NCBI RefSeq assembly: GCF_031202265.1 | Contig: NZ_CP100604.1 | Location: forward strand, 7,546,501-7,610,500 | Length of the DNA: 64,000 nt | Direction: 5' to 3' | Origin: Bradyrhizobium sp. Ash2021 | GTDB taxonomy: Bacteria > Pseudomonadota > Alphaproteobacteria > Rhizobiales > Xanthobacteraceae | Shown here: positions 1-64,000 of the stretch, one piece after another | Numbering within the stretch: position 1 is the stretch's first letter | Layout of the letters: each line of letters opens with the position of its first letter | The notes under the pieces: model-generated | What the model was told of the DNA's origin: nothing | Database searches by the model: none | What the model saw: only the letters and a program-made list of their open reading frames with translations | Position numbers and translations under genes: made by a program

Positions 1-223
1 CACAATTACGCAGATCAACATCAACGGGATGGCGGATCTCGCCTCGAGCCCGGTGAGCCAGCGACGCATGTCGGATGCGCGCGTGAAAACGACCCAGCAT
101 GAACTCATCCGCATCGGCGTAGCCGAGCAGGAGATTGGCGTTCAGGGCGTCGAAACCGCCGACGGATCGGTTCCGCCGCCATCCGGAGAAGCGGCGACAA
201 AGCGCGTCGTTATCGTCGTACAT
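1..223 (-). CDS. hypothetical protein, partial (runs off left edge)
   Basis: An open frame begins with ATG at 223 and continues without a stop to base 1, giving about 74 codons. Codon third positions are mostly G or C, as in the genuine genes nearby, which favours this strand over the opposite-strand frame at 29-229. I recognise no domain; the visible part is rich in Arg, Asp and Leu. No strong ribosome site is visible. The function is unknown and the call itself is tentative. Confidence 0.4.
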   Translation of the reverse strand, partial: MYDDNDALCRRFSGWRRNRSVGGFDALNANLLLGYADADEFMLGRFHARIRHASLAHRARGEIRHPVDVDLRNC

Positions 224-328
224 TATTGAGCGTTGCAACGCGCTTGGCGGGGCGCTGGTGGCGCTCCGCGCTGTTAGCGCGTCAACCAATTCGGTGGCCC
301 TAAAGACGCGCCGCTGGGCGTTGGATTG

Positions 329-607
329 TTACGACGGCTTCTTGACATATACCATGCACCAGCCCTGCGGGGAGACCGTTCCGTCCACGGTTTTGCAGCT
401 TGAGGGGGCTTCGAACAGCTCGCAATTTTCGCAGCTTGCTTCGCCCTTTGGTGTGTCCTGATACTTTACGGCTTTCTGCGGTACTTTGGCCGCCTGCGCA
501 GGCGTCGCTGTTCCCAGCACCGCGGCGGCGCCTGTGGCCGATGCCCCGGCGACGCCGGCGGCAATCGTCAAAATCCGTCGACGGGAAATTCCTTGCGATT
601 CTGTCAT
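329..607 (-). CDS. high-potential iron-sulfur protein (HiPIP) with Tat signal
   Basis: A 92-residue periplasmic [4Fe-4S] electron carrier. Residues 9-40 form a twin-arginine signal (SRRRILTIAAG, then a hydrophobic Ala/Gly stretch ending near AQAA). The mature part has the four HiPIP cysteines, C59, C62, C71 and C84, in the family spacing C-x2-C-x8-C-x12-C. The longer frame to 904 is rejected because the Tat signal begins at the ATG at 607. HiPIPs carry electrons between periplasmic dehydrogenases or the bc1 complex and oxidases or reaction centres. The partner here is not apparent; no FNR box lies upstream. The fold assignment is firm and the partner unknown. Confidence 0.92.
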   Translation of the reverse strand: MTESQGISRRRILTIAAGVAGASATGAAAVLGTATPAQAAKVPQKAVKYQDTPKGEASCENCELFEAPSSCKTVDGTVSPQGWCMVYVKKPS

Positions 608-716
608 GACATACGTCCTGCGATGAGAGATATCTCGTGTAGCAATGATGAATCCATTGGGCGTCGCCGGATTCGACAGAACCCTGGAGCTAACCTGCAG
701 CCGCTTACATCTGCCT

Positions 717-947
717 TCATCTCTCAGCCTCCTTGTGTTCAATGCCGTTACTACGATTTCTAGGGAACTCGCGGACGCCGGCGTGCTTCCTGGGACGCCA
801 GACTGGTTTGAACCAGTGATGATTTCCAGTCTCCTCGATCGCCGTGATCCAGGCACGCTCGAAGGCGCTCTTCGACGTTCTGAAACGTTCAATCGCTTCC
901 GCACATAGCTCGCCCTTCGTCCGTGTTTTCTCGGACGATTCGCTCAT
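717..947 (-). CDS. hypothetical small protein
   Basis: A 76-residue, basic, tryptophan-containing frame (motifs TKGELCAEAIERF and FERAWITAIEETG) that looks like a short helical, DNA-binding-like protein. The ATG at 947 is preferred over the upstream frame start at 1037 because sequence before it lacks protein character, but its ribosome site is weak. It lies between the HiPIP gene and phaC on the same strand. I do not recognise a named family. Confidence 0.4.
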   Translation of the reverse strand: MSESSEKTRTKGELCAEAIERFRTSKSAFERAWITAIEETGNHHWFKPVWRPRKHAGVREFPRNRSNGIEHKEAER

Positions 948-1099
948 AACCGAAACCAGCCAGTCATGGCACAGCTTCCGCTGTTCATCCCCTGCGTCGT
1001 AGAGCGACTGGTGATGCGGTGAAAGTTTGCAAGTCACGGCTCTGATCGCTCCTCAATCCGTTCCTCAGTGACGATCGTCGAATCTGTCGCCGCGCACCA

Positions 1100-2887
1100 T
1101 CAATTCGACTTCTGTTTCACATACCGCCCGGGCGCAGCCTCGATTACCGGATATTGCTCGTTGCCAGCTCGTGTTGGTGCCGGAACGATCCCGCTCGAAT
1201 GACGCTTCATCCAGGCATCCCAGTCGGGCCACCAACTTCCGGCTTGCTCTTCTGCGGCATCAAACCAGCCCTGCGGATCTGACTCGTGGTCGTCGTTGAG
1301 CCAATAGCTGCGCTTGTTGCGCGCCGGCGGATTGATGACGCCGGCGACATGCCCGCTGGCCGCAAGGACAAACCGCGCTTCTCCGCCGATAAGGTCCTTC
1401 GAGCGAAACGCCGACTTCCAGGGGACAATGTGGTCCTCGCGCGATGCGAGAAGGTAGACCGGTACAATAATCTTCGACAGATCGACCGGCTCGCCGCATT
1501 GTGTGGTTTTGCCGGGGTCCTTGATGTTGTTTTCCAGATAGGTGCTGCGGGTGTACCAGCAGTACATCGGTCCAGGCAGGCTGACACTGTCGGAATCCCA
1601 GTACAGCAGGTCGAATGCGTCGGGCGTGGCGCCCTTGAGATAGCTATCGACGACATAGCGCCAGATCAGGTCGTTGGCGCGCAGCGTGCCGAAGGTGAAC
1701 GCCAGTTCCTTGCCGGGAAGGATGCCGCCCTTCCCGATCGTCGCCTCCCGAAAGGCGACGGAGGCGGCGTCGATCAGGAGGCCCATTTCGCCGGTATCGG
1801 AAAAGTCGAGCATCGTGGTCAATAGCGATATGGTAGCAAGCTTGTCCTGTTGTTTCGCGGCCAGTACTGCCGCCGCACAACTCAGGATGACACCGCCAAC
1901 GCAAAACCCGAGCGCATGCGTCCGCTCGGCACCAGTGACGTCCAGGACCACGTCAATCGCCTTGAGTGGTCCCATCTCAAGATAATTGTCCCACGTCAGG
2001 TGGCCGATTTCGGCGACCGCGCTGCGCCACGAAATCAGAAAAACCTGGTGCCCTTGAGCGACCGCGTACTCCACCAGTGAATTGCCCGCGCCGAGATCGA
2101 GCAGATAATACTTATTGATGCAAGGCGGGACCATCAGGAGCGGCGTCTTCTCGACTTCTCTCGTTTGCGGGGTGTATTGTATTAATTGGATCAGCTCATT
2201 CTCGAACACCACCGAGCCAGGAGTGATCGCAAGATTGCGGCCGACCTCGAAGGCTGTCTCATCAACCCTTGTGATGCGTCCCTTCTGAAGGTCGTCGATC
2301 AGATTCTTCATACCGTCCGTAAGGCTCGCCGAGCGGGTTTCGATGGCCTTGCGGATGACTTCGGGATTGGTCGCGGGAAAATTCGCCGGACTCATCGCAT
2401 CGATATACTGGCGGGCATAAAAGCGGAGCTGCATCTTTGTTCTGTCATCGACCTGTGCTTGATCGACGAAATCGTGCAACTGCTTGGAACCCAATAGGTA
2501 GGATTGCTTGAGAAGTTCATAGTACGGCTCGTCGTGCCAGGCAGCGTCCTTGAAACGCTTGTCACCTTTGGTCAAAGCCGCGTTCAAATGCGCCCGGGCC
2601 CCAATGGACTGCAAAAAAGCCGAATTCCAAAACTTCCAGACCTGCACGAGATACTCGCGCTGTAGATCGGCCATCAGGCTAAACGGGAAGAACAGGCGCC
2701 CCGACGCGGGCGTTTCCAGGGCTTTTACGCCGATAGCCGACGCGAGAGCGTCGTCGAATTGCCTCACTGCATCCTGCCCCGCATGCATCAACCTACTCAG
2801 ATATTCCGACGGGTCAGCGGACGGTAGCATGCTTTTCATGGCGCTCTCCGTAGCAACGAGATCCGCGCCCGGCATGAGTTGAGCCAT
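1100..2887 (-). CDS. phaC: class I poly(3-hydroxyalkanoate) synthase
   Basis: A 595-residue polymerase that adds (R)-3-hydroxyacyl-CoA units to the growing PHA chain on cytoplasmic granules. The lipase-like box GFCVGG carries the nucleophile Cys. The late GHVAGVINPP segment supplies the catalytic His, and the DHIVPW context the Asp region. Length and the N-terminal PhaC_N region (FWNSAFL, then the conserved DKRFKDAAWHDEPYYE block) fit class I, which needs no PhaE or PhaR partner. The start at 2887 follows a GAGG ribosome site. It stands apart from phaA and phaB. Nearby acetyl-CoA synthetase suggests a link between acetate activation and carbon storage, which is an inference. Confidence 0.95.
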   Translation of the reverse strand: MAQLMPGADLVATESAMKSMLPSADPSEYLSRLMHAGQDAVRQFDDALASAIGVKALETPASGRLFFPFSLMADLQREYLVQVWKFWNSAFLQSIGARAHLNAALTKGDKRFKDAAWHDEPYYELLKQSYLLGSKQLHDFVDQAQVDDRTKMQLRFYARQYIDAMSPANFPATNPEVIRKAIETRSASLTDGMKNLIDDLQKGRITRVDETAFEVGRNLAITPGSVVFENELIQLIQYTPQTREVEKTPLLMVPPCINKYYLLDLGAGNSLVEYAVAQGHQVFLISWRSAVAEIGHLTWDNYLEMGPLKAIDVVLDVTGAERTHALGFCVGGVILSCAAAVLAAKQQDKLATISLLTTMLDFSDTGEMGLLIDAASVAFREATIGKGGILPGKELAFTFGTLRANDLIWRYVVDSYLKGATPDAFDLLYWDSDSVSLPGPMYCWYTRSTYLENNIKDPGKTTQCGEPVDLSKIIVPVYLLASREDHIVPWKSAFRSKDLIGGEARFVLAASGHVAGVINPPARNKRSYWLNDDHESDPQGWFDAAEEQAGSWWPDWDAWMKRHSSGIVPAPTRAGNEQYPVIEAAPGRYVKQKSN

Positions 2888-3096
2888 GCGGCGACCTCAT
2901 CGCGGAAACAGCGATGGGAATGGGCGCCGGCACAGCCGACACCGGTCACCAACCATCTCAACGCGGCCCTGACTCCTGCCCCCCAGATTCGTTGCCCGGG
3001 CCGGACCATTGATGTCATCATGTCACCATCGTCGGCGCTAGTTCCATATTGGAGCATAGGGAATGAGCTCCATCGGGGATGAAATTCGAGCATACC

Positions 3097-3678
3097 TCAC
3101 GCGTCGATGGCTTCGAGGAGTGAGGCTGCCACGATATTTATCGGTCGTAGGCCATCAACGCTCTTGAGAACCCCCTTTGAGCGATAATACTCCGTGAGCG
3201 GCTCGGTCTGCCTGCGGTAGAGATCCATCCGGACTTTCAAGGCCTCCTGGTTGTCATCCCCTCGTATGGCGTGACCGTTGGCCTTTGCTTCTCTCGCTCG
3301 ATTCAAAATACGATCAGCCAGAACTTCCTCATCAACCTTCAATTCAAGCACGCAGTCGAGTTCGAGCGCTTCGGTCGCCAGAAAGTCATCAAGCGCTACG
3401 GCCTGCGCAATGGTGCGGGGGAATCCATCCAGGATGAAGCCGTTGCTGGCGTCCGGCCGAGAAATGCGCTCGACGACGGTCGCAACCATCAGTTCATCCG
3501 GAACAAGATCGCCGCGCTGCATGATTTCCTTGGCCTTCCTTCCGATTTCGGTCCCCGCTGCCGCGGCGGCACGCAACAGATCGCCGGTGGACAGCTGCGG
3601 AATAGCTAGGCGTTGAGCCAATCGCACCGCCTGAGTTCCCTTTCCGGCCCCGGGCGGACCCAATAGTACAATCCTCAT
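3097..3678 (-). CDS. adk: adenylate kinase
   Basis: A 193-residue cytosolic kinase (ATP + AMP = 2 ADP). The N-terminal P-loop [10 protein letters not shown], the AMP-binding block STGDLLR, the DGFPRT motif and the LID region are in order. The short LID lacks zinc cysteines and matches the short bacterial form. Its start overlaps the stop of the pyrophosphatase gene by four bases (ATGA), so the two are translationally coupled. Together they would pull acyl-CoA synthetase reactions forward by removing AMP and PPi; acs follows next upstream. The usual ribosomal-operon copy of adk lies elsewhere, so this is probably a second, metabolism-linked copy. Confidence 0.95.
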
Positions 3679-4259
3679 CGAATGCTCTCCGCTAAAACCG
3701 TTTCTCTTTCATCTGAAACGATCGATTTGGCCCGCGCTATCGCAACATTGATGAGATCGCGTGCCTCGTCTGCATCACCCCAGCCCGACAGCTTTACCCA
3801 TTTCCCCGGCTCCAAATCCTTGTAGTGAAGGAAGAAGTGCTCCATCTGCCTCCACGTGATTTCCGGCAAATCCGTATAGGTCTGCACGTGCGAGTAGCGC
3901 TGAGTCAGCCTGGACGATGGAACGGCAATGATCTTCTCATCGCCGCCGCCGTCATCCTCCATTTTGAGAACTCCAATCGGCCTCACATTGATAACGGCTC
4001 CAGGGATGATGGGACGCGTGTTGGCAACGAGAACATCGATCGGATCCCCATCGTTGGACAAAGTACGCGGGACGAACCCGTAATTGCCGGGATAGCGCAT
4101 CGGCGTATAGAGAAAGCGATCCACGACGAGTACACCCGCAGCCTTGTCCAGTTCATATTTGATCGGCTCGCCGCCGAGTGGCACCTCAATGACGACATTT
4201 ACGTCCTTGGGTGGTTCGTAACCGATCGCAATCGAATCAAGATTCATGGCGGCGAGCAC
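3675..4259 (-). CDS. ppa: inorganic pyrophosphatase (family I)
   Basis: A soluble Mg-dependent enzyme hydrolysing PPi to two phosphates, 190-194 residues. Active-site blocks of family I are present: [12 protein letters not shown], the [18 protein letters not shown] segment, and the DGDPIDVLV signature with its catalytic aspartates. A second methionine at 4247 is an equally good start ([12 protein letters not shown]). It overlaps adk by four bases and is 30 bp downstream of acs, so acs-ppa-adk may form one transcription unit on the minus strand. In that order PPi and AMP made by Acs are removed by the two following enzymes. Confidence 0.95.
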
Positions 4260-4289
4260 TGCGTGGTTTGAATTCGTGCATCATGTTGC

Positions 4290-6257
4290 CTACCGCTTGT
4301 TCTGGCGATGTTCGACCAATTCGTCGACCACGGTTGGATCGGCGAGCGTCGAGGTATCGCCCAGCGCGCCAGGCTCGTCTTCCGCAATCTTGCGCAGGAT
4401 ACGTCGCATGATCTTGCCGGAGCGGGTCTTCGGGAGGCCCGGCGCGAACTGGATCTGGTCAGGCGAGGCGATCGGACCGATGTCCTTGCGCACCCAGGCC
4501 ACCAGTTCCTTGCGCAACGCCTCGGTCGGTTCGGTGCCGGCCATCAGCGTGACATAGGCGTAGATCCCCTGGCCCTTGATCTCGTGGGGATAGCCGACCA
4601 CCGCGGCTTCCGAAACCTTGGCATGCGCCACCAGCGAACTTTCGACCTCGGCGGTGCCCATGCGATGGCCGGAAACGTTGATGACGTCGTCGACGCGGCC
4701 GGTGATCCAGTAATAGCCGTCGGCATCCCGGCGGCAGCCGTCGCCGGTGAAATATTTGCCCTTGTAGGTCGAGAAATAGGTTTGCTCGAAGCGGGCATGG
4801 TCGCCGTAGACCGTGCGCATCTGGCCCGGCCAGGATTTGGCGATGCAGAGATTGCCCGAGGTTTCACCCTCCAGCACCTTGCCGTCAGCATCGACGATTT
4901 CAGGCACCACGCCGAAGAACGGCTGTGTCGCCGAGCCCGGCTTCAGTTTGGTGGCGCCGGGTAGGGGCGTAATCAGAATGCCGCCGGTCTCGGTCTGCCA
5001 CCAAGTATCCACGATCGGACAACGTTCGTCGCCGACCACGCGATGATACCATTCCCAGGCTTCCGGATTGATCGGCTCGCCGACCGAACCAAGCAATCGA
5101 AGCGACTTGCGCGAGGTCTTCTTCACCGGCTCGTCGCCACCCTGCATCAGCGCGCGGATCGCGGTCGGCGCAGTGTAGAAGATGTTGACCTTGTGCTTGT
5201 CGATCACATTCCAGAACCGCGAATTGTCTGGATAGTTTGGCACGCCTTCGAACATCAGCGTGGTGGCGCCGTTCACCAGCGGTCCGTAGAGGATGTAGCT
5301 GTGGCCGGTAACCCAGCCGACATCAGCGGTGCACCAGTAGACGTCGCCATCGTGATAGTCGAACACGTATTGATGCGTCATCGACGCATACACCAGATAA
5401 CCGCCGGTGGTGTGAACGACGCCTTTCGGGGCACCCGTTGAGCCCGAAGTGTAGAGGATGAACAGCGGATCCTCCGCATTCATCTCTTCGCAGGGGCAAT
5501 CGGCGGATACCGATTTCGCGGCTTCGTCGTAGTAAGCGTCGCGCCCGGCCTTCATCGCGACATCGCCACCGGTGTGACGCACCACGATGATACTCTCGAC
5601 GCAGCCGGCCTTGTTCGCTGCAATATCGGCGTTGGCTTTCAGCGGCACCCTTTTGCCTCCGCGCAGACCCTCGTCGGACGTAACAACGACGGCGGAGTTC
5701 GCGCCCTCGACGCGGCCAGCGAGAGCGTCTGGCGAGAAGCCGCCGAACACCACCGAATGGATCGCACCGATCCGCGCGCAGGCCAGCATCGCGAAGGCCG
5801 CTTCGGGGATCATCGGCAGATAGATCGTGACTCGGTCGCCCTTCTTGACGCCGCGGGCCTTCAGCACATTGGCGAACTTGCACACTTCGGCATGCAGTTG
5901 CCGGTAAGTAATCTTCCGGTCACTGCTCGGATCGTCCCCCTCCCAGATAATGGCGGTCTGATCGCCGCGCTTGGCGAGATGACGATCGATGCAGTTCCAG
6001 GCAACGTTGAGCGAGCCGTCCTCGAACCACTTGATCGAAACTTTGCCGGGCGCAAACGAGGCGTTCTGCACCCTGCTGAAGGGCTTGATCCAGTCGACCC
6101 GCTTGCCATGCTCGCCCCAAAAGCCGTCCGGATCCTTGATCGATCGCGCATACATATCGCGATAGCCGGAGGCGTCAACATAGGCACGTTTCGCCCATTC
6201 AGCCGAAACCGGATAGACGTTATCCTGCTTGGCAGGGCCCGCACCATTCGCATCCAT
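4290..6257 (-). CDS. acs: AMP-forming acetyl-CoA synthetase
   Basis: Activates acetate with ATP and CoA to acetyl-CoA, AMP and PPi. The 655-residue protein has the adenylate-forming P-loop ([15 protein letters not shown]), the WWQTETG block, the hinge [11 protein letters not shown] and the C-terminal lysine motif [11 protein letters not shown], the site acetylated by Pat/GNAT enzymes in relatives. The ATG at 6257 is chosen because GGGAGG sits seven bases before it; the upstream GTG would place that ribosome site inside the gene. It heads acs-ppa-adk. A Pat-type protein acetyltransferase is encoded at 51.5-54.2 kb, a plausible but distant regulator of this enzyme. Confidence 0.96.
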
Positions 6258-6363
6258 TGGAGAACCTCCCACGATTACTCTTGCTTACAGGTAATCGGTA
6301 CAGTCAAAGTCCGCGCTTTCTTACCGACTCAACGCCCCGTAAGTCTAACTTCAAGGCGACGCT

Positions 6364-6687
6364 TCAAAATCGCTGCTTGGCCTCTTGATAGGCGCGATTG
6401 ATTTCCTTCGCTGTGACGAGCGCCAGATGCTGCAACTCGAGCCCGAGGTCGGAAACACGGTCGGGATGATATTTCTTCATCTGCTCACGATATGCTTTTT
6501 TTATCTGTTCGCTCGATGCGCTCGCCTGGACTTCAAGGATCTCGAACCACGCTCGCCCGCCTTCCGACGTTTTTTGATCTGCTGGCTGATCGAAGATCAC
6601 CCCAAGCCAGAAGCGCGAAGGCAGAAACAACATATCCGTTATGAGGGACCAGCCGATCCTTGAAAAATGCCAACCGCGATCCACCAT
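6364..6687 (-). CDS. J-domain protein
   Basis: A 107-residue protein whose C-terminal 65 residues form a J domain (AWFEILEV, helix II QIKKAYREQMKKYHPDR with the HPD tripeptide, and final helix KEINRAYQEAKQRF). The N-terminal part contains a hydrophobic stretch (MLFLPSRFWLGVIF), possibly a membrane anchor. The start at 6687 follows a GGGGGAC ribosome site better than the one at 6714. J domains stimulate DnaK-type chaperones. Its substrate is unknown; it lies between acs and the aldehyde dehydrogenase/DUF779 pair on the same strand. Confidence 0.85.
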   Translation of the reverse strand: MVDRGWHFSRIGWSLITDMLFLPSRFWLGVIFDQPADQKTSEGGRAWFEILEVQASASSEQIKKAYREQMKKYHPDRVSDLGLELQHLALVTAKEINRAYQEAKQRF

Positions 6688-6747
6688 ACTTGTCCCCCGC
6701 CAGCCATCGAACACCAGTCAGGACCCATCACTTCAACAATCCAGATG

Positions 6748-7107
6748 TCACTCTGACGCGGAGAGTGAGCCCTCCTCCAACGGACACAGACGCGAACGCG
6801 TTAAGAAGCGCAACTCCCGTCCGTTATCGAGCGAAAACATGCCCCCACGTCCCTGAACGACGTCGATGATCAGATCCGTATGCTTCCAGGCTTCGAACTG
6901 CATCGCACCGATATAGACTGGCGTTTCACCGATTTTGCCAAGCAATACGTCGCGGTCTCCGATGACAAATTCGTCCCGTCGATAGCACATCGGCGACGAT
7001 CCATCGCAACAACCGCCGGACTGATGGAAGAGTACCGGACCATGCTCCTCGACGATTTCAGTGAGCAGAGCCATCGCTGCCGGCGTCGCCGTAACCTTAT
7101 CATGCAT
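6748..7107 (-). CDS. DUF779 family protein
   Basis: A 119-residue protein with the family motif SGGCCDGSSPMC followed by CYRRDEF and QFEAWKHTDLIIDVV. DUF779 genes typically lie directly downstream of NAD-dependent acetaldehyde dehydrogenases, as here (71 bp after the aldehyde dehydrogenase stop). The clustered cysteines suggest metal binding or a redox role, but the biochemical function is not established. The start at 7107 has GGAGGGGGC immediately upstream. Confidence 0.88.
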   Translation of the reverse strand: MHDKVTATPAAMALLTEIVEEHGPVLFHQSGGCCDGSSPMCYRRDEFVIGDRDVLLGKIGETPVYIGAMQFEAWKHTDLIIDVVQGRGGMFSLDNGRELRFLTRSRLCPLEEGSLSASE

Positions 7108-7178
7108 CGCCTGCCCCCTCCACGAGAGCATCTTTGCGGCGACGCGCCGCGAACCGGCGCGCCGCTCACGGATGCTGC

Positions 7179-8696
7179 TCAGAAGAAGCCGAGCTTCTTC
7201 GGGCTATAGCTCACCAGAAGATTTTTGGTCTGCTGGTAGTGGTCGAGCATCATTTTGTGCGTCTCGCGACCGATGCCCGATTGCTTGTAGCCGCCGAACG
7301 CGGCGTGAGCTGGATAGGCATGATAGCAGTTGGTCCAAACCCGGCCCGCCTGGATGGCGCGACCGAAGCGGAAGCATCGGTTGGCGTCGCGGCTCCAGAT
7401 CCCGGCACCGAGCCCGTAAAGCGTGTCGTTGGCTATCGACAGCGCTTCTTCGTCGCTCGAAAACGTGGTGACCGACACCACCGGGCCGAATATCTCTTCC
7501 TGGAAGATCCGCATCTTGTTGTGGCCCTGGAACACAGTCGGCTGGACATAGTAGCCGCCTGCCAGATCACCCGGGAGGTTGGAACGTGCGCCACCAGCAA
7601 GCACCAGGGCGCCCTCCTGCTTGCCGATGTCGATATAGGAAAGTATCTTTTCGAGCTGCTCGCCCGAAGCCTGTGCGCCGATCATAGTTGCGGCATCACG
7701 CGGATCGCCCTGCTTGATCGCTGCAACGCGAGCAAGCGCACGCTCCATGAACCGATCGTAGATCGAGGCGTGGACGAGCGCGCGACTGGGGCAGGTGCAG
7801 ACTTCACCCTGGTTCAAAGCGAACATTACGAAGCCTTCGATCGCCTTGTCGAAGAAGTCATCGTCCTCCGCCGCCACATCCTTGAAAAAGATGTTCGGAG
7901 ACTTGCCTCCGAGCTCAAGCGTGACGGGGATCAGGTTCTGACTTGCATACTGCATGATCAACCGCCCCGTCGTCGTCTCGCCGGTAAAGGCAATCTTGGC
8001 AATGCGCGGACTTGAGGCGAGCGGCTTGCCGGCCTCAAGACCAAAACCGTTGACGATGTTAAGGACGCCCGGCGGCAAGAGGTCGCCGACCAACTCGATC
8101 CAGACCATGATCGACGCGGGAGTCTGTTCGGCCGGCTTGAGCACGATGCAGTTACCTCCAGCGAGCGCCGGCGCGAGCTTCCAGCAGGCCATCAGCAGAG
8201 GGAAGTTCCACGGAATGATCTGTCCGACGACTCCAAGGGGTTCATGGAAATGGTAGGCCACCGTATCATGGTCGATCTCGCCGATGCTGCCCTCCTGCCC
8301 GCGTATGACACCTGCGAAATAGCGAAAATGGTCGATTGCGAGCGGCACATCGGCGGCACGCGTTTCGCGGATCGGTTTACCGTTATCCCAGGTTTCGGCG
8401 ACAGCGAGCAGTTCGAGATTCTCTTCCATGCGATCAGCGATCCGGTTGAGGATCAGGGCACGCTCGGCAACGCTTGTCCTCCCCCACGCGTCCTTTGCGG
8501 CGTGGGCCGCATCGAGTGCAGCTTCAACGTCAGCGGCCTCGGAGCGTGCGATCTTGCAAATCGCCTGGCCCGTTATTGGCGAGGTGTTGTCGAAATATTT
8601 TCCCGACAGCGGAGCTGCCCACTTGCCGCCGATGAAATTATCGTATCGTTCTGCAAACGGAACCTTGCCTGCATTCAGGAACTCGACCTTGTTCAT
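7179..8696 (-). CDS. NAD-dependent aldehyde dehydrogenase (acetaldehyde type)
   Basis: A 505-residue cytosolic enzyme oxidising aldehydes to acids. The catalytic glutamate block LELGGKSPN and the cysteine block [11 protein letters not shown] are visible, with IPWNFP and the FTGETTTG cofactor loop. It closely resembles the second copy at 31013-32533, including the C-terminal pattern [20 protein letters not shown]. It is followed by DUF779 and preceded by a GAF/Fis regulator, a known pairing for acetaldehyde dehydrogenases of the ExaC/AcoD group. A CTGTCGCA-N4-TGCGACAG inverted repeat about 125 bp before the start is the likely regulator site. Its product, acetate, would feed acs in the same region. 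Confidence 0.93.
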
Positions 8697-8820
8697 GGCA
8701 CACTCCCTCCTTCGTTTATGAATTTTTTGATCGCGCGTCTGAGCTGCGCGGGACCATTGAGGGAAGCATGTAACAATGGCCTGCGTCCGTCATCTTGAGG
8801 ACGCCAGTTAGTTCGTCAAT

Positions 8821-8840
8821 CTGTCGCAGATTTGCGACAG
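8821..8840. promoter_or_regulatory. inverted repeat, probable operator of the aldehyde dehydrogenase gene
   Basis: CTGTCGCA-N4-TGCGACAG is a perfect 8-bp inverted repeat with a 4-bp spacer. It lies between the regulator stop (8916) and the aldehyde dehydrogenase start (8696), about 125 bp upstream of the latter. Position and symmetry suit a Fis-type HTH activator such as the adjacent GAF/Fis protein. I could not find a convincing -24/-12 promoter between the repeat and the gene. Confidence 0.6.
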
Positions 8841-8915
8841 TTTACGCTGGAATTCCCATCCATTGGGGACGGCTGGCGGAGCCGACCCGGGCTAGACCAG
8901 TTGTCGGCCGTTAAT

Positions 8916-9887
8916 TCAATGCGGCTTCACGCGAAGCCGTTTCAGCTTGCGGTGAAGGGTAGCCCGGCTGACGCCGAGAGCCTTGGCTGCGGCAGAGACA
9001 TTTCCATGAGATCGCAGAAGTGTCCGCTGCAACGTTCTACGTTCGGCATCACCCAAATGCTCGCATTCCGCATATGGACCAAAGAATAGGTCAGTTGCTG
9101 GAACTGGCTGCACTGAGCCCTCGGAGACGATCCCGAGCCACGTCCGCGCACATTTTGTCGCGCCGATGATGAGATCGTCAGCGTCGATCGCCACCAACCC
9201 GCCAAAGCCTCCCTCGACCGGAGGTGTCAACTGGATCCGTATCCCCGTCCCGGTGAAGGCTGAACGGAACATCTCGGCCTCAATACGGCGCACAGCCTCG
9301 TTAACCGCGATCGCGATCAGTTTGGTGAAAGGGTAAGTGCTATCTGCGCGGCAGGAGGAAACATCGAGTACGCCCGCAAGCTGCGCATTGTGGTCATAGA
9401 TCGGCGCCGCCGTGCAGCTCATTTCAGTGTTGCGACCGAGAAAGTGCTGATCGCGGTCAATTGTGAGAGCGCGCTGCTCGACCAGGCAGGTCCCAATGCC
9501 GTTGGTCCCCTCGGATGCCTCACTCCAGATCGCGCCGGTCCACAGACCCCATGACTGGAACGCAGCATCATCAGCCATCGCGCCTCGACGGTCGACCGGC
9601 ACACCGTCGCTATCAGCGAGGAGCACGCAGCAACCGACCATGCCAACCGCCTGCGACAGGCGGTCCATGGCCGCCTGCGACGCGCGAACGAGCGGCGCAG
9701 CCCTTTCCCGCGCGCGCCGTAACTCGGATCCAGTCAGCCGCTGGGGTAGTGTCCCCTCTGCCGGATCCAGTCGATGTAGCAAGGAGGAACGCCGCCAAGA
9801 CGCCACGACGGGCGATTTTACTGCCTCACCAGACGCAATGGCGCTCTGCACACGGAACGCGTGGTGAGCAGGCTCAATCCTGTCCAT
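8916..9887 (-). CDS. AcoR-like GAF/Fis-type transcriptional regulator lacking the AAA+ domain
   Basis: A 323-residue regulator. Residues 1-70 hold the AcoR N-terminal pattern (VVASWRRS, HRLDP), the middle is a GAF-like sensor (EGTNGIGTCLVE, APIYDHNAQLAGVLDVS), and the C-terminal 45 residues are a Fis-type helix-turn-helix (NVSAAAKALGVSRATLHRKLKRL). The central sigma-54 AAA+ ATPase of AcoR (GAFTGA, Walker A) is absent, so it probably acts on ordinary promoters. The ATG at 9887 follows a GGGAGGAAG ribosome site. An FNR/FixK box lies 53 bp upstream, so expression may rise at low oxygen. The likely target is the downstream aldehyde dehydrogenase operon. Confidence 0.85.
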   Translation of the reverse strand: MDRIEPAHHAFRVQSAIASGEAVKSPVVASWRRSSLLHRLDPAEGTLPQRLTGSELRRARERAAPLVRASQAAMDRLSQAVGMVGCCVLLADSDGVPVDRRGAMADDAAFQSWGLWTGAIWSEASEGTNGIGTCLVEQRALTIDRDQHFLGRNTEMSCTAAPIYDHNAQLAGVLDVSSCRADSTYPFTKLIAIAVNEAVRRIEAEMFRSAFTGTGIRIQLTPPVEGGFGGLVAIDADDLIIGATKCARTWLGIVSEGSVQPVPATDLFFGPYAECEHLGDAERRTLQRTLLRSHGNVSAAAKALGVSRATLHRKLKRLRVKPH

Positions 9888-9939
9888 GCCTTCCTCCCTC
9901 TCTCCCGTATTTTCCATATGCCTTTCTCGGGATGTCAGT

Positions 9940-9953
9940 TTGATCCAAGTCAA
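9940..9953. promoter_or_regulatory. FNR/FixK box upstream of GAF/Fis regulator
   Basis: TTGATCCAAGTCAA fits TTGA-N6-TCAA. It is 53 bp before the regulator start at 9887, and is identical to the box at 33167. Confidence 0.7.
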
Positions 9954-10120
9954 AGGCCAGCCTCGACGTTCCAGAGCGCCAGTAACCCCCGGGCGAGGCT
10001 CGGTCCCTCCTTTCCGGCACCTCGCAGAATCGATGGGCATCGACCGATTTGGATCGCCCATGAGGCCGCCGATGGCTGACGGCATAGCCATGCGTTTGAG
10101 CAGGACCCTTTGGTCGCTGC

Positions 10121-10840
10121 TCACGCAATCAGACTGGATAAATGTTGACGATTTCTAAGTATAATTTGGCGCGGCCCACAAAACTGAATAGCACCCTCGT
10201 CGCGCAATTGAGAAAGCGTTCTCGAGATTGTTTCGATAGTGAGACCGAGATAATCTCCAATGTCTCTGCGGTACATTGGCAGAGCACAAACGAGATTGCT
10301 GGAAAAACGGCTGCCAATTTCGAGGAGAAAATTGGCCACGCGCTCTATCGCCTTGTTGCTCCCGAGCCGCAGTATATGGTTTCCCGCAACTTGAAGATTT
10401 CGCGCAGCCATTTTCCAAAGGGTGAAGGCAACCTGGGCGTTCGTGGCTGCCACGATTTCCAGGCTTCGACGCTTCACTCGGCGTACCGTCGTTTTGACGA
10501 TTGCTTCTGCGGTCGTGTGGAAGGCAGGGCCGAATTCCAGTCCGAAGACGTCGCCCTTTAGATGAAACGCCTCAATCTGCCGCCGTCCGTCATCCAGAAG
10601 TTTGTAGGAGCGTACAGCGCCGTTAACAACCTGATAAATGTAGTCGGAAGGCTCGGCTTCTCCGTAGATTTCCTCATCCGGTTCATAGCTAATTGCCGTC
10701 GCGAGCACACCCGACTGAGCGGCGATAAGGAAGAACAGGTCGGCGAGTGGTTGGCCCGCACCTTTCGCAGTATCGCGACCAACGCGGTGAGCGATAGCGC
10801 CGTCGATCGCCTCGGCATACAGTGTTTCAGGATGATCCAA
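10121..10840 (-). CDS. Crp/Fnr family regulator, FixK-like
   Basis: A cyclic-nucleotide-binding-fold regulator of about 239 residues with a C-terminal winged helix. The recognition region RRDIGDYLGLTIETISRTLSQLRDEG is that of FixK/FNR proteins and predicts binding to TTGA-N6-TCAA sites. It lacks the N-terminal cysteine cluster of FNR, so it should not carry an iron-sulfur cluster. One cysteine (NLVCALP) precedes the HTH, near where redox-sensitive FixK2 has one. The open frame begins at a TTG at 10840 without a strong ribosome site, so the true start is uncertain and could be internal. It is divergent from nothing and is followed by the GAF/Fis regulator. Confidence 0.85.
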   Translation of the reverse strand: MDHPETLYAEAIDGAIAHRVGRDTAKGAGQPLADLFFLIAAQSGVLATAISYEPDEEIYGEAEPSDYIYQVVNGAVRSYKLLDDGRRQIEAFHLKGDVFGLEFGPAFHTTAEAIVKTTVRRVKRRSLEIVAATNAQVAFTLWKMAARNLQVAGNHILRLGSNKAIERVANFLLEIGSRFSSNLVCALPMYRRDIGDYLGLTIETISRTLSQLRDEGAIQFCGPRQIILRNRQHLSSLIA

Positions 10841-10909
10841 TTCACTCGCCTAAGGAGTTCGTCATGTCCTCTGACCCGCAACTCGACGGCTAAAAACCAG
10901 CGAATACCG

Positions 10910-11290
10910 CTATTTCAAAGTCTGCAGATATGCGACGACGTCGGCGCGATCTTTGGCGGCCGGCAACCCCTTGAAATACATCTTCACACCGTGAAGGTCA
11001 CCTCGGGGATCGGCGAGATAAGCATCGAGTGAAGATGCAGTCCAAGCACTCTTGTTAGCTTTCATAGCGTCCGAATAGGAAAAATCCGGGATCGAGGCCG
11101 CCTGACGCCCCACGACGTTCCAGAGACTGGGCCCCACTTTGTTCACGCCGATTTCGACAGAATGGCAATTCTGACAGGTATGCGAAAATACGGCCTTGCC
11201 CGCAACCGCATCACCCGCATCGACCGCCCACGCGTTCGAAGCGGAGACCGCCAACGCCGCTACAAGCACCACGCGATTGATATTGATCAT
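10910..11290 (-). CDS. class I cytochrome c (c2-like), periplasmic
   Basis: A 126-residue monoheme cytochrome. A Sec signal (MININRVVLVAALAVSASNAWA) precedes GKAVFSHTCQNCHSVE with the CXXCH heme motif. The KVGPSLWNVVGRQAAS pattern is typical of cytochrome c2/c550. The likely sixth ligand is Met in GVKMYFKGL. The ATG at 11290 is preferred over 11299 because the AAGG ribosome site abuts the earlier codon. Placed between FixK and pqqA, it could take electrons from the PQQ dehydrogenase or feed an oxidase; the sequence does not decide this. Confidence 0.9.
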   Translation of the reverse strand: MININRVVLVAALAVSASNAWAVDAGDAVAGKAVFSHTCQNCHSVEIGVNKVGPSLWNVVGRQAASIPDFSYSDAMKANKSAWTASSLDAYLADPRGDLHGVKMYFKGLPAAKDRADVVAYLQTLK

Positions 11291-11468
11291 GTGAAACATC
11301 CTTTCCGTTATCGTCTATCAACTGCAGCAGCCTTTCGTGCAGCTACAACCGGCAAATCGACAGCCCGACCAATCGTATTGGTGGCCCGCAAAATCCCACG
11401 TGGCATTTGCTCTGGATCAAGCGTTGACGCGCACCGATTGCGCCCCTTCATCCGAAGGCTCGGAACCA

Positions 11469-11499
11469 CCCCCTGAGCTTTCAAGCTGAGCTCAGGGGG
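11469..11499. terminator. strong hairpin downstream of pqqA
   Basis: CCCCCTGAGCT / AGCTCAGGGGG form an 11-bp perfect stem with a 9-base loop, 36 bases after the pqqA stop. No T-run follows on the minus strand, so it may act as an RNA-stabilising 3' hairpin or a weak terminator. Confidence 0.6.
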
Positions 11500-11534
11500 C
11501 GGCAGCGCTTTGGTCACGACCGCTCGTTTCGCAG

Positions 11535-11615
11535 CTATTTGCGGGCCGCGCATGCGTACATGTTGATTTCCATGCCGACCGGCACTTCGACAATCTTTGG
11601 AGTCTTCCAGGACAT
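11535..11615 (-). CDS. pqqA: PQQ precursor peptide PqqA
   Basis: A 26-residue peptide (MSWKTPKIVEV, then GMEINMYACAARK). The Glu and Tyr used to build pyrroloquinoline quinone are in the diagnostic E-x3-Y spacing (E16, Y20). A GAGGAG ribosome site lies seven bases before the ATG. No pqqBCDE genes follow; downstream lie a hairpin and a cytochrome gene, so this is a lone precursor gene whose product must be matured by enzymes encoded elsewhere. The PQQ dehydrogenase at 16.5 kb is the obvious beneficiary. Confidence 0.93.
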   Translation of the reverse strand: MSWKTPKIVEVPVGMEINMYACAARK

Positions 11616-11701
11616 TTCATTCTCCTCGGGGTTTGCGGCACCATTGCCGTTTGAAGATTGCAGCATATCCACACCAAAACGCGTTTTCTTTGCGATCAAG
11701 G

Positions 11702-11725
11702 AGCCCGGCGCTTGAGCGCCGGGCT
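11702..11725. terminator. GC-rich hairpin between the Cox-type operon and pqqA
   Basis: AGCCCGGCGC / GCGCCGGGCT form a perfect 10-bp stem with a TTGA loop. It lies 83 bases after the last gene of the molybdenum hydroxylase operon and 87 bases before pqqA, so it probably separates the two units. No U-tract follows. Confidence 0.55.
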
Positions 11726-11807
11726 TGAGTTGAGAGACGCCGCATGCAGGGCATCTCACTATCCGGCGGGAGAGGCCGGAATTCTCCATATCCAGCGCCT
11801 GGCCGCG

Positions 11808-12608
11808 TCATTTCGACTCGACCACCGCGCGTTGCGCCATGACCTTGATCAGGTTGGCGCGATAGTCTGCAGAGCCGTGGATGTCGCTCATCAGGCCATC
11901 GGCGACAATCTTGATGCCGTCGAGCGCGCTGGCGGACCAGTTCGCCTTGAGCGCCGCCTCGATCGCCGCCACCCGCATCACGCCGGTTTGCGAGGCGCCG
12001 GTCGCGGTCGCCCTGACGTCGCCCGCCCTGGTCCTGGCCACGAACACCCCGGTCAAGGCGAAGCGCGAGGCCGGATGCGGGAATTTGGAATATCCCGCCT
12101 TGGCCGCAACCGGGAACGACACGGTGGTGATGATCTCGCCCTCTTCGAGCGCGGTCGCAAACAAACCCTGGAAGAAATCATCCGCCGATATCGAGCGCTT
12201 GTTGGTCTTCACCGTCGCGCCAAGCGCCAGCACGGCCGCCGGATAGTCGGCCGCGGGATCGTTGTTGGCGATCGAGCCGCCGATGGTGCCGCGGTGGCGC
12301 ACGGCGGGATCGCCGATCAGCGAAGCGAGATGGGCGAGCGCGGGGATCGCCTTCTGCACGGCCGCGCTTTGGGCGACGTCATAATGGGTCGTCGCCGCTT
12401 TGATGGTCACCGTATCGGCGCTCGCCTCGATGCCGATCAGCCCAGGAATCCGGGCCAGATCGATCACGTCGGATGGCGAAGCAAGCCGCTGCTTCATGAC
12501 GGCAAGCAGCGTGTGGCCGCCGGCAAGATATTTCGACTCCGATCCCTTGGCGAACAGCGCCGTGGCTTCGTCGACGCTAGTGGCGCGATGATAAGTAGTT
12601 TCGTACAT
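11808..12608 (-). CDS. CoxM-like FAD-binding subunit of a molybdenum hydroxylase
   Basis: A 266-residue flavoprotein subunit that passes electrons from the molybdenum centre via the iron-sulfur subunit to an acceptor. FAD contacts AGGHTL and GGSIANNDPAADY-like loops are visible (AGGHTLLAVMKQR near residue 33, RGTIGGSIANNDP near 105). The start at 12608 follows a GGAG site; the longer frame overlaps coxL and is rejected. It is the third gene of the S-L-M operon, and its substrate is not identifiable from sequence. Confidence 0.92.
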   Translation of the reverse strand: MYETTYHRATSVDEATALFAKGSESKYLAGGHTLLAVMKQRLASPSDVIDLARIPGLIGIEASADTVTIKAATTHYDVAQSAAVQKAIPALAHLASLIGDPAVRHRGTIGGSIANNDPAADYPAAVLALGATVKTNKRSISADDFFQGLFATALEEGEIITTVSFPVAAKAGYSKFPHPASRFALTGVFVARTRAGDVRATATGASQTGVMRVAAIEAALKANWSASALDGIKIVADGLMSDIHGSADYRANLIKVMAQRAVVESK

Positions 12609-12679
12609 GATTGTGCTCCAATCTGTTTGTTGCGCGAAGCCCGGTCGCAAAACCGGTGCCCACTTTTGCGGGCTGCGCG

Positions 12680-15019
<2,340 letters not shown>

Positions 15020-15118
15020 CGGATTTCTCCTTGTCGGGCCGCATCATCAGCGCAATCTTGAAGGCGCTTTCGCGGCCGGTCATCATGAATTCTGAAGCTC
15101 TTTCCTGCGGGCCGCGGG

Positions 15119-15604
<486 letters not shown>

Positions 15605-15838
15605 TCCAAAACCTCCCCAAGTCCTTATTGATCTAAAAGCAAATAAGAACATGACGGGGCGATTTTGTAACCGCGATCTTGGTAGTAGGCGCATTTCCTC
15701 CTAACGGCACGATTCATCTGGGCTATTTCGTTGCCGACCACTCCTCCGCGCCTAGTACTTCATGAGGATTGATCAATGGGGAGAACGACCTAACGTTTGC
15801 CGACAACGCGCTTAACAACAGACCCGGGAGTTCACGCC

Positions 15839-16285
15839 ATGCAGATGATCGACAGTCAGCGCATTCCGGCATCCCGCGAAGCTGTTTGGACCGCGCTCAA
15901 TGATCCCTTGGTGCTTCAACGCTGCATTCCCGGTTGTCAATCGCTGGAGAAGACGACGCCAACGGAATTGACCGCCACCATTGTGATCAAGATCGGCCCG
16001 GTCCGAGCAACGTTCGGCGGCAAGGTCACTCTATCGGATCTGGATCCACCGAATAGCTACCGCATCTCCGGAGAAGGTTCCGGAGGGGTCGCAGGCTTTG
16101 CGAAGGGTGGCGCCAGCGTGCGGCTGGAACAAGAAGCACCGGAGGTAACAATCCTGCATTATCAAGTAGACGCCCAGATTGGCGGCAAGCTCGCACAGCT
16201 TGGCTCCCGCCTCATCGACGCGACATCCAGGAAGCTGGCTGCTGCTTTTTTCGAAAATCTGGCGACTGTTATCGCACCCGCCTAG
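15839..16285 (+). CDS. CoxG-like SRPBCC protein
   Basis: A 148-residue START/SRPBCC-fold protein of the carbon-monoxide dehydrogenase G group (opening with IPASREAVWTALNDP, then LQRCIPGC and GPVRATFGGKVTLSD). CoxG relatives help recruit or mature molybdenum hydroxylases at the membrane. It is divergent from the S-L-M operon, with 234 bp between starts, which fits a shared promoter region. The start at 15839 follows GGGAG. No C-terminal membrane anchor is visible, unlike full CoxG. Confidence 0.85.
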   Translation: MQMIDSQRIPASREAVWTALNDPLVLQRCIPGCQSLEKTTPTELTATIVIKIGPVRATFGGKVTLSDLDPPNSYRISGEGSGGVAGFAKGGASVRLEQEAPEVTILHYQVDAQIGGKLAQLGSRLIDATSRKLAAAFFENLATVIAPA

Positions 16286-16524
16286 TGAAGCGAATGGATG
16301 AACTGTTCGGAAACTGAAATCAGGCGATGCGTTTGATCGCTGGCGAGAATGGTTCCCGGTCCCGACGTGGACTACTACCTTCCGCCTATACTACGCACGA
16401 ATTTCCAATGATGTAATTCTGTACTGAGATCGCACAGGGCGTGTGCTCTCGGTGCTCATTAGAAGCACCCCCGCGAATCGGGCTCACGGGCCGAGCGCGG
16501 CGAAACATGATTCGGAGGATACAG

Positions 16525-18240
16525 ATGACGTCAAGGAGCAGAGGATTCTTGGCCGGCGTTTCTATGGTCGCCGGTCTCGTTGGCGCAACAGTCGGTGCGC
16601 ACGCCAATGACTCGATCATCAAGGCCGCGTCCGACGCCAATCAATGGGCTGTCGCCGGACACGATTACGGCAATACGCGTTTCAGTCCTCTCAAGCAGAT
16701 CAACACTGAAAACGCCGGTAAGCTGTCGCTGGCCTATTCGTTCTCGCTCGCTTCCCTGCGATCGAACGAATCTTCGCCACTGGTCATCGGCGACACGCTG
16801 TACGTGTCGACATCGTGGGGACCGAAATACGTCTATGCGCTCGATGCCGCGACTGGCGCCCGCAAATGGACCTATGAGCCGGAGATTCCGGACGATGTAC
16901 TGCAATACGCCTGCTGCGACGTGAACAGTCGCGGAGTTACCTACGCTGACGGAAAACTCTTCGTCGGTCGCCTTGACGGAAAGCTGTCAGCGGTCGACGC
17001 CAATACGGGCAAAGAACTCTGGACAACCAAGGTTGTCGACTACAAGCAGGGCTCCGTCATCACGTCACCTCCACTCGTTGTGCGAGACAAGGTCATTACC
17101 GGATTCGGTGGCGGCGAATACGGCGCGAGGGGCTCGCTACAGGCCTATGACATCGCCACCGGAAAACAGGTTTGGCAGACCTTCACGGTACCCGCACCCG
17201 GCGAACCCGGCAGCGATACCTGGAAGGGCGACACCGGCCTCAAGGGCGGCGGTGTGGCGTGGCTCGTGGGTTCGTATGATCCCAAATCCGACACGGTCTA
17301 CTGGGGCACGAGCAATCCGGGACCGTGGAACACCGGCGTTCGCTCCAGCGGCGACGGCAATTTCGGCAAGCTGACCAATCTGTACACGGCTTCCACGCTC
17401 GCGCTCGACCCCAACACCGGCAAGATCAAGTGGCACATTCAGCAAACCCCCGCCGACGCATGGGACTACGATGGCGTGAACGAACTCGTTCTCGCCAACC
17501 TGAAAATCGGCGGAAATGACGTACCCGCACTGTTGAAGGCAGACCGCAACGGCTTCTTCTACGTGGCTAACCGGGAGAGCGGAAAGGTGATTTCGGCCGA
17601 GAAATATATCTTTTCCAATTGGGCCAAGAAGTGGGACATCAACACGATGCGCGCCGAAGAGGATCCCGACAAGCGTCCGGGACCGGGTCATCCGGCAAAG
17701 GACATTTGTCCGAACCTGATCGGCGGCAAGAACTGGCAGCCGATGTCGTTTAATCCGCAGACGGGGCTGGTCTACATTCCGACCAACAACGTCTGCATGG
17801 ATTGGTCGGTCGGCGATGTCGCCTACAAGCGCGGCACCTTCTATCTCGGCGCCGAGTTCCCGACCAAGCCAGGCCCGGGCGGCTTCCTCGGGGAACTCGT
17901 CGCTTGGGACCCGGTGAACAGCAAGAAAGTCTGGTCGATCAAGCAAGACCTGCCGTTCAACGGCGGAACGCTGACGACGGCAGGCAACCTCGTGTTCTAC
18001 GGCGATCTGCACGGCGACTTCCATGCGGTCAACGCCAAGGACGGCACGGTTCTCTGGAAGAAGAATCTGGGCTCTGGCATTGGTGCTGGCCCGATCACTT
18101 ACTCGGTCAATGGCAAGCAGTATGTCGCCGTTGTGGTGGGGCGTACTGCGTCCATTCCGGCATTCCTGGGAGAGATCGGAAAGCAAATGACCGCCGCGGC
18201 ACCTGAAGGCGGCGCATTGTTCGTGTTCGCAGTTCAATAA
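16525..18240 (+). CDS. PQQ-dependent alcohol dehydrogenase, lanthanide-type signature
   Basis: A periplasmic quinoprotein of 571 residues that oxidises alcohols. A Sec signal ends near AHAND. The vicinal disulfide CC is at 130-131, and PQQ-enzyme tryptophan-docking repeats recur. Probable metal ligands are Glu198 (GGGEYG) and Asn264 (GTSNPGPWN). The catalytic segment is WDYDG, with Asp314 and an additional Asp316; this second aspartate marks lanthanide-dependent XoxF/ExaF/PedH enzymes, whereas calcium MxaF enzymes have Ala there. The start at 16525 follows GGAGGATACAG. No cytochrome or mxaI gene adjoins; the next gene is a binding-protein-cytochrome fusion 25 bp on. Whether methanol or longer alcohols are preferred cannot be told. 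Confidence 0.93.
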   Translation: MTSRSRGFLAGVSMVAGLVGATVGAHANDSIIKAASDANQWAVAGHDYGNTRFSPLKQINTENAGKLSLAYSFSLASLRSNESSPLVIGDTLYVSTSWGPKYVYALDAATGARKWTYEPEIPDDVLQYACCDVNSRGVTYADGKLFVGRLDGKLSAVDANTGKELWTTKVVDYKQGSVITSPPLVVRDKVITGFGGGEYGARGSLQAYDIATGKQVWQTFTVPAPGEPGSDTWKGDTGLKGGGVAWLVGSYDPKSDTVYWGTSNPGPWNTGVRSSGDGNFGKLTNLYTASTLALDPNTGKIKWHIQQTPADAWDYDGVNELVLANLKIGGNDVPALLKADRNGFFYVANRESGKVISAEKYIFSNWAKKWDINTMRAEEDPDKRPGPGHPAKDICPNLIGGKNWQPMSFNPQTGLVYIPTNNVCMDWSVGDVAYKRGTFYLGAEFPTKPGPGGFLGELVAWDPVNSKKVWSIKQDLPFNGGTLTTAGNLVFYGDLHGDFHAVNAKDGTVLWKKNLGSGIGAGPITYSVNGKQYVAVVVGRTASIPAFLGEIGKQMTAAAPEGGALFVFAVQ

Positions 18241-18265
18241 AGAGGCCAAGAAGAGGGAGTTCGGG

Positions 18266-19438
18266 ATGCCTGCAACCCATTTGGACAAACGCACAACGTC
18301 TCGCACTACTTGGACCCACGCGAGCATCCCGACTCTCGCCGTCATTCTGTCACTTGCGGCACCGGCCTTTCGGGCCGGTGCCGACGAAATCAAACCCCTT
18401 CGGCTTTGCGCCGACCCCACCAATCTTCCATTTTCCAGCGACAATGCGTCGATGCCGGGCTTCTATCTTGAGCTTGGGCAGGCGCTGGGTAAGGCGCTCG
18501 GCCGCCCCGTCGCCTATAATTGGTACAAATCCTATTTCGGTAAACGTACCGTGCGCGTTACCCTGCTTGGCAAGCAATGCGACGCCATGATCGGTCTACC
18601 ATTGAGTGAAGACTTTATGGGACCAGCCGTCATTTTCTCGAAGCCGTTGATTACCGAAGCCTATGTTCTGGTGAGCGCAAAGGACGGCAAGGTCAGCAGC
18701 ATTGACGACCTCAAGGGAAAACGCGTGGCTGTCCAGTTCCTGTCGACGCCGCAGAACCTGCTTGCGCAGTTGGACGAGATCGAAAAAGTGACGGTGCTTA
18801 GCCCCGAAGAGGGAATGAAGGTTCTCGACCAGGGTAAGGCTGACGTCGCCTTTATCTGGGGACCGGTCGCCGGCTGGCTCAACAAGACAGAATACGGCGA
18901 TCGCTACGCTATCCAGAGCACGGAAGGACTCGGTCTGTCGTGGATCAGCGCGGTAGGGTTCGCAAAAACATCAATTGAACTACGCGATCAGGTTGATGCC
19001 GCTCTGCCAAGCCTCGAAACGACCATCGCCGGTCTGATCGCCAAGTACGGATTTCCGACTGACCGGCCCGTCAAATTCAACGCGGCACCTACAGCAACGA
19101 AACATGCGTTCCTGCCGGCTTCCCAGGCACTGCCGATCGTCTTGGCTCAACTGACTACGGTTGCAGCCGCTACGCCCGAGGCCGTAAGCGCCGGCCGCGA
19201 GGTTTTCAATGGCACCTGCGCGCACTGCCACGGGCCGGATGCCGTCCAGAGCGAACGCCGTATCGACCTCCGCTTGCTAAACCGACGCTACGGTGACGAC
19301 ATGCGCGAGACCTACTGGAAAACAGTTCACGAAGGACGTCCTTCAAAGGGAATGCCTGCCTGGAACGAGGTGTTCACCGATGAGCAGCTTGACAATGTGT
19401 ATGCGTACCTGCTGACCCTGCAAACGCCGTCGAACTGA
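18266..19438 (+). CDS. XoxJ/MxaJ-like periplasmic binding protein fused to cytochrome c
   Basis: A 390-residue exported protein with two parts. Residues 40-270 are a solute-binding-protein fold of the type associated with quinoprotein dehydrogenases (LRLCADPTNLPFSS, FLSTPQN, GKADVAFIWGP). Residues 305-388 form a monoheme cytochrome c: CAHCH at 318-322 and the likely axial Met in KGMPAW near 363. In methylotrophs these functions are separate proteins, XoxJ (activation) and XoxG (electron acceptor). Here they are one reading frame with no frameshift signs. It begins 25 bp after the dehydrogenase with a GAGGGAG site, so the two are co-transcribed. Confidence 0.9.
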   Translation: MPATHLDKRTTSRTTWTHASIPTLAVILSLAAPAFRAGADEIKPLRLCADPTNLPFSSDNASMPGFYLELGQALGKALGRPVAYNWYKSYFGKRTVRVTLLGKQCDAMIGLPLSEDFMGPAVIFSKPLITEAYVLVSAKDGKVSSIDDLKGKRVAVQFLSTPQNLLAQLDEIEKVTVLSPEEGMKVLDQGKADVAFIWGPVAGWLNKTEYGDRYAIQSTEGLGLSWISAVGFAKTSIELRDQVDAALPSLETTIAGLIAKYGFPTDRPVKFNAAPTATKHAFLPASQALPIVLAQLTTVAAATPEAVSAGREVFNGTCAHCHGPDAVQSERRIDLRLLNRRYGDDMRETYWKTVHEGRPSKGMPAWNEVFTDEQLDNVYAYLLTLQTPSN

Positions 19439-19540
19439 TCTCGGCCAGGCATCCCTTGAGATCGACTCTTAAGGATTTTCGGGGCACATTCCGGCGGGAT
19501 ATGCCATCGGCCGATCCGGTCGTTTGCGTCGGAGCAGCAA

Positions 19541-20209
19541 ATGGTCAGCTTCTTGATTATCGACGATCATCCGCTGTTTCGCGAGGCGCTTGGCAATGCT
19601 GTCCGCATGACTCATCCGGATGCCCAGATTTTCGAGGCAATGTCGATCGAACGCGCGCTTCAGGTTCTTTCGGTGAATGCGGGAATAGACCTCGCCCTGC
19701 TCGACTTGTCGTTGCCCGACGCGACTGGTTTTTCCGGCTTTCTGCGACTGCGCGAAAACTATCCCAGATTGCCGGTCGCGATCGTTTCGAATGATGAAGA
19801 CAGGCAGGTGATCCGCGAAGCCCTTACGCTCGGCGCCGCCGGTTATCTGCCCAAATCAACATCGAAGAGCGAGCTTGCCCTCGCGATCGAGCTTGTCTTA
19901 AGCGGGTCCGTCGCAGTGCCCAAGGGGTTCGCACCATCGAGTGGCGTAACCGATACCAATGCCACCGAAGCACTGCGCATGCGGCTGCAAGAGCTGACGC
20001 CGCAGCAGCTTCGCGTCCTGGGGCTGATCCGGGGTGGCCTTCAGAACAAACAAATCGCAACCGAGCTCAAGCTCGCTGAATCAACTGTCAAGGCGCACGT
20101 CACGGAGATCCTGCGCAAGCTCAAGCTGTTTAGCCGAAACAAAGCCATCATTGAACTTGGCAGACTCAATTTGCCGGTCGCGAAGAATCGTTCGAAGCTC
20201 AAGGCCTAA
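19541..20209 (+). CDS. NarL/LuxR-type response regulator
   Basis: A 222-residue two-component regulator. The receiver domain has the acidic pair in IIDDHPLFRE, the phospho-acceptor in LLDLSLPD and the late Lys in PKSTSK. The LuxR-type HTH is LTPQQLRVLGLIRGGLQNKQIATEL. It resembles the second regulator at 20687 and the AgmR/EraR/ExaE proteins that control PQQ-dependent alcohol oxidation in pseudomonads. It follows the XoxF-fusion pair by 100 bp on the same strand. The ATG at 19541 has GGAG seven bases upstream. Confidence 0.93.
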   Translation: MVSFLIIDDHPLFREALGNAVRMTHPDAQIFEAMSIERALQVLSVNAGIDLALLDLSLPDATGFSGFLRLRENYPRLPVAIVSNDEDRQVIREALTLGAAGYLPKSTSKSELALAIELVLSGSVAVPKGFAPSSGVTDTNATEALRMRLQELTPQQLRVLGLIRGGLQNKQIATELKLAESTVKAHVTEILRKLKLFSRNKAIIELGRLNLPVAKNRSKLKA

Positions 20210-20686
20210 GTTTCTGCCGGCAGCATCACGCGGCCAGGCTCCCGTTGCTCGTCAGAACATCGACGAGCCATATTTTGGTCTTGGATGGCGCGGCGTGAAG
20301 ATAGCCTGTCCTGCCCCAGAGGATCCAGCCGGAGACCGTCCCGGGATCTCCCACCGGCTGGCAAAATCCACTCAAACGTTGCTTCAGGGCGCTCTTTAGC
20401 CGGGTTTTCCGGGAAGTTCCCCAGCAATGATCGTACTGCGCAGCAGTCCTTCTCGCGGAGTATTGTCCCGGCAACGGCAGATTCTCCCTGTTCCCGGGCT
20501 TGACCTTGATCAAAAAGGTCCCCCCGAAGAGGACTACCCTACAGAAAAATTGCCAGCCCCCAATAGCCGGCGCTTTGCGGCTCCATCTGGCACGATGGCA
20601 GAAAAATGCTTGAAGTTCCGTTGCGGACCGCGAGACTCGGCAATGTAACGTTGCCAGGAATTCATCCTAGGGAGAGATGAACAGCG
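20210..20686. other. 477-bp intergenic region between the two response regulator genes
   Basis: No frame here has convincing protein character; the minus-strand frames at 20206-20513 match nothing I recognise. The region holds one FNR/FixK-like box at 20500-20513 and the ribosome site of the second regulator. Confidence 0.5.
20500..20513. promoter_or_regulatory. possible FNR/FixK box
   Basis: TTGACCTTGATCAA fits TTGA-N6-TCAA but lies 174 bp before the nearest start (20687), farther than the other boxes in the window. It may act with a distant promoter or be fortuitous. Confidence 0.4.
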
Positions 20687-21562
20687 ATGCTGGGACAACG
20701 TCTACCGCATTCGGAACCACGGCGGAGGGATGATCGGGGCCCGACCCGTTTTCTGATCGTCGAGGATCATCCGCTATTTCGCGAGGCGCTGGAGGGCGCC
20801 GTTTGCCTCGCGAGCGCCGAAGCTGAAATCCTTCAGGCGACATCGGTCGACGGGGCGCTCGACGTACTTTCTTCCGCTGACCAAGTAGATCTCATTCTGC
20901 TGGATCTATCGATGCCCGGTACGAGCGGACTTTCGGGGTTGATTCAGATCCGTAACTCCTTCCCCAAAACTCCCATTGTCGTCATTTCGGTCCACGAACA
21001 TCCGCAGATCGTCAACAGTGTCTTGTCGCTCGGCGTATCCGCCTACATTCCGAAATCAATATCGAAGCGGGAGCTGGCGCACTCCATCAACGAGGTCCTG
21101 CGAGGGTCGATTTATCTGCCCAAGTGTATTCAGAAAGCAACCAAAGGCAGACAGACGAAATCGGATATTCGTGAGCTTTTACAACGCATTCGCGACCTCA
21201 CCCCGCAGCAACTACGTGTTCTGGATATGTTGAGGGGCGGACTGCAGAACAAGCAAATCGCCTACCAGCTGGGAATCTGCGAGACAACCGTAAAGGTGCA
21301 TGTGTCGGAGGTACTGCGAAAGCTCAAGGTGCCAAGCCGCTCCAAGGCGATCATCGAGGTCTCGAAGATCGACTTCATCAACCTAACCGGCGGGCCTGCG
21401 GTCAAGAATCAGGAAAGCGGCCAGATGAATGTGACCGGCACAAGGACAGCCTTGCCTGCAGGCGATCCGCCAATCGGACGTTATTCTGTCGGCAATAAGA
21501 ACGACAAAAGCGAGCGCAATTCGGCCGGCCGAACCGGCTTCTTTAGAAGCTCGAGACCGTAG
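20687..21562 (+). CDS. NarL/LuxR-type response regulator with C-terminal extension
   Basis: A 291-residue response regulator paralogous to the one at 19541. The receiver (IVEDHPLFRE, LLDLSMPG, PKSISK) and HTH (LTPQQLRVLDMLRGGLQNKQIAYQLG) are intact. About 50 extra residues after the HTH are polar and not family-like. This tail runs 82 bp into the convergent histidine kinase gene, so the 3' ends overlap on opposite strands. The start at 20687 has GGGAGAG upstream. It probably receives phosphate from the adjacent kinase and controls alcohol-oxidation genes. Confidence 0.9.
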   Translation: MLGQRLPHSEPRRRDDRGPTRFLIVEDHPLFREALEGAVCLASAEAEILQATSVDGALDVLSSADQVDLILLDLSMPGTSGLSGLIQIRNSFPKTPIVVISVHEHPQIVNSVLSLGVSAYIPKSISKRELAHSINEVLRGSIYLPKCIQKATKGRQTKSDIRELLQRIRDLTPQQLRVLDMLRGGLQNKQIAYQLGICETTVKVHVSEVLRKLKVPSRSKAIIEVSKIDFINLTGGPAVKNQESGQMNVTGTRTALPAGDPPIGRYSVGNKNDKSERNSAGRTGFFRSSRP

Positions 21563-22839
21563 ATTGCAGCCTCTTTTGCTGCGGCCGCCGAATAGTCCGC
21601 AGTCACGATCAAAGCCGGTATTTCGAACTTGATTTGTTGGCGTATCGCCTCGACGGCAGCCAATCCGTTCTCACCATTGTCGAGATGGAGATCGGCAATG
21701 ATGGCGTCCGGAACGTTCCCCAATGCCCTAATTCGTTCGAGCCCGTCTGCTGCGGATGTTGTCGTTGCTACATCACATCCCCACCTTTCCAGCAGGAGCG
21801 CCATCGCCTCGGCGCTGAAGGGGTCATTTTCAACCAGAAGAATCTTTGCTCCTTCGAGCCCGCTGTGATGAACATTCGCATATTGAGTCTCATGTTCAAT
21901 TTCCGAGAGCTCTGCGGAACCGGCGCGAGGTAGTGCGACGGAAAATATCGAGCCATGTCCCAGTCGCGAGGTGAGCTGGATTTCATGACCGAGTTCCGAC
22001 GCGAAGCGCCGCACGATCGAGAGGCCAAGCCCGAACCCGGCCTGATCGCCGACCCCCGCCTCTCCACGCTGGAACTCCAGAAAAATGGCATGGCGTTGGG
22101 CTTCAGGAATTCCAGGTCCGGTATCATGAACCTGAATGCAGACATTCTCGCCCTGCCGTCTGCACCCCATCAGCACTCCCCCTTTCGGCGTGTACCTTAG
22201 TGCGTTCGCCAGAAGATTCTGCAGAATCCGGCGCAACATGAGTGGATCAGACACTACCGCCTCCGATGTCGGCAGTATTCGGAGCAACAAACCTCGCTTT
22301 GCCGCAAGGGTGACAAATTCCTGCTTGAGCGGTTCGAATATCGACGAGACCAGAACGGGCCGCACCTCGGGCTTAAGCATGCCGGCGTCCAGCTTCGATA
22401 TATCAAGCAATGTCCTGAGCAGACCCTCAAGAGTGAGCAGTGACCTGTCGACCTGCTCAATAAGCGCGATCCCCTGCTGCGAACCGCTCATTTCTGCCAA
22501 ACTCGAAAGCGTCAATCTCGCGGCATTCAACGGCTGCAACAGATCGTGCGTTACGGAAATCAATACGGAGGATTTCAGGGAGCTTGCCGCTTCTGCTTGC
22601 TGTTTGGCCCGAAATAACTCCTGATTAGAGCGTTCAATCGAGCGCAGGGCTTCCTGAAGCTGTCGCGTTCGTTCGAGAACTTGCCGGTCGAGCGCAATAG
22701 CCGTCTCAAACAGGGAAAATGCGTTGAACTGCTGGTCGACCGACCGCTCGACCCGCGACATCAAAGCAGCATTGATCTTTTTGAGCTTTGTCGTCTCTAG
22801 CTGCAGCGCCTCCATCGAGCTGTAAGTCTGTGCATTCAT
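21481..22839 (-). CDS. hybrid histidine kinase/receiver without transmembrane sensor
   Basis: A 452-residue cytoplasmic kinase. Residues 1-90 are a coiled coil, the H-box is VTHDLLQPLNAARLT near 115, and the N, G1 and G2 boxes are NLLANALRYTP, DTGPGIP and GFGLGLSIV. A C-terminal receiver follows (LLVENDPFSAEA, ADLHLDNGENG, LLKKP). No input domain or membrane segment is seen. The gene overlaps the upstream FIST gene by four bases (ATGA), so the FIST protein is the probable sensor. The layout resembles ErcS'-like kinases that control quinoprotein alcohol dehydrogenases. Confidence 0.93.
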   Translation of the reverse strand: MNAQTYSSMEALQLETTKLKKINAALMSRVERSVDQQFNAFSLFETAIALDRQVLERTRQLQEALRSIERSNQELFRAKQQAEAASSLKSSVLISVTHDLLQPLNAARLTLSSLAEMSGSQQGIALIEQVDRSLLTLEGLLRTLLDISKLDAGMLKPEVRPVLVSSIFEPLKQEFVTLAAKRGLLLRILPTSEAVVSDPLMLRRILQNLLANALRYTPKGGVLMGCRRQGENVCIQVHDTGPGIPEAQRHAIFLEFQRGEAGVGDQAGFGLGLSIVRRFASELGHEIQLTSRLGHGSIFSVALPRAGSAELSEIEHETQYANVHHSGLEGAKILLVENDPFSAEAMALLLERWGCDVATTTSAADGLERIRALGNVPDAIIADLHLDNGENGLAAVEAIRQQIKFEIPALIVTADYSAAAAKEAAIYGLELLKKPVRPAELRSLLSFLLPTE

Positions 22840-24008
22840 GCTGATTGCGCCCTCTTGCCGATCGCGACGCCGGTCAATGTCTGGTTTACATGCATCGACC
22901 GGTATTGCTCACCGTAGCCATGAAATCCGACGACCCGATTCTCGCGATAAAGCTCCGACATGTCACGCGCAAACTGATGCTGTTCGGCATCCAGACGCCG
23001 AAGTACGCATTCGAAGCCGAGGTAAAGCGAAACTTCACCAATTTCGTCACGCGTTTCAGCAAATAGATCCAGTGCGGCGCCGATAGGGTTGCGCGGCTTG
23101 GCCGCGGTAAGAACCATTCCCTCGTCGATGGCGCAGAAAAAACTAAGTGACCCGTCCGGGTTCATCCGCTGAATCGAACGTGCGTAGTAGGCGCCGCCAA
23201 CTCGCACGAGGACAGGATGCGAGGCGAACGAAAACGCATCGAGCTTGGTATCAATGAGGCCGACAGCGCGGGAATATTCTTCGGCAGCGGGCTCGGCGTT
23301 GATCTCCTTCACGACCCGGCACTCGATATCGGCCTCCGTCACCACCATCTTCATTGAAGTCGGCTCAAAATTGTCGCACTTGAAAAGCCGGAACGGCAAT
23401 GAGGTCTTAAGCAGGATCAGAACGGCTGCGTCGGTATGCGCCTGGCCGTCGTAAAATACCCAGGTTTTTTCAAATCGAAGTCCATCGCCGGCAGATCCGC
23501 CGACCACCGGGATGTCATCGAGCGAGGCATAGATCGAGGACATCACCGCTTCTTCGCGCTGGCATAAGCCATCGATCAGCAACAGACCAAAGGAATTTTG
23601 ATCCGGGATCTCTGGCGCGCATCGAGCCAGCTCCTGACGCAATTCGGTGCCGAGGCTGCGGCCCTCCTCAACCCGGAAGTTAGCGAGATCGGAAAACGGC
23701 CGCGCAACGACGACAAAGTCCCGCGCTTCGAATCCTAGCGCGACGACGCTGTTGTCTCCCCAGCCGTCGGGCGCGAGTTCGCCGGCTGTCGTGCAGCCAA
23801 ATACGTTGCTGTGTTCGGAAAACCTGGCAAATTCGGCGATAAATTCATGCGGGTCGTACCAGGGCGACACAAAAAGTAGAACCAACGCGAGGCTGTCGGA
23901 CGGCAATTGCGCGACGATCTCCGCCACGGCAGAGGTCGCCGTGATCGCTTTCGACTGAGCGACAACAACGCTAGACGAATTGCTGAACCGATCATCGGTT
24001 CGGCTCAC
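22836..24008 (-). CDS. FIST-domain sensory protein
   Basis: A 390-residue protein with FIST_N (LVLLFVSPWYDPHEF ... GCTTAGEL) and FIST_C (GVNQ-like late segment with GFHGYGEQYRS). FIST proteins are proposed small-ligand sensors paired with signal-transduction proteins. Translation most likely begins at the GTG at 24008, eight bases after GGGAG. The 150 codons upstream in the same frame overlap a decayed gene on the other strand and lack protein character. The stop overlaps the kinase start by four bases, indicating coupled production of sensor and kinase. Confidence 0.9.
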   Translation of the reverse strand: MSRTDDRFSNSSSVVVAQSKAITATSAVAEIVAQLPSDSLALVLLFVSPWYDPHEFIAEFARFSEHSNVFGCTTAGELAPDGWGDNSVVALGFEARDFVVVARPFSDLANFRVEEGRSLGTELRQELARCAPEIPDQNSFGLLLIDGLCQREEAVMSSIYASLDDIPVVGGSAGDGLRFEKTWVFYDGQAHTDAAVLILLKTSLPFRLFKCDNFEPTSMKMVVTEADIECRVVKEINAEPAAEEYSRAVGLIDTKLDAFSFASHPVLVRVGGAYYARSIQRMNPDGSLSFFCAIDEGMVLTAAKPRNPIGAALDLFAETRDEIGEVSLYLGFECVLRRLDAEQHQFARDMSELYRENRVVGFHGYGEQYRSMHVNQTLTGVAIGKRAQSA

Positions 24009-24087
24009 GTGGCTTTCTCCCGCTGTCAAAGGCCTCGGTGTGCGCCAAGGTCGTTTTCTTAAGAATAGGCCGTTCTTTCGGCCGCCG

Positions 24088-24321
24088 CAACAATGTGTAG
24101 CGTCAGCTTGGACACTACCGGCGGAAGCAATTTCCTCGACGGTCTGTCCGATGGAAATCCGCGCCCCACACGGGCCTCGGCTTCCTTCTACCTTGATCGG
24201 CCAAATCCAGGCGATGGACACACGTCTCGATGCAATGTCGTCGGCGGTCAAGACGATCCTGCCGGCACTCGAGGCATTCTGTACGTCGCGAAGCGACGAC
24301 CAAAAAGCGAAGTTCGATTCC
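24088..24321 (+). pseudogene. remnant of an LTXXQ/Spy-family periplasmic protein
   Basis: One frame encodes, without a start or normal signal, the segments TLPAEAISSTVCP and then IQAMDTRLDAMSSAVKTILPALEAF and DDQKAKFDS. These are the conserved pieces of rhizobial LTXXQ-motif proteins, but the spacer normally between them is missing. It is therefore a decayed, internally deleted copy, antisense to the rejected N-terminal extension of the FIST gene and close to the IS30 element. Confidence 0.6.
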
Positions 24322-24522
24322 GGCGAAGGACGCGGTCGATTCTGGCGGTGGCACGGATGGGATTTTTGCCTCGCCTTATCCGTCGATTGGACACCGGTCA
24401 TGTCTGGTACTGATGTCTCAATAGACGTCGGCTTGCCCGGCCTGCACTTCCGCTTCAACCGTTTCTTATTGCTCTTCCCGCGACGGGAACCGTCCTAGGA
24501 CTCGCTCTTCAATGGTTGCCGG

Positions 24523-25736
24523 CTCAACCGGTCGACGCAACACAGGCGTTAAATCTCTCTGCTGGTGTTTCAAATTGCAAGGTCTCACGTGGTCGTTCGT
24601 TTAGCTGACGAGCCACTTTGTTCAGATGGGCTTGCGAATGCACCGACAAGTCGGTGCCCTTTGGAAAGTACTGTCTCAGCAGGCCATTGGTATTCTCGTT
24701 CGACCCGCGCTGCCACGGGCTTTGCGGGTCGCAAAAATAGACATCGATGTTGGTCGCCAACGTAAAGCGCCGATGATCCGTCAGTTCCTTGCCCCGGTCC
24801 CAGGTCAGGGACTTATACAGCTCTTTTGGTAGCTTCTTCGCCTGCTTGATCAGCGCGGTGACAACCGTCCGGGTGTCCTTGCCTGCCACCTTGGCCAACA
24901 TCACGTAACGCGTTTGACGCTCGACCAAGGTCGCGATGTAGGTGTTGTTCGGCCCGGACAGCAGATCGCCCTCCCAATGGCCAGGCACCGCCCTATCTTC
25001 AACCGCAGCCGGTCGCTGACGGATTGAGACGGCATCCTTCATATGTCCCCGTCTATCGCCATTCGGATCAACCGGTCTGGAGCGACGCATCGAGCGCTTC
25101 GATCGAAGATGGCGAAGCAGCTCTTTCTTGAGCACGCCGCGCGCTTGGACAAACAGGCTGCGATAGATGGTCTCGTGTGACACCTGATTATACTCATCTT
25201 CAGGATGCGTTCTCTTCAGCCAACCGGCTATCTGCTCGGGTGACCAATCCAATCTGAGTTTCCCTGCCACGGCCTGCCGAAGCCGCGAATTGATCGCCAA
25301 TTTACAACATTTTGGACGACGTGATCGTGCCCAGGCATTCTCGTCCGCAACTGTCGCCCGGTAGCGATCACAGCCGCCATTGCGGCTCATTTCACGGCTC
25401 ACCGTCGAGGGCGAGCGGCCAAGCAGTTTGGCGATCGACCGGGCCGATCGACGTGCGGTAACGCCTCTGGAAATCACCTCGCGTTCCGCAAGCGTCAATG
25501 CCAACCTGGAGCGACGCCGCTCCGCAGGACGAAACCCTCCATGCGGGGCAACCAGAAAATAGATCGACGATGACTGCTTACCAAAAGCTCGCCCGATCGC
25601 CTTCAATGACTCCCCGCGCTTCCAACGGTCCCATAACTCCGTCTTTTCTGCCGCGGTAAAACCTCTATGAAATCTCCGTTCCATCCTACACTCCATCTTT
25701 TCCCTCTAAGATAAAGTGTTGCGTCGATCGGTTGAG
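24523..25736. mobile_element. IS30-family insertion sequence
   Basis: About 1.2 kb bounded by near-perfect inverted repeats: CTCAACCGGTCGACGCAAC on the left and the complement of CTCAACCGATCGACGCAAC on the right. It contains one full-length transposase. No clear target duplication is visible at the edges, and the transposase stop lies inside the left repeat. Confidence 0.88.
24524..25696 (-). CDS. IS30-family transposase
   Basis: A 390-residue transposase. N-terminal HTH segments (GESLKAIGRAFGKQSSSIY; SARSIAKLLGRSPSTVSRE) precede a DDE core with HWEGDLL, TWDRGKEL and NENTNGLLRQYFPKG. The length is normal and no frameshift is seen, so it may be active. The start at 25696 follows GAGGG. Confidence 0.95.
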   Translation of the reverse strand: MECRMERRFHRGFTAAEKTELWDRWKRGESLKAIGRAFGKQSSSIYFLVAPHGGFRPAERRRSRLALTLAEREVISRGVTARRSARSIAKLLGRSPSTVSREMSRNGGCDRYRATVADENAWARSRRPKCCKLAINSRLRQAVAGKLRLDWSPEQIAGWLKRTHPEDEYNQVSHETIYRSLFVQARGVLKKELLRHLRSKRSMRRSRPVDPNGDRRGHMKDAVSIRQRPAAVEDRAVPGHWEGDLLSGPNNTYIATLVERQTRYVMLAKVAGKDTRTVVTALIKQAKKLPKELYKSLTWDRGKELTDHRRFTLATNIDVYFCDPQSPWQRGSNENTNGLLRQYFPKGTDLSVHSQAHLNKVARQLNERPRETLQFETPAERFNACVASTG

Positions 25737-25775
25737 ACCGCCCGTTTAGACCGGACATACATCACAGCCGAAGCG

Positions 25776-25789
25776 TTGATCCATCGCAA
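25776..25789. promoter_or_regulatory. FNR/FixK box upstream of AhpD-like gene
   Basis: TTGATCCATCGCAA fits TTGA-N6-GCAA, the FixK2-type variant. It lies 67 bp before the start at 25857 and only 40 bp from the IS30 end. Confidence 0.6.
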
Positions 25790-25856
25790 TGTCGCCTGCG
25801 TGCTTTGCTGTCAAAGTTATTGATAGCGGCGATCCCGCAGACGACAAGGCAGACCG

Positions 25857-26240
25857 ATGAACAATTGGCCGCAATTGACCACAGAATTGAGCGCCCTTCT
25901 TCGTAATTTGCGCGGCGGAGCCCCTGATGTCATGAAGGCATTCGCGGGCATTGCTCAAGCGGCGACCGCTTCGAAGGCGCTGGATATGAAGACCAAGGAA
26001 CTGATTGCGCTCGGCATAGCCGTGGCCGTGCGATGTGACGACTGCATCGCCTTTCACGTCAAAGCCGCGGTGGAACAAGGCGCCACGAGAGATGAGGTTG
26101 GTGAGACACTAGGAATGGCGATCTATATGGGCGCCGGCCCGTCGGTCATGTACGCAAGCCACGCGTTGGAGGCATTCACGCAATTCGAGACCAGCCTGGC
26201 AAATCGATCCGCGATGAAAGCGCCTGCATTCTCAAAGTGA
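25857..26240 (+). CDS. AhpD-like / carboxymuconolactone decarboxylase family protein
   Basis: A 127-residue all-helical protein with the CMD/AhpD redox motif CDDCIAFHV (C-x2-C-x3-H) preceded by KTKELIALGIAVAVRC. AhpD-type proteins reduce peroxiredoxins or act as alkylhydroperoxidases. It stands alone between IS30 and convergent genes, with an FNR/FixK box upstream. A role in peroxide defence when oxygen is scarce is inferred. Confidence 0.9.
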   Translation: MNNWPQLTTELSALLRNLRGGAPDVMKAFAGIAQAATASKALDMKTKELIALGIAVAVRCDDCIAFHVKAAVEQGATRDEVGETLGMAIYMGAGPSVMYASHALEAFTQFETSLANRSAMKAPAFSK

Positions 26241-26354
26241 TGATCGTCCTTCAGCGCTAACCTTGTTGGTCGTGGGCAAATAGCACGGTACATGGTGAAG
26301 AGGTGCCGGAGCGTGACGCCATCGAGGCCCTTGCACCCGCGCCCCTCCCTGCCC

Positions 26355-27017
26355 TCATCGTCCAGGCCACCAAAACCTACGGCACGATCCGATGCCTGCT
26401 GTCACGCTTTCCGCACGACGCTTGATGCCTCTCAGCATCCGAGCTTGCATGATGTAATGGCCGAAGCCGGCAGCAGCCAGCATAAGTGGCCGCGGGGTGT
26501 GCGCCAATATTGCGTAGATCCGCTCGATGAGAATAAGGCGGCCCGGTGGGCGGGAGCGCTCCCGAATCGAACCTGGCCAGCGCCGCGAGATCCGTCCGCG
26601 TACGATGAGGCGGGTGCGTTGGTGATCCAGCGGCTCCAGCAGAAACTCCCAGCTCACCTGGTGGCCACCGGTCGCCTTCGGCACCGTCAGGACCAGATCG
26701 TGCGGCGGTCGGACCGTGGTCACGCAGAATGCGTCCGTCATGCCCGGGGTTGCCGGCATGACGTCACCTTGCGCGACATGCTGGTACTCCGGCCGGATGA
26801 AGTTGGCGCTCGGATGGCCACCGTTGTCGATCCAGTCGTAGCTATACCAGCCGGCGCGGCCGGCGCCCATCTGCGCCAGCCAAGGCCAGACGCGCTCCGG
26901 CGGAGCGTTGATCGTTACCGCATGAGTGACAGTCCCCATCGGGGCTGGCACGAGCCAATCGGCCGGCATCGCCCGATGCGTCTCCTCTCGCGACGCCAGA
27001 CAAGTCGCAATATGCAT
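26355..27017 (-). CDS. SRPBCC-family protein
   Basis: A 220-residue polyketide-cyclase/START-like protein (VTINAPPERVWPWLAQMG, GWYSYDWIDN, GRISRRWPG). The family binds hydrophobic ligands, and the ligand here is unknown. The start at 27017 is 7 bp after the stop of the upstream flavoprotein gene, so the two form an operon. The opposite-strand frame at 26292-27041 is a shadow. Confidence 0.85.
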   Translation of the reverse strand: MHIATCLASREETHRAMPADWLVPAPMGTVTHAVTINAPPERVWPWLAQMGAGRAGWYSYDWIDNGGHPSANFIRPEYQHVAQGDVMPATPGMTDAFCVTTVRPPHDLVLTVPKATGGHQVSWEFLLEPLDHQRTRLIVRGRISRRWPGSIRERSRPPGRLILIERIYAILAHTPRPLMLAAAGFGHYIMQARMLRGIKRRAESVTAGIGSCRRFWWPGR

Positions 27018-27024
27018 GATGAGC

Positions 27025-28155
27025 TCAGGCCTCGAGAATGACCTGCTCGACCGGACGACGGAGCGATTTGGGTAACTCGGGACCATAGCCAAACCTCATC
27101 ACGAGATCCGGGCGACGTCCGTCGATGCCGAGATATGTGGCGAATTGCCCCCGCACGGCGGCGACCTCGACCGGTTGATTGATGAAGGCATGCCGAAGTC
27201 GCAGGGCTGTCGCCTGAAGGGCAAGCCGCTGGCAGCAACGACCGACTTCGACCCAGCCGGCCGGTTCATTCCTGTCCGACACGAACACGGCGACACCGGC
27301 CGAACTCCGGAGTTGGCTCTCATACTTGCTGTTCTCCGCGGTCTTCGTGAACACCGCACTGAAAATCAAACGGCCGATCCAGCCCGGCAGGGCAGGACTG
27401 CCGGTGGATTTCGAAAACAGGCCGTCTCGCGTCGAGATGGCCTCGCCGTAGCTGAATCGAATCCACGTTCTCAATTCGTGCACGAATGCGACATCATCCA
27501 TTTGGGCACTATTGCCGGCGACGAGATAGGAAAGGATATCTTCACGTTGCTGTCGCTCCGTGAAAAGCAGCATCCGCACACCCTCGCCATTCCCTGCGGC
27601 TTCCAGCAGCCGGAGATGCTCGGGCGGGACCGCCCGCCCGTCATAGACGGCGCGCGTCGATTGACGACGCGGGATAGCGTCGAACAGGTCCGTCCGTTCA
27701 GGCGGCGCGGTGTCCAGTTCGACCCGTATCCCGCGCGCAACAGGGTCATAGCTTGGAACAGCGCGAAGCCCAAACGCGCGAGCCGCTTGAATCATATTCT
27801 CGACGGCGCAGCCGAGACTGGCGAACAGGTGATGATCGTCGGGGTCGACGGAGGGCAAGCGACGGCTGAGATCTGACAGCACGAGGATGGAGCGATCCGA
27901 GAGCCGAAATTGCCAGGGCTGCGTGTTATGGCTGTTTGCGGCCAGGCTTGCGTAACGGACAAGCTCGCGCCGGGCCCACGACAATGGCAGGTCTGTGCGG
28001 TCGCTGTGCCGCCAGGTGGAGTTGATGGCATCCTCGTAACCAGAGCGCCGTTGGGCATTCATCACAAGCGCGGTTGCGCCGCCGATCGCGACGGATCCTG
28101 CTCCGGCGGTCAGCGCCATCAGGAGGCCGCGACGGTCTTGATGAACGTGAGACAT
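27025..28155 (-). CDS. Acg-family FMN-binding nitroreductase-like protein with Tat-like signal
   Basis: A 376-residue flavoprotein. An N-terminal DRRGLLMALTAGAGSVAIGG stretch looks like a twin-arginine-type signal or anchor. The Acg/nitroreductase core has NSHNTQPWQF and PRRQSTRAVYDGR, and a late HAFINQPVE segment. Acg proteins are induced at low oxygen in mycobacteria and bind FMN, but their substrate is not established. The start at 28155 (MSHVHQDRR) is chosen because the twin-arginine segment follows it. The SRPBCC gene follows 7 bp downstream. Confidence 0.85.
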   Translation of the reverse strand: MSHVHQDRRGLLMALTAGAGSVAIGGATALVMNAQRRSGYEDAINSTWRHSDRTDLPLSWARRELVRYASLAANSHNTQPWQFRLSDRSILVLSDLSRRLPSVDPDDHHLFASLGCAVENMIQAARAFGLRAVPSYDPVARGIRVELDTAPPERTDLFDAIPRRQSTRAVYDGRAVPPEHLRLLEAAGNGEGVRMLLFTERQQREDILSYLVAGNSAQMDDVAFVHELRTWIRFSYGEAISTRDGLFSKSTGSPALPGWIGRLIFSAVFTKTAENSKYESQLRSSAGVAVFVSDRNEPAGWVEVGRCCQRLALQATALRLRHAFINQPVEVAAVRGQFATYLGIDGRRPDLVMRFGYGPELPKSLRRPVEQVILEA

Positions 28156-28265
28156 ACCGGCTTCATACCACAACGAGGTCTCGCCCAGCTTTGATCTTGA
28201 GCCTGCTACGCGAAGAGCGGGCGACACGAGCGACATCCATCTGACGCCGCTCGTGTCGAGGCTGG

Positions 28266-28451
28266 CTAGGCGGTTTCGAGCGCGGATTTGGAAGGCCGGC
28301 TCCCCACGCCCTGTGTGAGATCCAGTACCATTCGTCCCTCAATCTTGCCGGCCTTCAGATTGGCGAAGATCGTGTTGATCTCGTCAAGCGGCGCCTTCCT
28401 GACGTCGGCATGCACCTTCCCCGCGGCCGCGAAAGCAATCGCCTCATCTAG
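28266..28451 (-). pseudogene. adhP: 3' fragment of adhP, separated by IS insertion
   Basis: This encodes the C-terminal 60 residues of a zinc alcohol dehydrogenase (LDEAIAFAAAGKV ... KIEGRMVLDL). Joining it to the 5' part at 29903 across one copy of CTAG restores an uninterrupted frame reading GTRRDLDEAIAF, the expected family sequence. The fragment has no start of its own. Confidence 0.9.
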
Positions 28452-29902
28452 GAGTCCGTCCAGATAGGTGCTGCGACGGGCATTTATTGGCATGTTAGCC
28501 GGCTCAGGCAGCCTTTGCGAGGGTGAACAGCTTCAGGAGGTTGTGGGCGGTGCAGATCATGGCCCACTCGGCACGCACTTTTTCGACACCCCGCAACAGG
28601 AACTGGCGGAAGCCGCGCGCCTGTTTGATCTGTCCGAAGACCGGTTCGACCACTTGCTTTCTCAATCGGTAGGGCGTTTCGAAGCCGCCATCGTCGATCT
28701 TCTTTCGCATCCGTTGGGTCAGCGGTCCGCCGATTTTTCCGTTCGCGGCTGTCGGGTGCTTGGCGCGTCCAGGCGCGACATAGCCGTCAACGCGATGTGC
28801 TTCGAGCGCTTCGAGATTGGATTCGCTGCAGTAGCCGGAGTCCGCTGAGGCCTGCTCCGGCGTGCGGCCGAGATTGTTCTCGATGGCCTCGATCAGGGCA
28901 CCAGCTGGCCCTGATCGTTGCCGCACTGCGTCAGTTCGTGCGCGACAATGATCTGGGCGCCTGCGTCGACGGCGGCCTGTGCATTATAGGCCTGAACGAA
29001 GCCATCCTTCGACTTCATGATGCGGCTTTCCGGATCGGTGAAGTTGCGTTGCGACTTGGGATCAGGCTGGTCCGATGCCGGCGCCGCCGGTTTGCCCGGC
29101 TTCTTGCGGCCTTCGGCTTGGCGCTGCTGTTCCTTTTCGGCCTCGATGCGACGCTCTTCCTCCGCGGCCAGCCTGGCGTCGGCCTCCAGCGCCGCCATCG
29201 CCTGCTGGATCTTCGCCAGCCGCTTCTCCTTGTCGCCAGCCCAATCCGGCAGCTCGTCGCCGCGTTTGTCTTTGCCGAAAGTCTCGTCCTCCTGAGCATC
29301 CGCCGCCTCAGCGGCCGCCAGCATGCGAGCGACCTCGGCTTTCAATTCCGCCTCGCGTTTCTTCATGCGCTCATAACTCATCGCTTTATGTTTCGACGCG
29401 TTCGCTTTGATCTTCGTGCCATCAAGCGCGACATGGCCGAGTTTGACCAGCCCTGCCGTCTCGCACAACTTCAGAACCTGCAGGAACAGTGCGCCGAGCG
29501 CCTTCAAATGCCGCTTGCGGAAGTCGCTGATCGTGCGAAAATCCGGCGGATCGAGCGCGACAATCATTACAAAATCATTCCGTTCGCGGCAGGCCTTCGC
29601 GATCCGCCGCGATGAATACAGCCCACTCGCATAGCCGTGCAGCACAAGCGCCACCATCATGCGCGGGTCGAACGGCGGCTGCCCGAGCCCGCTCACATAG
29701 CTGCCCGTGATCTCCTTGAGATCGAGGCTCTCCCGCACCAGTTCAACGATAAACCGCGAGACATGGCCTTTCGGCACGAAGTCCTGCACATTCGGCGGCA
29801 GAAGCAGCGTCTGATCGATATTCCAGGGGCGAAAATACTTGCTCATCGCCCAAGGTTGAATCAGACTCGCTCAGAATTGAACAGCCACTATCGGACAGGC
29901 TC
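28452..29902. mobile_element. IS1182-like insertion sequence inside adhP
   Basis: A 1451-bp element. The ends are imperfect inverted repeats (GAGTCCGTCCAGATAGGTG and the complement of GAGCCTGTCCGATAGTGG). It is flanked by the direct repeat CTAG at 28448-28451 and 29903-29906, a 4-bp target duplication. It carries one transposase gene broken by a frameshift. Confidence 0.9.
28504..29846 (-). pseudogene. IS1182-like transposase, frameshifted
   Basis: The N-terminal part (29846-28893, opening MSKYFRPWNIDQ, with FRTISDFRKRH and VALDGTKIKANAS) ends at a TGA in NDQGQLVP. The C-terminal part continues in another frame from about 28900 (LIEAIENNLGRTPEQASADSGYCSE ... EPVFGQIKQARGF). One missing C in a run of three at 28896-28898 explains the break: inserting it gives LVPLIEAIENN. 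The element is probably inactive unless ribosomes slip or the base was lost in sequencing. Confidence 0.88.
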
Positions 29903-30794
29903 CTAGGTCACGGCGAGTGCCGACGATGGAGCCGCGGACGGTGATGCGCTTCAGCACCACATCGAAGATCGGGGTCGGGAAATCGCCCGGCGGCAGACCG
30001 ACCAGGGCCACAGTGCCCTTGCGGCGGACAAGGTGCAGCGCTTGACTGAAGGCTGGAGGCGAAACTGCCGTCACGAGCACGCCATGGGCACCTCCATTTG
30101 TCGCCTTGAGAACATCGGCCACGGCATGCGGTGAGCGTGCGTCGACAGCGAGATCGGCGCCAGACGCTCGTGCCAGGGCCAGCTTTTCGGGAGCAACGTC
30201 AAGCGCCGCGACATAGAGACCCATCGCCTTGGCGTATTGAATCGCCACGTGGCCCAAGCCACCGACGCCCGAGATCGCAACCCATTCGCCGGGGCGAGCT
30301 TCCGTTTCCTTCAGTCCCTTGTAGGTGGTGACACCAGCGCAAAGGATGGGCGCGATCTGAGCAAGATCCACCCCCGCTGGCAGCCGGGCAACGAATGGCG
30401 CTGCGGCGATGACATATTCGGCAAAACCGCCATCGCAGCTGTAGCCGGTGTTGTGCTGGCGCTCGCAGAGCGTCTCCCAGCCGGTCTCGCAATATTCGCA
30501 GTGCGTACATGCGTCGTGCAGCCACGCAACACCGACCGGGTCGCCTTCCTTCAAATCGGCCACACCCGGACCGAGGGCGGCGATCACGCCGGCTACCTCA
30601 TGCCCCGGAATAAAGGGCGGATTCGGCTTCAGCGGCCAATCGCCCTCCGCCGCATGCAGATCGGTGTGGCAGACGCCGCATGCGATCACCTTCACCAGTA
30701 CTTCACCGGGACCCGGAACCGGGACAGCTACATCCTCGATCACCAGCGGCTTGCCGAATGCGTGCACTACCGCGGCCTTCATCATATTCGCCAT
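29903..30794 (-). pseudogene. adhP: 5' part of adhP (zinc-dependent alcohol dehydrogenase), truncated by IS
   Basis: This is the N-terminal 297 residues of an AdhP-type medium-chain alcohol dehydrogenase. The catalytic zinc site (CGVCHTDLH, GHEVAG) and the structural zinc cysteines (CTHCEYCETGWETLC) are intact, as is the GVGGLGHVAIQYA cofactor loop. After SIVGTRRDL the frame enters the IS and stops at 29871. The start at 30794 follows AGGAG. An FNR/FixK box lies 57 bp upstream. The enzyme lacks about 60 C-terminal residues and is probably inactive. With the adjacent aldehyde dehydrogenase it would have formed a two-step alcohol oxidation or fermentation pair. Confidence 0.9.
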
Positions 30795-30850
30795 CGTCCA
30801 ATCTCCTGTTTGTCGATGCGGCAAACTAGAGACGTCGACGGCATGTGCAT

Positions 30851-30864
30851 TTGACCGAGATCAA
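30851..30864. promoter_or_regulatory. FNR/FixK box for adhP
   Basis: TTGACCGAGATCAA, 57 bp before the adhP start (30794). It is the left of two boxes in the divergent adhP/aldehyde dehydrogenase promoter region. Confidence 0.72.
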
Positions 30865-30919
30865 CCGAACGCGGTCGGATCTGACTTTGTGGCGTCGGCT
30901 TGCGCGAAGATCCTGGCGA

Positions 30920-30933
30920 TTGAGCCAGATCAA
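30920..30933. promoter_or_regulatory. FNR/FixK box for aldehyde dehydrogenase
   Basis: TTGAGCCAGATCAA, 80 bp before the start at 31013. It is the right of the two divergent boxes, 55 bp from the other. Confidence 0.72.
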
Positions 30934-31012
30934 GTCTGAGATCGAACCCCGACATAAAGTTGTCATGCCCACCATCAAAGGCGCGCCGCCCGTTCAGCAA
31001 AGGACCTAAGCC

Positions 31013-32533
31013 ATGTCTCATCACGCATTTGAACTCGTTCGCTCTAAGGGCAAAGTTCCGGCCCGCTACGGCAACTTCATCGGCGGCAAATGGGCGGCAC
31101 CCGTCGACGGGCAATATTTCACCGATTACAGCCCGATCAATGGTGAACGTCTGGTCGACGTGGCCAAATCAACAGCGCAAGACGTGGAGTTGGCACTGGA
31201 TGCCGCACACAGAGCCAAGGATGCGTGGGCGCGTGTCTCGCCGGCCGAGCGGGCAAGGATGCTCAACAAGATCGCCGATCGGATGGAGGAGAACCTCGAA
31301 CTGCTTGCGCTTGCAGAGACGCTCGACAACGGCAAGCCGATCCGCGAGACGCGCGGCGCCGACGTGCCGCTCGCCATCGATCATTTCCGCTATTTCGCCG
31401 GCTGCATCCGCGCCGAGGAAGGCTCCATCTCTACGATCGATGAAGACACCATCGCCTACCATTTCAAGGAACCCTTGGGTGTCGTCGGCCAGATCATCCC
31501 GTGGAACTTCCCCCTGCTGATGGCTGCGTGGAAAATTGCCCCTGCGCTTGCCGCCGGAAACTGCACGGTGATCAAGCCCGCCTCGAACACACCGCTGACG
31601 CTGCTAATCCTCGCAGGCCTGACGGCTGACATCCTTCCCGCCGGTGTCTTGAACGTCGTCACCGGTCCTGGCGGTTCGGTCGGCAAGGCGATCGCCGTTA
31701 GTCCACGCATCTCCAAGGTATCCTTCACCGGCGAGACGACCACCGGCCGGCAGATCATGCAATATGCGGCCGAACACCTGATCCCACAGACCATGGAACT
31801 CGGCGGCAAGTCGCCGAACATTTTTCTTGCCGACGTGATGGACGCCGATGACGAGTTCTTCGACAAGGCGTTGGAAGGCTTCACCCTCTTCGCGTTCAAC
31901 AAGGGCGAGGTCTGCACCTGCCCATCGCGCGCGCTTGTCCAGGAATCGATCTTTGACAAGTTCATGGAACGCGCGGTTGCTCGCGTCGCAAAGATCAAGG
32001 TCGGCGATCCGCTGGATCCCACCACACAGATGGGCGCGCAGGCGTCCGAGGAACAGTTGAGCAAGATCCTTGGCTATATCGAGATCGGCAAGCAGGAAGG
32101 CGCCAAATGCGTGACCGGCGGCGGACCGGCTTATCCCGGCGGGGATCTGGAGAAGGGCTATTTCCTCAGGCCGACCGTTTTCACCGGGGATAACAAAATG
32201 CGGATTTTCCAGGAGGAGATCTTCGGACCGGTGCTGTCGGTCGCGCCGTTCAAGACGGTCGACGACGCCATTCGGATCGGCAACGACACCGTTTATGGCC
32301 TAGGCGCCGGCGTTTGGTCGCGCAATGGCAATAACGCCTATCGCATCGGGCGGGCGATCCAGGCCGGCCGGGTCTGGACCAATTGCTACCACGTCTATCC
32401 GGCCCATGCTGCCTTCGGCGGCTACAAGGCCTCCGGCTTCGGCCGCGAGACTCACAGGATGATGCTCGACCACTACCAGGAAACCAAGAACCTGCTGGTC
32501 AGCTATTCCACCAAGCCGCTCGGGCTGTTTTGA
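31013..32533 (+). CDS. NAD-dependent aldehyde dehydrogenase (second copy)
   Basis: A 506-residue paralog of the enzyme at 7179-8696, with [20 protein letters not shown] (catalytic Cys), IPWNFP and FTGETTTG. It is divergent from the broken adhP gene and has its own FNR/FixK box, whereas the first copy has a GAF/Fis regulator and inverted repeat. The pair therefore looks like one aldehyde dehydrogenase for aerobic or inducer-driven growth and one for low oxygen (inference). A DUF302 gene follows 28 bp downstream. Confidence 0.93.
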
Positions 32534-32561
32534 GCTTGGTCGTTGAGAGAAGTATCCTCCG

Positions 32562-32951
32562 ATGACCTATCACTTCTCCAAGACCGTCAATCTTTCATTC
32601 GACGCCGCAGTCACGGCAACAACTGACGCACTGAAGCGACATGGCTTCGGTGTCCTCACCCAAATCGACGTCAAAGATACCTTGCACAAGAAGATTGGCG
32701 TCGATTTTCGGCCCTATCTCATCCTGGGAGCGTGCAATCCAAAGATGGCGTATGAAGCACTGACGCTGGAGGACACGATCGGGACGATGCTCCCCTGCAA
32801 CGTTGTCGTGCAGCAACGCGACGGCGACAAGGTGGAGATCTCAGCTGTCGACCCGGTGGCATCGATGAGTGCGGTCGATAACCCCGGCCTCGGAAAGGTT
32901 GCCAGCCAAGTAAGGGATCTGCTCAAGCAGGTTATTGCCGATATCGGGTGA
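32562..32951 (+). CDS. DUF302 family protein
   Basis: A 129-residue protein with the DUF302 pattern (FDAAVTATTDALKRHGFGVLTQIDVKDTLHKKIG, then YLILGACNPKMAYEAL and GTMLPCNVVV). The fold is known for the family but the function is not; members often appear with anaerobic or redox genes. It is co-directional with the aldehyde dehydrogenase and probably shares its FNR-type promoter. Confidence 0.9.
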   Translation: MTYHFSKTVNLSFDAAVTATTDALKRHGFGVLTQIDVKDTLHKKIGVDFRPYLILGACNPKMAYEALTLEDTIGTMLPCNVVVQQRDGDKVEISAVDPVASMSAVDNPGLGKVASQVRDLLKQVIADIG

Positions 32952-32961
32952 AGGCGTGAGG

Positions 32962-33135
32962 TTAAACAGACGCTTCAGCTAAAATCGGCCAGTCCTTGTA
33001 CGCGGAATGGATTCCGAGGCGAGATGCCTCGGCAAGAGCGTCGCAAATGCTCCTCAACTTCTCGCTCGGATTGGAAGCCAAGTCGGCCTCTCCGTGCACA
33101 CATAGTGCACACGTTATGTGCAGTGGTAGAGCCAT
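32962..33135 (-). CDS. small hypothetical protein behind an FNR box
   Basis: A 57-residue frame (MALPLHITCALCVHGEAD ... KDWPILAEASV) with a CxxC pair near the N-terminus. The start at 33135 lies 31 bp after an FNR/FixK box and 12 bp after a GGAG. It converges on the DUF302 gene with 10 bp between stops. I recognise no family. The box could instead serve a plus-strand frame beginning at 33206, so the call is tentative. Confidence 0.4.
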   Translation of the reverse strand: MALPLHITCALCVHGEADLASNPSEKLRSICDALAEASRLGIHSAYKDWPILAEASV

Positions 33136-33166
33136 CGGAAAAATGCGTCTCCGGCACGACTTTTGT

Positions 33167-33180
33167 TTGATCCAAGTCAA
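33167..33180. promoter_or_regulatory. FNR/FixK box
   Basis: TTGATCCAAGTCAA, identical to the box at 9940. It lies 31 bp before the small minus-strand gene (33135); no well-supported plus-strand gene starts nearby. Confidence 0.6.
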
Positions 33181-33218
33181 AGGCAGAGAAGCTTCGGGAC
33201 AAATAATGACTTTGGAAC

Positions 33219-33239
33219 AAGGGCCGTGCCTTGGCCCTT
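33219..33239. terminator. hairpin downstream of ccoS
   Basis: AAGGGCC / GGCCCTT form a 7-bp stem with a 7-base loop, 163 bases after the ccoS stop. There is no T-run; it is a possible end of the ccoGHIS transcript. Confidence 0.35.
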
Positions 33240-33402
33240 GGTCCGCCGCCACAAAGTCGCGCACGATGCAAAAATTCGCGCTCAAACTAGTGCTCACAAG
33301 TCTGGTTCTTAAGGGGCGGTCGAAGCGCGTCGAAGGGGTGCAGGTCGTTACGACACTCATCGCGCTTATCGTGATTGTCTTTGGGCTCCCGGCGGATACT
33401 AG

Positions 33403-33561
33403 CTACGGCTCACGCGAAACAGGCTCATCATCCGCAATCGCGCGCCAGCCAGCCCCTTCAAGGTCATCATACTGGCCGTTCTTGAGCGACCAGAGAAATC
33501 CCATCAGGCCGATCAGCCCAAGCATCAGGGCCAGGGGAACGAGGAATACCAGAACTTCCAT
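33403..33561 (-). CDS. ccoS: cbb3 oxidase maturation protein CcoS (FixS)
   Basis: A 52-residue single-span membrane protein: one hydrophobic helix (MEVLVFLVPLALMLGLIGLM) followed by the family signature FLWSLKNGQYDDLEG. It overlaps the ccoI stop by one base (TGATG). CcoS is needed to insert cofactors into cbb3 oxidase, probably together with the CcoI copper pump. It is the last gene of ccoGHIS. Confidence 0.93.
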   Translation of the reverse strand: MEVLVFLVPLALMLGLIGLMGFLWSLKNGQYDDLEGAGWRAIADDEPVSREP

Positions 33562-35753
33562 CAGGATTGCTTCCGGGTGCCGCGGTGCGCCCTAAGGGCG
33601 TTCAATAACACCAGCAGGGACGAGCCCGACATGGCCGCGGCGGCGACCAGTGGAGTTGCCAAGCCGGCAATCGCGAGCGGCACCGCAAGGACGTTGTACC
33701 CTACTGCCAGCCACAAATTCTGTCGCATCAACCGCAGCGCTTTTCGGGAATAGTCGATCGCCTTGACGACGGGAGCCAGGCGGTCGCCGAGAAAGACCAG
33801 ATCGGCGGTAGCCTGACTCAAGTGCGTTGCAGTGACCGGCGACATCGAGACATGCGCCGCGGCCAGCGCCGGCGCATCGTTCATGCCATCCCCGACCATC
33901 ATGACCTTGAAGCCCTGCCGCTTCAGCTCTTCAATACGGGCAATCTTGTCGGCAGGCGTTACGCCGGCCCGCCATTCGTGAATTCCCAATGATTGGGCCG
34001 CGTGCCGCACGGCGGGTTCGCGGTCGCCTGAAAGGATCTCAACCGTAATACCGCATTGCGGAAGGGCAGCAACGGCAGAGGCGGCATCCGGGCGCAGACG
34101 CTGCCGGACGGCGAAGACATGACGTGCATCGCCGCGTCGGAAGGCGACAACCGAAGCTTCGGGATCCTGACAAAGGATGCTGTTTGCGAGATGATCCGCT
34201 CCGCAGAACGATGGTCTGCCCAGTCTGACCTCAACGCCATTCACGAAGCCGCGCACGCCTTGCCCCGGCACCTCTTCCACCCCAGCCAACGGCGTCTTGG
34301 CGTCACTAGCCCTGGCCACAGCGGCTGCGACAGGATGATGGCTGGCAAGAGCAAGTTGCCCGGCCAAATCGAACACATCATCCGGGATTTCAACGGCATT
34401 GGCGACATCGAGCTCGGGCAAGGTCAGCGTGCCCGTCTTGTCGAAGACGACCCTGTCGACTTCGGCAAGCCGTTCGATCGCATCGCCGGAATTAAGCAGC
34501 ACGCCGCCCCGGAACAACGCCCCGGAGACCACGGTTTGCACCGCCGGAATCGCCAGGCCAAGCGCGCATGGGCAGGTGATGATCAGAACCGATATCGCCG
34601 TGATGATCGCGTCATGCCAGGATGCCCCGAACGCCACCCAGCCGATCATCGTCAGGAACGCGGTGACATGCACGACCGGCGCATAGAGCCGCGACGCCCT
34701 GTCGGCCAATTGCACGTACCGAGAGCGCGCCTGAACGGCATTCTCAAGCAGCCGCCCGATCTCCGCCAGCAGGGTGCCTTCGGACGCCGCCGCCACCCGT
34801 ACCCGCAGCGCACCGGAGAGATTGAGCGTGCCGGCATAGACGGCGGTGCCCGGCCCCGCCTTTGCCGGCAAGGTTTCGCCGGTGATCAGGCTCTGATCGA
34901 TCTTGGACTGCCCCTCGATCACGGAGCCATCGACGGCCGACCGTTCACCCGGGCGCAGCAACACGATGTCGCCGGCCTGCACCGCAGCGATCGGCACCTC
35001 GCAGATTTCATCGGCGCCGACGAATTTTGTCGCCGTTTCGGCCTTCAAGGCGGCCAGGTTTCCGGCCACCGCGCGCGTCCGCCTTCGCATGCTCTGATCG
35101 AGATAGCGGCCTGCGACGAGTAAGGTGATGAGCATCAGCGCCGCATCGAAATACGCGTGCTCGGCGTGGTTGATGGTTTCGACCACCGACATGGCCAGCG
35201 CCAGCACAATGCCGATGCTGATTGGAACGTCCATATTGGTGCTTCGCGCGGAAAGCGCCCGGAACGCGGATCTGAAGAACGGTTGGCCGGAATAGGCCGC
35301 GGCCGGCAAGGAAATCAGCGCCGACAGCCAGTGGAAGAAATCGCGCTGCTCAGGGATCATGTCCGTCACATTGCCGGACCACACGGGAACAGACAGCATC
35401 ATCACGTTCATCGCGGCAAAGGCGGCGACCCCGAGGCAGCGCAGGAGAAAGCTCGCTCGTTCCGTCTCCAGCGCTTCGGCGCGAACCGGCTCGAACGGAT
35501 AGGCCTTGTACCCGAGCTCCGCGAGCCGATCGACGAAACGCGTGGGGTTCAGCGCCCCGTCCTTCCATTCCAGCGCGATACGACGGTCGGTCAAATTCAC
35601 GCGCGCCAACGTTACGTCCGGGATGGCGGACAGGCCGCGCTCGATCTTCGACATGCAGCCGGCGCAATTGACCCCCTCAACGGCGAGATCGATATGCGAC
35701 AATCCCGAGCCGATGTCCCTTACGTAATGTGAAAAGTCTCGCGTCGCCTGCAT
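33561..35753 (-). CDS. ccoI: CcoI (FixI) copper-exporting P-type ATPase
   Basis: A 730-residue P1B-ATPase that supplies copper for CuB of the cbb3 oxidase. An N-terminal metal-binding site GVNCAGCM precedes the membrane helices. The channel motif is ITCPCALGLAIP, the phosphorylation site DKTGTLT, the HP motif SHHPVA, and the hinge GDGMNDAPALAAAHV. The gene lies 12 bp after ccoH and overlaps ccoS. Length and motifs are complete. Confidence 0.95.
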   Translation of the reverse strand: MQATRDFSHYVRDIGSGLSHIDLAVEGVNCAGCMSKIERGLSAIPDVTLARVNLTDRRIALEWKDGALNPTRFVDRLAELGYKAYPFEPVRAEALETERASFLLRCLGVAAFAAMNVMMLSVPVWSGNVTDMIPEQRDFFHWLSALISLPAAAYSGQPFFRSAFRALSARSTNMDVPISIGIVLALAMSVVETINHAEHAYFDAALMLITLLVAGRYLDQSMRRRTRAVAGNLAALKAETATKFVGADEICEVPIAAVQAGDIVLLRPGERSAVDGSVIEGQSKIDQSLITGETLPAKAGPGTAVYAGTLNLSGALRVRVAAASEGTLLAEIGRLLENAVQARSRYVQLADRASRLYAPVVHVTAFLTMIGWVAFGASWHDAIITAISVLIITCPCALGLAIPAVQTVVSGALFRGGVLLNSGDAIERLAEVDRVVFDKTGTLTLPELDVANAVEIPDDVFDLAGQLALASHHPVAAAVARASDAKTPLAGVEEVPGQGVRGFVNGVEVRLGRPSFCGADHLANSILCQDPEASVVAFRRGDARHVFAVRQRLRPDAASAVAALPQCGITVEILSGDREPAVRHAAQSLGIHEWRAGVTPADKIARIEELKRQGFKVMMVGDGMNDAPALAAAHVSMSPVTATHLSQATADLVFLGDRLAPVVKAIDYSRKALRLMRQNLWLAVGYNVLAVPLAIAGLATPLVAAAAMSGSSLLVLLNALRAHRGTRKQS

Positions 35754-35765
35754 GATACGGCCTTC

Positions 35766-36263
35766 CTAGTTCAACAAGACGCGGTTCTTCGATAGGAACA
35801 TCCGTTGTCCTGCTGCGGCGCCTTCTAGCACCAGATCCCACTGCCCCGGCGCGATCGCGGGTGCACTTCCGCGATAGATGCCGATCCCTGTTTCGGCGAG
35901 GACAACCGGGAGATCGGCCCGCCGATCGGTCGGCCGTTCGAACCGGCCCTGAAACTTAAGGCCAGACATTGGTCGGCCATTGCTGTCGCGCGCCTCGACC
36001 TCCAGCGTTGCGCCGCCCTGCCCGCTGCGCTGAATGTGTGCGTCGACCTTCCAGTCGCGCGCGTTCTGGTCATGGGCGGCTGCGATTTCCTTCTCATAGG
36101 TCAGGCTCGCACTATAGGCGCTATCGACCTCGGTGCCGGGCAGTGTCTGGATGGCGAGCCTCATCATGATCATGTTGACCCCGATCACGACACCAAAGAA
36201 CGCGACCAGCATCAAAAGCACCTTGCGTCCGGTCAAAGGCTTCGGAGCCTGCGGTCTGCTCAT
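35766..36263 (-). CDS. ccoH: CcoH (FixH) assembly protein
   Basis: A 165-residue membrane-anchored protein with one N-terminal helix (VLLMLVAFFGVVIGVNMIMM), followed by the FixH domain (YEKEIAAAHDQNARDWKVD, GQWDLVLEG). It is required for a late step in cbb3 assembly. It sits between ccoG and ccoI with short gaps. Confidence 0.93.
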   Translation of the reverse strand: MSRPQAPKPLTGRKVLLMLVAFFGVVIGVNMIMMRLAIQTLPGTEVDSAYSASLTYEKEIAAAHDQNARDWKVDAHIQRSGQGGATLEVEARDSNGRPMSGLKFQGRFERPTDRRADLPVVLAETGIGIYRGSAPAIAPGQWDLVLEGAAAGQRMFLSKNRVLLN

Positions 36264-36282
36264 GTGCCCCTCCCATCAACTC

Positions 36283-37746
36283 TCATGGCGTCACGAAGTT
36301 ATCGGTTGTGGAGGCAACCTCACCCAGCCCGATGTCCGTGACCCGAAATCTTATTGGTACCGATTTCTCGGAGTTGTTCTCGGCGGGCGCCGTGACGAGA
36401 ACCCTTAGTTCGGTGGTCTGATCCCGGCCGAGAATGATCGCTGGTCGGTCCGGGGTTACGGAATCAACGCCGACAACATGGATCGTCGCGTTATGCGGGC
36501 CGTCGATGTCGATCGCGATGACGCGGTCGAAGCCACGCTTGTTCAGGAGGCGAACCGTGTAGGCGTTTCGGATTGATCCATCGCTGAGTTTCACCGCCAC
36601 GGGATTGCGGTCGTGCAATACGTTGACGTCGAGCAACGTGCGGGTCAGCAGCGCGTACAGCATGATCGCGCCGACGCCCACGATCATGCATACATAGGTG
36701 ATGGTGCGCGGCCGTACGATGCGATAGATCGGCGGTTTGCCGGCCTGACGCCGATGGATGTTGATATCGTTGTCGTATCCGATCAGACGGGTTTCCCGTC
36801 CGATCTTTGTCATTACGGTATCGCAGGCATCGATGCACAGGCCGCACTGGATGCAGTCGAGTTGTGCGCCATCGCGGATGTCGATTCCGGTCGGACAGAC
36901 GGCGACGCATTGATAGCAGTCGATGCAGTCCCCGACCTGCTCCCCGAGGGCCCGCAATTCGTTCGCTTTCTTCAGCGACGTGCGCTTTTCGCCACGATCG
37001 TATTTGTAGGTGACGTTCAGTGCCCATTCGTCGGTGAGCGCCGCCTGGATACGCGGCCACGGACACATATAGACACAGACCTGCTCGCGCATGAAGCCGG
37101 CGAGCACGTAAGTCGTCGCCGTCAGTATAGCGATCCAGATATAGGCCAGCATCGGCGCCTGGAATGTCGCAAGCTGTTTCACCAGCGTCGGCGCGTCGTT
37201 GAAATAGAGCACCCATGCGCCGCCGGTCCACCATGCGATCAACAGCCAGATCGAATGTTTGAGCGCGAGTTCCGCGACACGCCGCGGCGTAAACGAACCG
37301 CCCGCAACATCTTTTCTCATGCGCTCGCGCCGGTCACCTTCGACGAACCGCTCGACGGCGTAGAACAGATCCGTCCACACGGTTTGCGGGCAGAGGTATC
37401 CGCACCAGATACGGCCTCCCACAGAATTCATCAGAAAGAGAGCGATGGCGGCAAGGATCAGCAGCCCGGTGAAATAGTAGACCTCCTGCGGCCACAGTTC
37501 GATGAAGAAGAAATAGAAACGACTGTTGGGTAAATCGACCAGCACCGCCTGATCTGGCGCCCCGAGTCCGCGATTCCACCGCACGAACGGCAACAGGTAA
37601 TAGACGCCGAGGCAGAACGCCATCAGGCCCCATTTGATTCGGCGGAAGGTTCCGGAAACGCTCTGCGGATAGACTTTCTTCCGAGCCGCATAAAGCGGCC
37701 CGTCGTCTTCAAACTGCAGTTCGATAGGGTTCACGGGCTTGTTCAT
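36283..37746 (-). CDS. ccoG: CcoG (FixG, RdxA) polyferredoxin-like membrane protein
   Basis: A 487-residue membrane protein with several helices and two [4Fe-4S] clusters (CIDCYQCVAVCP, CIQCGLCIDACD). The periplasmic C-terminal Ig-like domain (TVRLLNKRGFDR) is present. Members of this family reduce Cu(II) to Cu(I) for the oxidase. It is the first gene of ccoGHIS, with an FNR/FixK box 57 bp upstream. Confidence 0.95.
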   Translation of the reverse strand: MNKPVNPIELQFEDDGPLYAARKKVYPQSVSGTFRRIKWGLMAFCLGVYYLLPFVRWNRGLGAPDQAVLVDLPNSRFYFFFIELWPQEVYYFTGLLILAAIALFLMNSVGGRIWCGYLCPQTVWTDLFYAVERFVEGDRRERMRKDVAGGSFTPRRVAELALKHSIWLLIAWWTGGAWVLYFNDAPTLVKQLATFQAPMLAYIWIAILTATTYVLAGFMREQVCVYMCPWPRIQAALTDEWALNVTYKYDRGEKRTSLKKANELRALGEQVGDCIDCYQCVAVCPTGIDIRDGAQLDCIQCGLCIDACDTVMTKIGRETRLIGYDNDINIHRRQAGKPPIYRIVRPRTITYVCMIVGVGAIMLYALLTRTLLDVNVLHDRNPVAVKLSDGSIRNAYTVRLLNKRGFDRVIAIDIDGPHNATIHVVGVDSVTPDRPAIILGRDQTTELRVLVTAPAENNSEKSVPIRFRVTDIGLGEVASTTDNFVTP

Positions 37747-37802
37747 CGCTGGGGTTCATCTCGGGCCTGGCGTTGAGTGTAGGCTCACACCCGCAACCGC
37801 AT

Positions 37803-37816
37803 TTGATCCACCTCAA
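37803..37816. promoter_or_regulatory. FNR/FixK box for ccoGHIS
   Basis: TTGATCCACCTCAA, 57 bp before the ccoG start and 30 bp past the ccoP stop. It gives ccoGHIS its own oxygen-controlled promoter, separate from ccoNOQP. Confidence 0.75.
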
Positions 37817-37845
37817 ACTACGCTCACGGTCGCGCCGCCGCCCTG

Positions 37846-38718
37846 TTACTTGCCCCCGCCGAGCGAGTGGACGTAGACCGCCAGCGCCTTGATGGTGGAA
37901 GGATCGAGACGGCCGACCCAGGCCGGCATCACCCCGGCGCGGCCGTTGGTGATCGTCTCGACAAGCGTCGCCTCGTCCGAACCATAGAGCCAGATCTTGT
38001 CGGTGAGATTGGGCGCCCCCAACTCCTGATTTCCCTTGCCGGCGTCGCCATGGCACGCCGTGCAATTATCCGCGAAGATTTTGGCTCCAGCGCTCGCGTC
38101 ATAGCCCGGACTTGTCGGCAGACCCGACAACGACCGGACGTAGTTGGCTACCGTGACGATCTGATCCCTTTTGAGAACTCCTTCCTTGCCGAAGGCAAGC
38201 ATGGCGCTCTCGTGGGTCTTGGCATGCCCCGAACGGGCGCCGTACTGGATCGTCTGCAAGATCTGGTCGAGCGTGCCCCCCCACAACCAGTCGTCATCAT
38301 TCAAATTGGGATAACCCTTGGCGCCGGCCGCGCCACTGCCGTGGCAAGGCGCGCAATTGTCGCCAAACACCGTCTTGCCGCGGGCGCGGGCAAGCGCAAG
38401 CAGGGCCGGGTCCTTCTCGATCTCCGCCAGTGGCGCCGCACCGAGCGCGACCATCTTGTCGCCGCGGATCTTTTCCAGATTGGCAAGCTCCACGGCCACC
38501 TCCGCACGGGAGGAATAGTGCAATATGCCTGTCGTGTGGCTCCGTAGCATCGGCCACGCCGGATAAACGATCCAGTAGCCGATCGCCCAGACGATGGTGA
38601 TGTAAAAAGTGATGACCCACCAGCGCGGCAGCGGCGTGTTTAGTTCCTTGATGCCGTCCCACTGATGTCCCGTGGTCGCCTTACCGGAGACGTGATCGAT
38701 GTCGTTGTGCTCGGTCAT
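37846..38718 (-). CDS. ccoP: cbb3 oxidase diheme subunit CcoP
   Basis: A 290-residue membrane-anchored cytochrome c subunit. One helix near residues 33-55 (WWVITFYITIVWAIGYWIVYP) is followed by two heme motifs, CAPCHG and CTACHG. It passes electrons from soluble cytochromes to CcoO. The gene starts 7 bp after the ccoQ stop. Confidence 0.96.
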   Translation of the reverse strand: MTEHNDIDHVSGKATTGHQWDGIKELNTPLPRWWVITFYITIVWAIGYWIVYPAWPMLRSHTTGILHYSSRAEVAVELANLEKIRGDKMVALGAAPLAEIEKDPALLALARARGKTVFGDNCAPCHGSGAAGAKGYPNLNDDDWLWGGTLDQILQTIQYGARSGHAKTHESAMLAFGKEGVLKRDQIVTVANYVRSLSGLPTSPGYDASAGAKIFADNCTACHGDAGKGNQELGAPNLTDKIWLYGSDEATLVETITNGRAGVMPAWVGRLDPSTIKALAVYVHSLGGGK

Positions 38719-38725
38719 GATCCCC

Positions 38726-38890
38726 TCAATCCTCCCGCAGCGGCATTTTTGCAGCTTCGTCGAAGGCTAACCGGTTACGCGGCCACAGCGCGTACGTCAC
38801 GATGGCGATAAAAATTCCAACAAAGGTCGGCGTCCAAAACGTCGTGACGAAGTCCGATGAAAAATTTTGGACGGTGAGGATTGCTTTCAT
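38726..38890 (-). CDS. ccoQ: cbb3 oxidase small subunit CcoQ
   Basis: A 54-residue single-helix protein (PTFVGIFIAIVTYALWPRNR) with the typical FDEAAKMPL tail. It stabilises the CcoP-core interaction. It lies between ccoO (12 bp) and ccoP (7 bp). Confidence 0.93.
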   Translation of the reverse strand: MKAILTVQNFSSDFVTTFWTPTFVGIFIAIVTYALWPRNRLAFDEAAKMPLRED

Positions 38891-38902
38891 CGTTCTGCCT
38901 TC

Positions 38903-39637
38903 TCAGCGGAGATTTGCTTTTTCGTTGTAAAGCTTGAAGTCGACCAGCGTGCCGAGCATCTGCAAGTAGGCGATCAGCGCGTCCATTTCGGTGGGAGCGC
39001 CCGGCTTGCCGTCGAAATTCCGCACAACCGCCTTCGGATACCGCTTGGCAAACGCATCCGTGCCGGCGTTGTCGGGATCGGCCTGTGCCTTGAGGTCGGC
39101 GACGGCATTGGCAATCTGGTCGTCCGAATAGGGGACGCCGACGGCGCGGCTGGTGCGCAGATGGTCTGCGATGGTTGCGGTATCGACCTCCGTCTGAGCC
39201 AGGAAAGCATATCCGGGCATCACCGACTGCGGCACGATCGCGCGTGGATTGGTCAGATGCGTCACATGCCATTCATCGGAATATTTTGCGCCGACGCGCG
39301 CAAGGTCGGGACCGGTACGCTTCGACCCCCACTGGAACGGATGGTCATACATGCTCTCGGCTGCGAGCGAGTAGTGGCCATAGCGTTCGACTTCGTCCCG
39401 CAACGGCCGGATCATCTGCGAGTGGCAGAGATAGCACCCTTCGCGGACATAGATGTTGCGACCGGTGAGTTCGAGCGGAGTGTACGGCCTGATGCCGTCG
39501 ACCACCTCGATCGTGCTCTTGAGGTAAAACAGCGGGGTGATCTCGACGAGACCGCCGATCGCAATGACCGCGAAGATTCCCCCAACCAGGACGATCGAAT
39601 TCTTCTCGAAGATCTGATGCCTGCTCCAGAAAGACAT
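38903..39637 (-). CDS. ccoO: cbb3 oxidase monoheme subunit CcoO
   Basis: A 244-residue membrane-anchored cytochrome c with an N-terminal helix and the motif [12 protein letters not shown]. Conserved YGHYSLA and [15 protein letters not shown] segments are present. It transfers electrons to the heme b of CcoN. It follows ccoN by 11 bp. Confidence 0.96.
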
Positions 39638-39648
39638 TTAATGGTTCC

Positions 39649-41301
39649 TCATTCCGCCGGCTGCAGGGCGACGGGCGACTGCACTTCCGCCTCGCCGCCG
39701 ACGCGCACCGTCATCCAGAGATTAAAGGCCATGATCAACGCGCCGATCAGGAACAAAGCTCCACCGGCTGCGCGAATGATGTAGAACGGGTGCATCGCTT
39801 CCACGGTTTCGATGAAGGAATATTCGAGGAAGCCGAGCGAGGTATAGGCGCGCCACATCAGGCCTTGCAGGATACCCGAGACCCACATCGCGGAGATGTA
39901 GAGCACGATGCCGATGGTGGCGATCCAGAAATGCCAGTTGACGAGCTTGAGGCTGTAAAGCCCCTTGCGATCCCATAGCCAGGGAAACAGGCAATACAGC
40001 GCGCCGAACGAGACGAATCCGACCCAGCCCAGCGCACCCGAATGCACGTGACCGATGGTCCAGTCCGTGTAGTGGCTGAGCGAGTTCACCACCTTGATCG
40101 ACATCAGCGGGCCTTCGAACGTGGCCATACCGTAAAACGCGACCGAGACGACGAGCATGCGGAGCACCGGATCGGTACGAAGCTTGTCCCAGGCGCCCGA
40201 CAGCGTCATGAGGCCGTTGATCATGCCACCCCAGGACGGCATCCAAAGCATGATCGAGAAGGTCATGCCGAGCGTCTGCGCCCAGTCAGGCAGCGCCGTG
40301 TAATGCAGATGGTGCGGTCCGGCCCAGATATAGAGAAAGATGATCGCCCAGAAATGGATGATCGACAGCCGGTAGGAATAGACCGGCCGCTCCGCGCGCT
40401 TTGGAATGAAGTAATACATGATGGCGAGGAAACCGGCGGTCAGGAAGAACCCGACGGCATTGTGCCCGTACCACCACTGGAACATCGCATCCTGAACACC
40501 GCCCCAGGCGATGTATGACTTCGAGCCGAACACCGATACCGGCAGGGCGGGATTATTACCCAGATGAAGCACGGCGATGGTGACGATGAAGGCCAGATAG
40601 AACCAGTTCGCGACGAAGATGTGCGGTTCTTTGCGTTTGACGATGGTCATCAGGAAGACCAGCAGATAGGTCACCCACACGATCGTCAGCCACAGATCGG
40701 CATACCATTCCGGCTCGGCGTATTCCTTGGATTGGGTGACACCGAGCAGATAGCCCGTGCCCGCGATCAGGATGAAGAAGTTATAGCCGATGACCACGAA
40801 CCACGGCGCGAGATCGCCCGCGAGGCGAACCCGGCAGGTTTTCTGCACCACATAGAACGACGTTGCGATCAGCACGTTGCCGCCGAATGCGAAGATCACG
40901 GCCGACGTGTGCAGCGGCCGCAGCCGTCCAAAGCTCGTCCATGGCAGGTCGAAATTGAGCGCCGGCCATGCAAGTTGCGAGGCGATCAACAGGCCGACGG
41001 TAAATCCGGCGATGCCCCAGAACATCCCCATGACCGCCGAAAATTTGACGGGGCCCATAGTGTAGTTCGGGCGGCCATTGATTTCCTGTGGCGGCAAGGA
41101 TGCAGGGCGATCGAAGTAGCGGTTTACAATCGCAAAGACGGCCCACAGGCTGGCGGCACATGCCAGCGATGCGTGAAAGGCAAACGCGGTGTCCAGTGCC
41201 TTAGCTGCGGCGAAGAGGCAAACAAAAGCGCCCACGGCAAAGACCAGCGCCAGACCGGCTTCGCCGTGGGTCATCGATTTTGCAGTTTGAGATTCGTTCA
41301 T
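39649..41301 (-). CDS. ccoN: cbb3 oxidase catalytic subunit CcoN
   Basis: A 550-residue, 12-helix heme-copper oxidase subunit of C type. The ligand histidines lie in segments such as [43 protein letters not shown] and [14 protein letters not shown]. With CcoO and CcoP it forms the high-affinity terminal oxidase for microaerobic respiration. An FNR/FixK box lies 60 bp before the ATG at 41301. It is the first gene of ccoNOQP. Confidence 0.97.
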
Positions 41302-41360
41302 GGCCCCGTTCTCATTTTGCGAATTCCGCTCCGAATGATCACACTTCCGCTCCTGGCAAA

Positions 41361-41374
41361 TTGATCGAAGTCAA
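41361..41374. promoter_or_regulatory. FNR/FixK box for ccoNOQP
   Basis: TTGATCGAAGTCAA, 60 bp before the ccoN start. It matches the classic position for FixK/FNR activation of cbb3 oxidase operons. Confidence 0.85.
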
Positions 41375-41470
41375 ACTCGGGAGGTTTTGCGGAATTTTGG
41401 GGAGAACATCGATCAGGACGGCTTCAGGCCGGAAGCCGATGCTGGATCGGCTCCGCCTGATGCGCGGCAT

Positions 41471-41932
41471 TCAGCAACATGAGGGGCCGATCAGGAGCGA
41501 CGCCTGCGTTTCCTCAGCCAAATGCTCCCGGTCAAGCGCCTTCAAGGTCTGTGCGTTCGGACAATAGTCCAACCGATCCGAATGCGCCGCTGGATGCTCG
41601 AACTCGCGGGCGCATCGCTTGGTCTCGGAACACAATCCGCAAACCCGCTGCAAATCGCGGAGCACCTCGGGGTGCTGCCTTTTCACCAGCTCCGGAGAAA
41701 GCCCAAATTCCTTTAGGCGCTTTTCCAAAAGTTCGCCCGAGAGGTAGCCTCTGCTCGAAAGCAAATAAAGTTCCGGGGGCGACAGGTTAAGATCCCGCGC
41801 AATCTCTTCGAACTCCGCGCGGTTGATGCCGCGCAGCTCGTTGGCATAGGCGAACCTGGAGACAGCGGCCTTTAACCGGCCGATCAAGCCGCCGGCGCGC
41901 GGCAATTTTCCCGTAACGTTGGAAGCAATCAT
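41471..41932 (-). CDS. DUF6455-like cysteine-motif protein
   Basis: A 153-residue soluble protein with RDLNLSPPELYLLSS followed by a cysteine block, CGLCSETKRCAREF ... YCPNAQTLKAL. The same layout occurs in the protein at 55413-55829, so the window has two paralogs. The spacing C-x2-C-x5-C plus a distant YC suggests a metal or iron-sulfur site, but this is unproven. An FNR/FixK box lies 58 bp upstream. It sits between hemN and ccoN, all on the minus strand. Confidence 0.82.
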   Translation of the reverse strand: MIASNVTGKLPRAGGLIGRLKAAVSRFAYANELRGINRAEFEEIARDLNLSPPELYLLSSRGYLSGELLEKRLKEFGLSPELVKRQHPEVLRDLQRVCGLCSETKRCAREFEHPAAHSDRLDYCPNAQTLKALDREHLAEETQASLLIGPSCC

Positions 41933-41989
41933 GAATGGCTCTCCTCGCTAGGTGAGAGGCCAGAAGAGCGCGTCCCGGCGGCCGGTGCC

Positions 41990-42003
41990 TTGAGCTGGAT
42001 CAA
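41990..42003. promoter_or_regulatory. FNR/FixK box for DUF6455-like gene
   Basis: TTGAGCTGGATCAA, 58 bp before the start at 41932 and just past the hemN stop. Identical to the box at 59941. Confidence 0.75.
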
Positions 42004-42017
42004 GCAGGCCGCGTTTC

Positions 42018-43370
42018 TCACACGGCCTTGCTGAAGCGGGCGGCATCGGCGCGCGTGTGCGCATCGAACACCTCCGCGATGACCCGCACGACCGAGCGTC
42101 CCGCCTCGGTAGCGGTCACCACGCGGCCATGGATGCAGACCAAGCCGTCACCGACCAGCGGCTGCAGCAGCGAAAGTTCTTCGTCAAACACCATATCCGG
42201 CGCGGTGATATCGAGATCGGCCTGAAACTGGCACATCAGGCTTTCGATGGTGCGGGCACGCTGCTTTTCGGCGGCATCCAGACGACAGCCACGCGACGGT
42301 GCAAGACGACCACTGGAAATCGCGCGAACATAGCCCGGTACGTCGGAGATATTCTGAACGTATCCATCCCTGAATCGGGAAATCGCAGACGCGCCGAAGC
42401 CGATGAGGGTTTCCCTCCCGTCGTCGGTATACCCCTGGAAATTGCGATGAAGCCGACCCGATAGCGCGGCGCGGGCCAGAGAGTCTTCCGGCCTGGCAAA
42501 GTGATCGATGCCTATTTTCAGGAAGCCATGGCGCAGAAATTCCTCGGCGATTGCATCGGCCTGATCGATACGTTCCTCCATTCCCGGGAGCTTGCTCTCG
42601 TCGATGCGCCGCTGGTTGGCCTTGAGCTGCGGCATATGGGCATAGCCGTAGCAGGCGATGCGGTCCGGCAAGAGCCCAGCCACGATCTCGCAGGTCTTCC
42701 GGAGCGAGGCGACGGTCTGTAAGGGCAGTCCGTAGATGAGATCGAAATTCAGATTGCGCGTACCCGCTGCCCGCAGATGGGTGACAGCCGCCTCGACATC
42801 CTGCATCGGCTGCCATCGGCCGATCGCCGCCTGGACAAGCGGGTTGACGTCCTGCACGCCAAGACTGGCGCGGTTGACACCGAGCTCCTTCAAGCCGGCC
42901 ACCAGCGATTCCGTCACGTATCTCGGATCAAGCTCGATGGCGTGTTCAAAATCGGCTTCGAAAAGGAACCGGTCGCGCAGGACCTTGATGACGGATGCAA
43001 GCCCATCCGCGCCCAGGATGCTCGGTGTTCCACCGCCCCAGTGCAAACGGGCGATGCGAACCGGCCCCGACACGATATCGCTGACGAGAGCGACCTCGGT
43101 CTCAAGGGCATCCCGGTAAGCAGCTATCACGTCGCCGCGCAGCGCCTTCTTGGTGTTGCAACCGCAATAGAGGCAGATTTCGCGACAATACGGCACATGC
43201 AAATAGACTGAAACCCCTTCGGCCGTGTCCAGATCCCGCAGCCACCGTCGCTGGTCGGCGGACGCAACGTCGGGCGTGAACTCGGCCGCCGTCGGATAGG
43301 ACGTATACCGCGGCACCTGCAGTGTGGCGTAACGGCGCACGATATCGTTCACGGCAGTGTCTTTTTGCAC
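42018..43370 (-). CDS. hemN: oxygen-independent coproporphyrinogen III oxidase
   Basis: A 450-residue radical-SAM enzyme making protoporphyrinogen for heme without oxygen. The cluster motif is CREICLYCGC (C-x3-C-x2-C), with VPRYTSYPTA at the N-terminus and HWGGGTPS downstream. No ATG fits; GTG at 43370 (VQKDTAV) or GTG at 43352 (VNDIV) are the candidates, and I prefer the first for its AGGA site. A 46-residue membrane protein gene precedes it by 34 bp and shares the FNR/FixK box. It supplies heme for the cbb3 oxidase. Confidence 0.94.
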   Translation of the reverse strand: MQKDTAVNDIVRRYATLQVPRYTSYPTAAEFTPDVASADQRRWLRDLDTAEGVSVYLHVPYCREICLYCGCNTKKALRGDVIAAYRDALETEVALVSDIVSGPVRIARLHWGGGTPSILGADGLASVIKVLRDRFLFEADFEHAIELDPRYVTESLVAGLKELGVNRASLGVQDVNPLVQAAIGRWQPMQDVEAAVTHLRAAGTRNLNFDLIYGLPLQTVASLRKTCEIVAGLLPDRIACYGYAHMPQLKANQRRIDESKLPGMEERIDQADAIAEEFLRHGFLKIGIDHFARPEDSLARAALSGRLHRNFQGYTDDGRETLIGFGASAISRFRDGYVQNISDVPGYVRAISSGRLAPSRGCRLDAAEKQRARTIESLMCQFQADLDITAPDMVFDEELSLLQPLVGDGLVCIHGRVVTATEAGRSVVRVIAEVFDAHTRADAARFSKAV

Positions 43371-43404
43371 GGGCAAACGGTCCTGGGCGAGACAATGCAG
43401 CGGT

Positions 43405-43545
43405 TCAGAAGGCCCTGCGTCTGATGTCGGGCAGCCGAGCCAATTGCTTCGGACGGGTCTGCAAGTCCCCCCACATGAGCACCGCGGCAAAGATGACGAA
43501 AATCGTGACTACGCTTGCGGCAACGAGCATCGAATCGACTGGCAT
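43405..43545 (-). CDS. 46-residue single-span membrane protein preceding hemN
   Basis: A small protein with one hydrophobic helix (SMLVAASVVTIFVIFAAVLMW) and a basic tail (RPKQLARLPDIRRR). It has an AGGAG ribosome site and lies 51 bp downstream of an FNR/FixK box, so it is probably the first gene of a two-gene operon with hemN. I recognise no family. A role near heme synthesis or the oxidase is only positional inference. Confidence 0.72.
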   Translation of the reverse strand: MPVDSMLVAASVVTIFVIFAAVLMWGDLQTRPKQLARLPDIRRRAF

Positions 43546-43596
43546 GGCTAAACTCCTGTAATGGAGGAATGTTGCCCGCCCCGCGGCAATCGGTCT

Positions 43597-43610
43597 TTGA
43601 GCTAAATCAA
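43597..43610. promoter_or_regulatory. FNR/FixK box for the small protein-hemN operon
   Basis: TTGAGCTAAATCAA, 52 bp before the start at 43545. Confidence 0.78.
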
Positions 43611-43634
43611 ATTGTTGGTCGCCTTGCGCCTCGG

Positions 43635-44879
43635 TCAGCCGACGCCGCCGCTCGCAAGTTCTTCCGATGTCAAATCTCCATCCTCCGGCTCAATATTGAA
43701 CCGCCTTCGTTCGCGGGCGACCTTGTGGACGTGCTGCGCAATCGCAGCTTCCTGAGCGATCAGCGCCTTGAAATCGGCGGCATCCAGAACAAGCAATTTG
43801 GTGCGCGTGATCGACGTCACCGTTGCGGAGCGAATCTCCTCCTTGAGGATTGCCCGTTCGCCGAAGAAATGCCCCGCCCCGAGCCGAATCGCGCGTTTCT
43901 TGCGGCCAGGCCCAGGTTCGATTTCAACCTCACCTTCGGTCACGAAGTACATCGAATGCGCGGGCTCGCCGCGGCGGACAATGATCTCGCCGCGGTCCAT
44001 CTGCTGCGCGCGCAGCAATTGGGTAATGTGAGCGATATCGCCGGCGTTGAGATGAGAAAACAGCGGAACCCGCGCCACCATGCTCCAGGTCACGATGAAA
44101 TCCCGGCGATGGACGATTTCCGAAAACGCCGTTGCGACGATGCCAACCGGCAGCGCGATCATGATCAGGCCAGCGACGATCGTTCCTGAAGCAACCACCC
44201 GACCCAGTGCGGTCACAGGAACAACGTCGCCATAGCCGATCGTACTCAAGGTGACGATCGCCCACCACATGGCATCGGGAATTGTTCCGAACTTTTCGGG
44301 TTGCACCGGACCCTCGACAATGTGCATGACGGTCGCCGACACCAGCGTCGCACATAGCAGAATGACCAGACAACCGCCGAGCGCACGCCGCTCGCTCGAC
44401 AGCACCTCGAGGAGCGAGCGCATGCCGGACGAGTAGCGCGCAAACTTCAACACGCGCAGAATACGCAGAATGATCAAGATCCGAAGATCGCCTAATCCAA
44501 GCAACGCAACCCATAGCGGAGCTACAGCCAGAAAATCGACAATGCCCTGCGGGCTGCAAATATAAGCACCCTGCGCAGCAGCGGCACGCAGATGACGATT
44601 GGGAATATGCTCCGACGCGATCCAGATGCGAAGGATGTATTCGATGCTGAACGCCGCAAGGCTCAGAATCTCGACGCTCTTGAACAGACCGCCGTATTCC
44701 GCCCGCAACCGCGGCACGGATTCGAAGATGGTCGCGCTGACACTGACGACAATCAGCAAGCCGATGACGCGATTGACTGTCAGGCCGAAGTAGGAACTCT
44801 TTGGAGGGCCCTCCAGGAGGTCGTACGAGGAGGACCGAACCTTTGCGAGAGCGAGATATGCTGCTTGCAATCTGGTCAC
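43635..44879 (-). CDS. voltage-gated-type K+ channel with cyclic-nucleotide-binding domain
   Basis: A 414-residue six-helix channel. The S4-like arginine helix is LRILIILRILRVLKFAR, the pore reads TLSTIGYGDVVP (K+ filter TIGYGD), and the C-terminal 120 residues are a cyclic-nucleotide-binding fold (AHSMYFVTEGEVEIE, GHFFGERAIL). It resembles MlotiK1-type channels. Translation starts at a GTG overlapping the TGA of the FNR-type gene by four bases, so the two are coupled. A link between oxygen sensing and potassium flux is suggested by position only. Confidence 0.92.
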   Translation of the reverse strand: MTRLQAAYLALAKVRSSSYDLLEGPPKSSYFGLTVNRVIGLLIVVSVSATIFESVPRLRAEYGGLFKSVEILSLAAFSIEYILRIWIASEHIPNRHLRAAAAQGAYICSPQGIVDFLAVAPLWVALLGLGDLRILIILRILRVLKFARYSSGMRSLLEVLSSERRALGGCLVILLCATLVSATVMHIVEGPVQPEKFGTIPDAMWWAIVTLSTIGYGDVVPVTALGRVVASGTIVAGLIMIALPVGIVATAFSEIVHRRDFIVTWSMVARVPLFSHLNAGDIAHITQLLRAQQMDRGEIIVRRGEPAHSMYFVTEGEVEIEPGPGRKKRAIRLGAGHFFGERAILKEEIRSATVTSITRTKLLVLDAADFKALIAQEAAIAQHVHKVARERRRFNIEPEDGDLTSEELASGGVG

Positions 44880-45610
44880 GCCGCAGCCAATGCCTCGGCG
44901 CGGCTAGAGTCCAGCAGCCGGACGCCGCCCGTCACAATGACGAGCATCTTCTCGCGCTCAAACCGGGTCAATGTCCGGCTCACCGTTTCGATCGTCAGCC
45001 CGAGGTAATCCGCGATGTCCTGGCGGCTCATCGGCAGCGATATCGTTTGCCGGTCGTCGCCGACTTTCCTCAGGCGTTCCCGCCAGCCGACGAGAAAGGA
45101 GGCGACCTTCTCTTCCGCCGTGCGCCGCCCAAGCAGGAGCATCTGCTCCTGCGCGAGCATGAGTTCGCGCGCCACAAATTTGTTGATCCGAAGCAGGAAA
45201 TGCGGCCGCTGTTCAATAAAATGAGTGAATGCCTCCGCCGAGAAGCGGCACACCGACACGGCGTCGATGGCATCGGCGGAGAAACTGTAGCGATCGGTCG
45301 TCGCCGTGCCGAGAAAATCTCCCGGCAGCGCAAAGCCGATGACCTGCCGCCGTCCGTCCGGCAGCAGCTTGTACAGCAGCGCAACGCCGGCCGTCAGATT
45401 GTGGACGGAATCGGCTACCTGTCCCGCCGTGAACAGAGCCTCATTGTGCTTCAGTTCAACGTGACGGGCGATCCGTTCGAATTCCAGCAGGTCGGCCTGG
45501 TCGAGTGCGCCGCAGATGCTGAGCGATCGGACGACGCAGGCGGAGCAGCGGCCAAAACTGGCACGATTCAGATTGGGCGATACGGTTCGTATCATAGCCT
45601 GCCTGTTCAT
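44876..45610 (-). CDS. FNR-type oxygen-sensing regulator (AadR/FnrN-like)
   Basis: A 244-residue Crp/Fnr regulator. The N-terminal cysteines C22, C25 and C33 (RCSACVVRSLSIC) and a central cysteine (VSVCRFS) are the set that holds the oxygen-labile [4Fe-4S] cluster in FnrN/AadR proteins. The HTH (MSRQDIADYLGLTIETVSRTLTRFE) is that of TTGAT-N4-ATCAA binders. A perfect box lies 94 bp upstream, suggesting self-control or control of the divergent cytochrome gene. It is the best candidate for reading the boxes in this window, together with the FixK-like protein at 10.1 kb. Confidence 0.93.
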   Translation of the reverse strand: MNRQAMIRTVSPNLNRASFGRCSACVVRSLSICGALDQADLLEFERIARHVELKHNEALFTAGQVADSVHNLTAGVALLYKLLPDGRRQVIGFALPGDFLGTATTDRYSFSADAIDAVSVCRFSAEAFTHFIEQRPHFLLRINKFVARELMLAQEQMLLLGRRTAEEKVASFLVGWRERLRKVGDDRQTISLPMSRQDIADYLGLTIETVSRTLTRFEREKMLVIVTGGVRLLDSSRAEALAAA

Positions 45611-45703
45611 CCGATAATCGGCCGATGCATCTCCCCGTCATGGCTGGCGGCGCAAGCATCGCGTTGAGACGCGATCCATCTTAGCCGTTTGCCAGCCGGC
45701 CGA

Positions 45704-45717
45704 TTGATCCAGATCAA
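45704..45717. promoter_or_regulatory. perfect FNR box between fnr-type and cytochrome genes
   Basis: TTGATCCAGATCAA is the fully symmetric TTGAT-N4-ATCAA. It lies 94 bp before the regulator start (45610) and 74 bp before the cytochrome start (45791), so it may serve either or both. Confidence 0.82.
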
Positions 45718-45790
45718 ACCAAGCGACGACTTAAGCCTCATGATGCGGGCCATGTCTGGAAATCTGCATTCTCCCGGAGTTGAGGTTGCA

Positions 45791-46108
45791 ATGATTGGAC
45801 GAATTCTGACGCCGTTGGCGTTTGCGCTCGTCATGCTGACGTCGGCAATTGCCGCCTCACCCGCCGAACAGCGCGGCAAGACTTTCGTGCTGAACAACTG
45901 CGCGCGGTGCCATTCCATCGACAAGTTTTCGCCAAGCCCGTTCAAGATCGCGCCGCCGTTCCGGACGTTGCATTTGCGCTATCCGATCGAAACCCTCGGC
46001 GAAGCGCTGGCCGAAGGCATCTCAACCGGCCATCCGACAATGCCGGAGTTCCAGCTCGATCCCGACCAGATCCACGATCTGCTGTCGTACCTGAAGACGC
46101 TGGAATAA
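45791..46108 (+). CDS. small monoheme cytochrome c
   Basis: A 105-residue exported cytochrome: a signal (MIGRILTPLAFALVMLTSAIAAS), then NNCARCHSID with one heme motif and a probable axial Met in PTMPEF. The ATG at 45791 is chosen because the signal begins there and GAGG precedes it. It could be an electron donor for the cbb3 oxidase, given the FNR box, though this is inference. Confidence 0.9.
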   Translation: MIGRILTPLAFALVMLTSAIAASPAEQRGKTFVLNNCARCHSIDKFSPSPFKIAPPFRTLHLRYPIETLGEALAEGISTGHPTMPEFQLDPDQIHDLLSYLKTLE

Positions 46109-46155
46109 TCCGGAGGCGCAGCGGCTAGGCCATACTCAAGCGGTGAGCTGAGGAC

Positions 46156-46737
46156 ATGCCAAACAAGATTGTCGTCATCCAGGGTCATCCGGATTTATCG
46201 CGCCGTCATCTTTGTCACGCGCTGGCTGACGCTTATGCCGACGCAGCCACGCAAGCCGGTCACGCTGTCACCCGCGTCGAGATCGCTGGGCTCGATTTTC
46301 CGCTTCTGGGAAGCGCGGAACAATTTAATTCTGGCGAGGTGCCGCCCTCCCTGAAACCGGCAGCCGGCGCCATCGCCGCCTCCGATCACATTGTGCTGAT
46401 ATTTCCCCTGTGGCTCGGTACGACACCGGCGCTGGCCAAGGCGTTCCTGGAACAGGTCATCCGTCCCGGTGTGGCATTCATTTACGAAAAATATGGCGCC
46501 AAAAAGCTATTGACCGGCCGCTCGGCGCATCTTGTCGTCACCTTGGGAATGCCGGCCTGGCTTTACCGGACCTTCTATTGCAGCCACGGCATCCGCGGAT
46601 TACGCCGAAACGTATTCAGATTCGTCGGCTTCTCGCCAGTGCGGGTCACGATGTTCGGCGCCGTCGAAAACGCGTCCGACACTAGGATATCCGGCTGGCT
46701 CAAGATCATGCGCAAGCTCGGCGCGGAGTCGCGTTAG
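46156..46737 (+). CDS. NAD(P)H-dependent oxidoreductase, flavodoxin-like fold
   Basis: A 193-residue MdaB/KefF-type protein (VIQGHPDLSRRHLCHALADAY, then HIVLIFPLWLGTTPALAKAFLEQVIRPG). The family binds FMN or FAD and reduces quinones. It follows the cytochrome gene by 47 bp on the same strand, so it may share its FNR-type promoter. Confidence 0.9.
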   Translation: MPNKIVVIQGHPDLSRRHLCHALADAYADAATQAGHAVTRVEIAGLDFPLLGSAEQFNSGEVPPSLKPAAGAIAASDHIVLIFPLWLGTTPALAKAFLEQVIRPGVAFIYEKYGAKKLLTGRSAHLVVTLGMPAWLYRTFYCSHGIRGLRRNVFRFVGFSPVRVTMFGAVENASDTRISGWLKIMRKLGAESR

Positions 46738-46740
46738 CCG

Positions 46741-47847
46741 CTACAACGCCTGCACCGTCCAGGCGATCATATCCTTCGCCATTCGGCCGAACGCGGCGTT
46801 GAAGGCGGCGACCGCTGCTGGCGGCTCGAGCTTGGCAAGTTTTTCCGTTTCCTGAAACAAGCGCGAGGCGACGACGGCTCCGTTCTTGTCGACCAATTTG
46901 ACCGACAACCCGATCTCGGCCATCGGTTCTGTGTCAACGGCGGCAATCCGGAAGCGCCTGACATCGACCAGCATCTGGTAATCCGCCTGGCCAATGTCCG
47001 CCGTGCGCAGCGGCGCATGCGCCAGATCGTAATTCTCGAAACCTTCAATCAGGCGCGCCTGCAACAGTTTTGGAATAGCGTCGGCCCACATCGCCTCGGC
47101 AAATGCCGGATAGTCACCGGCCGGGGAGAACAGGAAGCGCTGCGTCTCGAGCATCACAACTGCCGTGGGCTCCGGGATTGCCAACGATCCCTTCAGCGTT
47201 TTGCTGGCAGGGCCGAGATCGTTCGGCGCGTTCAAATCGTAGGTGATCTTTTGCGGCGGCGCGGTTGCACCGGTCATGCGTTCGAGTCCCGCGACGATAC
47301 CGTCGAGCTTGCCGGTGTTGCGCGCCAGGCCTTCCGAGAAAACCTTGAAATTGGCAATGGTGTCCTTCAGCGAATCCGAATTTTCGCTCAGCAGGGAATC
47401 GACCCTGCGCAAGGCGTCGCGGGCGGCCTGCGTCATCCCCTGCCCGGCGCCCGGCTCTGCGACAAGAGTAGTCACCGGACCGGAATTCGCCTGCAGCTTG
47501 CCGCCTTCGAGCGCGATGACGGGAACGCCGGTCAGTCCCTGGAATTCGAGGCCGACCTTGGTGTCGGCGCGCACCGGCGTTGTCGAAGCGACCGAGATCG
47601 TGGCATGGACGCCGCGCGGGTTGTCTGCCGCTAGGGCAAGCCCGGTCACTTCGCCGACCCGGATGCCGTTGAACAGCACGGCGGCGCCGACCAGGAGGCC
47701 CGGCACCGAGCCGTCGAACTGGACATGATAGGTCGCGCGCGGACCAAGCCCGCCGGTGTTATGCAGCCAGTACACGAAGCCAAACACGGCGACGATAGCC
47801 GCGAGCACGAAGGTGCCTACAACAACGAAGGGAGCGCGGGTTTCCAT
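46741..47847 (-). CDS. MlaD-type MCE protein fused to a PqiC-like auxiliary domain
   Basis: A 368-residue protein with one N-terminal helix (VVVGTFVLAAIVAVFGFVYWL) and an MCE domain (VQFDGSVPGLLVGAAVLFNGIRVGEV, VGLEFQGLTGV). The C-terminal 160 residues resemble the auxiliary lipoprotein PqiC (PTAVVMLETQRFLFS, DYQMLVDVRRFRI), usually a separate protein. It would shuttle lipids between inner and outer membranes. The ATG at 47847 is used; the upstream TTG is unlikely. It is the last gene of the mlaE-F-D operon. Confidence 0.9.
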   Translation of the reverse strand: METRAPFVVVGTFVLAAIVAVFGFVYWLHNTGGLGPRATYHVQFDGSVPGLLVGAAVLFNGIRVGEVTGLALAADNPRGVHATISVASTTPVRADTKVGLEFQGLTGVPVIALEGGKLQANSGPVTTLVAEPGAGQGMTQAARDALRRVDSLLSENSDSLKDTIANFKVFSEGLARNTGKLDGIVAGLERMTGATAPPQKITYDLNAPNDLGPASKTLKGSLAIPEPTAVVMLETQRFLFSPAGDYPAFAEAMWADAIPKLLQARLIEGFENYDLAHAPLRTADIGQADYQMLVDVRRFRIAAVDTEPMAEIGLSVKLVDKNGAVVASRLFQETEKLAKLEPPAAVAAFNAAFGRMAKDMIAWTVQAL

Positions 47848-47849
47848 TT

Positions 47850-48629
47850 TCAACTCGCTTGTGGTTGCAGCATCTGGGAGCGCTTGCCATGAAAATAGGC
47901 CCGCACCCAGGGATGCCCGGATTGAAGCAGTTCGCGCATCGACCCGATGGCGACGATCTTGCCGTCCGCCAGCGCCGCGACGCGGTCGCAGACGGTATTG
48001 AGGCTGGCGAGGTCATGGGTGACCATGAACACCGTCAGCCCCAGCGTCTTTTGCAGCGTCTTGATCAAGGCGTCGAAGTCGCCGGCCGCGATCGGGTCCA
48101 GGCCCGAGGTCGGCTCGTCGAGGAATACGATCGCGGGATCGAGCGCGAGTGCGCGAGCCAACGCGACGCGCTTGGTCATGCCGCCGGATAACTCGGAAGG
48201 GAATTTGTCGCCGTCCTCCGCCCTCAACCCGACCATCTCGAGTTTGGCGGTCGCGATCTCGTCCATCAGCGCATCCGACAGCACGAGGTTTTCGCGCAGC
48301 GGAAACTGGATGTTTTGTCGCACGGTGAGGGATGAAAACAGCGCGCCCTGCTGGAACAGGATGCCCCATCGGCCCGCCGCACCGCGGGTACTGCGTTCCT
48401 GGCTCCGCCCGATCGCGGCACCCAAAACCTCGATCTCGCCGCTTCGTCGCGGGATCAACCCGATGATGGTCCGCATCAACACCGACTTGCCGCCGCCGGA
48501 AGCGCCGACCAGGCCGAGGATCTCGCCTTTTCGGACATCCAGCGACAAATGGTCGATCACCACCTGCCGGCCGAAACCGACTACTAGATCGTGAACGCGG
48601 ATGGCGAACTGCGAATTGTGGTCCTGCAT
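47850..48629 (-). CDS. MlaF-type ABC transporter ATPase
   Basis: A 259-residue ATPase of the Mla lipid-transport family: Walker A GASGGGKS, signature LSGGMTKRVALARAL, Walker B AIVFLDEPTSGLDP. The ATG at 48629 lies 2 bp after the permease stop, and the gene ends 2 bp before the MCE gene. Confidence 0.94.
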   Translation of the reverse strand: MQDHNSQFAIRVHDLVVGFGRQVVIDHLSLDVRKGEILGLVGASGGGKSVLMRTIIGLIPRRSGEIEVLGAAIGRSQERSTRGAAGRWGILFQQGALFSSLTVRQNIQFPLRENLVLSDALMDEIATAKLEMVGLRAEDGDKFPSELSGGMTKRVALARALALDPAIVFLDEPTSGLDPIAAGDFDALIKTLQKTLGLTVFMVTHDLASLNTVCDRVAALADGKIVAIGSMRELLQSGHPWVRAYFHGKRSQMLQPQAS

Positions 48630-48631
48630 CG

Positions 48632-49769
48632 CTACATTCCAATCGACGCAAAGAACACGGCGAAAAGTCCGTCGAGCACGATCACCAGGAAGATCGATTT
48701 TACCACTGACGTTGTCGTCTGCTTGCCGAGCGACTCCGCGCTTCCCTTTACCCGCAGGCCCTCGCTGCAAGCGACGATGCCGATAGCCAGCGCCATGAAC
48801 GGCGCCTTGATAATTCCGACCTCGAAGCTGGTCACGGAGACCGCCTCATGCAGCCGGGCGATGAAGATCGCCGGCCCCATGCCGCCATAGAACTGTGCCA
48901 CCAAACCGCCGCCGTAGAGCGCGGCTATCGATCCGATGAAACTCAGGATCGGCAGCGCGAAGATCAGCGCGACGATGCGGGGCAGGATCAGGACTTCGAC
49001 GGGATCGAGACCCATGGTCGACAGCGCGTCGATCTCCTCGCGCATCTTCATCGAGCCAAGCTCGGCGGTGTAGGCGCTTCCCGACCGTCCGGCGACCATG
49101 ATCGCGACGATCAGCACACCCAATTCACGCAGCACCAGAATGCCGACCATGTCGACGACGTAGGAGTCGGCGCCGAACTTGCGGAAATGGAAGATACCTT
49201 GCTGCGCGATGATCGCGCCTATCAGGAAAGTGATCAGCGCGACAATCGGGATCGCCTGCCAGCCGATCCTGTACAACTGATAAACCAGCGACGTCAGGCG
49301 CAGCGATCTCGGCCTCCGGAGCACACCGATGAGGGCCAGAAACAGCGAACCCAGCATCTGCAGGAATACGGTGATGTCTTCCATCGCACCGACCACGGAG
49401 CGGCCGATGTCGTTCACCCTGGCCACGACAGGATTTAGTGCGGGCAGCGGCGCGGGATTGTGGCGATTGACCTGACGGACCTCCTCGATCAGTCCGGCAT
49501 AGTTGCCGGGCACGCCGACCACATCGGCGCTGTGGCCAGCCGACGTCGCTCGCCGCGAGATTTTCTCGAGCAGCCAAGCCCCCAAATGTGTCGAGCTCGC
49601 TCACACCAGCCATGTCGAGCTTCACGGATTTCGAACGGCCGAGCTCGGCCGCAACGCCGTTGGAAAGGGATTCCAGTGTCGTCACATTGGCCGCGATCCA
49701 GGATCCAGCCGGGCGTAACTCAAGCACATCACCCGATGGCATGATTGTTAACTGAGGCGAAGTCACCAC
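48632..49769 (-). pseudogene. STAS-MlaE permease gene interrupted by a 1-bp frameshift
   Basis: The 5' part (about 49769-49580) encodes a STAS domain (LELRPAGSWIAANVTTLESL, KLDMAGVSELDT). The 3' part from 49585 encodes the MlaE permease in a different frame (WLLEKISRRATSAGHS, multiple helices, IDALSTMGLDPVEVLILPR). Removing one base from the C5 run at 49579-49583 restores LDTFGAWLLEKIS, the normal STAS-MlaE junction. The start may be a GTG near 49769, after GAGGAT, or the ATG at 49742. The gene is either inactive, split into two proteins, or affected by a sequencing error. An FNR/FixK box lies upstream. Confidence 0.85.
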
Positions 49770-49824
49770 AATCGCTATCCTCTTCCGCGTAGTGCCTTTC
49801 TTAAACGGCGAGACGACAGCCGTG

Positions 49825-49838
49825 TTGACTTGCCTCAA
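49825..49838. promoter_or_regulatory. FNR/FixK box for the mla-type operon
   Basis: TTGACTTGCCTCAA, about 56-83 bp before the possible mlaE starts. It is one of two boxes in the divergent region, 26 bp from the other. Confidence 0.6.
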
Positions 49839-49864
49839 ACAGGAAATCCTGTTGTGCCGGACGA

Positions 49865-49878
49865 TTGACGCAAATCAA
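49865..49878. promoter_or_regulatory. FNR/FixK box for the DUF883-like operon
   Basis: TTGACGCAAATCAA, 61 bp before the start at 49940. Confidence 0.68.
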
Positions 49879-49939
49879 ACGCAGCGCCGCGTTCTCGCAT
49901 AGAGTTCGGGCTGGGCTAAACGACGGAACGACGAATGCC

Positions 49940-50215
49940 ATGTTCGACTCAAGCGAGGTAAAAGATGAGTTGCAGGCGCTCAAAGGCGACGTGGCGGCAC
50001 TGCTGAATACCACAGCCGAAGGCGTTTTCGACGCATCCAAGAGCCGCGCCGACGCCCTCGCCGACCAGGTCAAGGCTGCCCTGAGGGATCTCGGCGAGAC
50101 CCTGAGCGGGGATCAAGACCAGATCGAGAAACTGATAGCCGATCGTCCGATCACGACGCTGGCCTCTGCTTTCGCGCTTGGCGTCGTCGTCGGCTTGATG
50201 CTGAGGAGGCACTGA
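49940..50215 (+). CDS. DUF883 (ElaB/YqjD-like) membrane-anchored protein
   Basis: A 91-residue protein: a long amphipathic helix (VKDELQALKGDVAALLNTT) followed by the C-terminal segment ADRPITTLASAFALGVVVGLMLRRH, the standard DUF883 anchor. E. coli relatives bind ribosomes at the membrane in stationary phase. The ATG at 49940 follows an FNR/FixK box; the earlier frame start overlaps the box itself and is rejected. It is followed at once by a membrane protein gene. Confidence 0.88.
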   Translation: MFDSSEVKDELQALKGDVAALLNTTAEGVFDASKSRADALADQVKAALRDLGETLSGDQDQIEKLIADRPITTLASAFALGVVVGLMLRRH

Positions 50216-50216
50216 C

Positions 50217-50711
50217 GTGAACAGCGAGAACGTCGTTAAAAACCTGCGGGCGCTCTGGCGGACCGACCGGATCATCGCCGATATCCGGATGCGGCATCTG
50301 CTGGTCGGCCTCGGCTTGAGGGCGTTTGCGGCGCTGATCGCTGCCTTCGGCCTCTTGATGCTGGAGCTATCGGCCTATTTCGTCCTGGTGCAAATCTGGA
50401 GCGCGATTTCCGCCGCCGCCATCCTTGGCGTGGTCAATTTCGTGATTGCGGCTGTCCTGTTCGTGATTGCGGACAGGGCGCCCTCAGGTCGCGAACTTGA
50501 ACTCGCGAACGAAATTCACGGAACGGCCGTCGAAGCGCTGCAAATTGAGGCCCGAGCGATGCAGTCCCAGGTCTCCGGCATGATCCAGCATCCGCTGAAC
50601 GGCGTGCTGCCGATGCTGCTGGTGCCGCTCATCACAATCATCGTCAAAAGTCTGAAGAAATCCACGGCTGGGGCAGCAGCCGCGGCGCCGGCCGCAACGG
50701 AACAACACTGA
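50217..50711 (+). CDS. holin-superfamily-like / YqjE-type membrane protein
   Basis: A 164-residue protein with two adjacent membrane helices (AFAALIAAFGLLMLELSAYFV; AAAILGVVNFVIAAVLFVIAD) and a third hydrophobic stretch (LPMLLVPLITIIVKSL). Such proteins commonly follow DUF883 genes. It starts at a GTG 1 bp after the upstream stop with a GAGGAGG site. The function is unknown. Confidence 0.8.
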   Translation: MNSENVVKNLRALWRTDRIIADIRMRHLLVGLGLRAFAALIAAFGLLMLELSAYFVLVQIWSAISAAAILGVVNFVIAAVLFVIADRAPSGRELELANEIHGTAVEALQIEARAMQSQVSGMIQHPLNGVLPMLLVPLITIIVKSLKKSTAGAAAAAPAATEQH

Positions 50712-50762
50712 TCCCGGCGAATGCATGGGCCTCATGCCCATCAACCAGGGAGCGTTACAAAC

Positions 50763-51173
50763 ATGTCCAAGACCCAACGAAAGCCGATCCTGAATGCCTC
50801 CCTGCCGGCGCAGTTTCGGCAACTCCGTATCGCACTCGCACGCGAACCCGCCCATCCCGACGGCGACGCCGAAGTGGCATATGTCTTCGTCGCGCCAATC
50901 GATGCGGATGGCTCCATCAATCCGAAGCTGTGGCAATCGCACCGCGACGCATGCCGGGTCGCGCGCATGCGCCCGAACGAAGAAGACAGCCTTGGACATC
51001 TCGTCCATCGCCCCGGTGGCTCATGGGGGTTCCACTACGACGGCGAAGTCGATTTGCCCGACGAAGCCGGATTTCATTTCGCGGACGAACGCTTCAATGT
51101 CGGCGAATATGTCTCGATCAACGAACGCGGCACGATGCACACCTACCGCGTGACTTCGGTATCGCACCTCTAA
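50763..51173 (+). CDS. conserved hypothetical protein
   Basis: A 136-residue soluble protein with a strongly patterned sequence (AREPAHPDGDAEVAYVFVAPID, RVARMRPNEEDSLGHLVHRPGGSWGFHYDG). I recognise it only as a family seen in rhizobia, with no assigned function. The start at 50763 follows 51 bp after the preceding gene, so it is part of the 49.9-51.5 kb operon. Confidence 0.75.
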   Translation: MSKTQRKPILNASLPAQFRQLRIALAREPAHPDGDAEVAYVFVAPIDADGSINPKLWQSHRDACRVARMRPNEEDSLGHLVHRPGGSWGFHYDGEVDLPDEAGFHFADERFNVGEYVSINERGTMHTYRVTSVSHL

Positions 51174-51220
51174 AGCAGAACGCGCTTCCTCCCGTCGAGC
51201 AAAATGATGGAGACAATTCC

Positions 51221-51466
51221 ATGCTGCCCTATCTGAAAGCTATCCTGCTCCTTGCGCTCGTTTCAGGCGTCGCGTTCGTGGCAAGCTCCGTTCTCGTTCC
51301 CGATGTCGTCCCTATCGCCGACACCGATCAGCCGCAGCCATATCTCCAACTCGCATTTGTTCTCAAAGCCATCGAATTGACCGGTCTCGGTGGAGCCGTC
51401 CTGGTCCTCATATCTGCGCTGCAGCTCTGGCTTGGGAAGCAGTCTGAAACGACAACGGTTCGATAA
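51221..51466 (+). CDS. small two-helix membrane protein
   Basis: An 81-residue protein with helices at residues 6-26 (AILLLALVSGVAFVASSVLV) and 45-70 (AFVLKAIELTGLGGAVLVLI). GGAG lies eight bases before the ATG. The function is unknown; it ends the operon that begins with the DUF883 gene. Confidence 0.72.
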   Translation: MLPYLKAILLLALVSGVAFVASSVLVPDVVPIADTDQPQPYLQLAFVLKAIELTGLGGAVLVLISALQLWLGKQSETTTVR

Positions 51467-51497
51467 GCCACTACCGCCGCGCACCGATCGCCCGGCT

Positions 51498-54200
51498 TCA
51501 GTGTCCATCCAGCACAAGCTTGACGTTGCATATGCTGTGCTCAACGGGGTCTGCCTTCACCTCAAAGCCGAGCTCCCGACACATCGCCAGCATGGCCGTG
51601 TTCTCGGCAAGCACTTCGCCCGAGATCGCCTTGAGTCCTTCGGACCTCGCGTATTCGATGATCAGCTGCATCAAGGCCCAGCCCAGCCCCCTGCCCTTGA
51701 GGTCCGATCTGAGCAGGATCGCATATTCCCCGCTCTCATAGATCGAATCCGAGTGAATTCGCACCACGCCGACCATTTCGTTGGTGGCTTCGTCGAACGC
51801 GACAAAGGCCATCGCGCGGGCATAGTCGAGCTGGGTCAAGCGGGCGATGAATTCGTGAGTGAATTGCTTCATCGGCGCGAAGAATCGCAGCCGCAGATCG
51901 TTGGGGGTCACGTGGCGCAAAAGCTCATGAATCAGCGGTTCATCCTCGGGCCGGATCGGGCGAACAAACACCCGCCAGCCGTCCTTTACCTGGATGTGAC
52001 GCTGCCATTGCGATGGATAAGGCCGTACCGCGAAATTGGCGGGGCCCGAGCCCGCAAACTTCCGCGCCACCGCGCCGACGGCGACACGCGCATCGACCGC
52101 CAGCACGCCGGCCTCATCCGCCAGCAACGGATTGATGTCGAGCTCGCGGATTTCAGGAATGTCGGCAGCCACCTGCGCCAGCTTGACCAGAACCATGGCG
52201 ACGGCATCCGGCTTGACCGCCGGCACGTCCCGATAGGCGCGCAGGATTCGCGAGACCCGGGTGCGTTCGATCAGATTCCGCGCCAACTGCAGGTCGAGCG
52301 GCGGCAGCCCCAATGCCTTGTCGTTGATGATCTCGACCGCCGTTCCGCCCCGACCGAACACAACGACTGTGCCGAAGGTCGGATCGTCGGCGAGGCCGAG
52401 GATGAGTTCGCGCGCCTTCGGCCGCACGACCATGGCCTGCACCATCACACCCGCTATCCGCGCTTCCGGTCGAAGCGCTCTCGCCCGCGCGAGAATTTCA
52501 GCGGTCGCCTTCCGGACGGCGTGGGCACTGGTGAGATTGAGAACGACGCCACCGACATCGGATTTGTGAACGATGTCGCGCGACATGATCTTGAGCACCA
52601 CAGTCGAGCCTTGTGCGAGCAACGCTTCGGCACGGACGACCGCTTGCTCAGCGTCGGCGGCCGCAAACGTCGGCACCATTGCGATGTCGTAGGCGTCAAA
52701 CAGCCGCTTGATCTCGACCGGGTCGAGCCAGTGGCGGCCGTCGGCAAGCGCAATGGCGACGACTTTTCGGGCGGCGTCGATATCGGGTTCAAATGTGCTA
52801 GGCATGGCCGGCGGCACCTGCGCCAGCGCCTCCACGACCTCGCGATGCCGAACCAGGTGCATAAAGCCTCGTACTGCATCGTCTTCGGTCGGGTAGTTGG
52901 GAATCCCTGCACTGCTCAGCAGATCGATGATTTTTGGATCCGCTCCGACCCAGACCGCTAGGACGGGTTTGGCAGTCCCCGGATGCTCGCGGCGATACTT
53001 TTCGACCACACCAGTCACGGTAGCAGCGATGTCATCGGCCGCGGCGATCGCGGTCTGAACATTCATCACAAGGATCGCATCGTTACCCGCGTCGGCGAGC
53101 AGGAGCTCAAGCGCAGCGGCATAGCGCGCGGGGTAGGCATCGCCGACAATATCGACGGGATTTGATCCGGACCAGGTCCGCGGCAACACCGTATTCAACT
53201 TCTCACGAACATCAGGCCCGATCTCCGCCGGGATTCCTCCGAGCTCGACAAGGCGATCGATGGCAAGAACCCCGATGCCGCCGCCATTGGTCAGGATTGC
53301 CAGCCGTTTCCCCGGAGGTGGTTTGACGCGTCCCAGCGTCTCGGCACAGTCAAACAACTCGCGAAGATCCGACACCCGCAAGATGCCCGCGCGTTGGAAC
53401 GCCGCATCGTAAACGGCGTCTGATCCGGCCAGCGCGCCGGTGTGGGTTGCGGCGGCCTTCGCGCCTTGCGCCATGCGACCGGACTTGACGACAACGACCG
53501 GTTTGATCCTTGCTGCAGCGCGCGCCGCCGACATGAATTTGCGGGCGTCCTTGATCGACTCGACGTAAAGTAGAATGGCGCGCGTCTTTTCGTCCAGCGC
53601 GAAGTAATCAAGCAGATCTGCGAGATCGAGGTCGAGTTGATCACCGATGGAGACGATTCCGGAAAAGCCGACCGAGCGCTGCGCCGCCCAGTCCACCATG
53701 CCGGCGGCAATGGCACCCGACTGTGAGATCAGCGCCAGATTTCCCGCACACGGCATGTGCGCTGAAAAACTTGCGTTGAGATTGACGCCGGGCATCACGA
53801 TGCCCAGACAATTGGGTCCGATCAGCCGCATCCCGTATTTTTGCGCCGCCCGTTCGGCCGCATCCGCCAGCGACCCGGCGCCATGGCCGAGACCGGCACT
53901 GACGATCACCGCACCCGCCGCGCCCTGCTGCCCAGCTTCATCGATGAGGGCAGCGACCGCGCTTGCCGGCGCGGTGACGACAACCAATTCCGGCACGAAT
54001 GGCAGTTTGCCAAGGCTGGCGACCGTGGCGACGCCGTCGATCTCGGCGTAGCGCGGATTCACCAATCCGAAATCACCCTTGAATTTCGCTTTCTGAATAT
54101 TGTGGAGAATGGCCCGGCCGACGGACCCCTGCCGCGGACTTGCGCCGACCAGCGCGACCGAATGGGGCGAGAGCAGATTTTTCAGACGATAGGTCGACAT
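51498..54200 (-). CDS. Pat-type protein acetyltransferase (acyl-CoA-synthetase-like domains plus GNAT)
   Basis: A 900-residue protein. Residues 1-450 resemble the alpha domains of ADP-forming acyl-CoA synthetase (VALVGASPRQGSVG, IGPNCLGIV, SQSGAIA, THTGALAG). Residues 480-700 are an ATP-grasp-like region, and the C-terminal 170 residues are a GNAT domain (RPIRPEDEPLIHELL, LKGRGLGWALMQLII). This matches Pat/PatZ/YfiQ enzymes that acetylate and inactivate AMP-forming acetyl-CoA synthetase. The acs gene at 4.3-6.3 kb is a candidate target. No FNR box is close to the start. Confidence 0.9.
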   Translation of the reverse strand: MSTYRLKNLLSPHSVALVGASPRQGSVGRAILHNIQKAKFKGDFGLVNPRYAEIDGVATVASLGKLPFVPELVVVTAPASAVAALIDEAGQQGAAGAVIVSAGLGHGAGSLADAAERAAQKYGMRLIGPNCLGIVMPGVNLNASFSAHMPCAGNLALISQSGAIAAGMVDWAAQRSVGFSGIVSIGDQLDLDLADLLDYFALDEKTRAILLYVESIKDARKFMSAARAAARIKPVVVVKSGRMAQGAKAAATHTGALAGSDAVYDAAFQRAGILRVSDLRELFDCAETLGRVKPPPGKRLAILTNGGGIGVLAIDRLVELGGIPAEIGPDVREKLNTVLPRTWSGSNPVDIVGDAYPARYAAALELLLADAGNDAILVMNVQTAIAAADDIAATVTGVVEKYRREHPGTAKPVLAVWVGADPKIIDLLSSAGIPNYPTEDDAVRGFMHLVRHREVVEALAQVPPAMPSTFEPDIDAARKVVAIALADGRHWLDPVEIKRLFDAYDIAMVPTFAAADAEQAVVRAEALLAQGSTVVLKIMSRDIVHKSDVGGVVLNLTSAHAVRKATAEILARARALRPEARIAGVMVQAMVVRPKARELILGLADDPTFGTVVVFGRGGTAVEIINDKALGLPPLDLQLARNLIERTRVSRILRAYRDVPAVKPDAVAMVLVKLAQVAADIPEIRELDINPLLADEAGVLAVDARVAVGAVARKFAGSGPANFAVRPYPSQWQRHIQVKDGWRVFVRPIRPEDEPLIHELLRHVTPNDLRLRFFAPMKQFTHEFIARLTQLDYARAMAFVAFDEATNEMVGVVRIHSDSIYESGEYAILLRSDLKGRGLGWALMQLIIEYARSEGLKAISGEVLAENTAMLAMCRELGFEVKADPVEHSICNVKLVLDGH

Positions 54201-54351
54201 CGGTCAAAATACCCGGCCGGTGCTGGCCCGTTGCGAAACCAGACGCGAGTTCCACGAAGTGGACTCCTGCAGCGACATTGTAACCCGGCACAGTCTCGGT
54301 CTGATGACAAATCTGGACGTGCTTTCCGTACATTGAGCCGTCAATTCATTG

Positions 54352-54365
54352 TTGAGGCAGATCAA
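54352..54365. promoter_or_regulatory. FNR/FixK box for DUF2892 gene
   Basis: TTGAGGCAGATCAA, 62 bp before the start at 54428. Confidence 0.75.
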
Positions 54366-54427
54366 AGCCCGGTCCGGCATCTCGTGCGAGCTTTACTCAG
54401 CTTTAGGTTCAACCGAGGAGAAGCATC

Positions 54428-54634
54428 ATGCCGGTAAATGTAGGAACCATTGATCAGTATGTGCGGATAGTTCTGGGATTGGCCCTGGTTGCATTCGCTT
54501 TCCAGGACGGCCTGTCAATCGAGGGATGGCACTGGGCCGGATTGATCGGATTGGTGCTGCTGGTGACGGCGTTCTTCAAGAGCTGTCCGCTATACAGCGC
54601 CCTGGGCATCTCGAGCCGCACGGTTCGGCAGTAA
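54428..54634 (+). CDS. DUF2892 (YgaP-like) inner-membrane protein
   Basis: A 68-residue protein with two helices and the family ending FFKSCPLYSALGIS. It begins with GTIDQYVRIVLGLAL. The ribosome site is GAGGAG. Members often accompany rhodanese or sulfur genes; here it stands alone behind an FNR/FixK box. Confidence 0.9.
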   Translation: MPVNVGTIDQYVRIVLGLALVAFAFQDGLSIEGWHWAGLIGLVLLVTAFFKSCPLYSALGISSRTVRQ

Positions 54635-54652
54635 GCGCCCGTTCCCAGCTTA

Positions 54653-54666
54653 TTGATCTATCGCAA
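54653..54666. promoter_or_regulatory. FNR/FixK box for hemerythrin gene
   Basis: TTGATCTATCGCAA fits TTGA-N6-GCAA, the FixK2-type variant, 58 bp before the start at 54725. Confidence 0.62.
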
Positions 54667-54724
54667 TGTCTTACGACGCGACATCTGCGACTGTTACAAG
54701 AAATCTATCTTCAGGGAGGGCGCA

Positions 54725-55297
54725 ATGGTCATTGAAATCCTGCGCCAGGAACATCGCAACATTGAGAAGTTGCTCCTCGTTCTCGAGCGCGAGCTGAGCG
54801 TCTTCGCTCGTGGGGACCGCCCTGACTACGAGGTAGTCCACGCGGTTATCGCTTATTTCCAGGTCTATCCCGACGCCTACCATCATCCGACGGAGGATAT
54901 GGTATTCGAGAAGCTGAAGGTGCGTGATCCCGCCGCGACCGCGAATATCGGCGATCTCGCGGCCGAGCACCGGAGGGGCGCCGAAGGCTTGCGCCGGGTC
55001 GCGCGGGCGGTCGAGAGTGTACTAGCTGATCAGGAACTCCTGCGACAGAACATCAACGACATCATTCGCGACTTCATCGAGCAGGAACGGCGCCATATCG
55101 CCATGGAAGAGCGAGATTTCTTTCCGGCCGCAGTCAAGGCGCTACAACCTCAGGATTGGGCGGAGATCGCCTCGAGATTGACTGATCAGAGGAACCCGCT
55201 TTTCAGTGAGGTTGTCGAAGAGAGGTTCGAGGTCGTGCGAAGGCATATCTTGCAGCTGGAGCAGGAGGCTGAGGCGGAACGATCGGCGCATTGCTGA
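54725..55297 (+). CDS. hemerythrin-domain protein
   Basis: A 190-residue helical protein with hemerythrin ligand motifs: QEHRNIEKL, DAYHHPTEDMVFEKL, AEHRRG and ERRHIAMEERDFFP. The set can bind a di-iron centre that takes up O2 or NO, or store iron. The ATG at 54725 has GGGAGGG upstream. The FNR/FixK box suggests use under oxygen limitation. Confidence 0.9.
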   Translation: MVIEILRQEHRNIEKLLLVLERELSVFARGDRPDYEVVHAVIAYFQVYPDAYHHPTEDMVFEKLKVRDPAATANIGDLAAEHRRGAEGLRRVARAVESVLADQELLRQNINDIIRDFIEQERRHIAMEERDFFPAAVKALQPQDWAEIASRLTDQRNPLFSEVVEERFEVVRRHILQLEQEAEAERSAHC

Positions 55298-55412
55298 CGC
55301 TGCCTTTTAACAGAGACCAGTGCGGTCGCGCGACCGCAGTCCTAGTTGGCGTCGCGCAGGCGACCCGCGAGGGCGGGTACCCAGAGTTATATCTCAGACG
55401 ATGGAGGGTACG

Positions 55413-55829
55413 ATGACGACAACCCAGCGTGAACCTTATCCTTTCGTGACGAAAGTGATCGATCTGTTTGGCGACTGGCTCAAGCAGCGGCGGGAGTTGA
55501 GCGAACTGATGGGGTGCGCAGCTGATCCGGGCGAGCTCGGGCGGGTGGCGCGCGATCTCAATGTGACGCCCGCCGATCTAGAGATGCTGGTGCGGCAGGG
55601 GTCGGACGGCGCGAACGAGTTACCGTACGCGCTCACGGCGCTGGGCATCGACGAAGCGGCCGTATGGCGGGCGGAGCCGGCCTTATTGCGCGACATGGAG
55701 CGCGTCTGTTCGTTCTGCACGCACAAGCGCCGGTGCCATCAGGAGCTCGCGGCCGGGACTGCTGCGACAAACTATGTGGAGTATTGCGGGAACGCGGATA
55801 CAATCGACATGGTGAGGTTCAAGAGCTGA
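55413..55829 (+). CDS. DUF6455-like cysteine-motif protein (second copy)
   Basis: A 138-residue protein paralogous to that at 41471-41932: ARDLNVTPADLEMLV, then CSFCTHKRRCHQELA and EYCGNADTIDMV. The same C-x2-C-x5-C plus YC layout is kept. The start at 55413 follows GGAGGG. No FNR box lies directly upstream; it may be read from the hemerythrin promoter 116 bp away. Confidence 0.85.
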   Translation: MTTTQREPYPFVTKVIDLFGDWLKQRRELSELMGCAADPGELGRVARDLNVTPADLEMLVRQGSDGANELPYALTALGIDEAAVWRAEPALLRDMERVCSFCTHKRRCHQELAAGTAATNYVEYCGNADTIDMVRFKS

Positions 55830-55855
55830 AGATCAGGACAACGTCGGCAGGCTCC

Positions 55856-55900
55856 GCCAATATCGGCCGCGGTCAGCGCCGGAGCGTCATTGACGCCATC
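55856..55900 (-). pseudogene. remnant of a P-type ATPase
   Basis: A 15-codon stretch reads GDGVNDAPALTAADIG, the hinge motif of cation-pumping P-type ATPases, but nothing else of such an enzyme is present on either side. It is the relic of a decayed or deleted gene, in the gap between two converging units. Confidence 0.6.
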
Positions 55901-55967
55901 GCCCGGGCTCGTGTTTTCGTTCGGATAAGACCGCCAGGACTTCGAAGCGAAATGTTGCGCAACGCGC

Positions 55968-56567
55968 TTACCTGACAAAGCTGAGGTAGGAAGCCAGCGC
56001 CTCAATTTCGTTCGGGCCCAATTGCCGCGCGACCAGGGGCATCGGAGAGGCCGGATCCGAATGGTATCCTTGGCCCCACTGCTGGAGCCGCGCCTTCAGG
56101 TAGAAATAAGCAAGCCCCCCAAGGCGAGGAATTTCGCGCACGCCCTCGGCGTTCGGGCCATGACAGGCATAGCAGGATGCAACGTTGGCTTCCGGAATTC
56201 CCTCCATATAAATCGTTCTGCCCGCGGCCGCGAGATTCCTGTCGCCGTCATTGGCGGGTTTAGGCGAAATCGTTGCAAAGTAGGCCGCGAGTTCGCGGGC
56301 GGTGCGAGCATCAAGCGCGGCCACGGCGCCCCACATGTATTGCTTCGAAAAAGGGTTGTCGCGCGCGTGCTCGCGGAAGCTTCTGATCTGGCTTTCGGTA
56401 TAGGCCGGACGCTGACCGGCCAGCCTCGGCGCGACCATGTAACCCTGTCCCGATGTTCCGTGGCACCAGGTGCAGTTGCGGATGCTGGCGTCTCCATCCC
56501 ACGCCATCGCGGGAGCGATTGACGCGACAATTGCCAAGACCGCTGCTTTCAATCCGGTGCGCTTCAT
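55968..56567 (-). CDS. diheme cytochrome c (c4-like) 1
   Basis: A 199-residue exported diheme cytochrome. A Sec signal (MKRTGLKAAVLAIVASIAPAMA) is followed by CTWCHG and CYACHG, each with the c4-type pattern PRLAGQRPAY or IPRLGGLAYFY. The start at 56567 is preferred because the signal begins there. It is the last gene of the minus-strand cluster 59.7-56.0 kb, 52 bp after the next cytochrome gene. Confidence 0.92.
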   Translation of the reverse strand: MKRTGLKAAVLAIVASIAPAMAWDGDASIRNCTWCHGTSGQGYMVAPRLAGQRPAYTESQIRSFREHARDNPFSKQYMWGAVAALDARTARELAAYFATISPKPANDGDRNLAAAGRTIYMEGIPEANVASCYACHGPNAEGVREIPRLGGLAYFYLKARLQQWGQGYHSDPASPMPLVARQLGPNEIEALASYLSFVR

Positions 56568-56619
56568 GACCTCAAGCTCAATTCGATTGACCGACCCGGC
56601 ATATGCGGGATCCAAACTC

Positions 56620-57294
56620 TCATTGAAGGTAGCTGACATAGGCCGCGACGGCTTCAATTTGTGATCGCGTCAGATTATGCGCTGTCGGCGCCATGATCGC
56701 GGAGGTGTCGACTGCCGATCCTTGGCCTCGTACCTTCGTCCAACCCGTGAGCTGTCCGACGGAGTACTCATAGAGCTGGCCCGCCAGCCGCGGAATTTCG
56801 TTCTGACCCTTGCCTTCGGACCCATGACAGGCCGCGCAGGCCGGCACATTGGCATCGGGAAGCCCGTCCTCGAAGATCCTCTTGCCCAACGCCAATGAAC
56901 CCCTTGGCGCGCCTCCGATCGGCTTGGGATCGAGATTTCTGAAATGTGTCGCCAAGGCCGAGACCATAGAGGGGCTCAGCACGTGGGCGACGTTGGCCAT
57001 GATGGGGTTCGTGCGCCGGCGCTCGATGAAAGCCCGCAACTGATTCTCCATATATTGCGGTTGCTGTCCTGCCAGTCGCGGCATTGGAAAATATCCACGA
57101 TACCCCTGCGCTGACAACCCGTGGCAGGTTTTGCAATATTCCAGTTTCGCCTCCAGGCCGCCCTGCCTCGCGACGATCACTCTGTCCTCCGCGCGACCCA
57201 CGACTGAAAAACCGACAGCCAGCAGCACTGCGGGCCACACGAACCGCAAGCCGGTGACCCCTAAGATACGGCGCTTGCGCCTGTCAGGTGACAT
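56620..57294 (-). CDS. diheme cytochrome c (c4-like) 2
   Basis: A 224-residue exported diheme cytochrome with CKTCHG and CAACHG, the pattern PMPRLAGQQPQYMENQL, and EIPRLAGQLYEY. It closely resembles the cytochrome at 60029-60679 (same YCKTCHGL and RLAGQQP blocks). It lies 35 bp after the outer-membrane protein gene. Confidence 0.93.
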   Translation of the reverse strand: MSPDRRKRRILGVTGLRFVWPAVLLAVGFSVVGRAEDRVIVARQGGLEAKLEYCKTCHGLSAQGYRGYFPMPRLAGQQPQYMENQLRAFIERRRTNPIMANVAHVLSPSMVSALATHFRNLDPKPIGGAPRGSLALGKRIFEDGLPDANVPACAACHGSEGKGQNEIPRLAGQLYEYSVGQLTGWTKVRGQGSAVDTSAIMAPTAHNLTRSQIEAVAAYVSYLQ

Positions 57295-57329
57295 CCGCGC
57301 TGTCCTCCTCCCCTAGCATAGTTCGACCG

Positions 57330-58103
57330 TCACCAGCCGGCTGCCCAGACGTGAAAGTTGAGCCCGACTTTCACGACCTGGATGTTTTGCTTGACGTCGA
57401 CCAGGCCCGAGAAAACGTTGACCGGATCGGACATCAAGACGTTGCCATGTCCGAATTGATAGTAGTCGTATTCGACGAAGGCGGACCAATGATGCGTGAA
57501 AGCCCAGTCCACGCCGCCACCGACGGTCCACCCCACGCGATTGTCCAACCCCTCAAAGGCAAACGGGGTACCGCCGAATGAACCGGTGACATCGTATTTA
57601 TCTCCGGCGAGCGCGACGCCCCCCTTGGCGTACAGCAACACATTGTCGATGGCGTAGCCCAGGCGAACAGTCAGGCTCGGCAGAAAGTCGGTATTGGCCT
57701 TCACCAGGGCCGTGTCGGGGGGGCTGAGCGGCAGCCCGACGGTTCTCGTGTTCCTCATGGTCGAACCGGACGCGGCACCCTCGATGCCGACGACCCAGGA
57801 GGGAGCGAACTGGTAGTCGCAGCCGATCTGCCCGCCAATCACCACACCGGTCGGCGATGGACTGACCGTTGTGACGTCCACAGTAGAGCCAGCGCCCAGA
57901 AACGAATCCTGCACCAGCTGCACCGGATCGGTAATGTCCTTGCGTCCAAAACCGCCGCCGACGTGGCCGCCAACGTAGCAACCCGTCCAGCTGAAGCGCG
58001 CTGCGAACGGCGTCTCCGCCTTGAGCGGCATGTCGGCGGCGAGCACGGGTCCCGCGACGGCCATTGCAAGCGCTGCGGCATTTGCCAAAAGCAGTTTTCT
58101 CAT
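57330..58103 (-). CDS. Omp25/Omp31-like outer-membrane beta-barrel
   Basis: A 257-residue protein with a Sec signal (MRKLLLANAAALAMAVAGPVLAAD), then FSWTGCYVGGHVGGGFG and a series of alternating aromatic strands (LTVRLGYAIDNVLLYAKGGVA; HHWSAFVEYDYYQFG) ending in VKVGLNFHVW. This is the common rhizobial outer-membrane barrel. Its place between a heme-porin gene and two cytochrome genes is unusual. Confidence 0.9.
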   Translation of the reverse strand: MRKLLLANAAALAMAVAGPVLAADMPLKAETPFAARFSWTGCYVGGHVGGGFGRKDITDPVQLVQDSFLGAGSTVDVTTVSPSPTGVVIGGQIGCDYQFAPSWVVGIEGAASGSTMRNTRTVGLPLSPPDTALVKANTDFLPSLTVRLGYAIDNVLLYAKGGVALAGDKYDVTGSFGGTPFAFEGLDNRVGWTVGGGVDWAFTHHWSAFVEYDYYQFGHGNVLMSDPVNVFSGLVDVKQNIQVVKVGLNFHVWAAGW

Positions 58104-58133
58104 CTGACGATCTCCGTCTGCGGGCGCGCCCGC

Positions 58134-59678
58134 CTACATGGCAAACCAGGCGTGGAGGAAGAGCGTGTTGTTGTCGTGGGCCCCGACCGTGGTGCCGTTG
58201 AACTTGTTGTAATAGGTGTATTGCAGGCCAATGCGGGCATTGAACCATGGCCAGCCGAACGACTTGCTGAGCCCGAACGGGATGTAGGCGATTTCAGCCT
58301 GGAAGCCGTCGCTGTTCGGGGTCATGGCCAACCCGGTGACGGGATCGGTCCCGAACAGGGTCGCATCGGCGGTGCCCCAGATATTGAAATATTGTCCGGT
58401 GAAAACGATCCGGTTGTCGCCGCCATAAGCGAACGAGGCTTGCAGCTTCAGGCTGTTCAGGAGGTTGGTCGGATTGGACGAAGCAAAGTTGGCGAAGCTC
58501 GAATCGAGCCGCTGAAACTCGCGAATATAACTGCCGCGCAACGTCAGCCAGTAATTGTCGCCTTGATACTGGTATTGCGTATCAAAGCCGATGTCCGTGA
58601 ACTTATCCGATAGCGGAAACGTTCCGGTCGAAAAACTCGCGAAGCTTGTATCGAGCCAAGGATGCACATCGAAGTACATTCCGAAGGTGCCGACCATCAG
58701 CGAGTGCCTGCCCCAATGCGGCTCGAGGGCGACGCGCCAATACGGCGCCACGCTGCCAAACAGACCGGGCGCGCCGAACGGGTCAGTGCCCAGCGCGTTC
58801 TGCTGGCTGAACCCGAGCGTCTTGTAACCCGTGACTTCGAGATAGAGCAGATCGTTGATCAAGGTGTAGGCGCCGACGCCACCGACATGCGCGGCGAAAG
58901 CGCCCTCGATCATCGTCTTGCTTGAGGGGGTCGGTGCAAGCGTCGATACCGCATAGGGGAATGACCAGGCCGGCGTAGTGTTCCACAAATCCTGGACGGT
59001 CGGATTGTTGTTGGCCGTGATGCCGTAGACAAGGTCGAGCGGGCCGATGCTCGCCGTCCTGGCAAAACGAACATCGGTATTGTCCCAGGTCCAGGTGTGT
59101 CCGAACGGATCCCCGAATCCGCCGGCAGGCGGCGCGTTATAGGTGACCTGCGCGAACGCGCCGATATCGTTGGTGATGGCTCCGCCCCAGAACGCGCTGA
59201 ATGGCGAGAGCACGGTGTTGTCGTTTGGGCTGTAGGGGTCCGTCGGCGGGGGCAGTGGCGCTTGGGTGTGGGTGAAGCCGACAATCGCCATCATCGAGAG
59301 CGGCGGCACGTATTCCTTGTTACCATCACTCGCCGGAGGTTCAATCGCCTTGGCATAGCCGCGCAATTTGTCGAGTTCGGCGCGTGCGTCGCGTCCGGCG
59401 TTGGATGAGAACGGCGTCGTGCGAAACTCGCCGCCGCCAGGGGTGTATCCGAGCAGCTTGAACCGTCTTCCGTAAGGGGTAAGCGCGGGGAAATCGGTGT
59501 GGCAGGTACCGCAGGGCTGTCCAGTCTGACGTGCGAAGCTCGGCAGCGCTTGTGCTGGCGAAGTAGAGCCAATTGTCATGCAGCCCGCCAGCACTGCAGC
59601 AAGCACGAGCGCAGCGAATAGCCTGCCATTCCCGGAGAGTCGACTAGAACGGTACCCCCGCATCGCGCGCTGTCCCAT
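58134..59678 (-). CDS. porin-like outer-membrane protein with N-terminal monoheme motif
   Basis: About 514 residues. After a signal with a lipobox-like LAGC and an AQA site comes PSFARQTGQPCGTCHTDFPALTPYGRRFKL, with one CXXCH heme motif. The remaining 430 residues have beta-barrel character (alternating aromatics; final strand NTLFLHAWFAM). This layout resembles cytochrome-porin fusions such as Cyc2, used to move electrons across the outer membrane, but I judge this by layout and memory of the FARQTG-CxxCH motif, not alignment. The start could also be the ATG at 59663. It heads the cluster with an Omp25-like barrel and two diheme cytochromes. Confidence 0.82.
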   Translation of the reverse strand: MGQRAMRGYRSSRLSGNGRLFAALVLAAVLAGCMTIGSTSPAQALPSFARQTGQPCGTCHTDFPALTPYGRRFKLLGYTPGGGEFRTTPFSSNAGRDARAELDKLRGYAKAIEPPASDGNKEYVPPLSMMAIVGFTHTQAPLPPPTDPYSPNDNTVLSPFSAFWGGAITNDIGAFAQVTYNAPPAGGFGDPFGHTWTWDNTDVRFARTASIGPLDLVYGITANNNPTVQDLWNTTPAWSFPYAVSTLAPTPSSKTMIEGAFAAHVGGVGAYTLINDLLYLEVTGYKTLGFSQQNALGTDPFGAPGLFGSVAPYWRVALEPHWGRHSLMVGTFGMYFDVHPWLDTSFASFSTGTFPLSDKFTDIGFDTQYQYQGDNYWLTLRGSYIREFQRLDSSFANFASSNPTNLLNSLKLQASFAYGGDNRIVFTGQYFNIWGTADATLFGTDPVTGLAMTPNSDGFQAEIAYIPFGLSKSFGWPWFNARIGLQYTYYNKFNGTTVGAHDNNTLFLHAWFAM

Positions 59679-59940
59679 CGCGGTGCGCTCACGGCAAACA
59701 GGAATCGAATTGCCAGGCGCGCTCGCGAACAATAGGCCAAGAGTGGAGAGCTTGGCCAAGCGACATTCGCTGGGTCGAATCCGATTTCAACGACAGCGAG
59801 ACATTTTAGCAACTATAGGTTGCAGTCACAACACTAAAGCGTGCGGCGAAACGGTGCGTTTCGTCACGGGGCAACACCACTAATACAACGAGAATCCCTC
59901 GTCGCGTATCGGCAAAAATACGGGATTCGTCCGGCAGTCT

Positions 59941-59954
59941 TTGAGCTGGATCAA
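59941..59954. promoter_or_regulatory. FNR/FixK box for third diheme cytochrome
   Basis: TTGAGCTGGATCAA, 74 bp before the start at 60029. Identical to the box at 41990. It lies in the 350-bp gap between divergent cytochrome genes; the rest of the gap shows nothing else I can name. Confidence 0.78.
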
Positions 59955-60028
59955 CCGCCGCCGAAAAAATCAGGCTGGACCAAAGTCCCCGGCGCGGCGT
60001 AGCTTGAGTTGATCAAAGGCAGGGTTCC

Positions 60029-60679
60029 ATGAGGTTACGATCGGTATCGCCGACAGCAGCCCTTGCCGCCGTCCTCTGCATTGTCTCCGCGCTGGCGGAT
60101 GCGGAAGACAAGGCGGCGTCCGCCGTCTCTGGGCAAGAACTCAAGGCCAAGACCGACTATTGCAAGACCTGCCACGGCTTGGCGGCGCAAGGCTTTCGCG
60201 GGTCTTTTCCGATGCCGCGGCTGGCGGGACAGCAGCCGGAGTATCTCCAGAATCAATTGCAAGCGTTTATCGAGCACCGGCGCACAAACCCGGTCATGTT
60301 CAATGTCGCGCATGTTCTGAAGCCATCCATGGTCTCGGCCTTGGCCACATACTTCAAGGACCTCAATCCCAAGCCGTTGGGAGGCGCCACAAAGGAGCTC
60401 GTGCCGGAGGGCAAGAAGATTTACGAAGAAGGCGTTCCGAGCGCCAACGTTCCTCCCTGCGCCTCCTGTCACGGGCCGGATGCGAAGGGGGCCGATGCAT
60501 TTCCTCGCCTGGCAGGGCAGCTTCATGACTACATCTTCAGGAAGCTGACGAACTGGGAAAAAGAAAGAGGGCAGAACAGGGATCAGCCCGATACGTCGGC
60601 GATTATGCAGCCGATCGCCCACGATCTTACTGAAGCGCAAATCAAAGCCGTCGCCGCGTATGTCAGCCAATTGGAGTGA
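60029..60679 (+). CDS. diheme cytochrome c (c4-like) 3
   Basis: A 216-residue exported diheme cytochrome (signal, then CKTCHGLAAQGFRG and CASCHGPDAKG, with PMPRLAGQQPEYLQNQL). It is a close paralog of the protein at 56620-57294 but lies on the opposite strand, divergent from the porin-heme gene, and has its own FNR/FixK box. A role as periplasmic carrier between outer-membrane heme and the cbb3 oxidase is inferred. Confidence 0.94.
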   Translation: MRLRSVSPTAALAAVLCIVSALADAEDKAASAVSGQELKAKTDYCKTCHGLAAQGFRGSFPMPRLAGQQPEYLQNQLQAFIEHRRTNPVMFNVAHVLKPSMVSALATYFKDLNPKPLGGATKELVPEGKKIYEEGVPSANVPPCASCHGPDAKGADAFPRLAGQLHDYIFRKLTNWEKERGQNRDQPDTSAIMQPIAHDLTEAQIKAVAAYVSQLE

Positions 60680-60791
60680 GGAACCCATCGCGTCGGCATA
60701 GTCGAGCGTAAAGACAAACGGTCTACCGCAGCCACCTTTGAAAACGGCTCATCGCTATGTTTGGGCTCTCGGCCGATGTCGCATATGGGTC

Positions 60792-62360
60792 CAGACTGTG
60801 TAAAAACGCGGATGTTGAGGTTTGAGGCGCAGCCGGCTGGCTCATGAGCCGAGCCTATGCTCGGATCGCTTCTATTAGTCCGCCAACGCCGAGAATGCTC
60901 ATGACCCGTTTCATGTTGTAGGCCAGGACGTGTAGCGCCATTTCGGTACCGACGTGCTTGAGCGTTTTCATCTGGAAGTGCGTCGATCCCATCCACGACT
61001 TTATCGTACCGAATGGATGCTCGACGGTCTGGCGGCGAAGGCGCATTTTCGCCGGGTTTCGATCGAGCCTCGCTTGCACGGCCTCAAGGACGGCTTCGTG
61101 CTCCCAACGTGAGATCCGTCGTTCTTTGCCTGTCGTGCACTGACCCTTCAGCGCGCAGCCCTGGCACGCGTTGGTCCAATAGCGGCGCAGTGTCTTGCCA
61201 TCCTCTTCGTTGGTGTAGTGATAGACTAGCTGCTCACCGGCGGGACAAAGATAAACGTCGTCCGCCGCGACGTAGACGAAGTCCTGCTTGCCGAAGCGCC
61301 CTTTGACGTTGAGGCCCGACGTTATCGGCTTCGGCAGATAGACAGTGACGCCGGCTTGCTCACAGGCAACAATTTCCTCGCCGCTATAGTACCCGCGATC
61401 GGCTACAGCCGTCTCGGAACCAATCGCTGCGCGTGCCTGCTCGGACATGCGGGATAGCTGGCTCCGGTCAGACCCAACGTTGGTCACCTCATGGGTAACA
61501 ATGAGATGATGCTTGGTGTCGACAGCACTTTGAACATTGTACCCGACCATCCCGCTGCCTCGGCCACTCGTGGCCATCGAGCGAGCATCGGGGTCGGTCA
61601 GCGATATCTGTTTGTCCTCGGTCTGCATCATCAGAGTGTTCAGACCGTTTAGGCGTTGTATCTCCTGGCGCAGCGTCGCAATCTTCTCGTTGAGCCGGGT
61701 GATCTTGGCCTCCGGTACTGCTTCCCCCTGGCGGTCGGCGCTGTCGAGCTGCGAGAGATACCGGGCGATGCTCTCGTCAATCTGCGCCAGCCGCCGCTGC
61801 ATCTTGGCCTGGGTGAAGTTCCGGTCCCGAGTGTTGACGGCCTTGAACTTGCTGCCGTCGATCGCAACGCTCGCTTCGCTGAACAGCTCAAGGCGTCGGC
61901 ACAGCACCACGAACTCACGGCAAACCTTGCGGATGGCCTCGCCGTTATCCTTCCGGAAGTCGGCTATCGTCTTGAAGTCTGGCATTAAGCGTCCGGTCAG
62001 CCAAACCAACTCAATGTTGCGTTGGCATTCCCGTTCCAGGCGCCGGCTCGATTGCACTCGATTGAGGTATCCGTAGACGTAAATCTTCAACAATGTCGCC
62101 GGGTGGTAGGCCGGCCTTCCTGTCGCCTCCGGCTCAACACCGCCAAAGCCCAGCTTGGCCAGATCAAGCTCATCGACAAAGACATCGATCGCTCGGACCG
62201 GATTATCCTCGGCTAAATAGTCTTCCAGCCGCTCGGGAAACAACGTGCTCTGGCTGCGGTCATCGCCAACGACAAAGCGCGTCATCGAATCCTCCAACCG
62301 AATCGCTGGAGAATCATATCATTGAGGGTGTTTTCATTGAGGGTGTTTTCACACAGTCTG
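60792..62360. mobile_element. IS1182-family insertion sequence with 4-bp target duplication
   Basis: A 1569-bp element bounded by CAGACTGTGTAAAAAC on the left and the complement of CAGACTGTGTGAAAAC on the right. GGTC flanks it on both sides (60788-60791, 62361-62364). Removing it and one GGTC joins ...CGCATATGGGTCAAACTGCG..., an apparently continuous intergenic sequence. Confidence 0.88.
60855..62285 (-). CDS. IS1182-family transposase
   Basis: A 476-residue transposase, full length: N-terminal LFPERLEDYLAEDNPVRAIDVF, DDE-core segments FKTIADFRKDN, VAIDGSKFKAVN and VADRGYYSGEEI, a CQGCALKGQC zinc-like motif, and C-terminal VEHPFGTIKSWMG. The ATG at 62285 follows GGAGG. No frameshift is seen, so it may be active, unlike the other IS1182-like copy. 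Confidence 0.95.
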   Translation of the reverse strand: MTRFVVGDDRSQSTLFPERLEDYLAEDNPVRAIDVFVDELDLAKLGFGGVEPEATGRPAYHPATLLKIYVYGYLNRVQSSRRLERECQRNIELVWLTGRLMPDFKTIADFRKDNGEAIRKVCREFVVLCRRLELFSEASVAIDGSKFKAVNTRDRNFTQAKMQRRLAQIDESIARYLSQLDSADRQGEAVPEAKITRLNEKIATLRQEIQRLNGLNTLMMQTEDKQISLTDPDARSMATSGRGSGMVGYNVQSAVDTKHHLIVTHEVTNVGSDRSQLSRMSEQARAAIGSETAVADRGYYSGEEIVACEQAGVTVYLPKPITSGLNVKGRFGKQDFVYVAADDVYLCPAGEQLVYHYTNEEDGKTLRRYWTNACQGCALKGQCTTGKERRISRWEHEAVLEAVQARLDRNPAKMRLRRQTVEHPFGTIKSWMGSTHFQMKTLKHVGTEMALHVLAYNMKRVMSILGVGGLIEAIRA

Positions 62361-62677
62361 GGTCAAACTGCGAAGTAGCCCGGCGCTGCTCTTATGTCTG
62401 GTTCACCCCCGATAGCGGCGGAATGGCGGACATCATGGGACTTCTCAAATGCGCGGCGGCCTGCGGTGTCGTGCTACGTTTCCTGAAGGTCAGTCTTTCC
62501 GACAGCTCTGCAAAACGATTCGGGTAACCCGTGGATAGCTGACGCGCTGATCTGGGGCCGGATCGACGCGAAGGGCCAGAACCGTATTCAAGGTTGGTAG
62601 CAGCTCAGCACTGAACTGGCGTCTACAACGGTGGCATGGAGTCTCTGTGGGATGGAGCGCCCTCATCGCGGGCGGCG
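62361..62677. other. intergenic region right of the IS
   Basis: No credible gene in 317 bp. The first 80 bases (GTAGCCCGG ... CCCCCGATAGCGG) look like a dispersed intergenic sequence of the kind found repeatedly in rhizobial genomes, but only one copy is visible here. Confidence 0.35.
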
Positions 62678-63949
62678 TCAGCTCTGTTGCTGTGCAAGCT
62701 CCAAGGCGCCGTTCGCAAACGCGCTGGCGTAGCGAGCGAGTGTCGCCACATCGACCGCCTCCGGCCAGCGGTCGGCCACGTTATGATAGACCTCGCTGCT
62801 ACACACCAGCGTCACGAACCGCCCGCCGCCCTGCTGGACGGGACGGGCTTCTCCGCGAGCTGCGGAAGCGTAAGGCGTTTTCGCGTTTACGGTCAGCCCT
62901 TCCTTTTCCAGTGACCGGACCATCCACTGTTCAAGCACTTCGTCGGAGGCGTGGATGAGATTCGGCTGTCGCGGCGCACCAATGTCAGAGCCGATAAAAA
63001 TCCACGCGTGTGCGCGCCGCACAAGGTCTCCTCGGCGTTTTTGATAGTCATAAATACCTAGAAGTCCGAGTTCGTGACCACTCAACGCGACGAAGAAGGA
63101 ATCCCGCGCAGGCTTGCCGGCGGCCAGGACCCTGATCGTTTCCAGCCAACACGCAAGGCGGCTCCCCTGCTCGCTTACGCATTGCCACCAGCCACTACGC
63201 GGTGCCATGAAGACGAGCGGCGCCAGTGCCGGGTTGCTGCCCGCGACCTTGAGGGTGACGTTTAAGGCTTCCGCGGCCGTCCGGCTCGCGTGGGCAACGA
63301 GCGTCGCCTCGGGGCGCTGCCGGGCCTGCTCCTGCAGCCACCCGCTTTCGACGCTTGAGACTTGCAGCGTCGGCGGGCCGATCGGCTTGGTGAAGGATCC
63401 GGCGTTGAGCAGGAAGAGTCCGGGGTGGCTGCCGCGCGTGAGCAGGACCACCGCCTTGTGGCGGCTCTGCCGCGCTTCCGCGACGGGCCCCGCTTGCGCT
63501 CTGAACCCCTCCGTGACCCCAAGCGGCTCGGTTTCTGCCAACCCGATCTCGGCGTCGCTACCGAGGGGTCCGAGCCTGCCGCGTACTCCTTCCCCGTCGG
63601 TGAAGTTGGCGTCGAAGAGCGGCACTCCGTCGATGCGCCGATCCGCGATTCGCAAGTGACACGATTGCGGATCAACCCGGCTGAGCGCGAAGGGTTCGAG
63701 CTCAGGCTCGGCGCCTAATTCCTGTACCTTTTTCGCCAGCCATTCTGCTGACGCTTTGTCGGTCGGCGTCCCCGTGCGGTGGTTTCCTTGGGCATCGTAA
63801 GCCGCGAGTACGTCTGCGATCCGCTGCTCCAGCGCGACCGACGAGGGCGTCCGATCTTTTGCAAACAGCAAGTTCGGACTGCCGGTCGCGGCCGCGAGCG
63901 CCGCCACCACCGTGCGGCCACCGACCACCAAAAATGCTCTGCGTTGCAT
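62678..63949 (-). CDS. M28-family peptidase, exported
   Basis: A 423-residue protein with a Tat/Sec-like signal (MQRRAFLVVGGRTVVAALAAATG) and an aminopeptidase-like zinc fold (FVALSGHELGLLGIYDYQ; HAWIFIGSDIG). The usual HxD pair of active M28 enzymes is not clear to me, so catalytic competence is uncertain. GGAGG lies seven bases before the ATG. No operon partners are visible. Confidence 0.8.
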   Translation of the reverse strand: MQRRAFLVVGGRTVVAALAAATGSPNLLFAKDRTPSSVALEQRIADVLAAYDAQGNHRTGTPTDKASAEWLAKKVQELGAEPELEPFALSRVDPQSCHLRIADRRIDGVPLFDANFTDGEGVRGRLGPLGSDAEIGLAETEPLGVTEGFRAQAGPVAEARQSRHKAVVLLTRGSHPGLFLLNAGSFTKPIGPPTLQVSSVESGWLQEQARQRPEATLVAHASRTAAEALNVTLKVAGSNPALAPLVFMAPRSGWWQCVSEQGSRLACWLETIRVLAAGKPARDSFFVALSGHELGLLGIYDYQKRRGDLVRRAHAWIFIGSDIGAPRQPNLIHASDEVLEQWMVRSLEKEGLTVNAKTPYASAARGEARPVQQGGGRFVTLVCSSEVYHNVADRWPEAVDVATLARYASAFANGALELAQQQS

Positions 63950-64000
63950 TTTGCGGCCTCCGATTCTGCATCGATCATTCCAGACGACCTAAGTCGCGCA

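What the first reader, a model, noticed from the sequence alone, without database searches (positions are those of the whole stretch)
55968..60679. Outer-membrane heme-porin clustered with an Omp25-like barrel and three diheme cytochromes
Four minus-strand genes in tight order (porin with N-terminal CGTCH, Omp25-like barrel, two c4-like diheme cytochromes) face a third, FNR-boxed diheme cytochrome. The layout suggests a route for electrons across the outer membrane to periplasmic carriers and then to the cbb3 oxidase or bc1 complex, for example for metal oxidation or electron uptake. Such a combination is not a standard named system that I know.
Basis: partly seen in the sequence, partly recalled or inferred. 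Interest (0 to 1): 0.78.

Follow-up and report, generated by a model that had tools for sequence, protein, structure and literature searches.

The report
Cyc2 iron-oxidation module in Bradyrhizobium
A soil bacterium of the Bradyrhizobium kind carries the genes for a known type of outer-membrane protein (Cyc2) thought to take electrons from dissolved iron, packed with its electron carriers and a second small barrel; the kind is known, but this family-specific layout and its repeated copies make it a good place to test the idea.

Summary
In detail: a porin with one N-terminal heme-c site, a small barrel and two diheme cytochromes in a row, and a third, divergent diheme behind an FNR-type box. 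The porin is not a new system. It meets the published sequence criteria for Cyc2, AlphaFold2 gives 16 barrel strands, and its profile matches Mariprofundus Cyc2 proteins (E 5e-24). All three dihemes match PDB 1H1O best (by recall the Acidithiobacillus Cyc1, the classical Cyc2 partner). A Bradyrhizobium Cyc2 cluster with three periplasmic cytochromes and a HiPIP is already in print (PMC5566968). What the tools add: the layout is kept in 24 loci of the family; in 195 genomes of the genus the same 18 hold a close Cyc2 and dihA; the small barrel follows cyc2 in 29 of 36 loci of this family and in none of 103 others; the dihemes are old paralogues; and this genome holds three module copies, two sharing an identical 2,822-bp tract, as after gene conversion. 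Most likely function: microoxic Fe(II) oxidation feeding cbb3 oxidase and bc1. The electron donor is inferred; the small barrel's role is unknown.

The parts
58134..59678 (-). cyc2: outer-membrane fused cytochrome-porin, 514 aa, signal peptide probably ending ...PAQA, ALPSFARQT-GQP-CGTCH-TDF-PAL motif, 16-strand barrel
   Evidence: no Pfam match over 0.67 E-value significance and no NCBIfam match
57330..58103 (-). Omp25/OmpA-like small outer-membrane barrel, usual companion of cyc2 in this family
   Evidence: PF13505 51.3 bits against 28.7; AlphaFold2 best model 8 strands, pLDDT 82, but the five models range from 82 to 30; downstream of cyc2 in 29 of 139 loci
56620..57294 (-). diheme cytochrome c (dihB), c4/Cyc1-like
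   Evidence: best PDB match 1H1O E 4.7e-27
55968..56567 (-). diheme cytochrome c (dihA), c4/Cyc1-like, 199 aa from ATG (most searches used 55968-56570, one residue longer; one search used the 199-aa form)
   Evidence: best PDB match 1H1O E 1.9e-25; same 18 of 195 genomes as close cyc2
60029..60679 (+). divergent diheme cytochrome c (dihC), c4/Cyc1-like
   Evidence: best PDB match 1H1O E 1.6e-29
59941..59954 (.). FNR/FixK-type box TTGAGCTGGATCAA, between cyc2 and dihC, about 80 bp before dihC
54653..55297 (+). hemerythrin-domain protein, beside all three module copies of this genome
   Evidence: PF01814
55320..55829 (+). DUF6455-like protein, beside all three module copies of this genome
   Evidence: PF20056 20.3 bits, below the cut-off of 23.7
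56969..59790 (.). 2,822-bp tract 100% identical to module copy B 29.5 kb away (dihA and dihC about 93%): presumed gene-conversion tract

Best explanation
This is a Cyc2-type electron-uptake module. The porin is a fused cytochrome-porin of the Cyc2 family: a 16-strand outer-membrane barrel whose N-terminal domain carries one heme c. A soluble donor, most likely Fe(II), gives an electron at the outer membrane; the Cyc2 heme passes it to periplasmic diheme c4/Cyc1-like carriers (dihA, dihB, dihC), which deliver it to the cbb3 oxidase (operon at 33561-41301) for energy, and part of it to bc1 for reverse flow to NADH and CO2 fixation (RuBisCO is present). The three carriers are old paralogues, so I infer a division of labour like Cyc1 and CycA1. 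In this strain expression is probably tied to low oxygen by FixK/FNR. Shown by computation: membership, predicted fold, conserved layout, co-occurrence. Inferred: donor, electron path, partner oxidase, regulation. Unknown: what the small barrel does. My estimates: outer-membrane conduit to dihemes 0.9; Fe(II) as main physiological donor 0.6.
For: Published Cyc2 motif and PxL met. Profile match to Mariprofundus-type Cyc2s over 362 columns, probability 99.6, E 5.4e-24. 16-strand model, pLDDT 83, pTM 0.81; porins, OprP among them, are the listed PDB matches. All three dihemes hit 1H1O best. A Cyc1-like diheme lies within 1.5 kb of cyc2 in 27 of 80 named-collection loci, 26 directly downstream, against 1 in 394 kb of far flank; all 27 carry proteobacterial titles. 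In 195 genomes of the genus, cyc2 at 67% identity or more (split over two contigs in G132) and dihA at 64% or more are in the same 18. Copy C starts 1.6 kb after a ccoO-P-G-H-fixI run. ccoN, ccoO, ccoP, ccoG and an FnrL/FixK-like regulator (below NCBIfam cut-offs) are in the window. RuBisCO in the genome.
Against: No experiment. The Cyc2 authors hold much of Clusters 2 and 3 functionally unverified (PMC8406198 section 13), and Cyc2 is not consistently present among Bradyrhizobium Fe(II) oxidizers (PMC5566968). The FNR-type box is in only 8 of 24 modules. Within the fetched flanks (about 7 kb) cbb3 genes lie near the module only in this genome. BLAST against two Mariprofundus Cyc2 proteins finds only the cytochrome part, my full-length HMM does not reach two Mariprofundaceae proteins at E 1e-20, and the profile alignment, at 18% identity, rests mostly on the N-terminus. 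Chromosomal A. ferrooxidans Cyc2 was not obtained, so the Cyc2 cluster is unassigned. The absence of MtrB/PioB had no positive control: none of its 14 control genomes passed the cut-off.
Confidence: 0.7

Rival explanations
1. The same conduit works with another partner: it exports electrons (Fe(III) or humic reduction) or takes them from other soluble reductants or an electrode, and Fe(II) is incidental.
For: Isoforms of Cyc2 and Cyc1 are said to make up the ferric iron reduction pathway of acidithiobacilli (PMC10715153, passage). Many Cyc2 carriers are not known Fe(II) oxidizers (PMC5566968 section 12). The patchy spread in the genus (18 of 195) fits a niche trait.
Against: Three Cyc2 representatives tested biochemically oxidize Fe(II) (PMC8406198 section 13). 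cbb3 genes by copy C and in this window point to an oxygen-linked end.
Confidence: 0.2
2. Cyc2 here serves detoxification or sensing of Fe(II) in flooded or microoxic soil and nodules rather than energy gain: iron is oxidized outside the cell to keep it out of the periplasm.
For: FNR-type boxes and a hemerythrin-domain neighbour suggest a microoxic response in this strain.
Against: Three conserved diheme carriers and cbb3 genes nearby are more than a detoxification sink needs.
Confidence: 0.1
3. An ordinary porin with a chance CxxCH, next to unrelated cytochrome genes.
For: No significant Pfam or NCBIfam match for the protein.
Against: The heme site and flanks are invariant in 86 aligned homologues; conserved layout and co-occurrence.
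Confidence: 0.02

Closest known systems
Cyc2, fused cytochrome-porin iron oxidase (Mariprofundus ferrooxydans PV-1, Acidithiobacillus ferrooxidans)
   Same: single N-terminal CxxCH with the AxPxFAR[QK][TY] and PxL motifs, 16-strand porin, profile homology to Mariprofundus-type proteins
   Different: the barrel has no BLAST-level similarity to two Mariprofundus proteins; a stretch of partly low model confidence (residues 86-116) follows the cytochrome domain; cluster not assigned
cyc2-cyc1 start of the rus operon of Acidithiobacillus (PMC10654088, passages)
   Same: cyc2 linked to c4-type diheme cytochromes whose best PDB match is 1H1O
   Different: no rusticyanin match at E 1e-3 in this genome; no aa3 oxidase genes in the module; three dihemes; a second barrel between cyc2 and the dihemes
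Bradyrhizobium Cyc2 cluster of a pyrite-oxidizing enrichment (Percak-Dennett et al. 2017, as told in PMC5566968 section 12)
   Same: Cyc2 clustered with three periplasmic cytochromes c, including Cyc1 and CycA1 homologues
   Different: there a HiPIP is in the cluster; here the only HiPIP found in the region searched is 54 kb away (338-607); the passage names no second barrel
MtoAB/PioAB porin-multiheme complexes
   Same: outer-membrane electron conduit idea
   Different: one fused monoheme protein instead of a sheath around a multiheme cytochrome; no MtrB/PioB match in the protein or genome (no positive control)

Membership tests
Cyc2 | single CxxCH heme-c site near the N-terminus | tested here: met
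   CGTCH at residues 56-60, the only one
Cyc2 | AxPxFAR[Q/K][T/Y] motif upstream of CxxCH | tested here: met
   ALPSFARQT, residues 44-52 (against the definition); three residues lie between it and CxxCH
Cyc2 | PxL shortly after CxxCH | tested here: met
   P64-A-L66; both invariant in 86 homologues
Cyc2 | at least 365 aa | tested here: met
   514 aa
Cyc2 | 16-strand outer-membrane barrel | tested here: met
   16 strands of 8 residues or more at 127-513 in the AlphaFold2 model, pLDDT 83; prediction only
Cyc2 | homology to proteins from known Fe(II) oxidizers | tested here: met
   hhalign of A2 with 28 Mariprofundus-type sequences: probability 99.6, E 5.4e-24; which row, if any, is the tested AKN78226 was not checked
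Cyc2 | FeGenie Cyc2 HMM score and cluster 1, 2 or 3 | not testable with these tools
   HMMs and A. ferrooxidans / Leptospirillum references were not obtained
Cyc2 | Fe(II) oxidase activity | not testable with these tools
   needs protein
Cyc1 / cytochrome c4 (diheme) | two CxxCH, about 200 aa, closest to c4 structures | tested here: met
   all three; 1H1O best, chains named cytochrome c4 among the next; that 1H1O is A. ferrooxidans Cyc1 is recalled
MtrB/MtoB/PioB | PF11854 match | tested here: not met
   no match in the porin; none in the genome (no control genome over the cut-off)
Omp25/OmpA-like small barrels | PF13505, 8 strands | tested here: met
   51.3 bits against 28.7; 8 strands in the best model, one of them broken, with poor agreement among the five models; orthology to any named Omp25 not tested

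The most novel reading that the evidence does not exclude
In this family Cyc2 works as one half of a two-barrel outer-membrane unit: the small barrel encoded directly after it (29 of 36 family loci, none of 103 others) is a dedicated partner, kept even in two loci where the periplasmic carrier is a HiPIP instead of dihemes (L094, L096), and needed for Cyc2 assembly, heme-site orientation or donor access; and three specialised diheme carriers sort the electrons between cbb3 oxidase, bc1 and another sink.
Probability: 0.2. Interest if true: 0.6.

Novelty: new member of a known kind. Interest (0 to 1): 0.4.

Why it matters
Whether the many Cyc2 homologues outside known iron oxidizers oxidize iron is an open question (PMC8406198 section 13). 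Bradyrhizobium grows readily and can be mutated (recalled), so a compact, conserved module in about a tenth of the species sampled (18 of 195), with module-free relatives as natural controls, makes that question testable and could add iron as an energy source for a common soil genus. The family-only second barrel and the three-carrier set are new handles on how Cyc2 connects to the periplasm.

Tried and rejected
MtoB/PioB membership: no match (the latter without a positive control). A solved relative of the porin: none by sequence or profile. Strict FNR control of the module as a family trait: rejected, 8 of 24 (intervals set by hand). Module always beside cbb3: rejected within the flanks fetched. 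Small barrel obligate in the family: not quite; 6 of 36 family cyc2 loci lack it (L052-L055, L093, L103; mostly a distant Cyc2 branch) and L089 has a truncated one. Recent triplication of the dihemes in this genome: rejected; in a tree of 75 selected dihemes (only 12 of the 27 adjacent ones) dihA separates with 100/98 support and dihB+dihC with 100/99, inside one family clade (98/98), but dihC against dihB is weak (76/81), some distant rows are long branches and the bootstrap had not settled. Copies A, B and C as one recent amplification: not favoured; A and B pair for all three dihemes, and C pairs with G053 for dihC (99/96) and dihA (90/84) in that tree, but DNA identities are mixed: for cyc2, omp25 and dihA, A is slightly closer to G053 than C is. 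Getting chromosomal A. ferrooxidans Cyc2 failed: the one genome-contig scan returned the best 80 of at least 582 loci without it, and a rusticyanin search of 398 genomes found none over the cut-off. The Foldseek and VIA-align lists show porins only and do not test the cytochrome domain. HiPIP regex hits were mostly spurious; four were kept by eye as queries. Percak-Dennett 2017 was not read; it is known here only through PMC5566968. Papers seen: PMC8406198 outline, sections 5, 12, 13 and passages; PMC5566968 section 12 and passages; PMC10654088 outline and passages; PMC7029218, PMC10715153, PMC12442345 passages; all others as search listings only. Searches that could have shown a Cyc2-Omp25 pairing in print: (8 of 65 papers listed; none of these 8 holds both words) and, less directly; figures and supplements could not be read.
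Full report
Observation. Genome search places the window at G000:C1:7546501-7610500 of a 9.7-Mb genome. The porin ORF from ATG 59678 gives 514 aa with one CxxCH. Pfam gives only an insignificant lipoprotein-site match (E 0.67), NCBIfam none, and no PDB chain matches it by sequence or by an 86-sequence profile.

What the cytochromes are. All three have two heme sites and hit PDB 1H1O best (E 1.6e-29, 4.7e-27, 1.9e-25); chains named cytochrome c4 follow. I recall 1H1O as the diheme c4 of Acidithiobacillus ferrooxidans (Cyc1/CYC41); the output says only cytochrome c-552. A tree of 75 selected dihemes puts the family's sets in one clade (98/98) apart from the Cyc1-like proteins of other cyc2 loci; dihA is separate (100/98), dihB with dihC form the other branch (100/99), and dihC against dihB is weak; the bootstrap had not settled. 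The set of three is thus older than this genome and has been kept.

How constant the layout is. Of 40 fetched cyc2 loci, 22 have cyc2-omp25-dihB-dihA colinear with a divergent dihC; 3 contig-cut loci show four genes; 1 has all five with dihC in the operon; 14, with more distant cyc2, lack the module. Window copies A and B make 24. In 195 genomes of the genus, own genome included, 23 have any cyc2 match and 18 one of 67% identity or more; dihA at 64% or more is in the same 18 and, at E 1e-20, in no other, one further genome having a 36% match. Cyc2 is scarcer around: 16 of 149 family, 8 of 297 order and 9 of 289 class genomes match, these counts including the own genome and short N-terminal matches. 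In 80 loci of the named collection, 27 have a Cyc1-like diheme within 1.5 kb, 26 of them directly downstream, against one in 394 kb of far flank; by title all 27 are Proteobacteria, though the 80 span several phyla and are the best 80 of at least 582. The Omp25-like barrel follows cyc2 directly in 29 of 139 cyc2 loci, with 2 far matches in 794 kb (3 further loci had no cyc2 by that profile). All 29 are among the 36 loci of the window's family; 6 of the other 7 lack it and L089 has a truncated one. Two of the 29, L094 and L096, have a HiPIP and no diheme. HiPIP genes lie near cyc2 or dihC in 16 of 140 long loci.

Copies in this genome. Three modules exist. A (window) and B, 29.5 kb further on, are about 93% identical in dihA and dihC but share a 2,822-bp run without a difference (56969-59790) over part of dihB and all of omp25 and cyc2. 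At a uniform 7% divergence such a run has a chance near 10^-89. Gene conversion is the plain reading; an assembly or polishing artefact is not excluded. C, at 5.02 Mb, is 84% identical in cyc2 DNA and begins 1.6 kb after a ccoO-P-G-H-fixI run. In the diheme tree C pairs with another genome (G053) for dihC and dihA, but whole-gene DNA identities do not agree on this. All three copies have the hemerythrin and DUF6455-like neighbours.

Surroundings. The window holds ccoN, ccoO, ccoP, ccoG and a copper-type ATPase (33561-41301), HemN and an FnrL/FixK-like regulator whose matches are below the curated cut-offs, 17 FNR-type boxes against 1.5 expected, and a HiPIP at 329-904. The genome has RuBisCO and no MtrB/PioB match (no positive control). 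A box with at most one mismatch between cyc2 and dihC is present in 8 of 24 modules against 0.64 expected, so low-oxygen control is a trait of some members only.

Mechanism. Best reading: Fe(II) or another soluble donor reduces the Cyc2 heme; diheme carriers take the electron to cbb3 oxidase and, for reverse flow, bc1. Family membership, predicted fold and gene linkage are shown by computation. Donor, direction, partner oxidase and regulation are inferred. The heme-in-barrel geometry was not tested; the model has no heme. The small barrel's model is 8-stranded but its five models disagree in confidence (82 to 30), and I have no evidence for its task beyond linkage.

Against the reading. The Cyc2 authors hold the function of many homologues unverified; He et al. 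find Cyc2 inconsistent among Bradyrhizobium Fe(II) oxidizers; cbb3 linkage is seen only in this genome within the flanks fetched.

Known or new. Cyc2 with a mono- or diheme neighbour is known (PMC10715153, passage), as is a Bradyrhizobium Cyc2 cluster with three periplasmic cytochromes and a HiPIP (PMC5566968 section 12). The second barrel as the family's usual companion of cyc2, the retained three-paralogue set and the converted copies are additions that I did not see in the passages read. I therefore call it a new member of a known kind.

Noticed in passing
window 56969-59790 and G000:C1 copy B, 29.5 kb downstream: 2,822-bp identical tract between two module copies whose dihA and dihC are about 93% identical; looks like gene conversion centred on omp25 and cyc2.
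   Followed up: partly
window 329-904 (-): HiPIP (PF01355, 22.5 bits against 22), 71% identical to the HiPIP next to the module in L036; possibly a displaced partner of Cyc2.
   Followed up: partly
window 1-64000: 17 FNR/FixK-type boxes with at most one mismatch against 1.5 expected: the window looks like a microoxic regulon island with cbb3, HemN, an FnrL/FixK-like regulator and a NosP-like protein (the last two below NCBIfam cut-offs).
   Followed up: no
window 60855-62297 and 28893-29846: IS1182-family transposase directly after dihC, and a shorter IS1182-like piece, below the cut-off, upstream; possible cause of rearrangement around the module.
   Followed up: no
window 24503-25119 and about 10 kb beyond the window end: IS30-type transposase region with an inverted 95% copy between module copies A and B.
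   Followed up: no
window 41471-41932 (-): a second DUF6455-like protein (19.6 bits, below the cut-off), just upstream of ccoN; such genes thus sit by both the oxidase operon and the Cyc2 module.
   Followed up: no
L093, L094, L096-L099, L102, L161: alphaproteobacterial cyc2 loci with one or two HiPIP genes beside cyc2 and no diheme ORF: carriers seem exchangeable.
   Followed up: partly
Omp25-like protein 57330-58103, residues C42 and C95: two cysteines invariant in 19 homologues, perhaps a disulphide in the barrel.
   Followed up: no
plasmid records CP084173.1 and NC_009469.1: a plasmid record labelled Acidithiobacillus ferrooxidans holds a relative at 31.4% with the same figures as an Acidiphilium cryptum plasmid; the label may be wrong; not fetched.
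   Followed up: no
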